Positions 1 through 40,475 of a stretch of 40,475 nt of DNA are shown in pieces; positions within the stretch are counted from its first letter, which is position 1, and each line of letters starts with the position of its first letter. Made by a program: the position numbers and the translations under genes. The DNA comes from Actinomycetospora sp. (lineage in GTDB: Bacteria > Actinomycetota > Actinomycetes > Mycobacteriales > Pseudonocardiaceae). Under the pieces are notes generated by a model, which saw only the letters and a program-made list of their open reading frames with translations, made no database searches and had not been told where the DNA came from. The DNA is taken from NCBI GenBank assembly GCA_029266415.1, contig JAQSWW010000008.1, forward strand, positions 1 to 40,475, given 5' to 3'.

Positions 1-224
1 CCCGTCGCGGGGTGGCCGTCGTCGCCGAGCTCGTCCTGGCGCGGGTGGTCGAGGAAGCCGAACCAGTGCCAGAAGGGCGGCAGATCGTCGCCGTCGCCCG
101 CGACGGGGGGCAGGTCGAGCAGGCCGGAGAACGCGGCGACCGCCCAGGCCGTCGTCCCGCCCGTCGTCGACTCCGGCGCGGGCGACCAGTCGGCCGTCGC
201 CGCCGCGAGATCGACCTCGCTCAC
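1..224 (-). CDS. FAS1-like / MaoC-type dehydratase, N-terminal part (cut by window edge)
   Basis: Only the first 74 codons are present; the gene runs off the left edge. The start is GTG at 224-222, behind a GAGGAGG ribosome site. The product contains LPPFWHWFGFLDHPRQDELG followed by DGHP, which resembles the N-terminal hot-dog domain of HTD2/mesaconyl-C4-CoA hydratase-like enzymes (typical motif WHWLYF, then SELG and DGHP). Members hydrate or dehydrate short acyl-CoA or acyl-ACP thioesters; the substrate cannot be read here. It is divergent from the SCO6745-family gene with about 140 bases between them. The family call is fairly good, but the exact reaction is unknown because the catalytic C-terminal half is missing. 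Confidence 0.6.
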   Translation of the reverse strand, partial: MSEVDLAAATADWSPAPESTTGGTTAWAVAAFSGLLDLPPVAGDGDDLPPFWHWFGFLDHPRQDELGDDGHPAT

Positions 225-367
225 GCGTCCTCCTCGTCGCCCGTCCCGGCGGCATGAGAAGATCAGACGTGGGCGGGCCGCGTCGAGGGCGGGTTCCGGT
301 GGCTGGGACGGGCCGCGACGGGCGGCCTGACTGGACGGACAACCCCGCCGCGACGACGATCCGCGCC

Positions 368-1216
368 GTGGACACCGACGTCTCCCCGGCCCGCCGGCTG
401 CGCGACGCGATCGAGCCGCTCGCGATGGTCACCGTGTGGAGCGACGCGGCGGCCCGCGAGCGCGAGGCGGCCGGGCTCGACCTCCTCGCGGGCTACGTCG
501 GCGGTCGCGCCTCGGTGCTCGGCGACGTCGAGGGCGCGGTGGTGGCCGCGACGTTCGGGGTGTGGGCGCCGGGGTTCCTCCACGACCTGTGGGCGCGGGC
601 GCGTGCGGCGCGGTCGGTCGCCGAGCTGCGCGACGCCCGGGTCCGGGCCGGCTCGCAGGCGCTGCGCGAGGCCCTCGACGGCGTCGACACCGACGACGTC
701 GAGGCGGTGGTCGGGACGCTGCGCTCGGCGCTGACCGGGGCCGGCGTCCTGGGGCGCCCGCTGTTCGCCGGGCAGGCCGCCCTGCCCTGGCCCGACGACC
801 CGCACGGACGCCTGTGGCACGCGGCGAGCCTGCTGCGGGAGCACCGCGGCGACTCCCACCTCGGCGCCTGCGTCGCCGCCGGGCTCGACGCGATCGAGGC
901 CAACGTGCTCACCGAGCTGTGGGTCGGCTACGGCCTGCTCGAGTACACGGCCACCCGCGGCTGGTCGCCCGACGCGATGGAGGGCGCCGTCGCGCGGTTG
1001 CGCGAGCGGGGGCTGCTCGACGGCGGCCGGCTCTCCGACCAGGGCCGGCGTGTGCGCGACGGGGTCGAGGAGGCCACCGACCGCGCGCAGCGCCCGCTGG
1101 TCGAGGCCCTCGGCACCGCGCTCGACCCCCTCGTCACCACCCTCGACCGGTGGGCCGACGCCGTGGTCGCGCGCGGCTGGTTCCCCGACGACCGGGCCAA
1201 GCGCGCCGCGGGGTAG
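368..1216 (+). CDS. SCO6745-family protein
   Basis: A soluble 282-residue protein, mostly alpha-helical by composition, with no signal peptide. The layout (SPARRLRDAIEPLAMVTVW near the start, a central FGVWAPGFLHDLW-type stretch, then a C-terminal part ending in a winged-helix-like segment with LRERGLLDGGRLSDQGRRVR) matches the actinobacterial SCO6745 family, whose function is undefined. The reading frame is open back to ATG 254, but the extra residues are low-complexity. I chose GTG 368 because conserved-looking sequence starts there. It converges with nadE, the stop codons being only 15 bases apart. A DNA-binding or thiol-dependent role is sometimes assumed for this family; nothing here proves it. 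Confidence 0.75.
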   Translation: MDTDVSPARRLRDAIEPLAMVTVWSDAAAREREAAGLDLLAGYVGGRASVLGDVEGAVVAATFGVWAPGFLHDLWARARAARSVAELRDARVRAGSQALREALDGVDTDDVEAVVGTLRSALTGAGVLGRPLFAGQAALPWPDDPHGRLWHAASLLREHRGDSHLGACVAAGLDAIEANVLTELWVGYGLLEYTATRGWSPDAMEGAVARLRERGLLDGGRLSDQGRRVRDGVEEATDRAQRPLVEALGTALDPLVTTLDRWADAVVARGWFPDDRAKRAAG

Positions 1217-1231
1217 TGCTCACGACGCTGC

Positions 1232-3292
1232 TCACGACTCGGGCACGTTCTCCTCGATCTCCTCGAGCCAGATCGTCGCCGAGGAGTCCGACGGCGCGCG
1301 CCAGTCGCCGCGGGGCGAGAGCGAGCCGCCGGCGACGACCTTCGGCCCGTTGGGCTGCGCCGAGCGCTTGAACTGGGCGAACCCGAAGAACCGCTGTGCG
1401 AACACCTGCAGCCACCGCCGGATCTCGGCGAGGTCGTACGCCGCCCGGTCGCCCTCCGGGTAGCCCGGGGGCCAGTGGCCGGCGTCGAGGTCGTGCCACG
1501 CGTGCCAGGACAGGAACGCGATGCGCGAGGGCCGGAAGCCGTGGCGCAGCGTCCAGTAGAGGGTGAAGTCCTGCAGGTCGTAGGGCCCGATCTTCTCCTG
1601 GCTCGACTGGATCTCCTGGTCGGAGTCCGCGGGCACGAGCTCGGGGCTGATCTCGGTGTCGAGGACGTCCTGGAGCACCTCGGCGACGTCGTCCTCGAAC
1701 TGCTTCGAGGAGATCACCCAGCGGATGAGGTGCTGCACCAGCGTCTTGGGTACGCCGGCGTTGACCGTGTAGTGCGACATCTGGTCGCCGACGCCGTAGG
1801 TGGACCACCCCAGCGCCGCCTCCGAGAGGTCGCCGGTGCCCAGCACGATCCCGCCGCGCTGGTTGGCGGCGCGGAAGAGGTAGTCGGTGCGCATCCCGGC
1901 CTGGACGTTCTCGAACGTCACGTCGTACACCGGCTCGCCCTGCGAGAACGGGTGCCCGAGCTCACGCAGCATGATCCGCGCGGACTCGGTGATGTCGATG
2001 GTCTCGAACGTGCAGCCCAGGGCCTCGGACAGGCGCTGCGCGTTGGACTTGGTGCGCTCGCCCGTCGCGAACCCGGGCAGGGTGAAGGCCAGGATGTCGG
2101 AGCGGGGGCGCCCGGTCCGGTCCATCGCCCGGGCGGCGACGATCAGCGCGTGGGTGGAGTCGAGCCCGCCCGACACCCCGATGACGATCTTCGGTCCGCC
2201 GATGGCCCGCAGCCGCTGCTGGAGACCCGAGACCTGGATGTTGTAGGCCTCGAAGCAGTCCTGCTCGAGCCGGGCCGGGTCGTTCGGCACGAACGGGAAG
2301 CGCTCGACCACGCGGCGGAAGCCGATGTCGCCGGTGGGCGGGTCGAGGACGAACTCGACGGTGCGGAACGTCGTGCTCGACGTCTGCTGCTGGCGGCTGC
2401 GGTTGTCGTCGAACGTGCCCATGCGCAGGCGCTCGGAGCGGATCAGGCGCAGGTCGACGTCGGCGACGGCGTGCTGCTCGCCGTCCGGGAACCGCTCGGT
2501 CTCGGCCAGCAGCACCCCGTTCTCGTGGATGCTGGTCTGCCCGTCCCACGAGACCTCGGTGGTCGACTCCCCCTCGCCCGCCGCGGCGTAGACGTAGGCC
2601 GCCGAGCACCGTGCCGAGGCCGACCTCGCCAGCAGCTGGCGGTCGTCGGCGCGCCCGACGGTGATCGGGCTGCCCGAGATGTTGGCCAGCACGGTGGCCC
2701 CGGCCAGCGCCGCCTCGGCGCTCGGCGGGATCGGGACGAACATGTCCTCGCACACCTCGACGTGCAGCACCAGGCCGTCGACGTCGGTGGCCGCGAACAG
2801 GAGGTCGGCGCCGAAGGGCACGTCCTCGCCGAGCAGCCGGATCGTCCCGGACTCGCCCGCGCCCGACGCGGCCTGGCGGGGCTCGTAGAACTCGCGGTAG
2901 TTCGGCAGGTAGGTCTTGGGGACGACGCCCAGGACGCGGCCGCGGTGCACGACGACCGCGCAGTTGTAGAGCCGGTGGCGGTGGCGCAGGGGCGCGCCGA
3001 GCACCAGGACGGGCGTGAGGTCCGTCGACGCGGAGACGATCTCGCGCAGCGCGTCGACGACGGCGTCGAGCAGCGTGTCCTGCAGGAGCAGGTCCTCGAT
3101 GGAGTAGCCCGAGAGCGTCAGCTCGGGGAACACGGCGACGCCCACCCCGTCGTCGTGGCACTGGCGCGCCACCGACAGCAGCGACGCCGCGTTGGCGGCG
3201 GGCTCGACGATCGTGGTGCGCAGCGTCGCGGCGGCGACCCGCACGAAGCCCTGGTGGTACACCGAGGTGAAGGGCGGGGTGGGCACGTGCAT
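1232..3292 (-). CDS. nadE: Glutamine-dependent NAD(+) synthetase
   Basis: This 686-residue enzyme makes NAD+ from nicotinate adenine dinucleotide, ATP and glutamine, the last step of NAD synthesis. An N-terminal nitrilase-type glutaminase domain carries the Glu-Lys-Cys triad: Glu57 in FPELTLSGY, Lys126 in VPKTYLP and Cys181 in VEVCEDMF. The C-terminal synthetase domain has the ATP pyrophosphatase loop SGGLDST (374-380), then [16 protein letters not shown]. Length fits the two-domain bacterial/actinobacterial type. The open frame extends further upstream, but ATG 3292 follows AGGAGG directly and the homologous sequence begins there. It appears to be transcribed alone. The ammonia-channel architecture is known for the family, not visible here. 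Confidence 0.96.
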
Positions 3293-3351
3293 CCTCCTGG
3301 CGCGACGACGCGGGCGAGCGTAGATCGCCCGCCCGCGCCGGTCCGCCGGGG

Positions 3352-3642
3352 TCAGACCGTGCTCGGCGGCTCCGCGGGCCGGGCCACCGGGCCGGCGACA
3401 CCGTCGGCGCCGTCGGCGCCCTCCTCGGGCACCAGCGCCCACGCGGCCAGGTAGGCGATCAGACCCACCAGGTGCCCGAACACGGCCAGGAGTACCGCGA
3501 GGACACGCACGAGGTTCGGGTCGAGGCCGGTGCGGGCGGCGATGCCGCCGCAGACACCGGCGATCCAGCGGTCGCCGCGGCTGCGGCGGAAACCGAGGGC
3601 GGGGACGGACGGGGCGGCGGGCGTGGGCTGCGGGGTGGTCAT
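3352..3642 (-). CDS. PspC-domain membrane protein
   Basis: This 96-residue protein has a proline-rich cytoplasmic N-terminus and the PspC signature: FRRSRGDRWIAGVCGGIAAR, then LDPNLVRVLAVLLAVFG and a second hydrophobic segment ending in AWALVPEE. PspC domains are small membrane modules of envelope-stress systems; in actinobacteria many are free-standing and of unknown role. The ATG at 3642-3640 overlaps the TGA of the upstream tetR gene (ATGA), so the two are probably translationally coupled. The tail after VPEE is acidic and low-complexity. Confidence 0.88.
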   Translation of the reverse strand: MTTPQPTPAAPSVPALGFRRSRGDRWIAGVCGGIAARTGLDPNLVRVLAVLLAVFGHLVGLIAYLAAWALVPEEGADGADGVAGPVARPAEPPSTV

Positions 3643-4319
3643 GGCGTCGAGCCTGCCGCCGGCGGCGGCCCGGGACCTCCGGGTCGGACCCCCGTCTCCC
3701 CCGGATCCCGACCCCCATCCGGGGCCGGGGGTGCCTCCGGGGTCACCAGCCCGCCGACCTCGCCCAGGGTCGCGCTGATCGCCGTGGGGAGGTCGTCGGC
3801 GGTGCCGTCGAGGCAGCGGGTGAGCGCCTCGGCGAAGCACGCGACGACGACCGCCCCGTGCAGGCGGGCACGCTCGGGGGGCACGCCCCGCGCGCTCAGC
3901 TCGGCGGCCACCAGATACCGCCAGCCGTCCTGCTTGAGACGCTCGCGGGCCTGCAGCGCCGGCGTCGCCGCGATCACCGCGCCCCGCGCCGCGAACCGGG
4001 GCCAGTCGGCGGCCAGGACGGAGGCGACCTCGCGGGCCGCGACCCGCAGCGCCTCGGGCACCGAGCGGTCACGCGGTTGCGCGCGCAGCGAGTCGGCCAG
4101 CGCCGCGCGCATCGCGGCGTCGTCGGCGAAGAGGATGTCCTCCTTGTCGGCGACGTAGCGGTAGACGGTGCGCTCCCCCACCCCGGCCGCCCGGGCGACG
4201 TCGGCCATGGTCACCGCGTCGTAGCCGTCGCGGGCGAACAGGGCGAGCGCGGCGTCGACGATCGCGTCGCGCGTGCGCTGCTTCTTCTCCTCGCGCCACC
4301 CGGTGTTCACGGGAGACAT
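3639..4319 (-). CDS. TetR-family transcriptional regulator
   Basis: This 226-residue regulator has an N-terminal helix-turn-helix: RDAIVDAALALFARDGYDAV, MADVARAAGVGERTVYRYV, then ADKEDILF, the classic TetR pattern. The ligand domain is helical and the last ~35 residues are Gly/Pro-rich. It is divergent from an SDR gene across 47 bases that contain two GGCA-N5-TGCC palindromes, a likely operator, so self-control and control of the SDR are expected. It overlaps pspC by ATGA, which makes a tetR-pspC operon. The ligand is unknown. Confidence 0.9.
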   Translation of the reverse strand: MSPVNTGWREEKKQRTRDAIVDAALALFARDGYDAVTMADVARAAGVGERTVYRYVADKEDILFADDAAMRAALADSLRAQPRDRSVPEALRVAAREVASVLAADWPRFAARGAVIAATPALQARERLKQDGWRYLVAAELSARGVPPERARLHGAVVVACFAEALTRCLDGTADDLPTAISATLGEVGGLVTPEAPPAPDGGRDPGETGVRPGGPGPPPAAGSTP

Positions 4320-4321
4320 CC

Positions 4322-4353
4322 TGGCAGACGTTGCCTTTTGGCAGTCTCTGCCA
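4322..4353. promoter_or_regulatory. Probable TetR operator: two GGCA-N5-TGCC palindromes
   Basis: The gap between divergent tetR and the SDR gene holds GGCAGACGTTGCC (4323-4335) and GGCAGTCTCTGCC (4340-4352), with centres 17 bases apart. The outer ends also pair (TGGCAGA with TCTGCCA), giving a nested 32-base symmetric element. An AT-rich stretch (CATAAATTC) follows and could be a -10 region for the SDR gene. Two dimer sites this close fit cooperative TetR binding. Confidence 0.6.
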
Positions 4354-4366
4354 TAAATTCGGCGAC

Positions 4367-5209
4367 ATGCGGATGCTGATCACGGGGGCCACGCGGGGCC
4401 TGGGGCGGGCGACGGCCCGGGCGGCGGGCCGACGGGGCGCCGAGGTGCTGGTCACCGGACGCGACCCGGAGGCGGTCGCCCGGGTGGCGGCGGAGGTCGG
4501 TGGGCAGGGCCACGTGCTCGACCTCGCCGACCCGGCGGCCGTGCGTGCCGCGGTGCCCGAGCTGGGCGCGGTGGACGTCGTCGCCGCCAACGCCGGGCTG
4601 CAGATCCGGGGCGGGCCGACCACGACCGTCGACGGGGTCGAGGAGACCCTCGCGGTCAACGTGCTGGGCCACGTCGCCCTCGTCGACGCCCTGCTCGCCG
4701 GGCCGCGACCCCCGTCGCGCGTGGCGTTCCTCGGGTCGACCACGCACGACCCGGCCACCCCGACCGGCACCCCCGCCCCCGTGGAGAGCCCCGACCTCGG
4801 CGCGCTGGCCCGCGGCGAGCTCACCACCAGCGGGCCCCAGCGCTACGCCACCACCAAGCTGCACTGCACCGCGCTCGCCGGCGCCTACGCCCGCGAGCAC
4901 CCCGAGGTCCACTGGTCCTGCTTCGACCCGGGGCTGATGCCCGGCACCGGGCTGGCGCGGACCTACGGCCCGGTCGCGCGCCTGTTGTGGGCGACCGTGC
5001 TGCGCGGGGTGGCGGTGCTGCCGTTCGCCTCGACGCCGGCCCGGTCGGGGGACGCCCTCGCCCGCGTGCTGCTCGACGACCCCGCCCCGGGCGCGTCGGG
5101 AGCCGTCGTCGACTGGCGGCTGCGGCCCGGCGTCGTCTCCGCGCGGGCCGCCGACCCCGCGTTCGGCGACGCCGTGCTCGCCGCGGCCCGGGGCCTCGTC
5201 GCGGTCTGA
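4367..5209 (+). CDS. Short-chain dehydrogenase/reductase (SDR)
   Basis: This 280-residue SDR begins with the nucleotide-binding motif TGATRGLGRATARA and has NAG in VVAANAGL. The active-site serine region is FLGSTTHD and the catalytic YxxxK is YATTK. The layout is closest to the plant protochlorophyllide-reductase-like/retinol dehydrogenase-like group of bacterial SDRs (a Pro-Gly-Leu-type motif, DPGLMPGTGL, follows the catalytic site). The substrate is unknown. ATG 4367 is preferred over the earlier in-frame 4331 codon, which lies inside the palindromic operator. No clear ribosome site is seen, so a short-leader or leaderless transcript is possible. Expression is probably repressed by the divergent TetR. 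Confidence 0.88.
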   Translation: MRMLITGATRGLGRATARAAGRRGAEVLVTGRDPEAVARVAAEVGGQGHVLDLADPAAVRAAVPELGAVDVVAANAGLQIRGGPTTTVDGVEETLAVNVLGHVALVDALLAGPRPPSRVAFLGSTTHDPATPTGTPAPVESPDLGALARGELTTSGPQRYATTKLHCTALAGAYAREHPEVHWSCFDPGLMPGTGLARTYGPVARLLWATVLRGVAVLPFASTPARSGDALARVLLDDPAPGASGAVVDWRLRPGVVSARAADPAFGDAVLAAARGLVAV

Positions 5210-5291
5210 GGTCCGTTCGGTCCGGTTCACCCGCCGGAGCCGGGGCACCCTGCGGGACCGAGCCCGTCCACGCCCCCGCCCCGGGAGTCCC

Positions 5292-5741
5292 GTGTCCCCC
5301 TCGTCGAGCCCGTCGAGCCCTGCACCCCGCCGCCTCGCCGTCGTGCCGCCGCCCGCGGACGACGCCCTCGTGCGGTCCGCCGACGGGGGCGGGCCCGGCG
5401 GCCGGCCGGAGCCGTCGACGCGCGTGCGGGCGGTGGTCGACGAGCTCGTCGAGGCCGCGGTGACCATCGGCGAGGACCTCGAGCTGGTCGTCGAGGACAC
5501 CGTCGGCGAGGCCCTCGCCGCCGGGGAGCGGTCGTGGCGCGTGCTGCGCGCGGCGGCCCACCGCCTCGACGCGGGCCGCCCGCCCCTCCTGACCGCCGGC
5601 GAGGCGCTCGCCGCGCTCGGCGGGGAGGCCGCACGGGCGGTCACCGCCGTGGCCGTGACGTCGGGGTACGCCGGGCGCCACGCGAGCCGGCGGGCGGCCA
5701 CCGCGGCCGGCCGCATCGCCCTCGCCCTCCTCCGACCGTGA
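5292..5741 (+). CDS. Hypothetical protein
   Basis: A 149-residue protein of unknown function. After a disordered Ser/Pro-rich N-terminus (about 45 residues), the rest looks like amphipathic helices rich in Ala, Glu, Val and Arg (for example VVDELVEAAVTIGEDLELVVEDTV). It has no signal peptide and no membrane segment. The GTG start lacks a strong ribosome site. Codon use and the absence of a better frame on either strand support it as a real gene, but I recognise no domain. A 17-base palindrome overlaps its stop codon. Confidence 0.5.
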   Translation: MSPSSSPSSPAPRRLAVVPPPADDALVRSADGGGPGGRPEPSTRVRAVVDELVEAAVTIGEDLELVVEDTVGEALAAGERSWRVLRAAAHRLDAGRPPLLTAGEALAALGGEAARAVTAVAVTSGYAGRHASRRAATAAGRIALALLRP

Positions 5742-5750
5742 CTCACGGTC
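5734..5750. repeat. 17-base perfect palindrome over a stop codon
   Basis: GACCGTGA-C-TCACGGTC is perfectly symmetric with a single central base, and the TGA of the upstream gene (5739-5741) lies inside it. It could fold as a 7-bp hairpin in RNA, but no T-tract follows, so it may be either a weak terminator or a protein-binding site upstream of the 5930-6382 gene. Confidence 0.4.
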
Positions 5751-5929
5751 ACTCTTTCCGGGTGATCGCCCCCGTACTCACTCCTACGGACTAGCCTCTG
5801 CCTCGTGATCTGACTTACAGTGAGCGCCGCCGCGGGACACACCCGGCGGCGGCCACCACACAGATCCCGCGGGGGGCGGAGCGGCGCCGCGGCGCCGGCC
5901 CCTGACGACCCCGCGAGAAGGGGGTCGAC

Positions 5930-6382
5930 GTGCGAACGACCTATCGGGTGCTGGCGTGGATCCTCGCCCTGGAGGTGGTCGTCCAGGCCGCCGCCATCGC
6001 GTGGGCACTCTTCGGGCTGACCGCCTGGATCGACGGCGGCGGCGTCCTCGACGCCGCGGCCATCGAGGCCGAGGTGCAGTTCGACGGCGTCGTCGGCTTC
6101 ATGGTGCACGGCATGAACGGGACGATGATCGTGCCCGCTGTGGCGCTGCTGCTGCTGATCGTCTCGTTCTTCGCGAAGCTCCCCCGCGGGGTGACGTACG
6201 CGGCGGCCCTGTTCGTCATGGTCGTCGCACAGGTGGCGCTGGGCATCGTCGCGCACTCCCTGCCGTCGCTGGGCATGCTGCACGGCGCGCTCGCGCTGGC
6301 CATCCTCGTGACCGCCGTGCTCTCGGCCCGGCTCACCGCCACCCCGCGGACGGCGGTGCGCGAGCCGGTCGCGATGGCGTGA
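5930..6382 (+). CDS. Four-helix membrane protein, DUF6220-like
   Basis: A 150-residue integral membrane protein with four hydrophobic segments, near residues 8-32, 55-82, 88-112 and 115-135. Histidines sit at helix ends (MVHGMNG, IVAHSL, GMLHGALAL), together with a Gln in the third helix. This pattern resembles the DUF6220-type membrane proteins and is reminiscent of b-type haem-binding four-helix proteins, although haem binding is not shown. GTG 5930 follows GAGAAGGGGG. It lies 16 bases upstream of the multicopper oxidase, so the two are probably co-transcribed, which hints at a shared redox or copper role. Confidence 0.7.
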   Translation: MRTTYRVLAWILALEVVVQAAAIAWALFGLTAWIDGGGVLDAAAIEAEVQFDGVVGFMVHGMNGTMIVPAVALLLLIVSFFAKLPRGVTYAAALFVMVVAQVALGIVAHSLPSLGMLHGALALAILVTAVLSARLTATPRTAVREPVAMA

Positions 6383-6398
6383 GCGAGGACTGACCGAG

Positions 6399-7883
6399 AT
6401 GCTGCGGGCGAGGCGACGGCGGTGGCGTACCCGCATCCGGGCACGGACCCTGGTGGCCGTCGTCGCCGCGCTCGCGGTCCTGGTCCCGATCGGCTGGATG
6501 TGGACCGACAGCCTCGTCCCGTCGTCGTACTCGATGATGGACATGGGCACGCCGGACCTCGGCGGCGGACCCGGGGAGCACGCCGGGCACGCCACGACGG
6601 GACCCGCGGTCGACACCCTGCGCGAGCCGCCGGGGCCGGCCGACGTCGACGTCACCCTGGTGGCGCGCGCCGGTCGGGTCACGCTGCCCTCGGGGCGCGT
6701 CATCGACGGCTACAGCCTCAACGGCACCACGCCCGGCCCGGAGATCCGCGCGGTCGAGGGGCAGATGGTGCAGGTCCGCCTGGTCAACGCGGACGTGCCC
6801 GAGGGCGTCACCCTGCACTGGCACGGCTACGACGTGCCGGCCGGCGACGACGGCGTCGCCGGGGTGACCCAGGACGCCGTGCCCGTCGGCGGCTCGTTCG
6901 TCTACCGATTCCGCGCCGAGCAGGTCGGGACGTTCTGGTACCACTCGCACCAGGTCGCCGACCCGCAGGTGCGCGGCGGCCTGTTCGGCGCACTGGTGGT
7001 CACGCCCCGCGCGGGCCTGGGCGACACCGGCGACGTGCTGGCCGTGACGCACATGCACCAGGGCCGCCGGACGATCAACGGGTTCGACGGCGACGTGGCA
7101 GCCGCCGGGGCACCCGGGTCGCGGGTCCGCGTGCGCGTGGTCAACACCGACAACGGGCCGATCCAGGCCTGGGTCGGCGGCGCGCCCTACCGCCTGGTCG
7201 CGATCGACGGCACCGACGTCGTCGGCCCCACGCCCACCACCGACTCGCTGTCGATCACCGCCGGGGCCCGGGCCGACCTCGAGATCGACCTGCCCGCCGA
7301 CGGCGCGGGCGTGCGCGTGGAGCTCGGCGGGTCCGCGCTCACCTTCGGGCCGGCGCTGGCCCCGACCCCCCGCCCGGCCCGCCAGCTCGACCCCCTGACC
7401 TACGGCACGCCCGCCGCGCTCGGGTTCGACCCGGACGCCGCGGACCGCCGCGTCGACTACGTCATCGGGCGCCGCCCCGGCTTCGTCGACGGGCAGCCCG
7501 GGCTGTGGTGGACGGTCAACGGGAGCCTCTGGCCCGACGTGCCGATGTACGTGGTGCGCGAGGGGGACGTCGTGCGGATGCGCATCGACAACGCCAGCGG
7601 CGACCTGCACCCGATGCACCTGCACGGCCACCACGCCGTGGTGCTCGCCCGCGACGGCGTGCCGGCGACGGGCAGCCCGTGGTGGGTGGACAGCCTCGAC
7701 GCCCAGGACGGCCACACCTACGACATCGCGTTCGTGGCGGACAACCCCGGCCTGTGGATGGACCACTGCCACAACCTCGCCCACCCGGCCGAGGGGCTGA
7801 TGGCCCACCTCGTCTACGAGGGCGTGACCACGCCGTACCGGGTCGGCGAGGTGGGTGGTCACGCCCACAACGACCCCGAGTGA
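6399..7883 (+). CDS. Membrane-anchored three-domain multicopper oxidase
   Basis: This 494-residue laccase-type oxidase couples one-electron oxidation of a substrate to O2 reduction to water. A basic N-terminus and one hydrophobic helix (about 17-35) anchor it outside the membrane. A Met/His-rich stretch follows (SYSMMDMG, GEHAGHA). The four copper motifs are intact: HWH (140-142), HSH (182-184), HPMHLHGHH starting at 404, and HCHNLAHPAEGLM starting at 456, with Cys457 as the type 1 ligand. Three cupredoxin-like domains fit the length. The substrate could be Cu(I), Mn(II) or phenols; the Met/His segment leans towards copper handling, as inference. It follows the four-helix membrane gene. Confidence 0.92.
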   Translation: MLRARRRRWRTRIRARTLVAVVAALAVLVPIGWMWTDSLVPSSYSMMDMGTPDLGGGPGEHAGHATTGPAVDTLREPPGPADVDVTLVARAGRVTLPSGRVIDGYSLNGTTPGPEIRAVEGQMVQVRLVNADVPEGVTLHWHGYDVPAGDDGVAGVTQDAVPVGGSFVYRFRAEQVGTFWYHSHQVADPQVRGGLFGALVVTPRAGLGDTGDVLAVTHMHQGRRTINGFDGDVAAAGAPGSRVRVRVVNTDNGPIQAWVGGAPYRLVAIDGTDVVGPTPTTDSLSITAGARADLEIDLPADGAGVRVELGGSALTFGPALAPTPRPARQLDPLTYGTPAALGFDPDAADRRVDYVIGRRPGFVDGQPGLWWTVNGSLWPDVPMYVVREGDVVRMRIDNASGDLHPMHLHGHHAVVLARDGVPATGSPWWVDSLDAQDGHTYDIAFVADNPGLWMDHCHNLAHPAEGLMAHLVYEGVTTPYRVGEVGGHAHNDPE

Positions 7884-7926
7884 GATCACCGCGGGACGGA
7901 GGGATACTGGCCGGTAACCACGCGGT

Positions 7927-7946
7927 CCTCCCGGACCGCCGGGAGG
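7927..7946 (+). promoter_or_regulatory. Hairpin that hides the ribosome site of the 7956 gene
   Basis: CCTCCCGG-ACCG-CCGGGAGG forms a perfect 8-bp stem with a 4-base loop. Its 3' arm contains the GGGAGG that is the evident Shine-Dalgarno for ATG 7956. In the folded mRNA the site would be masked, so it may modulate translation; it may also be chance in such GC-rich DNA. Confidence 0.4.
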
Positions 7947-7955
7947 TGACCGACC

Positions 7956-8309
7956 ATGATCGCGACCACGGGGACCGCCCCGTCCTCCGGATCGCCCTGG
8001 CTGCTCCCCCACGCCACGGCGTGCGCAGAGGCCGTCGCCACGGCACTGGACCTGCTCGACACCGACGACGTGCGCGTCGAGCCCGACGGCGCCGGCTTCG
8101 CCCTGCGCGTGGAGTCCGACCCGCCGCGGGCGGTGCGCGCGGTGCGCTGGTCGCCGGACGCGGGGTGGGAGGCCACGTCCGACCCCGCCCGCCGACGGGC
8201 CCCGCGCTGGTGGGCACTCCCCGTCGAGATCGACGCCGACCCCCTCGCGCTGTGCGAGGTGCTGCGGGCGATGGCAGAGGGGACGCGGGCGCTCGGTCGG
8301 ACGGCGTAG
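7956..8309 (+). CDS. Hypothetical protein, possibly DUF6292-like
   Basis: A 117-residue soluble protein. After a short Ser/Gly leader, the core reads ACAEAVATALDLLDTDDVRVEPDG, then FALRVES and AVRWSPDAGWEA, and ends with a helix (PLALCEVLRAMAEGTRALG). The pattern (two short helices, a beta pair with W-x5-GWEA, a final helix) resembles small actinobacterial DUF6292-type proteins, but I am not sure. It starts at ATG behind GGGAGGTGAC. A strong hairpin at 8331-8361 follows, so it is probably a single-gene transcript. Confidence 0.65.
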   Translation: MIATTGTAPSSGSPWLLPHATACAEAVATALDLLDTDDVRVEPDGAGFALRVESDPPRAVRAVRWSPDAGWEATSDPARRRAPRWWALPVEIDADPLALCEVLRAMAEGTRALGRTA

Positions 8310-8330
8310 CGACCGGGGCCGCCCGGTCGA

Positions 8331-8361
8331 CGCCGGTGCGGGCCCCTCGTCCGCACCGGCG
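8331..8361 (+). terminator. Hairpin terminator after the 7956-8309 gene
   Basis: An 11-bp perfect stem (CGCCGGTGCGG / CCGCACCGGCG) with a 9-base loop, 21 bases after the stop codon. There is no T-tract, as is usual for actinobacterial hairpin terminators. Confidence 0.5.
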
Positions 8362-8514
8362 GTCCGGATCACGCAACGTACCGGCCGGTCACCTCGCCGT
8401 GAACCCGCGCGCCGACGGCGCCGTACGCACAAAGACGTACAGCGCTGCACCCCGCGCCGGTCCTAGCCTTCCGTCGGGGACGTCCGAAGCCATCGGACGC
8501 ACGGGGAGGGCACG

Positions 8515-8712
8515 ATGCCGGGCCGATCCGACGACCACCTCATCGTGGAGCCACGCATCCGCCGCATCGTCCGGCGGCCGGTGACGCCGACGGTGCCCGC
8601 GCCGCGGCGCGAGGAGACGCCGGCGCCGCACGTGCCCGCACCGCGCCGCCCGCACCGGGAGGGCCACCTCGGCCACACCCCGGTCGCCGCACGCCCCCAC
8701 CGGGACGCCTGA
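8515..8712 (+). CDS. Small Arg/Pro/His-rich hypothetical protein
   Basis: A 65-residue basic protein (RIRRIVRRPVTP, PAPRRPHREGH). It has no hydrophobic segment and no known domain. ATG 8515 follows GGGAGGGCACG, a credible ribosome site. It is convergent with the kinase gene, the stop codons being 15 bases apart. The composition could suit nucleic-acid binding or a disordered linker protein, but in DNA this GC-rich basic low-complexity frames also arise by chance. Confidence 0.4.
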   Translation: MPGRSDDHLIVEPRIRRIVRRPVTPTVPAPRREETPAPHVPAPRRPHREGHLGHTPVAARPHRDA

Positions 8713-8727
8713 GCGACGCCCGGGGCC

Positions 8728-10137
8728 TCAGCCGCCGTTGCCGCGGCCGCGCCCGCGACCCCGGTCGCCACCGCGGTCGTCGTCGCGGTCGCCGCCACGC
8801 CCTGCCCGGGCCTGGTCGCGCCAGCGCTCCCAGAGGCGGTCCCACGACGCCCGGGCCTGCCGCGACGCCGCGCGCCCGCGCCGCGCCTCGGACTCCGACG
8901 CGACCTCCTCCATCGGCGTCGACGCGGCCGTGGTGCGCGACGAGGGGCTCGCCGCCGACAGCGGCGCCGCGGGGATCACGGGCGGCGCGGCCACCGGGAC
9001 GGGCAGCGCGGCCAGGGGCACGCCGGCCGCCGGGGCCGCGGCCGGCGCCGGGGCGACGACGTCCGACGGCGCGCCGAGCACCCCGGCCGCGCCGGCGACA
9101 CCGAGCACCCCGACCAGTCCGGCGCCCACCGCGACGGCCCGGCGCCCGGGCCGCCACCCGCGCACGGCGTGGGCGCCGGTGGTCGTCCCGGGACGGGTCC
9201 GGGGCGGCGCCGCGGGCACCGCGGGCGCCGCGAGCGTGATCGGCCCGGTGCGGGGCTCGGGGTCAGCGGCGCTCCGGAGCTCGGCCTCGCCCAGCAGCCG
9301 CGCGGCCTCGGCGGCGGCGGGCCGGTGCGCGGGGTCGGCGTCGAGCAGGGTCTGCAGCAGCGGGGTCAGGTGGCCCGCCCGCTGGGTGGGGTGGACGACG
9401 CCGGTGGCCACCCGTGAGAGCACCTCGAGGGCGTTGCCGCCCCCGCCCGTGGGCGGGCGGCCCTCGAGCGCGGTGTACAGCGTGGCGCCGAGGGAGAACA
9501 CGTCGGCGGCCGCGGTGGCCACGCCGCCGCGGGCGAGCTCCGGGGCCATGAAGTGCGGCGTCCCGGCCACGAGATGGTCGGCGGCGGCCGGGTCGGTGTC
9601 GACGACCGCGATGCCGAAGTCGGTGACCGTCACGACGTCGTCCGCGCCGATCATGATGTTGGCGGGCTTCACGTCGCGGTGGACGATCCCGCGCTCGTGC
9701 ATCGCCGCGAGGCCCTCGGCGATCTGCGCGCCGATCGCGGCCACCCGGGCGGGCGCCAGCGGCCCCTCGCGCTCGAGCAGATCGGCCAGCGACGGCGCCG
9801 CGACGTACTCCATGACCAGACAGACCTCGCCGTCGAGCGCGACCATGTCGAAGATCGCGGCCAGCCGCGGGTGGTGCAGGCGGGCCGCGACCCGGCCCTC
9901 GCGGTGCGCCCGGTCGCGGACCAGGCGGGCGCGTGCGGCGTCGAGGGCCCGCCCGCCGTGCAGGCGCTTGATCGCGACGTCCCGGTCGAGCAGCTCGTCG
10001 TGGGCGCGCCACACCGCCGCCGAGCCGCCGCGGCCCACAGGGGCGAGCAGGAGGTACCGACCCGCCACCCGGCGGCCGGGCTCGATGGTGGCCTGCCCGT
10101 CACCGAGGGCGTTCGGCACCGAGGTCGGTGTCGACAT
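8728..10137 (-). CDS. Membrane-anchored Ser/Thr protein kinase (PknB-like, no PASTA)
   Basis: This 469-residue Hanks-type kinase has all the key parts: glycine loop GRGGSAAVW (35-43), ATP-binding Lys57 in VAIK, HRDVKPAN (153-160), DFG (173-175) and APE (198-200). A juxtamembrane Pro-rich linker leads to one transmembrane helix (about 334-355). The outer part (~110 residues) is Ala/Pro-rich and then Arg/Asp/Gly-rich, without PASTA or other sensor repeats, so what it senses is unclear. The frame is open further upstream, but ATG 10137 follows GGGAGGAGGGGC and the kinase domain begins just after. It is divergent from the desaturase gene. Confidence 0.92.
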   Translation of the reverse strand: MSTPTSVPNALGDGQATIEPGRRVAGRYLLLAPVGRGGSAAVWRAHDELLDRDVAIKRLHGGRALDAARARLVRDRAHREGRVAARLHHPRLAAIFDMVALDGEVCLVMEYVAAPSLADLLEREGPLAPARVAAIGAQIAEGLAAMHERGIVHRDVKPANIMIGADDVVTVTDFGIAVVDTDPAAADHLVAGTPHFMAPELARGGVATAAADVFSLGATLYTALEGRPPTGGGGNALEVLSRVATGVVHPTQRAGHLTPLLQTLLDADPAHRPAAAEAARLLGEAELRSAADPEPRTGPITLAAPAVPAAPPRTRPGTTTGAHAVRGWRPGRRAVAVGAGLVGVLGVAGAAGVLGAPSDVVAPAPAAAPAAGVPLAALPVPVAAPPVIPAAPLSAASPSSRTTAASTPMEEVASESEARRGRAASRQARASWDRLWERWRDQARAGRGGDRDDDRGGDRGRGRGRGNGG

Positions 10138-10376
10138 GCCCCTCCTCCCGCTGGGTTCGTGATCGGTCGTGCTGGTCCCGCTCCGTGCACGGCGCGGTCC
10201 GCTCCGTGACGGCCTATCGCGGGTCGTGACCATTCCGTTACCGAGACCTGACGGCATCCTCGCTGACTCCTCCTGACGAGGGACACGCGACCCACCCGGA
10301 CCCGTGGTGACCGGCGCCACCTCACGGGCGGTGCCCGGGGACACAGCGATCACCGACCCCCGCGGCACCACGACGC

Positions 10377-10407
10377 GGTACCGTCGGTATCGGGTACTTC
10401 AGGTACC
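10377..10407 (+). promoter_or_regulatory. Four GGTAYY boxes in the desaturase leader; rest of 10138-10447
   Basis: The 310-base gap between the kinase and desaturase genes holds GGTACC (10377), GGTATC (10386), GGTACT (10393) and GGTACC (10402), starts 9, 7 and 9 bases apart. They can be read as two tandem 15-base units, GGTACCGTCGGTATC and GGTACTTCAGGTACC, sitting 40 to 70 bases before the desaturase ATG. A lipid-responsive repressor such as a FasR/DesT-type TetR protein would fit, as inference. The rest of the gap (10138-10376) shows no gene and no convincing promoter; it must hold the kinase promoter. Confidence 0.5.
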
Positions 10408-10447
10408 TCTCGACGCACCCCGCCCCCCTCTGGAGGGAAACACCACC

Positions 10448-11644
10448 ATGGCCATCTCGGACGTCAAGGAGTTCACGCACCTGAGCGAGGCGGACGTCGC
10501 CGCGATCGGGCGCGACTTCGACGCGATCCGCCGCGACGTCGAGGCGTCGCGCGGCGAGGACGACGCGGCCTACATCCGGAGCGTCATCGCCCTGCAGCGC
10601 CGGCTGGAGATCGGCGCGCGGGTGGCGCTCGTGGGCAGCGTCCTGCCGCCGCTGTGGATCGCGGGCACCGCCGCCCTGGCCGCCTCCAAGATCATCGAGA
10701 ACATGGAGATCGGCCACAACGTCATGCACGGCCAGTGGGACTGGATGAACGATCCGGAGATCCACTCGGCGCAGTGGGAGTGGGACAACGTCTGCCCCGC
10801 CGAGCAGTGGAAGCACTCCCACAACTACCTGCACCACACGTACACGAACGTCATCGGCAAGGACAAGGACGTCGGGTACGAGATCCTCCGCGTCTCCTCC
10901 GACCAGCCGTGGCACCCCTACTACCTGGGCCAGCCGCTCTACAACGCGCTGCTGATGTTCCTGTTCCAGTGGGGCGTCGCGCTGCACGACCTCGACATCG
11001 ACGGCGCCGCGAAGCTCGACGCCGACCCCGAGGAGATGAAGGCCAAGCTGCGCCAGATCGGGCGCAAGGCCGGCAAGCAGGCGCTCAAGGATTACGTGTT
11101 CTTCCCGGCCCTGTCCGGCCCGTTCTTCCCGGCCACGATCGCCGCGAACGCGACGGCCAACCTCGTCCGCAACGTGTGGTCCTACGCGATCATCTTCTGC
11201 GGGCACTTCCCCGACGGGGCCGAGGTGTTCACCGAGGACGAGCTCGAGGGCGAGACGTGGGGCGAGTGGTACCTGCGCCAGCTGCTCGGCTCGGCGAACT
11301 TCTCCGGCGGCAAGCTCATGCACCTCATGAGCGGCAACCTCGGCTACCAGATCGAGCACCACCTGTTCCCGGACCTGCCGTCGAACCGCTACCCGGAGAT
11401 CGCGGTCAAGGTGCGCGAGATCTGCGAGCGCTGGGACCTGCCCTACACGACCGGGCCGTTCCCGACGCAGTTCTGGCAGTCGACGCGGTCGATCTGGAAG
11501 CTCTCGCTCCCGGTGGCCGGCGAGCTCAAGCGCTTCGTCGACCGCCTGACCGGCCGCGAGAAGACCGCCCCGGCGACGGCCGCCGACGTCCCGGCCCCCC
11601 GCACCGAGCCGTCGGCCCGGGTCGCGGAGCCGGTCGCCGCGTGA
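10448..11644 (+). CDS. Membrane acyl-lipid/acyl-CoA desaturase (DesA3-like)
   Basis: This 398-residue di-iron membrane desaturase introduces a double bond in a fatty acyl chain using O2 and an electron donor. The three histidine boxes are intact: HNVMH (90-94), HSHNYLHH (123-130) and QIEHH (301-305). Hydrophobic segments lie near 57-80 and 175-190, and near 245-270. The closest match I know is the mycobacterial stearoyl-CoA desaturase DesA3. There it partners with an oxidoreductase gene next door; here no reductase is adjacent. ATG 10448 follows CTGGAGGG. The Ala/Pro-rich tail is probably disordered. Tandem GGTAYY boxes upstream suggest regulated expression. Confidence 0.92.
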   Translation: MAISDVKEFTHLSEADVAAIGRDFDAIRRDVEASRGEDDAAYIRSVIALQRRLEIGARVALVGSVLPPLWIAGTAALAASKIIENMEIGHNVMHGQWDWMNDPEIHSAQWEWDNVCPAEQWKHSHNYLHHTYTNVIGKDKDVGYEILRVSSDQPWHPYYLGQPLYNALLMFLFQWGVALHDLDIDGAAKLDADPEEMKAKLRQIGRKAGKQALKDYVFFPALSGPFFPATIAANATANLVRNVWSYAIIFCGHFPDGAEVFTEDELEGETWGEWYLRQLLGSANFSGGKLMHLMSGNLGYQIEHHLFPDLPSNRYPEIAVKVREICERWDLPYTTGPFPTQFWQSTRSIWKLSLPVAGELKRFVDRLTGREKTAPATAADVPAPRTEPSARVAEPVAA

Positions 11645-11661
11645 GGTCGACGACGGCGGGC

Positions 11662-12516
11662 TCAGCCGGGCAGCGTCTCGCCGCCGGTCGGGGCGAGCAC
11701 CTCGCCGCTGTAGTACGACGAGAGCCGGTCGGACGCGAAGAACACGTACGACGGCGCGATCTCGTCGGGCGACGCGGCGCGGCCGATCGGGGCCTGCGTC
11801 CCGAACGAGTCCACCTTCTCCTCGGGCATCGTCGCCGGGATCAGCGGCGTCCACACCGGGCCCGGCGCCACGCAGTTGACGCGGATGCCCTGCGGGAGCA
11901 GCTGCTGGGACAGCGACATCGTCAGCGCGTGCACCGCGCCCTTGGCCGCCGAGTAGTCCAGCAGCGACTTGTTGCCGCGCAGGCCGTTGACCGACCCGGT
12001 GTTGATGATCGCCGACCCCTCGCCGAGGTGCGGCAGGGCGTCCTTGGTGATCCAGAAGAAGCTCGACACGTTGACGGCGAACGTGCGCTGCCACTGCTCG
12101 TCGGACAGCTCGTCGGGGGTGCTCACCGGCGTCTGCACGGCTGCGTTGTTGACCACGATGTCGAGCCCGCCGAGCTCGTCGACGGTCCGCTGCACGAGAC
12201 GTCGACAGTGGTCGCGGTCGGCGATGTCGCCGGGCAGCCGCACGCAGCGCCGGCCCTTGGCCTCGACGAGGCCCTGGGTGTGCGTCGCGTCGTCGCCCTC
12301 GGACAGGTAGCTGATGGCGACGTCGGCGCCCTCCTCGGCGAAGGCGACCGCCACGGCGCGCCCGATGCCGGAGTCACCGCCCGTGATGAGCGCCCGCCGG
12401 CCGGCGAGCAGGTCGCGGCCGACGTAGCCGCGCATCTCGTCGTTCGGCTCGGGGTCCATCGCCCCGGTGCGGCCGGGGTAGGTCTGTTCCTGCGGAGGGG
12501 GCTGCTCGGAGGTCAT
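11662..12516 (-). CDS. SDR oxidoreductase, YghA/general stress protein 39 type
   Basis: A 284-residue SDR with the N-terminal extension typical of the YghA/GSP39 group (PPPQEQTYPGRTGAMDPEPN). The cofactor motif is TGGDSGIGRAVA, NNAA is present, and the catalytic residues are Ser in NTGSVNG and YSAAK. The C-terminus has the Pro-Gly-Pro loop APGPVWTPL. These enzymes reduce aldehydes or ketones with NAD(P)H, often in stress conditions; the true substrate is unknown. ATG 12516 follows TCGGAGGTC region sequence. It converges on the desaturase gene (17-base gap). Confidence 0.92.
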   Translation of the reverse strand: MTSEQPPPQEQTYPGRTGAMDPEPNDEMRGYVGRDLLAGRRALITGGDSGIGRAVAVAFAEEGADVAISYLSEGDDATHTQGLVEAKGRRCVRLPGDIADRDHCRRLVQRTVDELGGLDIVVNNAAVQTPVSTPDELSDEQWQRTFAVNVSSFFWITKDALPHLGEGSAIINTGSVNGLRGNKSLLDYSAAKGAVHALTMSLSQQLLPQGIRVNCVAPGPVWTPLIPATMPEEKVDSFGTQAPIGRAASPDEIAPSYVFFASDRLSSYYSGEVLAPTGGETLPG

Positions 12517-12560
12517 GGCGGACGGTCTTGCCGACGGGTGCCGGGCACGAAACGCCGGGT

Positions 12561-12600
12561 GTGAGTGCTTGTCCGTGCCCCGGCACGGACAAGCACTCAC
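12561..12600 (-). terminator. Long perfect hairpin after the 12608-13120 gene
   Basis: Two 19-base arms (GTGAGTGCTTGTCCGTGCC and its exact complement) are separated by only CC. It lies 8 to 47 bases past the TGA of the upstream minus-strand gene and before the SDR start, so it most likely ends that transcript. There is no T-tract. It is unusually long and perfect for a terminator. Confidence 0.6.
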
Positions 12601-12607
12601 GAGCGCG

Positions 12608-13120
12608 CTAGCGCAAAGCGGCGATCTTGTCGAGCACGGTCTTGCGGTTCTTCGTGCGGCGCTCGTAGGCGTCGACCTTGCCGAGGTCGGTGTCGGAGAG
12701 CCCGTCGAGCTTCACCACGACGTCGGTGGCGTTCAGGTCGTCGTAGCCCTGAATGGGCAGGTCGTCCTCCACCGAGACCGCGCCCTTGGCCTCGCCCTCG
12801 GCGGTGGCCACGCCGGGCACGCGGCGCGCCTGGTCGGCGGCGGCGCCGGCCGCCCCGCCGATGCCGGAGCCGAGGCGCTGGAGCAGCGCCGGGAAGGCTT
12901 CGGCGAGCTCGCGGGTGAACTGGGCCTGGGCGCGGGCGAACGCCTGCACCCACTCCGCGGTGCGGTTGCCGGCGGCCTCCTCGGCCTCGGCGACGTTCTC
13001 CAGCAGCTCCTTGTACGCGCGCAGCGACTCCTCGCCGCCCTGGCGGGCCCGGCTCACGATCTGCTCGTTCAGGCTCCGGACCTGCTCGACCACCTGCTCG
13101 ACCCTCGGGTTGCCCGCCAT
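12608..13120 (-). CDS. Helical protein with lipid-droplet/phasin-like C-terminal module
   Basis: A 170-residue protein with no signal peptide. Residues 1-80 form long amphipathic helices (VEQVVEQVRSLNEQIVSRA, then QAFARAQAQFTRELAEA) like phasins and granule-surface proteins. The C-terminus carries DLPIQGYDDLNATDVVVKL, then GLSDTDLGKVDAYERRTKNR. The same module ends the 19498-20499 protein and is seen in actinobacterial proteins annotated as lipid-droplet-associated. ATG 13120 follows GAGGAGGAGCAG, the strongest ribosome site near. It is divergent from the formate dehydrogenase operon. A role on storage granules or membranes is inference. Confidence 0.75.
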   Translation of the reverse strand: MAGNPRVEQVVEQVRSLNEQIVSRARQGGEESLRAYKELLENVAEAEEAAGNRTAEWVQAFARAQAQFTRELAEAFPALLQRLGSGIGGAAGAAADQARRVPGVATAEGEAKGAVSVEDDLPIQGYDDLNATDVVVKLDGLSDTDLGKVDAYERRTKNRKTVLDKIAALR

Positions 13121-13265
13121 CTGCTCCTCCTCGATCGGTGCTTCGTCGCACTTCGGTGTGCCTCGTTTCCCAGGCACCGATGCGCCCAAACAGGTGAGCG
13201 TCCCGGACGCTCCGGACGCGGACGGGCACCGGGACACCGATTGTTCCGGAGACCAGGACGAGCTG

Positions 13266-13295
13266 TGTGACGCGCCTCGCAGCGGCACCTACAGT
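13266..13295 (+). promoter_or_regulatory. Candidate promoter of the formate dehydrogenase operon
   Basis: TGTGAC (13266-13271) and TACAGT (13290-13295) are separated by 18 bases and lie 38 bases before the ATG of the catalytic subunit, resembling a housekeeping-type actinobacterial promoter. A good ribosome site (GGGAGG) follows near 13320. This is a judgement by eye. Confidence 0.35.
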
Positions 13296-13333
13296 GGTGA
13301 CGACGGCAACACCGTCCGTAGGGAGGCACGACC

Positions 13334-15322
13334 ATGCGCAAGCCCCGGCACGTCCGACTCACCGAGCCCCTGGTCCGCGAGAACGGCGAGCTGCGGCCGG
13401 CCACGTGGGACGAGGCGCTCGCCCGCGCCGCGGCCGGGCTGCGCGGCGTCCCCGCCGCCGAGTTCGGCATGTTCAGCTGCTCGAAGGCCACCAACGAGAT
13501 GAACTACGCCGCGGAGAAGTTCTCGCGGGTGGTGATGGGCAGCAACAACGTCGACAGCTGCAACCGCACTTGACACGCTCCCAGCGTCGTCGGTCTGACG
13601 ACGGTGTTCGGTGCCGGCGGCGGCACCTCCGCCTACGTGGAGGCGGAGCACGCCGACCTGCTCGTGCTGTGGGGATCCAACGCGCGGGAGACCCACCCGA
13701 TCTTCTTCCACCACGTGCTGCAGGGGCTGCGCAACGGCGCCCGGATGTACTCGGTCGACCCGCGGTACACGTCCACGGCGCGCTGGGCCGACGCGTGGCT
13801 CGGGCTCGACGTGGGCACCGACATCGCGCTGGCCAACGCGATCGGCCGCGAGATCATCCACGCGGGCCTGGTCAACCGCCCGTTCGTCGACCGCGCCACC
13901 TCCGGCTTCGACGAGTACGCCGCGACCGTCGAGCCGTACACGCTCGAGCGGGCCGAGGAGATCACCGGCGTGCCCGCCGCGACGATCCGCGAGCTCGCGC
14001 ACGCCTACGCCCGCGCCGACCGCGCGCAGATCTGCTGGACGCTCGGCATCACCGAGCACCACAACGCCGCCGACTACGTCTTCGCGCTGATCAACCTGGC
14101 GCTGCTCACCGGCCACGTCGGCCGCTACGGCTCGGGCCTGGTGCCCCTGCGCGGGCAGAACAACGTCCAGGGCGGCGGCGACATGGGCGCCATCCCGGCC
14201 AAGCTGCCCGGCGGCTACGACGTCGGCGACGAGAAGGCCCGCGCGCGGTTCGCGCAGGTCTGGGGCACCGACGACTACCCGCGCGAGCCGGGCATGCACC
14301 TGTCCCAGATGTTCGAGGCGATGGAGCGCGGCGAGCTCAAGGCCCTGTACTGCATCGGGGAGAACCCGGCCGAGTCCGAGGCCAACGCCACCCACGCCCG
14401 CCACCTGCTGGAGGGCCTGGACACACTGATCGTCCAGGACATCTTCCGCACGGCCACGGCGGAGCTGGCCGACGTCGTGTTCCCGGCGACGGCCGACTGG
14501 TGCGAGTACGAGGGCACGGTCACCAACTCCGAGCGGCGCGTGCAGCGCGTCCGCAAGGCGATCGAGCCGCCGGGGCAGGCGCGCCCGGACACCCACATCA
14601 TCAGCGCGCTGGCCACCGAGCTGGGCCACGACTGGGGCCAGCCCACGGCCGAGCAGGTGTGGGACGAGCTGCGCTCGGTGTCGCTGAACTGGCACGCCGG
14701 CATGAGCTACGCCCGCCTCGACGCGCTCGGGGGGCTGCAGTGGCCGTGCCCGTCGGAGGACCACCCGGGCACGCCGCTGATGCACGCGCGCCTGTGGTCC
14801 GACGACCCCGACGAGCGCGGACGGCCCGCGCCGTTCACGCCCGTGGAGCACGTCGCGCCGGTCGACGCGCTCGACGACGAGTACCCGATCCGCCTCACCA
14901 CCGTCCGGCTGCTCGACGCCTACAACTCCGGGGTGCAGTCCGGCGGCTACTCGTCGCCGCTGCGCGTCCGCGAGTCGCTGCGCATCGACGCCCAGGACGC
15001 CGACCGCCTCGGCATCGCCGACGGCGAGCGGGTGCGCGTGGTGTCGCGGCGCGGGGCGGTGGAGGCGCCGGTGGGGATCGATCCCTCGCTGCGACCGGGC
15101 CTCGCGTCGTTCACCCCGCACTTCACCGAGGAGGTCGACGTCAACGTGCTGACCAACGACGCCTGGGACCCCAAGTCGGGGACCTCGGAGTTCAAGGCGA
15201 CGGCGATCCGGGTGGAGAAGCTGCGGGACGCGGAGCATCGAGGGGAGCACGCCGATGGGGGAGCCGGACCATCTGGTGTCGTGGCCGCGGAGAGCCGTCC
15301 GATGCCGGTGGCGGGGGCCTGA
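13334..15322 (+). CDS. fdhA: Formate dehydrogenase catalytic subunit, selenoprotein (TGA = Sec80)
   Basis: This is one 662-residue enzyme whose frame is interrupted by TGA at 13571-13573. The context NVDSCNRT-TGA-HAPSVVGL matches the active site of formate dehydrogenases (Sec or Cys followed by His, then P/S-V-AGL), and the frame continues unbroken after it, so TGA is read as selenocysteine 80. A SECIS hairpin follows. The Mo/W-bis-MGD domain shows WGSNARETHP, GQNNVQGGGDMG, FRTATAELADVVFPA and a C-terminal dinucleotide-binding domain (LDAYNSGVQSGGYSSPLR). The usual N-terminal [4Fe-4S] domain is missing; it is fused to the third gene. The enzyme oxidises formate to CO2, or the reverse. It is first in an operon with the two electron-transfer subunits. 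Confidence 0.93.
13574..13606 (+). promoter_or_regulatory. Bacterial SECIS element of fdhA
   Basis: Right after the TGA, CGTCGTC (13585-13591) and GACGACG (13597-13603) pair around the loop GGTCT (13592-13596); two more pairs lie below a mismatch. From memory, E. coli fdhF also has 18 bases between UGA and an apical GGUCU loop. Spacing and loop are therefore the same, while the stem bases differ. SelB would bind this loop to deliver Sec-tRNA. Confidence 0.85.
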
Positions 15323-15325
15323 CGC

Positions 15326-17283
<1,958 letters not shown>

Positions 17284-17287
<4 letters not shown>

Positions 17288-18498
17288 CGGACACGCAGCG
17301 ATCGGTGACCCCGGCGGACCCGGCCTCGGGCAAGGGCCCGGCCGGTGACGGCGGCGGCTCCGCGGGACCGCCGGACGGCCAGCCGCTCGACGGCGCCAGC
17401 GAGGCCGCCGAGGGCGCCGCGGTCCCCGGCGTCGACGCCTCGGGTCCACCGCCCGGCGAGCGCACCGACGGCGACACCCGTCCCGCGGCCCCGGTCGGGC
17501 CGACGGTGGCCGATCCGGTCGCGCCGCACCGCGGTGCCGAGGAGCGCGTCAGCACCGGGGCGGTGATGCTCGGGACGATCCGGCGCCGCGTCTCGCTGAC
17601 CCTGGACGGCCGCGAGGTGCGGGTGCCCGAGGGCGCCACGATCCTCGACGCCCTGCACGACGAGGGCACGCCCGCGCAGGCCGACACCCCCACGATCTGC
17701 TGGGCGCCCAACATGGACCCGATCAACGCGTGCCGCGTGTGCGTGGTCGAGGTCGAGGGCTCCCGGGCGCTCGTCCCGTCGTGCGCGCGCCGGTGCGAGG
17801 ACGGCATGGAGGTCAAGACCGACACCGAGAAGGTCCGCCACAGCCGGCGCATGGTGCTGGAGCTGCTCGGGTCGTCGGTGGCCATGGACCGCGCGAGCGC
17901 CGACGTGCAGCGCTGGATGACCGACTACGGCGTCGACACGGCGCGCTACGGCCCGCCCGCTCCCCCGGCCGCGGCCGGCGAGCGCGACCGCCGCCACCCG
18001 GGCCACCACCACGCCCCCGACGGCGCCACCGCGGCCACCGTGCACCAGCCGGTCAAGATCGACAACGACCTCTACGTGCGCGACTACTCCCGCTGCGTCC
18101 TCTGCTACAAGTGCGTCAACGCGTGCGGCAGCGACGCCCAGTTCACGTTCGCGATCACCGCGGCCGGACGCGGGTTCGACGCCCGCATCGCCACGGAGTA
18201 CGACGTCACGCTGCCGGAGTCGGCGTGCGTGTACTGCGGCAACTGCATCGGCGTCTGTCCCACCGGGGCGCTGATCTCGCGCAGCGAGTACGACCTGCGC
18301 GAGGCCGGCGAGTGGCACCCCGAGGAGGAGACGGTGACCACCACCATCTGCTCGTTCTGCGGTGTCGGCTGCAACCTCGAGCTGCACGTCCAGCAGAACC
18401 AGATCGTCAACGTCACGAGCCCCGCCGACCACTCGGTGACCCACGGGCACCTGTGCATCAAGGGCCGCTTCGGGTTCCAGCACGTCCAGAACCTGTGA
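17284..18498 (+). CDS. Formate dehydrogenase iron-sulfur subunit carrying the displaced FdhA [4Fe-4S] domain
   Basis: This 404-residue protein begins with ~95 disordered residues. A NuoG-like [2Fe-2S] domain follows (C139, C150, C153, C167), then a His/Pro-rich linker and two ferredoxin-type [4Fe-4S] sets (C271-C281 and C315-C325). The C-terminus (353-404) has CSFCGVGC, then LCIKGRFGF. That is the cluster domain that normally opens the molybdopterin subunit, including the electron-relay Lys393. The protein stops exactly where the fdhA product begins in sequence logic. The His-Cys cluster usually found between the [2Fe-2S] and ferredoxin parts is absent. ATG 17284 overlaps the upstream TGA. 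Confidence 0.92.
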
Positions 18499-18644
18499 GC
18501 CACGCGGGTCAGGTGCGGTGATCGTTCGGCCGAACCCGCGCGGCCGTCGGGTGCCACTCTCGGCGTGGTCCTTCTCGGGGAGCGTCCTCTGCTGGTTGGG
18601 TCCGGAGGAACCAGTGTGTCCATCGACGACGAAGGAGGCACGCC

Positions 18645-18872
18645 GTGGCGAAGACGCAGGACGGCGACCGCACCGAGCAGGTCCTGGCGGGCCTGCACCA
18701 GCTCGTCGAGGCCGGCCGGGTGGAGGACGTCGAGGCCGTGCTGACCACCCTCATCGAGAGCGAGCCCGCGCAGGACCCGACCGTCGAGGAGCGCGAGACC
18801 CGCTCGTACGCCGAGGGCATGCGCGACGGGATCGCGCTCGCCCGGGCCGCCACCGGCTCGGACGACAGCTGA
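18645..18872 (+). CDS. Small hypothetical protein downstream of the formate dehydrogenase operon
   Basis: A 75-residue acidic helical protein (EQVLAGLHQLVEAGRVEDVEAVL, then ETRSYAEGMRDGIALARA). It has no cysteines, so it carries no metal cluster. GTG 18645 follows GAAGGAGG. It lies 146 bases after the third formate dehydrogenase gene, so it may or may not share that transcript. I recognise no family. The 146-base gap has no gene; a short inverted repeat (CTGGTT / AACCAG) lies near 18590-18613. Confidence 0.6.
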   Translation: MAKTQDGDRTEQVLAGLHQLVEAGRVEDVEAVLTTLIESEPAQDPTVEERETRSYAEGMRDGIALARAATGSDDS

Positions 18873-18939
18873 GCCGCACCGCCGACGGCGTCCGCGCGGT
18901 CCACCAGCGGGCCGCGACCCACTCACGAGGAGCCATCAG

Positions 18940-19428
18940 ATGACCGCGGCCGTGGCCGACGACCGTCCCGCCGCCCCGCCCCTCGCGGAGGCCGCGCCCG
19001 GTCCCGCGCCGGTCGCCGGGACGGGCTCGGCACCCGCACCGGCAGCGCCGCCGTCGGCGTCGGACCGTCTCCGCGCCCTGGCGGTGACGATGATCGACCG
19101 CCTGGCCGCGGCGGCCACGGCCAAGGTGGAGGAGGTGTCCGACCGGCTCGGCGACATGGCCGCGGACGCCGCGAAGGGCGCGCTCGACGGGGCGGGCGCC
19201 GGCAAGGGCGTCTTCGCCAACGCCGCGATCCAGGGTGCGCTCGCCAAGCTGCAGGGCCGCAACCCCGTCTGGGCGGCGATCAAGGGCGGGGTGTCGGCGA
19301 TGAGCCCGGGGACCAAGGCGCTCCTGGGGCTGTTGCTGATCCTGGTCGCGGTGCTCTCGCCGGTGCTGCTGATCGTGCTGGCGCTGGTGCTGCTGGTCGC
19401 CGCGATCGTGGGCGCGGTCCGCAGCTGA
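18940..19428 (+). CDS. Hypothetical membrane protein with C-terminal hydrophobic hairpin
   Basis: A 162-residue protein with three parts: a Pro/Ala-rich disordered N-terminus (~40 residues), an amphipathic helical middle (RLRALAVTMIDRLAAAATAKV and onward), and a very hydrophobic C-terminus (about 125-160) long enough for two membrane passes. It is followed by a strong hairpin shared with the convergent 19498-20499 gene. ATG follows CACGAGGAGCC. No known family. Its position next to a lipid-droplet-like protein suggests membrane or granule association, as inference. Confidence 0.65.
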   Translation: MTAAVADDRPAAPPLAEAAPGPAPVAGTGSAPAPAAPPSASDRLRALAVTMIDRLAAAATAKVEEVSDRLGDMAADAAKGALDGAGAGKGVFANAAIQGALAKLQGRNPVWAAIKGGVSAMSPGTKALLGLLLILVAVLSPVLLIVLALVLLVAAIVGAVRS

Positions 19429-19447
19429 CGGTCGTGGGAGACGCGAA

Positions 19448-19477
19448 CGGCCGGGTCCCCGTTCGGGGACCCGGCCG
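19448..19477. terminator. Bidirectional hairpin terminator between convergent genes
   Basis: A 13-bp perfect stem (CGGCCGGGTCCCC / GGGGACCCGGCCG) with loop GTTC lies 19 bases after one stop codon and 20 before the other, between convergent genes. It can serve both strands. Confidence 0.75.
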
Positions 19478-19497
19478 AACCGTCGTGGTGCGTCCGC

Positions 19498-20499
19498 TCA
19501 GCGGATGCCGACGACCTCCTGGGCCAGCGCGGCGTGGCGCGTCTGGGCAGCGGAGATGATGCCGGACCGGTCCTTGTTCGCCTCCTCGTAGACGATGACC
19601 TTGTTGAGGTCCTCGACGTCGTCGAGCTGCTTGATCTTCGCGACGGCGTCGTCGATTCCGAGCTCGTCGTAGCGGGCGATCGGCAGCTCCGAGGAGTGCA
19701 GGGCGCCGAGACGGGCGCGGGCCTCGTGCAGGGCCTCGGCGGTGTCCTGGGCACCCTCGCGCCGGCTGACGCGCTCGGCGCGGTCGAGGGCGGCGTCGCG
19801 ACCCGTGGTCGCGATCTCGCGGGCGTCCTCCCCGAGGCGCGCGGCCCGGCCGGCGGTCTCGCTCACCGCGGAACGGACCTGGTCGCCGGTCTCGGCCACC
19901 GCGGCACGGACCTGGTCGCCGCCCTGCTGCACGCGGGCCGCCCAGCGGCTGATCTGCTCGCGGGCGAAGTTCACCGGCAGCCGCACGGCGCGGGTGGCGC
20001 CGCCGACGACCATCTGCACCGGGGTCGGCTTCAGGGCGGGCGGGCCGCCGAGCGCGTGCTCGGCGAGCACGGTGGTCAGCCACTCGATGGTGGCCGCGTG
20101 GGCCTCCTCGAGGCGGTCGGCCAGGCGGCGGACCTCGACGTCCTTCGTGGCCTCGGCGAGGGCACGAAGGTAGACGGCGCGGTCGCGCAGCTGGTGCTCG
20201 AGGGTGAGGTCGCCGAGCAGGGCCTCGTCGAGGGGGCCGGCCTGCTCGACGGTGGCCTTCACGACGGCACCGACGCGCCCCACCAGCGGGGACACGACGT
20301 CGGCGACGCCACCGAGGCGCTGCAGCTCGCGGGTGATCTCGGCGGTGCGGCGCTCGGCGTTCTGCGCGTTCTCGGTCAGCTCGCGGCGGACGGCGTCCGT
20401 GCGGGCCTGCGCGACGCGGATACGGGCGACCTGGACCTCGGTCTGGGTCAGCTGCAGCATCGAACGCAGCTGGGCGATGACGTGGGCCTGGGTGCTCAC
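19498..20499 (-). CDS. Ferritin-like/apolipoprotein-like protein with the shared C-terminal module
   Basis: This 333-residue helical protein has no signal peptide. Residues 1-160 look like a four-helix ferritin-like bundle (TLEHQLRDRAVYLRALAEAT, then EEAHAATIEWLTTVLAEHA). A middle part has near-repeats GGDQVRAAVAETGDQVRSAVSET, shortened here as two 11-residue units. The C-terminus has ELPIARYDELGIDDAVAKI, then VEDLNKVIVYEEANKDR, which matches the end of the 12608-13120 protein. The GTG start follows GAAGGAGAAGT. Classical ferritin metal ligands are not obvious. A lipid- or granule-surface role is inferred from the apolipoprotein-like repeats. Confidence 0.78.
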   Translation of the reverse strand: MSTQAHVIAQLRSMLQLTQTEVQVARIRVAQARTDAVRRELTENAQNAERRTAEITRELQRLGGVADVVSPLVGRVGAVVKATVEQAGPLDEALLGDLTLEHQLRDRAVYLRALAEATKDVEVRRLADRLEEAHAATIEWLTTVLAEHALGGPPALKPTPVQMVVGGATRAVRLPVNFAREQISRWAARVQQGGDQVRAAVAETGDQVRSAVSETAGRAARLGEDAREIATTGRDAALDRAERVSRREGAQDTAEALHEARARLGALHSSELPIARYDELGIDDAVAKIKQLDDVEDLNKVIVYEEANKDRSGIISAAQTRHAALAQEVVGIR

Positions 20500-20582
20500 A
20501 CTTCTCCTTCGTATCTACTTCGGTTGCGTGCGTGTGTTCGGCCTACCGGCCGGTCACGCACCGGCTACCCACGGGTCGCCGG

Positions 20583-20598
20583 ACCCCATGCGTGGGGT
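20583..20598 (+). repeat. Inverted repeat upstream of the DUF4383-like gene
   Basis: ACCCCA-TGCG-TGGGGT, 44 bases before ATG 20642 in a 142-base divergent gap that also holds GTGAC direct repeats (near 20600-20612). It may be a regulator site; no regulator gene is adjacent. Confidence 0.35.
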
Positions 20599-20641
20599 GT
20601 GACACGCGTGACGCGCGTCCGCCGATCGGGCACTCGAAGCC

Positions 20642-21358
20642 ATGTCCCAGCCGAAGCGCCACGCGGAACCACCGAACCCCGACGAGAACGACACGCCGTC
20701 GGAGCACGACGGCCAGGGCCGCGGCTCGGGCCCGTACGCCCCGCCCGGCCGCGACGACCAGGGCAACCCGGTCCCCTCGGTGCCCCACGAGGGACTGCTG
20801 GGCCGGATCGGGGCCTCGATCGTCGCCGGCGAGGCGGTGGTGCTCGCCGTCGTCGGCGTCGCGGGCCTCATCACCACCTGGGGCGCGGGCGTCACCGAGC
20901 AGACCCAGGACACGTTCCTGGCCCTGCGGCTGAACCCCCTGCACAGCGTGCTGCTGCTGGTCACCGCCGTGCTGGGCGCCGTCAGCCTTCGCAAGCGCAC
21001 GTGGCTGCGGCTCTTCGCCGGCGGCCAGGCCATCGTCTACCTGCTGCTGTTCGTCTTCGGCTCCGCGTTCAGCGTGAACACCGGCGACGCGACGTTCCTG
21101 GCGCTCAACACCCCGGACCACGTCCTGCACGGGGTGCTGGCGGTGCTCGGGTTCATCGTCGTCATGGTCTCGAGCGCCCGCATCGTGGAGCCGCCGCCCG
21201 GGTCGCTGCCCTACCCGGGCTCGATCCCCGAGACCGGCGAGGAGCCCCCGCAGGGGCCGACGCCGGACTCCCCCGAACCGAGCCGCGACTCCGACGTCAA
21301 CCAAGGCCGGACCGAGGCGCACCCCGAGGACCGCGAGGACCGCGGCATCCGCGGTTGA
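20642..21358 (+). CDS. DUF4383-like four-helix membrane protein
   Basis: This 238-residue protein has a disordered N-terminus (1-50) and a disordered acidic C-terminus (181-238) around four membrane helices (about 60-85, 100-120, 125-148, 160-182). The core has LNPLHSVLLLVTAVLG, then NTPDHVLHGVLAVLGF. The LN-PLH and D-x2-LH repeats are the mark of DUF4383 proteins. The function of that family is unknown. It converges with the DUF389 gene (14 bases between stops). The ATG has no strong ribosome site; the start was chosen as the first in-frame ATG after the divergent promoter region. Confidence 0.78.
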   Translation: MSQPKRHAEPPNPDENDTPSEHDGQGRGSGPYAPPGRDDQGNPVPSVPHEGLLGRIGASIVAGEAVVLAVVGVAGLITTWGAGVTEQTQDTFLALRLNPLHSVLLLVTAVLGAVSLRKRTWLRLFAGGQAIVYLLLFVFGSAFSVNTGDATFLALNTPDHVLHGVLAVLGFIVVMVSSARIVEPPPGSLPYPGSIPETGEEPPQGPTPDSPEPSRDSDVNQGRTEAHPEDREDRGIRG

Positions 21359-21372
21359 GCGGTGGCCCCCGC

Positions 21373-22302
21373 TCAGGCCAGAGGGCGGCGGCCGTGGTGG
21401 ATGAACCGGTCCTTGATCAGCACCACGGCGCCGCCCAGCACCACCACCAGACCCATGTCCGCGGCCGTGCGCTTCAGCCCGCCGAGGGCGAGCGCCCAGT
21501 CACCCGAGACCACACCGATGCCGACGAGCGCCGCCGCCGGCACGAGCGCCAGGGCGATGAGGGCGCCGGCGAGGACGGCCTCGCGGAACGAGGTGACGAT
21601 GACGAGCCCGGCCAACGCCCCGCCCGCGCCGACGAGCCAGTCGGCGGCGGTGGGATCGACCACCATGTGCACGCCCTCGCTGGAGGCCAGCACGCCGGGC
21701 TTCGCGAGGCCCAGCCCGCGCAGCACGAGGAACGCCACGCCGCCCGCGGCGGCGAGCACCAGGTAGCCCCCGAGCATCGCCACCAGGGCACGACGGGTGC
21801 GGTACAGGCTGCCGCGCAGCAGGGCCACGCCGAACTTCGCCACCGGTTCGAAGGCGGGCGCGATGATCGCCGACGCGGCGAGCGCCAGCGCCTGCGGCAC
21901 GGGCGGTGAGAGCAGGCCCGCCACCGCGATCGCGCCGCCGAGGGCCATCAGCGCGAAGTAGTTGACGCTCGTGCGCCCGTGGTGGCGCAGCGTGCGCTCG
22001 AACTCCTCCCAGGGCGACTCGTCGGCGTCGTCCTCGATCGCGTCCTGGGCGTCGGTGGCCACGACGCTCTCGGTGCGCACCGTGGCGACGGTGATCGGCC
22101 CGAAGTCGCGGGCGCGCTCGACGGTGGTGAGCACGGAGTCGATGGAGCGGTTGAGCACGTGCAGCGAGATCACGTCACCGGCCGGCTTGACCGAGCCGCC
22201 GCGCTGCAGGGTCACGGCCAGGACCCCGTCGTGCTTCTCCAGATCGCCGAGGACCTCGTCGGTGGCGTCGGCCGGCAGGGTGACGTCGATCTGGTGGTGC
22301 AC
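21373..22302 (-). CDS. DUF389 membrane protein
   Basis: A 309-residue protein with a cytoplasmic N-terminal ~95-residue alpha/beta domain (IDVTLPADATDEVLGDLEKHDGV is its opening, cut here to its motif IDVTLPAD) and about six membrane helices. The region FALMALGGAIAVAGLL, then ASAIIAPAFEPVAKFGVALLRG, is the DUF389 signature. The family is widespread and its transport or sensing role is not established. The GTG start follows GAGGAG by a long spacing. It lies 10 bases after the methyltransferase stop, so the two genes are one operon. Confidence 0.85.
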   Translation of the reverse strand: MHHQIDVTLPADATDEVLGDLEKHDGVLAVTLQRGGSVKPAGDVISLHVLNRSIDSVLTTVERARDFGPITVATVRTESVVATDAQDAIEDDADESPWEEFERTLRHHGRTSVNYFALMALGGAIAVAGLLSPPVPQALALAASAIIAPAFEPVAKFGVALLRGSLYRTRRALVAMLGGYLVLAAAGGVAFLVLRGLGLAKPGVLASSEGVHMVVDPTAADWLVGAGGALAGLVIVTSFREAVLAGALIALALVPAAALVGIGVVSGDWALALGGLKRTAADMGLVVVLGGAVVLIKDRFIHHGRRPLA

Positions 22303-22312
22303 GGGGGGCTCC

Positions 22313-23056
22313 TCAGGAGTCGTTCGCGACGGGCCGGACGGCGCGCACGACGACCAGCTCCTCGGTGGTCTGGTCGTCGGCGACGAGCCCGCGCTCGCGC
22401 AGCAGTGCGCGGCGGGCGGTGAGCACGGGGCCGAAGGGGTGCTCGTGGCGGGCGACGACCTCGGCGTCCATGCCCTGCCCGCGCAGGCGGGCGATGGTCA
22501 CGGCGGGGTCGTTGAAGGCGGAGTGCACCACGAGGAGCCGCCCGCCCGGGCGGAGCACCCGCGGCGCCTCGGCGCACACGCGGTCGAGCACGAGGCGCCC
22601 GTCGCGGCCGCCGTCGAAAGCGCGTGCGAGACCGTGCCCGGGCAGGTCGTCGGTGACGGTCGGGACGTAGGGCGGGTTGGACACGACGACGTCGAAGAGC
22701 TCGCCGGCCACGGGGCCGGTGAGGTCGCCGCGGCGCGTCCGCACGCGCCGGCCGTGGCGCGCGGCGTTGACGCGGGTCGAGAGCAGGGCCCGCCGGGAGA
22801 GGTCGACGGCGGTGACGTCGGTGTTCGCCACGCCTGCGGCCACGACCGACAGCGCCCCCGCGCCGGCGCCGAGCTCGAGCACGCGGCACGGACGGTCGGC
22901 GCCGCAGCCGTGGTCGGTGAGCTCGCGGCGCAGGACGTCGGCGAGCAGCCAGGTGTCGCGCTGCACGGGGTAGACGCCCGGGACCCGGAAGACGCGGTGA
23001 TGGGGGCGGATACCGGGCACGGGGGTGTGACGGGGGTCCGGGGCGACGGTCGTCAT
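22313..23056 (-). CDS. HemK-like SAM-dependent methyltransferase
   Basis: This 247-residue class I methyltransferase has the SAM loop VLELGAGAGALS (59-70), an acidic residue in TAVDLSRRA, and NPPY (127-130) in VVSNPPYVP. The NPPY motif is typical of N-methyltransferases acting on glutamine or adenine, as in PrmC/HemK. It lacks the PrmC N-terminal helical domain, so it is probably not the release-factor enzyme itself. ATG 23056 follows CGAGGAGCC; the frame is open upstream but not convincing. It is first in an operon with the DUF389 gene. The 272-base gap to the divergent 23329 gene shows no gene and no clear promoter. Confidence 0.85.
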   Translation of the reverse strand: MTTVAPDPRHTPVPGIRPHHRVFRVPGVYPVQRDTWLLADVLRRELTDHGCGADRPCRVLELGAGAGALSVVAAGVANTDVTAVDLSRRALLSTRVNAARHGRRVRTRRGDLTGPVAGELFDVVVSNPPYVPTVTDDLPGHGLARAFDGGRDGRLVLDRVCAEAPRVLRPGGRLLVVHSAFNDPAVTIARLRGQGMDAEVVARHEHPFGPVLTARRALLRERGLVADDQTTEELVVVRAVRPVANDS

Positions 23057-23328
23057 GGGCTCCTCGGCTCGGCTGGGGGGCGAGTCGGGTCGCCGGGTGC
23101 CGGGTGGCACCGACCGGTCCTCCCGCGCGGCGGGGGCGTCGTCGACCCGGCGGAGGCGTTACCCGGACCGAGCGGAACATCCATCCTCCGCACGGCCGAT
23201 CAGGGCCGTCGCACATCTCACGTCGTGCGCGGGTCTCGGACCTGGTCCTTTCCGGGTACGCCCGCACCTCGTCATCGACCTGACGCGCCGTCGGACCCGA
23301 CGGCCGTGCTGCTGAGGAGCGACTGCCC

Positions 23329-24330
23329 GTGCCCGTCCTGCCCCGCGCCCGCGGCCCGGTCTCGGCCGCCGTGCTCGACGTCCTCGCCGGCCGCGCCGCG
23401 GCCGCGGACCTCGCCGGCGCCGTCGGGGACCTCGCCGGTGTCGACCCCCTCGGCGACGACCTCCAGCTCGCGCTCTACGCCTGTTACGAGCTGCACTACC
23501 GCTCGTTCGACGGCGTCGCCGACGCCCTCGAGTGGGACCCCGACCTGCTCGCCCTGCGCGCCCGGCTCGAGGCGCCGTTCCTCGACGCCGTCCGCGCCCG
23601 GGTCGACGGCGGCGACGACGTCGAGGCCACCGTGGAGGCCCTGCTCGTGGAGCCGGTCGAGGGGTCGGGCCCGTCGTGGCACCTCCTGCGCGAGGGTGAG
23701 CGCTGGCAGCTCGACGAGTACGTCGCCCTGCGCTCGCTCTACCACCTCAAGGAGGCCGACCCGCAGGCGTGGGTGATCCCGCGGCTCGACGGCGTCGCGG
23801 GCCGCGCCAAGGCCTCGCTGATGACCGTCGAGCACGACGAGTACGGCGCCGGGCGACCCGAGCGCGTCCACGCGCGCATCTACGCCGAGATGATGGAGGG
23901 CCTCGGGCTCGACACCACCTACGGCGCCTACCTCGACGTCGCGCCCGCGCCCGTCCTCGCGACCGTCAACATCATGTCGCTGTTCGGGCTGCACCGGCGG
24001 TGGCGCGGCGCCTCGGTGGGCCAGTTCGCGCTCATCGAGATCACGTCGCCGCCCGGGGCCGCGCGCCTCGTCTCGGCGATCGAGCGCCTCGGCCTGCCCG
24101 AGCGGGTCACCGAGTTCTACGCCGAGCACGTCGAGGCCGACGCCGTGCACGAGCAGCTCGTGCGCAAGGACCTGCTCGCGAGCCTGCTCGAGCGCGAGCC
24201 CGAGCTGGCCGCCGACGTCGTCCTCGGCCTCCAGGCCTCGACGGTGCTCGAGGACCTGCTGGCCGACTACCTCGTGACCTGCTGGTCGGCCGGCGCCTCG
24301 TCGCTCGTCGCGGAGCGTTCGGCGGCCTGA
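23329..24330 (+). CDS. Iron-containing redox enzyme family protein (haem-oxygenase-like di-iron fold)
   Basis: This 333-residue all-helical protein resembles the actinobacterial iron-containing redox enzyme family, which has the haem-oxygenase-like fold. Candidate metal ligands are in YACYELHYRSF, VEHDEYGAG, FALIEIT and YAEHVEADAVHEQL. Relatives oxidise amino acids or lipids with a di-iron centre; the substrate here is unknown. GTG 23329 follows CTGAGGAGC. Its last 64 bases overlap the 3' end of the convergent CDGSH gene, an iron-sulfur protein often found next to this family, though usually not tail-to-tail (from memory). Confidence 0.8.
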   Translation: MPVLPRARGPVSAAVLDVLAGRAAAADLAGAVGDLAGVDPLGDDLQLALYACYELHYRSFDGVADALEWDPDLLALRARLEAPFLDAVRARVDGGDDVEATVEALLVEPVEGSGPSWHLLREGERWQLDEYVALRSLYHLKEADPQAWVIPRLDGVAGRAKASLMTVEHDEYGAGRPERVHARIYAEMMEGLGLDTTYGAYLDVAPAPVLATVNIMSLFGLHRRWRGASVGQFALIEITSPPGAARLVSAIERLGLPERVTEFYAEHVEADAVHEQLVRKDLLASLLEREPELAADVVLGLQASTVLEDLLADYLVTCWSAGASSLVAERSAA

Positions 24331-24536
24331 GCGGGGCCCGACCGGCGCTCCTTGCGCCGGTGGCTGGTGTCGCAGAACGGGTAGCGCTTGGTGCGCCGGC
24401 ACGCGCACAGCGCCACCACCGGCCGCTCGCTGGTCACCCGCGTGCCGTCGGGCAGCTCCAGCTCCACGGGGCCCTCGACCAGCACCGGCCCGCCCTCGGT
24501 CAGCGTGACGCGGGTGGGTCGGGACGGTGCTGCCAT
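24267..24536 (-). CDS. CDGSH iron-sulfur domain protein
   Basis: An 89-residue protein with the core ALCACRRTKRYPFCDTSHR. This gives the C-x-C ... C-x3-H ligand set of a [2Fe-2S] CDGSH domain (the first Cys pair, then Cys-Asp-x2-His). ATG 24536 follows GGAGG. The final ~35 residues are low-complexity and are encoded inside the 3' end of the convergent gene, which may mean that the natural stop was lost and the frame ran on. CDGSH proteins transfer electrons or clusters. It probably serves the neighbouring redox enzyme. Confidence 0.85.
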   Translation of the reverse strand: MAAPSRPTRVTLTEGGPVLVEGPVELELPDGTRVTSERPVVALCACRRTKRYPFCDTSHRRKERRSGPAQAAERSATSDEAPADQQVTR

Positions 24537-24613
24537 GACGGCCTCCGGGGTGCGGGAGCGGGACGTGCGCGGCTACCCCGGCCGACGGCCACCGCACACG
24601 GGCCCGGGCGGCG

Positions 24614-25327
24614 TCACACCGTGTCACAGAAGCGCCGCACCCAGCGCGCCACGTCCCCGGGGTGGGTCAGCGGCAGCATGTGCGCCCCGGCGGGCAGGGT
24701 GACGACCTCGATGCCCGGCCGGACCCGCGCGAGGTCGCCCAGCCAGACGGCCGGGGCGAGGCGGTCGTGCGGGCCGCGCAGGACCAGCACCGGCACCGTC
24801 GAGCCGGCCAGCGCGACGCGCAGGTCGTGGTGGCGGGCCCGGCGCATCGTCGTCAGGAAGCCGGAGAGCCGGGTCACGAGGTACTCCCGCACGATCTCCG
24901 GGAACCGCCGCGGGTCCTCGCGCGCCGCCGTCAGCACCCAGCGCCCCACGAGGCGCGGCCAGGGCACGGCACGCGGGTCGGTGGTGGGGCCGACGAGGAC
25001 GAGGCCCCGGACCAGCGCGGGGTGGCGCCGCGCGGTCTCGGCGACCATCTGGCAGCTCGCCGAGTGCCCGAGCAGGACGACCGGCCCGCCGGCGGTCAGG
25101 CCGAGGTCCTCGAGGCGCTGCGCGAGGCGGTCGGCCTCCGCGGTGGTGTCCAGGGGCGCTCCCCGCCCGGGGAGCCCGGCGGCGGGCAGACCGACCACGG
25201 CCAGCGGGACGGCCACCCCCAGCCGGGCGGCGACGCCGCGCCAGCCGTCCACGGTGAGCCCCAGCCCGGGCACCGCGACCGCGGTCGGGACGCCGGGCGC
25301 GGGCAGGAGCTCGGGCGCGCCCGTCAC
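24614..25327 (-). CDS. Alpha/beta hydrolase
   Basis: A 237-residue hydrolase. The oxyanion region is VAVPGLGLT, the nucleophile elbow is LLGHSASCQ (Ser in GHSAS), Asp is in RGPHDRLAP and the last His is in PAGAHMLPLTHP. The fold is complete with a short cap, so an esterase or peroxidase-type activity is likely; the substrate is unknown. GTG 25327 overlaps the TGA of galK (GTGA), so it is translated with galK. That is an odd partner: no galactose-specific role is known for such hydrolases. Confidence 0.85.
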   Translation of the reverse strand: MTGAPELLPAPGVPTAVAVPGLGLTVDGWRGVAARLGVAVPLAVVGLPAAGLPGRGAPLDTTAEADRLAQRLEDLGLTAGGPVVLLGHSASCQMVAETARRHPALVRGLVLVGPTTDPRAVPWPRLVGRWVLTAAREDPRRFPEIVREYLVTRLSGFLTTMRRARHHDLRVALAGSTVPVLVLRGPHDRLAPAVWLGDLARVRPGIEVVTLPAGAHMLPLTHPGDVARWVRRFCDTV

Positions 25328-26454
25328 CCGGTCTCCCGACGTGCCCCGCCGGCCGGGTGCACCACGCGCGCCACCGGCTCCGGGTGGCCGTCGTCGGCGG
25401 CCCGGCGGGTGACGGCCCCGGTGATCTCCTCGACCGCGTCGGCCGCGGCGAGCACGAGCACGCTGCCGCCGAACCCGCCGCCGACCAGCCGGGCGCCCAG
25501 CGCGCCGTGCGCCAGCGCGGTCTCCACGGCGGCGTCGAGCGCGGGCACCGACACCGCGAAGTCGTTGCGCAGGGAGGCGTGCGACGCGGTCAGCTCGGGC
25601 CCGATCTCCGTCGGCCGCCCGGCCCGCAGCAGGTCGACCACCCGGTGCACCCGGGCCTGCTCGGTGACGACGTGGCGGGCGCGCCGGCGGAGCGTCCCGT
25701 CGAGGTGGTCCACCATCGCCGGCGTCGCGTCCCGCAGCGCCGGCACGCCGAGCGCCGCGGCGGCGGCGACGCACGCCGCGCGGCGGTCGGCGTAGCCGCC
25801 GTCGGCGAGGTCGTGGCGCACCCGCGTGTCCACCACGAGCATCTCCAGCCCCGCCCCCTCGAGCCCGAGCGCCACGTCCTCGACCCCCAGGGTGCGGCAG
25901 TCGAGCAGCAGGGCGCTGCCCTCGCGGCAGAGCAGCGACGCCACCTGGTCCATGATTCCGACCGGCGCCCCGACCACGTCGTTCTCGGCGCGGCGCCCCG
26001 CGCGGGCCAGGGCGTGGCGGTCGAGGCCGGCCCCGGACAGCTCGGCGAGGGCCAGCGCCACCGCGCACTCGAGCGCCGCCGACGACGAGAGCCCCGCGCC
26101 GAGCGGGACGTCGCTGTCCACGACGAGGTCCCAGCCGGCGCCGGGCAGCCCGGCCTCGCGCAGCGCCCACACCGTGCCCAGCACGTACGCCGACCAGCCG
26201 CGCGCCGCCGTCAGGGCGTCCAGCGTCGTCGTCACGGTGTCGCCGGGCTCCTGCGCGGACCGCGCGGTGACGACGTCGTCGGCACGCCGGGCCGCGGCGA
26301 CCCGGCAGCGGCGGTCGATGGCGAAGGGCAGCACGTGGCCCTCGTTGTGGTCGGTGTGCTCGCCGACGAGGTTCACCCGGCCCGGCGCGGAGAACAGGCC
26401 CTCGGGCTCGCGGCCGACGGCGTCGCGGAACGTCCGCGCGAGCGCACTGCTCAT
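25324..26454 (-). CDS. galK: Galactokinase
   Basis: This 376-residue GHMP kinase phosphorylates galactose at C1 in the Leloir pathway. The galactose signature GRVNLVGEHTDHNEG is at 25-39, the ATP loop PLGAGLSSSAALE at 117-129, the catalytic Asp in GIMDQVAS, and motif 3 is GARLVGGGFGGS. The frame runs upstream without a stop into the galT remnant, so a fused 490-residue product is possible. ATG 26454 is preferred because it follows GGAGGTGCCGGG and homology begins there. It is followed by the coupled hydrolase. Confidence 0.93.
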   Translation of the reverse strand: MSSALARTFRDAVGREPEGLFSAPGRVNLVGEHTDHNEGHVLPFAIDRRCRVAAARRADDVVTARSAQEPGDTVTTTLDALTAARGWSAYVLGTVWALREAGLPGAGWDLVVDSDVPLGAGLSSSAALECAVALALAELSGAGLDRHALARAGRRAENDVVGAPVGIMDQVASLLCREGSALLLDCRTLGVEDVALGLEGAGLEMLVVDTRVRHDLADGGYADRRAACVAAAAALGVPALRDATPAMVDHLDGTLRRRARHVVTEQARVHRVVDLLRAGRPTEIGPELTASHASLRNDFAVSVPALDAAVETALAHGALGARLVGGGFGGSVLVLAAADAVEEITGAVTRRAADDGHPEPVARVVHPAGGARRETG

Positions 26455-26915
26455 CCCGGCACCTCCACACCCGCGCACGCCTCCCGCAGGCACGGCCGCG
26501 ACCCCGGGCACCACGTCGGTGAGGAACGCGCCGCCGGACGTCTCCGAGCCCGCGAGGTACTTCAGCTTGCCCGCGCCGCGGTGCGGCGGGCAGATGTCGA
26601 GGTGCAGGTGCGCGACGTCGCGGTCGGCGCCGTCGGTGGGCGCGGCGTGGACGCCGAGCAGGTAGGACGTCGCGACGCCGAAGAAGGCGTCGTACCCCGC
26701 GAGCACCCGGGCGAGGTCGGCGCGGGCGTCGGCGGGGAGCTCAGTCGCGACCGTCACCCACTCGCCGTGCGTCGGGTCGTGGCGGCGCTCGCTCATGCGG
26801 TGTCGTCCGGGTCGGGCTCCTCCTGGTCGGCCCAGGAGAAGAACCGGATCGTCCGGCCGTCGGCCAGCTCGCCGACCTCCTCGTGGACGACCGCCTCGGC
26901 ACGCTCCTCCACCAC
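26455..26915 (-). pseudogene. galT: Decayed galT (galactose-1-phosphate uridylyltransferase)
   Basis: Two pieces remain. The first (26915-26793, GTG start behind GAGGGGGG) ends with GELADGRTIRFFSW, which looks like the LADGRELIYFD start of actinobacterial GalT. The second (26796 onward, overlapping by ATGA) gives RHDPTHGEWVTVAT, the early GalT motif. It then jumps straight to the C-terminal half (LARVLAGYDAFFG, APTDG, AHLHLDICPPHRGAGKLKYLAGSE, cut here as AHLHLDI and GKLKYLAGSE) and runs in frame into galK. The middle with the catalytic His-Pro-His is missing, about 200 residues. So the gene carries a frame break and an internal deletion. The Leloir pathway would need another GalT elsewhere. 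Confidence 0.7.
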
Positions 26916-26959
26916 ACCCCCCTCGACGGAGCGGACGGTATCCCGTCGCGACGGCGGGC

Positions 26960-27325
26960 TCAGGTGCGCCGGTCCCCCTCGCCGTCGGCGAGGTGGTGCA
27001 GCGACCCGGCGAAGGCGTCGGCCGCGCGGCGGCGGGCGGCCAGGGAGCGCGTGCCGGTCTCGGTGAGCCGGTAGCGCCGGGGATCCTGCGACGGGCGGGC
27101 GACGAGCCGGTTGCGCGCGAGGCGGTGCAGGGTCGGCACGATGCGCGAGAGCGGCATGTCCAGTGCGTCGCCGACCCGGCGGCGCAGGAGGGCGGCGATC
27201 TCGTCGTGGCGCAGCGGCCCGTCCGCCAGCGCCGCGAGGACCAACGCGTCGACCTGGCCGCGGTCTCGGATGCGGGCGCGCGAGCCGGTGGCGGCGCGGC
27301 GGGGTGCCGTCGAGGTCATGAACAT
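26960..27325 (-). CDS. PadR-like winged-helix regulator
   Basis: A 121-residue DNA-binding protein: a basic N-terminus (PRRAATGSRARIRDRG), then VDALVLAALADGPLRHDEIAALL, the helix SRIVPTLHRLARNRLV, and the wing PRRYRLTETGTRSL. This is the PadR layout with a shortened dimer helix. The start is ATG 27325 or 27319; neither has a good ribosome site. It lies 44 bases upstream of the galT remnant on the same strand; a 12-base palindrome CCGTCGCGACGG (26943-26954) lies at its stop and could be a binding site. Control of the gal genes is possible. Confidence 0.72.
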   Translation of the reverse strand: MFMTSTAPRRAATGSRARIRDRGQVDALVLAALADGPLRHDEIAALLRRRVGDALDMPLSRIVPTLHRLARNRLVARPSQDPRRYRLTETGTRSLAARRRAADAFAGSLHHLADGEGDRRT

Positions 27326-27408
27326 CAGGATCGCCCCACCCGCCCCGGTCCGAAACGACGCCGAAGGGCCCAGCCGACCAGCGCGAACACCGCAACGGTC
27401 GGGGCTTC

Positions 27409-28611
27409 TCAGCCGATCGAGGGCTCCGCGACGGCCAGCAGCGGCGTCCGGCCGGGACGCCCGGCCCGCGCCAGGACCTCGCGGTAGAGGTCGAGGTAGC
27501 CGCGGGCCATCACCGCGGGCGTGAAGCGGTGCCGGGCCGCGGCGCGGCAGGCCGCGCGGTCGAGGGTGCCCTCGGCACGGGCCGCGAGGAGGGCGGCGAG
27601 GGCGTCCTCGTCGTCCGGCGCGACGAGCCGCCCGGTGCGGCCCTCGTCGAGCAGCTCGGGCAGGCACCCGCGTCCGTACCCGACGACCGGTGTGCCCAGG
27701 GCGAGCGACTCGACGATCCCCGTGCCGCCGGGCTCCTCCCAGCGCAGCGGGCAGAGCTGGGCCGACGCGGTGGCCACGAGGCGGTCGCGCTCGGCCCCGC
27801 GCAGCGCCCCGACCCAGCGGACGCGGTCGCCGTCGAGCAGCGGCGCGACCTCGTCGAGGAACCACGCGACGTCCGGGTGCTCCCGCGCGCGGGGGTCGGA
27901 CGCGAGCGCGGCGTCGAGCGCCGCCGCGTCGTGGTGGGGGCCGACGGGTCCGGCGAGCACGACCCGGCGCCCGGTGCGGTGGGCGAGCCGCGCGGCGACG
28001 TCCTGGCCCTTGCCCGGGGTGAGGCGGGCGAGGACCACGAGGTGGTCGCCGACGTCCACCACCGGCGGTGCCGTGTCCGCGAGCGGCGTCGCCAGGTGCA
28101 CGTGCCCGAGCGCCTCGTCACGCAGGGCGGCCGGGGCGCCGGCGAGCTGCGCGGCGGACACGCCGTTGACGAACACCCGGTCCCGCCCGTCGAAGCGTCC
28201 GTAGAGCTCGGGGTGCTTGGCGAGGTCCCAGTGCAGCGTGTGCAGCACCGGGACGCCGGCGTCGGCGTAGGACACCAGGCCCCACGCCTCGAGGTGGGAG
28301 TGCACGAGGTCGACGTCGTCGCGGCGCCGCAGCTCCTGCAGCACACCGTCGACGTGCGCGGCGGCGACGCCCATGACCCGGTTGTAGGGCGCGGCGATCG
28401 CCGCGAAGCGGGGCTCGGCGAACGTGCTGACCTGCTCGTCCACCTCGAGCCGGCTCGTGCCCACCGTCGCCAGCACCACCCGGACCCCGAGCCGGCGCAG
28501 CTCGGGGACGAGCGTGGCCAGCACGGCCTCGATGCCCCCGTAGCCCTCGGGCGGCACGGGCAGCCACGGCCCGGCGTCGACGAGGACGGTGAGCGGGCGC
28601 GCGCTCATCAC
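27409..28611 (-). CDS. GT4-family glycosyltransferase
   Basis: A 400-residue GT-B enzyme. The N-terminal domain begins DAGPWLPVPPEGYGGIEAVL (glycine-rich acceptor loop) and continues with DLVHSHLEAW. The C-terminal nucleotide-sugar domain has LVVLARLTPGKGQDVAARL, a WVGALRG segment and EEPGGTGIVESLALGTPVVGYG, the EX7E-type donor motif. The sugar donor cannot be named. The start is GTG 28611 or ATG 28608; both overlap the TGA of gpgS, so they are one operon. In the context of gpgS it may act on glucosylglycerate or a related primer, as inference. Confidence 0.88.
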   Translation of the reverse strand: MMSARPLTVLVDAGPWLPVPPEGYGGIEAVLATLVPELRRLGVRVVLATVGTSRLEVDEQVSTFAEPRFAAIAAPYNRVMGVAAAHVDGVLQELRRRDDVDLVHSHLEAWGLVSYADAGVPVLHTLHWDLAKHPELYGRFDGRDRVFVNGVSAAQLAGAPAALRDEALGHVHLATPLADTAPPVVDVGDHLVVLARLTPGKGQDVAARLAHRTGRRVVLAGPVGPHHDAAALDAALASDPRAREHPDVAWFLDEVAPLLDGDRVRWVGALRGAERDRLVATASAQLCPLRWEEPGGTGIVESLALGTPVVGYGRGCLPELLDEGRTGRLVAPDDEDALAALLAARAEGTLDRAACRAAARHRFTPAVMARGYLDLYREVLARAGRPGRTPLLAVAEPSIG

Positions 28612-29588
28612 GCCACCGGCCGCGAGCGGGCGAGCACCTCGCGCAGCGGGGGACGCTCGTCCACGGCGACGTCGGTCTCGACGACCTCGCGGTCGAGGCC
28701 GCCGGGCCCCGGGGCCGACGGGCGCCGGAACTGCACGAGCGTCGTCGCCTCGGGGACGCGGTTGAGCACGCCCTGGCGCGCGAGGCGCGCCGAGGCCGCG
28801 AGCTGGATCTGGGCGGCCATGCGCCCGAGCGCCTGCAGGTCGTGGTGGCGGTGGACGCGGACGCCGAGGTCGACCTGGGCCATGGCGTCGAGGCCGACGA
28901 GGTCGAGGACGTCGACGAGCATCCCGAGCTCGACGCCGTAGCCGGTGGCGAACGGGATGGACTCCAACAGGTCGCGCCGGGCGGCGAACTCACCGGCCAG
29001 CGGCTGCACGAACCCCGCCAGCTGCGGCCACGCGAGGTTCAGCAGCGGGCGGGCGACGAGCTCGCTGACCCGGCCGCCGCCGTCGACGTCGACGGTGCCG
29101 TCGCCGACGAGCGGGCGGTGGTAGAAGCCCTTGACGAAGGCGACGTCGGGGTCGGCGAGCAGCGGACCGAGCAGCCCGGAGACGAAGCCGGGCTCGACGT
29201 CGCGCAGGTCGGCGTCGATCGCCGCCACGAGGTCACCCGAGCTGGCGGCGACGCCCTTCCACAGCGCCTCCCCCTTGCCGTGCGCGGGGAGCACGTCGGC
29301 GAGCACCGTGTCCTGGTGGACGACGGTCGCGCCGGCGGCGGACGCGACCTCGGCGGTGGCGTCCCGCGACCGGGAGTCGACGACGAGGATCTCGTCCACG
29401 AGACCGGCCCCTTCGACGAGCGCCTCGCGGACGGTGGTGACGATCCGGCCGATCGTGGCCGCTTCGTCCCGGGCCGGGAGCACGACGCTGATGCGCCGTG
29501 CGCGCTTCTGCTCGACCATGTGGCCGAGCAGCCAATCCTCCGTGCGGCTGGTGCGGTGCGAGAGCCAGCGGCGGACCTCGGGGAGCAT
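28608..29588 (-). CDS. gpgS: Glucosyl-3-phosphoglycerate synthase
   Basis: This 326-residue GT81 enzyme transfers glucose from a nucleotide sugar (UDP-glucose in Mycobacterium) to 3-phosphoglycerate. That is the first step towards glucosylglycerate or methylglucose lipopolysaccharides. Diagnostic segments are VVLPARDEAATIG, EILVVDSRSRDATAEV, GKGEALWKGV, AAIDADLRD (metal-binding DxD), FVKGFYHRPL and GYGVELGML. Length matches mycobacterial GpgS (about 324). ATG 29588 fits this length; its ribosome site is weak. It is divergent from an oxidoreductase operon with 43 bases between, so both promoters must overlap. Confidence 0.92.
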   Translation of the reverse strand: MLPEVRRWLSHRTSRTEDWLLGHMVEQKRARRISVVLPARDEAATIGRIVTTVREALVEGAGLVDEILVVDSRSRDATAEVASAAGATVVHQDTVLADVLPAHGKGEALWKGVAASSGDLVAAIDADLRDVEPGFVSGLLGPLLADPDVAFVKGFYHRPLVGDGTVDVDGGGRVSELVARPLLNLAWPQLAGFVQPLAGEFAARRDLLESIPFATGYGVELGMLVDVLDLVGLDAMAQVDLGVRVHRHHDLQALGRMAAQIQLAASARLARQGVLNRVPEATTLVQFRRPSAPGPGGLDREVVETDVAVDERPPLREVLARSRPVA

Positions 29589-29631
29589 GCCGCGTGGTGC
29601 CCGATTCGCCCGAGCGGGTACCAGCGCGCTC

Positions 29632-30606
29632 GTGATCGATACCGAAGTCAGGGTGGGCATCGTCGGGGCCGGCGGGGTCGCGCGCCGGCACGCGGGAGCG
29701 CTGGCCGCGATGCCGGACGTGACGCCGGTCGGCGTCACGGATCCGGACCGCGACCGCGCCGCGGACCTCGCCGGCACGATCGGCACGACGCCGGCCGACG
29801 ACGTGGACGACCTGCTCGCGCGGGGCATCGACGCCGCGTGGGTGTGCGTGCCGCCGTTCGCGCACGGCGAGGTGGAGGAGCGCCTGGCCGCGGCCGGGGT
29901 GGCGCTGTTCGTCGAGAAGCCCCTCGGGCTCGACGTCGCCACCGCCGAGCGGGTGCAGGCCGCGGTGCACGCGGCCGGGGTGCCGACGTCGGTGGGCCAC
30001 CACTGGCGCTCGTCGACCGTCGTGGCCCGCGCCCGCGAGGTGCTCGCCGGGCGCGACGTCCGGCTCGTCACCGCGACGTGGCTGGACAAGGTGCCGCCGG
30101 TGGCGTGGTGGGCGCACCGCGCGTCGTCGGGCGGGCAGGTCGTCGAGCAGGCCGTGCACGTCCTCGACCTCGCGCGGCTGCTGGGCGGGGAGGTCACCGC
30201 GGTGCACGCCGTGGCCGACGCCGCGGCGCCCGCGGGCGGCGACGTCGACTCGGCCACCGCCGGGACGCTGCGGTTCGCCGGCGGGGCGGTGGGCACGCTC
30301 GCCGCGACCTGCCGGCTCGCGTGGAAGCACCGCGCGGGCCTGGAGGTCTACGCCGACGACCTGGCACTGAGCATCACCGAGGAGCAGCTCACCGTCCGCG
30401 ACGGCGACGGCACGTGGACCGTCGAGGTCGACCCGGCCGAGGCCCGCACGGCCGCGGACCGCGCGTTCGTCGACCACCTGCGCGGCCGGGAGCCGTCCGG
30501 GTCCGGCACGGTCGTCGACCACGCCGAGGGCCTGCGCACCCACCGGCTCGCGTGCGCGCTGGCCGACTCGGTGGCCTCCGGCGCCCCGGTGGTGCTGGAT
30601 GCCTGA
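29632..30606 (+). CDS. Gfo/Idh/MocA-family oxidoreductase
   Basis: This 324-residue NAD(P)-dependent enzyme has the Rossmann motif VGIVGAGGVARRHAGAL at the N-terminus, VCVPPFAH, and the family signature LFVEKPLGLD with the catalytic-site Lys. The C-terminal beta domain has GGQVVEQAVHVLDLARLL (EQAVH ligand-binding region). Members oxidise sugars, inositols or their phosphates; the substrate is unknown. GTG 29632 was chosen since the Rossmann strand begins 8 residues later; the frame is open far upstream on the antisense of gpgS. It overlaps the next gene by 8 bases. Confidence 0.88.
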   Translation: MIDTEVRVGIVGAGGVARRHAGALAAMPDVTPVGVTDPDRDRAADLAGTIGTTPADDVDDLLARGIDAAWVCVPPFAHGEVEERLAAAGVALFVEKPLGLDVATAERVQAAVHAAGVPTSVGHHWRSSTVVARAREVLAGRDVRLVTATWLDKVPPVAWWAHRASSGGQVVEQAVHVLDLARLLGGEVTAVHAVADAAAPAGGDVDSATAGTLRFAGGAVGTLAATCRLAWKHRAGLEVYADDLALSITEEQLTVRDGDGTWTVEVDPAEARTAADRAFVDHLRGREPSGSGTVVDHAEGLRTHRLACALADSVASGAPVVLDA

Positions 30607-31702
30607 CGCGGTGACCGACTCCCGGCTCCTCGTCGTCGACGGGCCCGGACAGGTGCGGTTCGTCCCCGATCCCCCGACCGGCCCGCTGCCCGACGGCGGC
30701 TTCGACGTGCGCACCCGCTTCTCCGGGCTCTCCGCGGGCACCGACCTGAGCTGGGTCAAGGGCACCAACGCCATGCTCGCCAGCGCGTGGGACCCGGAGC
30801 TGGGCCTCTTCGACGACGCCCGGCCCGGCGCCGGCTATCCGGTGCGGAAGGTCGGCTACATGCAGGTGGGCGAGGTCGTGGCCGCGGGGCCCTCGTCCGG
30901 ACGCCGGGTGGGCGAGCTCGTGGCGATGACCTACGGCCACCGCACGGCCCACCGCGCCGACCCGGCGGCCGAGCGCGTCGTGCCGCTGCCGCCGGGCCTC
31001 GACCCGACACTCGGGATCTACGCCGCCCACATGGGCCCGATCTGCGCCAACGGCGTCCTGCACGCCGCCGCCGAGGAGGGCGCGGCCGACCTGGACGCCG
31101 GCGTCCGCGACCGCACCGTGGCCGTCGTCGGCGCCGGCGTGGTGGGCCTGCTGACCGGGCTGTTCGCCGCGGAGCTCGGCGCCGCTTCGGTGACCGTGCT
31201 CGACCCGACCCCCGGCCGGCGCGCCGTGGCCGAGGCGCTGGGCCTGGCGGCGCGCGACCCCGACGACCCGGGAGGGGTCGTCGACCTCAAGCGGGGCTGG
31301 CGCCACGGCCCGGGCGACCACGGGGCCGACGTCGTGTTCCAGTGCCGCGGGCGCGCGTCCGCGCTGGCCACCGGACTGCGCCTGCTGCGCCCGCAGGCCA
31401 CGGTGGTCGACCTGGCGTTCTACGCCGGGGGCGCCGAGGCGGTCCGGCTCGGCGAGGAGTTCCACCACAACGGGCTCGGCGTCCGGTGCGCGCAGATCGG
31501 GCGGGTGCCGCGGGCGCTGCGCGGGACCTGGGACCGCGACCGGCTCTCGGCGGCCACCCTCGACCTGCTCGCGGCGCGCGGCGACGACCTCCTCGCCCAC
31601 GTCGTCACCGACCGCGTCCCGCTGGCCGACGCGCCCGCCCACCTCGTCGCCCTCGCCGACGGGCGGCGCCACGCGGGAATCCAGACCGTGTTCACGGCCT
31701 GA
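30599..31702 (+). CDS. Medium-chain dehydrogenase (zinc-type alcohol dehydrogenase-like)
   Basis: A 367-residue MDR protein. The N-terminal half is the GroES-like domain (LPDGGFDVRTRFSGLSAGTDLSWV) and the second half is a Rossmann domain with VAVVGAGVVGLLTGLFAAELG. The Cys/His zinc ligands of true alcohol dehydrogenases are not evident, so it may be a zinc-free or altered form. It is translated with the upstream Gfo/Idh enzyme (ATG inside its last codons), so they probably act on the same metabolite. It is often annotated as sorbitol or threonine dehydrogenase-like; I would not go further. Confidence 0.85.
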   Translation: MPDAVTDSRLLVVDGPGQVRFVPDPPTGPLPDGGFDVRTRFSGLSAGTDLSWVKGTNAMLASAWDPELGLFDDARPGAGYPVRKVGYMQVGEVVAAGPSSGRRVGELVAMTYGHRTAHRADPAAERVVPLPPGLDPTLGIYAAHMGPICANGVLHAAAEEGAADLDAGVRDRTVAVVGAGVVGLLTGLFAAELGAASVTVLDPTPGRRAVAEALGLAARDPDDPGGVVDLKRGWRHGPGDHGADVVFQCRGRASALATGLRLLRPQATVVDLAFYAGGAEAVRLGEEFHHNGLGVRCAQIGRVPRALRGTWDRDRLSAATLDLLAARGDDLLAHVVTDRVPLADAPAHLVALADGRRHAGIQTVFTA

Positions 31703-31721
31703 TCGCCTACCCTCCCGGGCC

Positions 31722-32210
31722 GTGACCACGGGAACCGGCACGGGGCGGGCGGCGGTGCAGCGGGCGCTGGAGGCGGCCGGGGCGCCGCGGGAGATCCGCA
31801 GCTTCGACACCCCGGTGCCCTCGGCCGCCGCGGCCGCCGCGCAGCTGGGCTGCCCCGTCGGCGCGATCGCGAACAGCCTCGTCTTCACCACCGGCGACGG
31901 CGTGGTGCTCGTGCTCGCCTCGGGCGCCCACCGCGTCGATCCCCGCCGCGTGGCCGTCCACCTCGGGGTGGCGAAGCGCCGGGTCAAGCGCGCCGACCCC
32001 GAGACCGTGCTGCGCGCCACCGGCCAGCGCGTCGGCGGGGTGTCGCCGGTGGGGCACCCGGCGCCGCTGCCGTGCATCGTCGACGTCGCCCTGACCGGCT
32101 ACGACACGGTCTGGGCCGGCGCCGGCGACGAGCACGCGATGTTCCCGACCACCGCCGACGAGCTCGTCGCCCTCACCGGGGGGACGCTGCTCGAGGTCGC
32201 CGACGGCTGA
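31722..32210 (+). CDS. YbaK/EbsC-family aminoacyl-tRNA deacylase
   Basis: A 162-residue protein of the YbaK/ProX fold, which removes wrongly attached amino acids from tRNA (for example Cys or Ala from tRNA-Pro). Motifs: IANSLVFTTGDG, VLVLASGAHRVDPRRVAVHLG, AKRRVKRADPETVLRATGQ, and VGGVSPVGHPAPLPCIVD with the GXXXP loop. The catalytic Lys of YbaK (in a LV.K motif) corresponds to NSLVF here and seems replaced by Asn, so the activity may differ. GTG 31722 lies 20 bases after the dehydrogenase. Confidence 0.87.
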   Translation: MTTGTGTGRAAVQRALEAAGAPREIRSFDTPVPSAAAAAAQLGCPVGAIANSLVFTTGDGVVLVLASGAHRVDPRRVAVHLGVAKRRVKRADPETVLRATGQRVGGVSPVGHPAPLPCIVDVALTGYDTVWAGAGDEHAMFPTTADELVALTGGTLLEVADG

Positions 32211-32216
32211 CCCGCC

Positions 32217-32702
32217 TCAGTGCCCGTGGTACGCGTGCACGACGGCGTGCCCGCGGCCCCGGCCGATCATCCAGCGGTTGATCGGCAGGGTGACGACGAA
32301 CGCGACGAGCAGCGCGAACGCCAGCGCGCCCCAGAAGATCACGCTGGAGAGCCCGGCCTCCATCGCCCCGGGGACGCCGACCATCACCGCGTTGTCGACG
32401 ATCTCCATGACGGCGATGGAGACGGTGTCGGCGGCCAGGGCGACGCGCACCGCCTGCCGGAACCCGACGCCCGCCCGCAGGACCCCGCGCATGGTCAGCG
32501 CGTAGCCGAACACGAACGCGAGCGCGACGGCGAGCGCGACGGTCGCGACGGTGGACAGGCCCAGCGCGGTCCCGATGACCATGCCGAGGACCTCGCCGAT
32601 CGCACAGCCGGTGAGGCAGTGCAGCGTCGCCTGCGCGGCGGTGGACCAGGGCACGGAGGCCCAGCCGGACGGCTGGACGTCGTGGACGTGGGTGTCGGAC
32701 AC
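32217..32702 (-). CDS. DUF4396 membrane protein
   Basis: A 161-residue protein with four membrane helices. The N-terminus has DTHVHDVQPSGW, then the DUF4396 signature ATLHCLTGCAIGEVLGMVIG. His and Cys in the first helix could bind a metal. The C-terminus is His-rich (GHAVVHAYHGH). The function is unknown; similar proteins are often found with copper-related genes. GTG 32702 follows GAGGAGG. The 19-base palindrome 32 bases upstream looks like a CsoR-family operator, which supports metal- or persulfide-responsive control. It converges with the YbaK gene (6-base gap). Confidence 0.82.
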   Translation of the reverse strand: MSDTHVHDVQPSGWASVPWSTAAQATLHCLTGCAIGEVLGMVIGTALGLSTVATVALAVALAFVFGYALTMRGVLRAGVGFRQAVRVALAADTVSIAVMEIVDNAVMVGVPGAMEAGLSSVIFWGALAFALLVAFVVTLPINRWMIGRGRGHAVVHAYHGH

Positions 32703-32733
32703 GGTGACCTCCTCGGACGGTGTCGGGTCCTGG

Positions 32734-32752
32734 TATACCCCCCAGGGGTATA
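32734..32752. promoter_or_regulatory. CsoR/CstR-type operator
   Basis: TATACCCC-CCA-GGGGTATA is a perfect 8-base inverted repeat with a C-tract and G-tract flanked by TATA ends, the form typical of DUF156 (CsoR, RcnR, CstR) operators. It sits 32 bases before the DUF4396 start and in the gap shared with the divergent SDR gene. No csoR gene is in the window. Confidence 0.65.
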
Positions 32753-32787
32753 ACTCGCAAGGGCGTCTCCGCCCTCGACGCCACACG

Positions 32788-32831
32788 ATGTGGACACAGC
32801 GTCCTTTTCGTGGTTCCTTGTATGTGGACAC
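32788..32831 (+). repeat. Two ATGTGGACAC direct repeats before the SDR gene
   Basis: ATGTGGACAC occurs at 32788-32797 and again at 32822-32831 (34 bases apart, about three helical turns), 30 to 70 bases before GTG 32861. The first copy runs into GCGTCC, giving a near palindrome with GGACAC. A likely binding site for the TetR protein encoded downstream. Confidence 0.4.
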
Positions 32832-32860
32832 CGAGTGCACATCGAACATCGGAGGCATCC

Positions 32861-33604
32861 GTGAGCAGCACCGAGACGCCCACCCGCACCGCCCTCGTCA
32901 CCGGCGGCTCCGGGGGCATCGGCCGGGCGGTGGCCGAGCGGCTCGCCCGGGACGGGATGGCCGTCGGCGTGCACTACGCCGGCCACGAGGCGCGGGCCGA
33001 GGAGGTCGTCGCGACGATCGAGGGGGCGGGCGGCCGAGCGATCGCCGTGGGCGGCGACGTCGCCGACCCGGAGCAGATGGCCGCCGCGTTCGACGAGGTG
33101 GAGGCCGCGTTCGGCGGGATCGACGTCGTCGTCAACACCGCCGGGATCATGATCCTGGCCCCGATCGCCGAGCTCGACCTCGACGACCTCGACCGCATGC
33201 ACCGCACCAACATCCGCGGCACGGTCGTCGTCACCCAGCAGGCGGCCCGTCGGGTGCGGGCCGGCGGGGCGATCATCGCCTTCTCGACCTCGGTCAACCG
33301 CCTGTCGTTCCCCACCTACGGCGCCTACGTGGCCAGCAAGGGCGCGGTCGAGTCGCTCGTCCCGGTGCTCGCCCGGGAGATGCGCGGCCGCGACGTCACC
33401 GTCAACGCCGTGGCCCCCGGCCCGACCGCGACCCCCCTGTTCCTGGACGGCAAGTCCGAGGAGCAGATCGCGGGCCTCGCGGCGGCGCCGCCGCTCGAGC
33501 GCCTCGGGCAGCCCGAGGACATCGCCGAGGCGGTCGCCTTCCTCGCCGGGCCGGCGCGGTGGGTCAACGGCCAGACCCTGTTCACCAACGGCGGGCTGGC
33601 GTGA
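32861..33604 (+). CDS. SDR oxidoreductase (FabG-like)
   Basis: This 247-residue classical SDR has the cofactor loop TGGSGGIGRAVAERL, NTAG in VVNTAGIM, the catalytic serine in FSTSVNRLSF, and YVASK. The APGPTATPLF loop and the C-terminal FTNGGLA end are typical of FabG-like 3-oxoacyl reductases and related enzymes. The substrate is unknown. GTG 32861 follows ATCGGAGGC. Its stop lies inside a possible GTGA overlap with the tetR gene. Two 10-base repeats upstream may be operators. It is divergent from the DUF4396 gene. Confidence 0.9.
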   Translation: MSSTETPTRTALVTGGSGGIGRAVAERLARDGMAVGVHYAGHEARAEEVVATIEGAGGRAIAVGGDVADPEQMAAAFDEVEAAFGGIDVVVNTAGIMILAPIAELDLDDLDRMHRTNIRGTVVVTQQAARRVRAGGAIIAFSTSVNRLSFPTYGAYVASKGAVESLVPVLAREMRGRDVTVNAVAPGPTATPLFLDGKSEEQIAGLAAAPPLERLGQPEDIAEAVAFLAGPARWVNGQTLFTNGGLA

Positions 33605-33672
33605 CGGCAGCAGCATCACCGTCCGCGGCGGACGCTCCGGGGACGACCAGGGGATCGCTAGCATCGCCGCCC

Positions 33673-34275
33673 GTGGCCGGGATCGAGCAGCGGCGCAGCC
33701 GCGGCCGCGGGCGGCGCCCGGCGGACGAGGTGCGCGGCGAGATCCTGGACGCGGCCGGCGAGCTGCTGATGGGCGAGGGCATGGCCGGTTTCACCTTCGA
33801 GCGGGTCTCGAACCTCTCCGGGGCGAGCCGGACCACCCTGCACAAGTGGTGGCCCACCCGCGGCGCGCTGGCGGCCGAGGCCTACTTCCGCACGGTGGAG
33901 ACCACGCTGGCGTTCCCGGACACGGGCGACATCACCGCCGACCTCACCGAGCAGCTCACCGCCTTCGTCCGCCTCGTGACCGGGACGGGCGCGGGGCGCG
34001 TGATCGCCGAGCTGATCGGGTGGTCGCAGACGGACCCCGAGCTGGCCGCGGCCTACCGCGAGCGCTACTCGGCGCCCCGCCGCGCCCTGGCCGTGACGGC
34101 CATCGAGCAGGCCCGCGACCGCGGGCAGCTGCGCCGCGACGTCGACGCGGAAGCGGTGGTCGACCAGCTCTGGGGCGCGTGCTACCACCGCCTGCTCATC
34201 CCCGACCAGCCGCTCACCGAGGCCTTCGCCCGCACCCTGGTCGATCAGCTCGTCCGGGGCCTGCAGGCGGGGTGA
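33673..34275 (+). CDS. TetR-family transcriptional regulator
   Basis: A 200-residue regulator. The helix-turn-helix is in EILDAAGELLMGEGMAGFTFERV, then SGASRTTLHKWWPTRGALAAEAY (shown as two motifs; recognition helix TTLHKWW). The C-terminal domain matches the TetR/AcrR group with a C-terminal TetR_C-type fold (LIGWSQTDPELAAAYRERY). I chose GTG 33673, which has TAGCAT 8 bases upstream, as in a leaderless gene. An earlier GTG at 33601 overlaps the SDR stop and would add 24 low-complexity residues. It probably controls the SDR gene. Confidence 0.87.
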   Translation: MAGIEQRRSRGRGRRPADEVRGEILDAAGELLMGEGMAGFTFERVSNLSGASRTTLHKWWPTRGALAAEAYFRTVETTLAFPDTGDITADLTEQLTAFVRLVTGTGAGRVIAELIGWSQTDPELAAAYRERYSAPRRALAVTAIEQARDRGQLRRDVDAEAVVDQLWGACYHRLLIPDQPLTEAFARTLVDQLVRGLQAG

Positions 34276-34279
34276 GCCC

Positions 34280-35257
34280 TCACCGCCGCGCGAACAGGAA
34301 CAGCCCGTACTGCCAGACGGCGTCGATCCACTCGCGGTCGAGGTCGAACCCCGCCGCCGCGGCCTCGGCCACGAACTCCGGGCGCCCGAACTTCACCGAG
34401 TAGCCGTGCACCAGCGAGTCGCCGCGGCGCAGGTCGAGGCCGTGGTCGAGCCCCCGGAACGTCACCGTCTGGTCCTCGGTGGCGAAGAGGTGCCCGACGA
34501 CGGCGGAGGTCTCGGGGTCCCAGCGGGCCCGCGGGTAGAACAGGTGCGGCCGGGCGTCGCCGTCGAAGGTCCGGGTGAAGTGGGCGAGCTGGTTGAGCCG
34601 GAACCGCGCCTGGGCCGTGGCGCCGGGCGGGTCGTTGTAGGCGGCCTCGAGGACGTCGCCGGGCTTGACGAGGTCGGCGGTGACGAGGAAGCGGTCGCCC
34701 GGCTCCAGGGTCGCCGCGACGTCGTCGAGCAGCGCCGCGCGCTCCGCGGTCGTGGTGTTGCCCACCGCACTGCCGAGCCACACGACGGTCAGGGGCCCCG
34801 GGCGGTGGGCGCGCAGGTGCGCGAGCGCCGCCTCGTAGCGGCCCCAGAGTCCCTGGACCTCCAGGCCGTCGACCTCGGCGGGGAGCTCGGCGGCGCTGCG
34901 CTCGAGCATCTCGCGGGTCACGTCGACGGGCAGGTAGGTCGTGGGACGCCGGCGCTGGCAGGCCCCGAGCAGCACACGGGTCTTGGCCGCGCTGCCGCTG
35001 CCGAGCTCGGCGACGAACGGGCCGACGCGGTCCGCGACCTCGTCGGCGTGCCGCTCGAGCAGCGCGAACTCGGCGGGCAGCAGGTAGTACGACGGCAGCC
35101 GGGAGAGCTCCACCCACAGGTCGGCGCCGACCGCGTCGTAGCCGTACCAGGCGGGGATGCGCGGCGGTGTCTCGCGCAGGCAGGCGAGCACCGAGGCGCG
35201 GTCGTCCCAGGCGGCGGCGTCCTCTTTCGACTCGACGGTCGTGACCGCGGCGGTCAC
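34280..35257 (-). CDS. EgtD-family amino-acid N-methyltransferase, altered substrate pocket
   Basis: This 325-residue enzyme has the EgtD length and fold: YGYDAVGADLW, LPSYYLLPAE, the SAM loop AELGSGSAAKTRVLL, LPVDVT, LGSAVGN with Asn167, and LVKPGDVLEAAYNDP with Tyr207. EgtD trimethylates histidine to hercynine for ergothioneine. Here the C-terminal TE-x-S motif that contacts the imidazole reads HGYS, so the Glu282 equivalent of M. smegmatis EgtD is Gly285, and its Met252 equivalent is Gly255 (numbering from memory). SAM and amine contacts are kept, so it probably methylates another amino acid. No egtABCE is nearby. GTG 35257 overlaps the dioxygenase stop. Confidence 0.85.
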   Translation of the reverse strand: MTAAVTTVESKEDAAAWDDRASVLACLRETPPRIPAWYGYDAVGADLWVELSRLPSYYLLPAEFALLERHADEVADRVGPFVAELGSGSAAKTRVLLGACQRRRPTTYLPVDVTREMLERSAAELPAEVDGLEVQGLWGRYEAALAHLRAHRPGPLTVVWLGSAVGNTTTAERAALLDDVAATLEPGDRFLVTADLVKPGDVLEAAYNDPPGATAQARFRLNQLAHFTRTFDGDARPHLFYPRARWDPETSAVVGHLFATEDQTVTFRGLDHGLDLRRGDSLVHGYSVKFGRPEFVAEAAAAGFDLDREWIDAVWQYGLFLFARR

Positions 35258-36000
35258 CGGGCCTCGCCCGGCATGAACGTGACGACGAGGACGTCGCGGC
35301 GCGCCGGCCTCCGCGGGTCGACGGGCCGGATGGGGTCGACGCCGTGCCAGGTGCGCCGGTCGTCGCCGACGAGCAGCGTCGCGGGCTCGGCGAGGGTCGT
35401 GGTCAGGACCTCGCGGCCGTCGGTGTCGACGACCTCGCTCGTCCCGCCCGTGGCGTTCTCCCGCCCGACGAGCAGCGACGACACCAGCGTGACGCCGTCC
35501 TGGTGGCGGCCCTCGGGGGTCGCGTCGCCGCGGCTGTCGGCCGAGCCGAGCACGCGGAAGGGGTGGACGTGCACGGTCCAGCGCGGCGGGTCGTCCAGGA
35601 CGCCGGCGATCCCGCCGAGCAGCTCGAGCAGACCGTCGAGCACGGGGTCGGCGAGGAACTCCTCGGTGAGCGGCTCGAAGACGCGGCCCTCGTCGAGGAA
35701 GAGCCGGTTGGAGTCGGCGGGCTGGCGGAACTCGTCGACCGGGTCCAGCTCGCGCCGCCCCTCCGGGGTGACGACGAAGCGCCCGTACCGCCGTAGGCGC
35801 TGCGTCCCCGACCGGGCCGCGTAGGGGTCGGGGTGCAGGTCCTCCCAGTGGCCCGCGAACCCGGTCCAGCCCTGCTCGTCGACCCCGAGCCACCGCATCA
35901 CCCGGGGTCCGGGGACCACGTGCGCGCCGACCCCGCCGACCGCCTCGCGGGCCTCGGGCAGGGGTCCGGCGTCCGTCCGTTGCTCACTCGCAGCACGCAT
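35254..36000 (-). CDS. 2-oxoglutarate/Fe(II) dioxygenase, PF10014 free amino-acid hydroxylase type
   Basis: A 248-residue oxygenase. The iron triad is HQD in EGRHQDGVTL and His in TWHGVDPI; Arg in RRDVLVVTF should hold 2-oxoglutarate. The string RENATGGTSEVVDTDG is typical of PF10014, which includes the Bacillus isoleucine 4-hydroxylase. So it probably hydroxylates a free amino acid or amino-acid derivative. It is translated with the EgtD-like enzyme (GTGA overlap), so their products should be linked: hydroxylation before or after N-trimethylation. ATG 36000 has no strong ribosome site. Confidence 0.88.
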   Translation of the reverse strand: MRAASEQRTDAGPLPEAREAVGGVGAHVVPGPRVMRWLGVDEQGWTGFAGHWEDLHPDPYAARSGTQRLRRYGRFVVTPEGRRELDPVDEFRQPADSNRLFLDEGRVFEPLTEEFLADPVLDGLLELLGGIAGVLDDPPRWTVHVHPFRVLGSADSRGDATPEGRHQDGVTLVSSLLVGRENATGGTSEVVDTDGREVLTTTLAEPATLLVGDDRRTWHGVDPIRPVDPRRPARRDVLVVTFMPGEAR

Positions 36001-36147
36001 GCCGACTCGGCTACCCACCCGGACGTGCCGGGGTGCGCGGGGAATGTCGCGGGGCCTCCAGGCGTAGAGTGAAGAACGGCTCTGGATCGATACGGTTCGC
36101 CGTCTCGGCCGGTGCCGCACCCGTTCACCCACGAAGCGAAGGTCGCC

Positions 36148-36324
36148 GTGCCCGCACGCACCACCCCCGACACCGAGGTCGACGCTCTCGGCACCGAGAT
36201 CGCCGAGCTCCGCCAGCTCCTCGACCGCCTCGACGGTCTCACCCACCAGGCGCGCACCCGCCTGCGGCGCATCGAACAGCACCGCAGCGGCGTCGACGCC
36301 CGCTGGCTCGACCGCTCCCACTAG
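36148..36324 (+). CDS. Small coiled-coil protein
   Basis: A 58-residue protein with a heptad-like helix (EIAELRQLLDRLDGLTHQARTRLRRIEQH). The frame is open to GTG 36112, but GTG 36148 follows AAGCGAAGG. A TAGAGT hexamer near 36065 could be its -10 region. It is followed by a strong terminator hairpin, so it is a single transcript. Function unknown; composition suggests a dimeric helix. Confidence 0.6.
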   Translation: MPARTTPDTEVDALGTEIAELRQLLDRLDGLTHQARTRLRRIEQHRSGVDARWLDRSH

Positions 36325-36336
36325 ACCCGTTCCCCC

Positions 36337-36364
36337 GGCCCGCCCCGCGTCCACGGGGCGGGCC
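36337..36364. terminator. Bidirectional hairpin terminator
   Basis: An 11-bp perfect stem (GGCCCGCCCCG / CGGGGCGGGCC) with loop CGTCCA between the stop codons of the convergent coiled-coil gene (36324) and ABC exporter gene (36375). It can serve both. Confidence 0.75.
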
Positions 36365-36374
36365 TCGTCGTGTC

Positions 36375-38147
36375 TCAGGCCGCCAGCGCCGCGTAGCGGC
36401 CCTCGCGGTCGACCAGCTCGGCGTGCGTCCCGGACTCGACGACGCGGCCGTGGTCGAGCACCGCGATGCGGTCGGCGTGGCGCACGGTCGACAGGCGGTG
36501 CGCGATCGTCAGCGTCGTGCGGTGCCGCGCGAGGTCGTCGAGCGCGAGCTGCACCGCCCGCTCGGTCCCGGTGTCGAGCGCGCTGGTGGCCTCGTCGAGC
36601 ACGAGGACGCGCGGGTCGCGCAGCAGCGTGCGGGCGATCGCGAGGCGCTGCTTCTCGCCGCCGGAGAACCGGTGGCCGCGCGCGCCGACCATCGTGTCGT
36701 AGCCCTCGGGCAGGCCGGCGACGACGTCGTGGATGCGTGCGGCCCGGGCGGCCGCCTCGATCTCGGCGTCGCTCGCGTCGGGCTTCGCGGCCCGCAGGTT
36801 CTCGCGCACGGTGGTGTGCAGCAGGTAGGTCTCCTGGCTGACGACGCCGACGATGCCCGCGAGGTCGGCCAGGCGCAGGTCCCGCAGGTCGACGCCGTCG
36901 ATGGTGATCCGGCCGGCGTCGGGGTCGTGCAGGCGCGCGACGAGGGCGCCCAGCGTCGTCTTGCCCGACCCGGTCTCCCCCACCAGCGCCAGCGTCGTCC
37001 CGGCCGGGATCGCGAGGTCGACGCCGTCGAGGGCGGGGCGGTCGCCGCCGGGGTGGGTGAACGTCACACCCTCGATCCGGACGTCGCCCCGGACGTCGTG
37101 CACCTCGACCGGGTGCTCCGGATCGGCGATGTCCACGACCAGGTCCTGGTACTCGAAGATGCGCGCGAACAGCGCCAGCGAGCTGGCCACCTGCACGCCG
37201 ACGTCGAGCAGCCCCGACAGCGGCCGGAAGACGCCGGCCTGCAGCGAGGTGAACGCGACGAGCGTGCCGATCGACAGCTGGCCGACGGTCCACGGCAGGC
37301 CCGCGCCGAGGTAGATCAGGGCCGGGATCGCCGCGAACACCACGCTCATCGTGGCCATCCGCCAGCGCCCGGCGAGCTGGGAGCGCTGCTCGAGGTCGGT
37401 CAGGCGCGCCGAGGACGCCGTGAAGCGCTCGACCAGCGCCGGACCGGTACCCAGCGTGCGGTGCAGCGCGGCGGCGTCGACCGACAGGCCCTCCTCGATG
37501 GTCACGTTGAGGTCGGCGAGCTCGCGCTGGCGGGCGGCGGTCAACGTGCGGCGCATGCGCGCGACACGGCGGCTGACGAGCACCGCGGGCGGCAGCACGA
37601 CGAGCGTGACCAGCGCGAGCTGCCAGGACAGCGCGACCATGGCCACGGCGGTGGCGACGACCGTGGTCAGGTTGGCGGCGATCGACGTGGCCGTGGAGGT
37701 GACCACGGTCTGCATGCCGCCGATGTCGTTGGTGATGCGCGACTGCACCTCGCCGGTGCGGGTGCGCGTGAAGAAGCCCAGCGACTGCCGCTGCAGGTGG
37801 GCGAAGACGTCGGTGCGCAGCCGGTGCATGACGCGCTGCCCGACGCCGGTGGAGATCCAGGTCTGGACGACGCCGAGCGCGGAGGTGATCGCCGCGACCG
37901 CGATCATCCCGCCGGCGAGCAGGGCGAGCAGGCGCACGTCGCGGCGCGGGAGGGCGTCGTCGATGACCGCCCGCAGCAGGAACGGTGAGGCCAGCGCGAC
38001 GATCGACGACGCGACGATCACGACGACGACGACGGCCAGCGGCCCGCGGTGCGGGCGGAACAGCCGCGCGATGCGGCGCAGCGAGACCCGGCGGGCCTGC
38101 TCGGCCTCCTCGGCGCGGATCTCGGGGGTGGGGTCGTAGCGGGGCAA
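36375..38147 (-). CDS. ABC exporter half-transporter (membrane and ATPase domains fused)
   Basis: A 590-residue type IV ABC exporter: six membrane helices (about 35-330), then the ATPase with Walker A GETGSGKTT (390-398), Q-loop VVSQETYLL, signature FSGGEKQ (494-500) and Walker B VLVLDEAT. The homodimer would export drugs or lipids. The start is TTG at 38147-38145, after AAGGAGCCGCCCC; no better codon fits and homology begins there. It is divergent from a marR gene over an 81-base gap with a clear operator, so it is probably a MarR-controlled multidrug exporter. Confidence 0.92.
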   Translation of the reverse strand: MPRYDPTPEIRAEEAEQARRVSLRRIARLFRPHRGPLAVVVVVIVASSIVALASPFLLRAVIDDALPRRDVRLLALLAGGMIAVAAITSALGVVQTWISTGVGQRVMHRLRTDVFAHLQRQSLGFFTRTRTGEVQSRITNDIGGMQTVVTSTATSIAANLTTVVATAVAMVALSWQLALVTLVVLPPAVLVSRRVARMRRTLTAARQRELADLNVTIEEGLSVDAAALHRTLGTGPALVERFTASSARLTDLEQRSQLAGRWRMATMSVVFAAIPALIYLGAGLPWTVGQLSIGTLVAFTSLQAGVFRPLSGLLDVGVQVASSLALFARIFEYQDLVVDIADPEHPVEVHDVRGDVRIEGVTFTHPGGDRPALDGVDLAIPAGTTLALVGETGSGKTTLGALVARLHDPDAGRITIDGVDLRDLRLADLAGIVGVVSQETYLLHTTVRENLRAAKPDASDAEIEAAARAARIHDVVAGLPEGYDTMVGARGHRFSGGEKQRLAIARTLLRDPRVLVLDEATSALDTGTERAVQLALDDLARHRTTLTIAHRLSTVRHADRIAVLDHGRVVESGTHAELVDREGRYAALAA

Positions 38148-38172
38148 GGGGCGGCTCCTTCGCGAGGTGGAA

Positions 38173-38209
38173 GTGCTGAGGTAACCTCAACGTGAGGCTA
38201 CAACAGCAC
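38173..38209. promoter_or_regulatory. Probable MarR operator
   Basis: TGAGGT-A-ACCTCA (38177-38189) is a perfect palindrome in the divergent gap between the ABC exporter and marR. A further TGAGG half-site follows at 38193, and outer GTGCTG / CAGCAC arms (38173-38178, 38204-38209) also pair. It would let MarR repress both genes. Confidence 0.6.
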
Positions 38210-38228
38210 CCGATGGAGGGTATTCCCC

Positions 38229-38696
38229 GTGTACGACAGCAGCGAGGGGGACGGTTCCCTGGCCGAGGTCTTCTGGCAGGTCGCGCGCCGGCTGCGCCAC
38301 CAGTCGCGCGAGGCCCTCGCGCCGTGGGGCATCTCGCCGTCGCAGCTGCGCGCCCTGGACGTCCTCCTGCGCCACGGGCCGGTGCGCCCGGGCGAGCTCG
38401 CCGAGCACCTGCGGATCGCCCCCCGCTCGGCCACCGAGGTCGTCGACGCCCTCGCCGAGCGCGGCCTGGTCGAACGCCGGCCCGACCCGGCCGACCGGCG
38501 CGCGACGCAGGTGGTGGTCACCGCGGCGGGCACCGAGCTCGGCCGGGCGGTGCGCGCCGCGCGGGCCGCGGAGGCCGACCGGGTGTTCGCCGAGCTCTCC
38601 GACGGCGACCGCGCCGAGCTCGACCGGATCCTGCGCCGCCTCGCCGCCGACGGAATTCCCGCCGAGGTGCATCCACGTCCGGGGCCCGGGCCGTAG
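38229..38696 (+). CDS. MarR-family transcriptional regulator
   Basis: A 155-residue regulator with the MarR winged helix: PSQLRALDVLLRHGPVRPGELAEHL, then RSATEVVDALAERGLVERR and the wing DPADRRATQVVVTAAG. The pattern DxADRR is the family signature. GTG 38229 follows GGAGGGTATTCCCC. It is divergent from the ABC exporter and probably represses it and itself; its ligand may be an exported compound. The DUF4397 gene starts 41 bases downstream. Confidence 0.92.
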   Translation: MYDSSEGDGSLAEVFWQVARRLRHQSREALAPWGISPSQLRALDVLLRHGPVRPGELAEHLRIAPRSATEVVDALAERGLVERRPDPADRRATQVVVTAAGTELGRAVRAARAAEADRVFAELSDGDRAELDRILRRLAADGIPAEVHPRPGPGP

Positions 38697-38737
38697 TGGA
38701 GGTGTCCGCACGTGGCACCACCCCACCAGGAGAACCC

Positions 38738-39556
38738 ATGCGCCGCCTTGTCCGCGCCGCCGGCGGAGCACTGATCGCGTCCGCGATCGTGCTCGGTACC
38801 GCCGGAGTCGCCAGTGCCCAGGAGACCGGCTCGGTCTACGTCGTGCACGGCATCCCCGACACCCCCGTCGACGTCTACGTCGACGGCGAGCGTGCCCTCG
38901 ACGACTTCGCCCCGGGCACCACCAAGGGCCCGCTGTCCCTGCCCTCCGGTCCGCACCAGGTCGCCGTCTTCCCGGCCGACGCCGCCGACGACTCCGGCGA
39001 GGCGCTGCTCTCCGCGCAGGCCGAGGTGCCTGCCGGCGGCAACGTCACGCTCGCCGCACACCTCACGGCCGAGGGCCAGCCGTCGCTGACGCCGCTGGTC
39101 AACGAGGTCGGCGAGGTCCCGGCCGGCCAGGCCCGTGTCGTGGTGCGCCACCTCGCGGCGGCTCCCGCCGTCGACGTGCTCGCGGGCGGGCAGGCCGTGG
39201 TCAGCGGTCTGACCAACCCGAACCAGGAGGCCCTCGAGGTGCCCGCGGGCACCGTCTCGGCCGCCGTGGCCGCGGCCGGCACCACCGAGCCGGTGATCGG
39301 GCCGGCCGACCTGTCGCTGGAGGAGGGCACGACGACGTTCGTGCACGCCATCGGCTCGCTGGAGCAGGACAGCCTCGAGCTCGTCACCTTCACCGTCTCC
39401 GGCGGCGACTCCGCGCCGCACGGCGTGCCCTCCGGCGCTCCCTCGGGCGCGCCGGCCGCGAGCGTCCCGGCCGCCGGCTGGGCCGCGATGTCGGTGCTCG
39501 GCCTCGCGCTCGTCGGGTTCTCGCTGGCCCGGCTGCGTCCCGCGGGCCGACGCTGA
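38738..39556 (+). CDS. Secreted DUF4397 protein with cell-wall sorting-like tail
   Basis: A 272-residue protein. The signal peptide is residues 1-28 (RRLVRAAGGALIASAIVLG, cut at ASA-QE). Two DUF4397 beta domains follow (VYVVHGIPDTPVDVYVDG, and VVVRHLAAAPAVDVLAGG). After a Ser/Pro-rich linker the C-terminus has VPAAG (243-247), a hydrophobic helix and an Arg-rich end, which looks like a sortase sorting signal with VPAAG in place of LPxTG. ATG 38738 follows AGGAGAACCC. The next gene is a sortase, so it is the natural substrate. Confidence 0.88.
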   Translation: MRRLVRAAGGALIASAIVLGTAGVASAQETGSVYVVHGIPDTPVDVYVDGERALDDFAPGTTKGPLSLPSGPHQVAVFPADAADDSGEALLSAQAEVPAGGNVTLAAHLTAEGQPSLTPLVNEVGEVPAGQARVVVRHLAAAPAVDVLAGGQAVVSGLTNPNQEALEVPAGTVSAAVAAAGTTEPVIGPADLSLEEGTTTFVHAIGSLEQDSLELVTFTVSGGDSAPHGVPSGAPSGAPAASVPAAGWAAMSVLGLALVGFSLARLRPAGRR

Positions 39557-40197
39557 GCGTCCGCACTCCCGCCCTGGTCGGGCTGGTCGTCGGCCTCGCG
39601 CTGGCGATCGGCCCGGCCTGGGCCGGGATCTCCCAGCTCTCCGACGCGGTCTCCCCCGCCGGGCCCCCGGCGGCGGTGACGGCACCGGTCGCACCGGCCA
39701 CGGGACCCGCACCGGTCACAGGACCCGCACCCGTCGGCCCGGCCCCGGCGACCGCCGGCGCCCCGATCCGCGTCCGCGCGGCCGCGGCCGGGCTCGATGC
39801 GCCCGTGGTCGCGGTCGGCGTCGCGGGCGACGGGCAGATGGAGGTGCCGGAGCGCGTCGCCGACGTCGGCTGGTACCGCTTCGGGCCCGCGCCCGGGGCC
39901 GCGACCGGCTCGGCCGTGCTCGCCGGTCACGTCGACGACCGCGTGCAGGGCGACGGCGCCTTCGCCGACCTCGGCGGGCTGGCGCCCGGCGACGAGGTGC
40001 TCGTCGACCGTCCGGAGGGCTCCGTCGCCTACGTGGTGCGCGAGGTCCGGACGTTCCGCAAGGACACGCTTCCCGTCGCGGACCTGTTCCGCGAGGGCGG
40101 GCCGCCGCGCCTGGCCCTCGTGACCTGCGACGGACCCTTCGACACGGACGTCGGCCGCTACCGGGACAACCTCGTCGTGCTCGCGGAGCCGCGATGA
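39553..40197 (+). CDS. Class F sortase (probable CTG start)
   Basis: This 214-residue transpeptidase has a membrane helix near the N-terminus (PALVGLVVGLALAIGPAWAG), a Pro/Ala linker and the sortase beta-barrel with His126 in AGHVDD, Cys192 in VTCDGP and Arg204 in RYRDN. Actinobacterial class E/F sortases attach proteins to peptidoglycan. The first ATG/GTG/TTG in the frame is GTG 39676, which would drop the membrane anchor. CTG 39553, overlapping the previous TGA as CTGA, keeps it and gives the usual family length. I prefer this start. The next gene's ATG overlaps its TGA. Confidence 0.85.
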   Translation: MSVRTPALVGLVVGLALAIGPAWAGISQLSDAVSPAGPPAAVTAPVAPATGPAPVTGPAPVGPAPATAGAPIRVRAAAAGLDAPVVAVGVAGDGQMEVPERVADVGWYRFGPAPGAATGSAVLAGHVDDRVQGDGAFADLGGLAPGDEVLVDRPEGSVAYVVREVRTFRKDTLPVADLFREGGPPRLALVTCDGPFDTDVGRYRDNLVVLAEPR

Positions 40198-40475
40198 CGA
40201 CGATCGGCCCCCGGGAGGGGTTTCGCCCGGTGCGTCCGGGGTCACCTCGCACGGGTGAGGAGCGTCCGGTGAGTGACGGCGGCGCGCCGTCCCGGCGCTC
40301 CACCGTCACGACCGCGAGCCCGGTGCCCGACGACGAGCGCATCGGCCGGGCGCTGGCCCGCGGGGAGCCGGGCGCCCTGCGGGAGGCCTACGACCGGCAC
40401 GGCGGCTGGGTCCTCGCCGTCGCCCGCCGGGGCCTGGGCTCGCCGCACGACGCCGAGGACGTCACGCAGCAGGTC
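40194..40475 (+). CDS. ECF sigma factor, N-terminal part (cut by window edge)
   Basis: The first 94 codons of a sigma-70 family protein; it runs off the right edge. After a ~48-residue disordered start, region 2 reads RIGRALARGEPGALREAYDR, then WVLAVARRGLGSPHDAEDV and TQQV, the classical DAEDVTQ core-binding helix. ATG 40194 overlaps the sortase TGA (ATGA). A later in-frame GTG (40269) is possible. It is co-transcribed with the sortase, so it may respond to envelope state; an anti-sigma gene would be expected just outside. Confidence 0.82.
   Translation, partial: MTTIGPREGFRPVRPGSPRTGEERPVSDGGAPSRRSTVTTASPVPDDERIGRALARGEPGALREAYDRHGGWVLAVARRGLGSPHDAEDVTQQV

Follow-up and report, generated by a model that had tools for sequence, protein, structure and literature searches.

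The gene at positions 13,334 to 15,322 of the 40,475-nucleotide stretch from a soil bacterium analyzed here (the window) is, judged from its sequence, a real selenoprotein gene. Its product is very probably the catalytic chain of a selenocysteine (Sec) formate dehydrogenase (FDH) that is cytoplasmic, most likely depends on NAD+, and is orthologous to FDH3 of Actinomycetospora chiangmaiensis. In the proposed mechanism SelB and a Sec-tRNA(UCA) would read the UGA at 13571 as Sec, guided by the hairpin directly after it. Sec80, His81, and Arg273 would lie at the Mo/W-bis-MGD site where formate is oxidised, and electrons would pass to a [4Fe-4S] cluster near the cofactor that is carried on a separate polypeptide, FdhC (which has the conserved Lys393), from where other Fe-S clusters would relay them to the FMN in FdhB and finally to NAD+. 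Insertion of Sec in this strain, assembly of the subunits, the electron path, and the acceptor are what we infer, the NuoE-like and NuoF-like domains being what points to NAD+. Table 1 lists the features of the window together with two loci from relatives.

Table 1. Positions of features in the window and, where a locus is named, in that locus
Feature	Position	Strand	Basis or context
NAD synthase with carbon-nitrogen hydrolase domain	1232-3718	-	Pfam
Multicopper oxidase	6399-7883	+	Pfam
Fatty-acid desaturase	10304-11644	+	Pfam
Likely ribosome-binding site AGGGAGG	13320-13326	+	7 nt upstream of ATG; by eye
fdhA (FdhA3 type), molybdopterin-binding catalytic chain, 662 residues with predicted Sec80, without N-terminal [4Fe-4S] domain	13334-15322	+	TIGR01591; Molybdopterin, Molydop_binding; solved FDHs
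UGA codon for selenocysteine, residue 80	13571-13573	+	alignment to 1aa6 Sec; TGA in 79/80 named loci
SECIS hairpin region, alignment columns 7-44	13577-13614	+	aligned TGA genes
SECIS upper stem-loop 13586-13602, loop GGUCU	13592-13596	+	loop begins 18 nt past UGA
fdhB, NuoE-like [2Fe-2S] domain fused to NuoF-like FMN/NADH-binding subunit	15326-17287	+	2Fe-2S_thioredx, Complex1_51K, SLBB, NADH_4Fe-4S
fdhC, [2Fe-2S] and [4Fe-4S] domains and alpha-subunit Fe4S4 domain (missing N-terminal half)	17284-18498	+	TIGR01591, Fer2_4, Fer4, Molybdop_Fe4S4, FdsA 24-302
Haem-oxygenase-like iron redox enzyme	23329-24330	+	Pfam
GHMP/galactokinase-type kinase	25324-26796	-	Pfam
Tandem Sec/Cys catalytic copies, Actinoallomurus iriomotensis	L140 7001-10931 / L240 7262-11201		operon with fdhB, fdhC, fdhD
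Broken Sec copy immediately preceding an intact Cys copy, followed by fdhB, fdhC, fdhD	L236 (G1243) 8572-11706 (minus strand)		

The open frame of 662 residues contains a single in-frame TGA, taken as residue 80, within the motif CNRT-U-HAPSV, and the coordinates, TGA position, motif, and frame length all agree with the preliminary description of this DNA. The standard code divides the frame into ORFs of 79 amino acids (13334-13573) and 572 amino acids (13604-15322), as that description had anticipated for automatic annotation, but a call of two pieces or a pseudogene does not always result, the FdhA3 orthologue WP_084681743.1 being given at its full read-through length of 640 amino acids (PMC7176365 Table 1). 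GC3 is 0.97 on either side of the TGA and 0.73 across the 33 bases from the TGA to the start of the second ORF. E. coli FdhF (1aa6) and 9t1s_L both have selenocysteine (shown as X) at the position aligned with residue 80, and His81 and Arg273 (in RGQNNVQG), which we take to be catalytic residues, are invariant columns among 13 aligned homologues. A TGA occupies the codon of residue 80 in 79/80 named loci, these loci being the best 80 of at least 590 matches in GTDB genomes, and the remaining one (L098) ends before residue 80. Homologues align on both sides of the TGA and have Sec or Cys at this position, contrary to one of the outcomes that the preliminary description named as refuting, and the alignment to the Sec of FdhF upholds the earlier assignment of an active-site Sec followed by His, with GC3, family match, and conserved TGA exceeding chance. 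A pseudogene or sequencing error, in which the TGA truly ends translation or is a misread codon and the 79-residue piece is the sole product, would fit the frame broken by the standard code and an assembly (4.73 Mb) that is a draft of 306 contigs and 84.5% complete. This explanation is rejected as highly improbable because the TGA is conserved across genomes, in the named loci and in three other genomes of the order, while GC3 remains 0.97 past the TGA, the SECIS is conserved and covarying, and the sel genes are present.

The hairpin just 3' of the UGA corresponds to the SECIS element of bacterial selenoproteins, with a strong upper and a weak lower stem. The SECIS alignment comprises 80 TGA genes (the window gene and 79 others, 71 distinct sequences), and the loop GGUCU lying 18 nt past the UGA is invariant in 80/80, a distance inside the 16-37 nt range given for SECIS loops (PMC10778597). 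All six pairs of the upper stem are intact in 79/80 genes, L120 being the exception, and covariation is seen at columns 20-28, which occur as C-G, U-A, or U-G, and at columns 19-29, which occur as G-C with one A-U. Over the 13-pair structure 91.0% of cells are paired compared with 89.3% in shuffles, 31 cells have both sides changed compared with 11.8, and the covariation score is 0.147 compared with 0.115 (0/500 shuffles as high in each case), whereas further pair types are not in excess (11 compared with 10.4, 231/500 shuffles) and slid partners are only 27.8-66.6% paired. In the lower stem pair 15-33 fails in 46/71 distinct sequences and pair 12-36 in 21/71. Much of the upper-stem pairing comes from protein conservation alone, mean pairing being 99.7% in Sec rows, 73.3% in Cys rows, and 75.9% in the outgroup; all six upper pairs are present in 101/102 distinct Sec sequences compared with 4/48 distinct Cys sequences. 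The codon pair GGT-CTG is found in 121/121 TGA rows (a set that includes the broken remnant L219_b3 and some rows seen twice) compared with 2/54 Cys rows of the same clade, L026 and L219, and GGT elsewhere makes up 9.2% of glycine codons in 109 Sec genes and 0/50 of the other glycine codons in the window gene. L026 (G079) has a TGC codon followed by a fully paired upper stem in a genome that retains SelA and tRNA-Sec, and its stem-loop is likely a remnant SECIS. An Rfam scan of the window gave no matches.

All of selA, selB, selC, and selD, the presence of which the preliminary description had named as a check, are found in the source genome. Contig C127 carries the tRNA-Sec gene at 5822 (73.3 bits, anticodon TCA), SelA (309.5 bits), and the SelB domains (12676-14559), with SelD located on C292 (394.4 bits) and FdhD on C153 (239.1 bits). 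The tRNA-Sec model gives weak signals in many genomes used as controls, and the gathering score is reached by the C127 match alone. Near-cognate suppression, by which the UGA would be decoded as an amino acid other than Sec, is extremely unlikely given this complete machinery and the SECIS, and given that this very catalytic residue is where Sec and Cys alternate. A second TGA gene (L010) is also present on C127, with a frame at 4371-9251 and the TGA at 6543, and encodes an FdnG-like formate dehydrogenase adjoining selC-selA-selB; GGTCTG occurs 18 nt past its TGA, the same distance as in the window gene, and the product is likely a second selenoprotein.

The read-through protein matches TIGR01591 (Fdh-alpha) with 628.8 bits over residues 7-627 and profile positions 52-672 of 672, and as the match begins at position 52 the N-terminal Fe-S domain of ordinary FdhA is absent from the gene. 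Profile positions 1-49 match fdhC (48.7 bits), and the one-chain score of fdhA falls below the curated equivalog cut-off of 666.25 bits; for these reasons fdhA is filed as the catalytic part and not as the whole of Fdh-alpha. The earlier naming of the gene as a formate dehydrogenase is supported overall, with the correction that it encodes no more of the catalytic subunit than its molybdopterin half. Aligned with FdsA (6tg9_A, 958 amino acids) the two genes tile the chain, fdhC covering residues 24-302 and fdhA residues 308-934, and the same tiling is seen with 9wxb_B; FdhC Lys393 (LCIKGRF) aligns with CVKGRF of FdsA. Three distant relatives in the order sample (L056-L058) have the Fe-S part directly before the molybdopterin part, fused in open frames of 896-1010 amino acids. 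An N-terminal Fe-S domain hidden upstream of the ATG is ruled out, the Fe-S half being found in fdhC, and because the open frame is 666 codons compared with a match of 662 residues, an in-frame stop lies a few codons upstream of the ATG. What is a single alpha subunit in FdsA thus appears to come here from two genes, in the order catalytic part, FdhB, and Fe-S part, whose products would assemble into one FdsA-type unit.

The best solved-structure matches of fdhA are FdhF of the hydrogen-dependent CO2 reductase (7qv7_S, the top score), methanogen FdhA-type chains, and E. coli FdhF. Such a top-scoring relative, and the fact that family membership fixes neither the electron acceptor nor the direction, would allow a molybdopterin enzyme of this type that uses a different substrate or acceptor, such as an FDH linked to ferredoxin or NADP, or a CO2 reductase. 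This is unlikely, as TIGR01591 is the best family by far, a NuoE-NuoF fusion is present in the operon, and the orthologue is linked to formate removal (PMC7176365), all of which favor the NAD+-dependent formate dehydrogenase.

The earlier view that selenoproteins are uncommon in aerobic high-GC actinobacteria is weakened by an even phylum sample of 396 Actinomycetota genomes, 43 of which have a close relative (E <= 1e-200) with at least one TGA in 38/43 matches; residue 80 was checked in 29 besides that of the window and is Sec in 26 and Cys in 3. Sec users are reported as 40.4% aerobic and 35.8% anaerobic (PMC5029168). The order sample of 397 genomes contains 278 with an FDH match at E <= 1e-80, mostly distant, and 13 at or above about 58% identity, among which residue 80 is TGA in 4 (the source genome G000, G022, G267, and G011) and Cys in 9, with SelA and tRNA-Sec found in 4/4 TGA genomes compared with 3/9 Cys genomes. 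A close relative is present in 25/394 genomes of the class sample, 2 being Sec (the source genome and G796) and 23 Cys; tRNA-Sec, sought in these 25 genomes, was found in 4/23 Cys-only genomes and in G1108, which has Sec and Cys copies, and was not found in the TGA genome G796 (80% complete, 450 contigs). Combined, tRNA-Sec occurs in 5/6 TGA genomes compared with 7/32 Cys-only genomes. In the family of Actinoallomurus 46/150 genomes have a match, and 30 loci divide into 10 Sec and 20 Cys. The samples overlap, the tree set having 11 pairs of identical rows.

By title the named loci (the best 80 of at least 590, which give no prevalence since they were chosen by likeness to the Sec protein) comprise 56 Actinomycetota, 8 Chloroflexota, 13 belonging to eight other phyla, and 3 whose titles give no phylum. 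The relatives listed include records titled Chloroflexi, Dormibacterota, Acidobacteria, and Eremiobacterota, and as many records are MAGs the phyla may include binning errors. The one-strand order of the catalytic gene (A), the NuoEF gene (B), and the Fe-S gene (C) is conserved in 69 of these best 80; nine of the other 11 end first (contig or locus), and L133 and L138 are without B and C within 7 kb downstream. The A-B spacing exceeds 2 kb in seven of the 69 ordered loci. The catalytic gene and fdhB are 2 to 4 kb apart in L127, L131, L136, L141, L149, L150, and L046, several of them Chloroflexota-titled; the intervening ORFs of the Chloroflexi-titled L127, L131, and L136 belong to mixed families (polyketide-cyclase-like, large secreted-type) or to none, and the 2.4 kb of L046 contains only opposite-strand or unlikely ORFs. 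The nearest relatives among the matches listed are from Actinomycetospora, with A. cinnamomea 95% identical over 628 columns. A plasmid search (E <= 1e-100) returned 175 records, all below 60% identity, and the close clade was not found on plasmids there. Pseudonocardia parietis has two copies of the Sec operon (L078 and L080) about 380 kb apart on one contig.

A quick ML tree of 181 rows, with SH-aLRT support only, places the 53 Cys rows as a single group (support 99) nested in 119 Sec rows, so that one change is enough, and the Cys rows of an earlier tree containing 13 of them likewise form one group inside the Sec forms. In Actinoallomurus iriomotensis (L140, the same locus as L240) A-Sec, A-Cys, B, C, and fdhD follow in series and the two A copies are 81% identical. 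In L236 the first part of the Sec remnant before the Cys copy shares 93-94% identity with the Sec copy of Actinoallomurus; the remnant has lost two internal segments, about 89 and 700 bp long in the Sec gene, and has a changed base in its SECIS stem. The L236 genome, G1243, has a contig of 7.85 Mb in a genome of 9.5 Mb, and another genome, G1200 (L237 and L239), has the Sec operon on one contig and the Cys A gene with part of B on another. Read directly, the Cys copies would have arisen by duplication and a switch to Cys, after which the Sec copy decayed and then the sel genes were lost. The Actinoallomurus Cys copy is placed at the unresolved base of the Cys clade in the tree with 13 Cys rows and inside the clade in the tree with 53, and because these inner forks are weak (83-85) the tandem may either go back to an early duplication that has been retained or have formed when a Cys copy was inserted later beside the Sec copy. 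A recoding of Cys codons to Sec, which is reported in Aeromonas salmonicida (PMC10778597), was considered for the genomes bearing tRNA-Sec and rejected, the anticodon being TCA in 12/12 tRNA-Sec genes examined, seven of which are from Cys-only genomes (G282, G118, G079, G943, G960, G753, and G881).

The widest interpretation, to which we give an even chance, describes a widespread and ancestrally Sec-using FDH whose alpha subunit is split, with the halves reversed around fdhB and the Sec chain lacking an Fe-S cluster of its own, and of which one actinobacterial branch moved from Sec to Cys by duplication within the operon. Its stages, covered jointly with the split subunit by that same even chance, would be Sec only, the Sec/Cys tandem (L140/L240), a broken Sec copy before an intact Cys copy (L236), and Cys only with the sel genes often gone. 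Seven Sec-to-Cys events and none in reverse, some with a remnant SECIS, are reported for FdhA (Zhang et al. 2006, PMC1794560). The Cys clade resembles these as a Sec-to-Cys event and differs in that Sec and Cys forms also stand in tandem in one operon, with a broken Sec remnant beside the Cys copy in one relative.

The enzyme itself is of a published kind, and the window gene adds one more species to a known selenoenzyme whose Sec clade is common in soil Actinomycetota and also occurs in records titled as other phyla. Two aspects merit further attention: the split subunit, as part of an enzyme in which electrons leaving Mo would have to cross between two polypeptides to reach the first Fe-S cluster, and the staged Sec-to-Cys changes, as a natural series for studying the replacement of a selenoenzyme by a Cys form and the subsequent loss of sel genes. 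Open-licence PMC papers, mostly surveyed as listings, yielded no description of the split alpha subunit or the tandem Sec/Cys operon, which does not imply absence from print. The ORFs just past the operon (18518-18943 and 18940-19428) have no Pfam or NCBIfam match.

The closest known system is the FDH3 operon (FdhA3/FdhB3/FdhC3) of the cultured soil strain A. chiangmaiensis DSM 45062, described in 2020 through selenium-dependent formate removal and proteomics (PMC7176365). That organism is reported to have three Sec-FDHs and accumulated formate without selenite and hardly any with it, so that the selenium dependence belongs to formate removal by cells with all three enzymes and not to FDH3 singly (PMC7176365). 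FdhA3, FdhB3, and FdhC3 (640, 614, and 316 amino acids) were all found in the proteome, FDH3 was predicted to be cytoplasmic and NAD+-dependent, and FdhA3 was termed selenocysteine-containing, with bSECISearch used (PMC7176365). FdhC3 is named the "gamma subunit" and the main text contains neither "iron-sulfur" nor "N-terminal", and on these grounds the split alpha subunit was not seen described in that paper (PMC7176365). The locus of that A. chiangmaiensis strain (L095) has ORFs of exactly 640/614/316 amino acids in the same order, the same TGA codon, and 74% identity to the window gene. The two operons agree in gene order, Sec codon, gene lengths, and clade, and by the tree belong to the same genus, the difference being that the window is from another species.

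E. coli FdhF (formate dehydrogenase H, 1aa6/1fdo) is part of another complex and shares with the window gene the Sec, the adjacent His, the RGQNNVQG segment, and a SECIS directly past the UGA. FdhF bears its own N-terminal [4Fe-4S] domain, and the alignment to the window gene begins at FdhF residue 61. The structures 6tg9 and 6tga, which we take to be the NAD+-dependent FdsABG-type FDH of Rhodobacter capsulatus, have in common with the operon a Moco chain, a [2Fe-2S]/[4Fe-4S] region, and NuoE-like and NuoF-like parts, and the residue of FdsA aligned with the Sec of the window gene is presumably of the Cys type. The full FdsA, FdsB, and FdsG domain set is thus present in one operon and is partitioned differently among the genes; FdsA is a single chain there and corresponds to two genes here, whereas the NuoE-like and NuoF-like parts are joined here in one gene.
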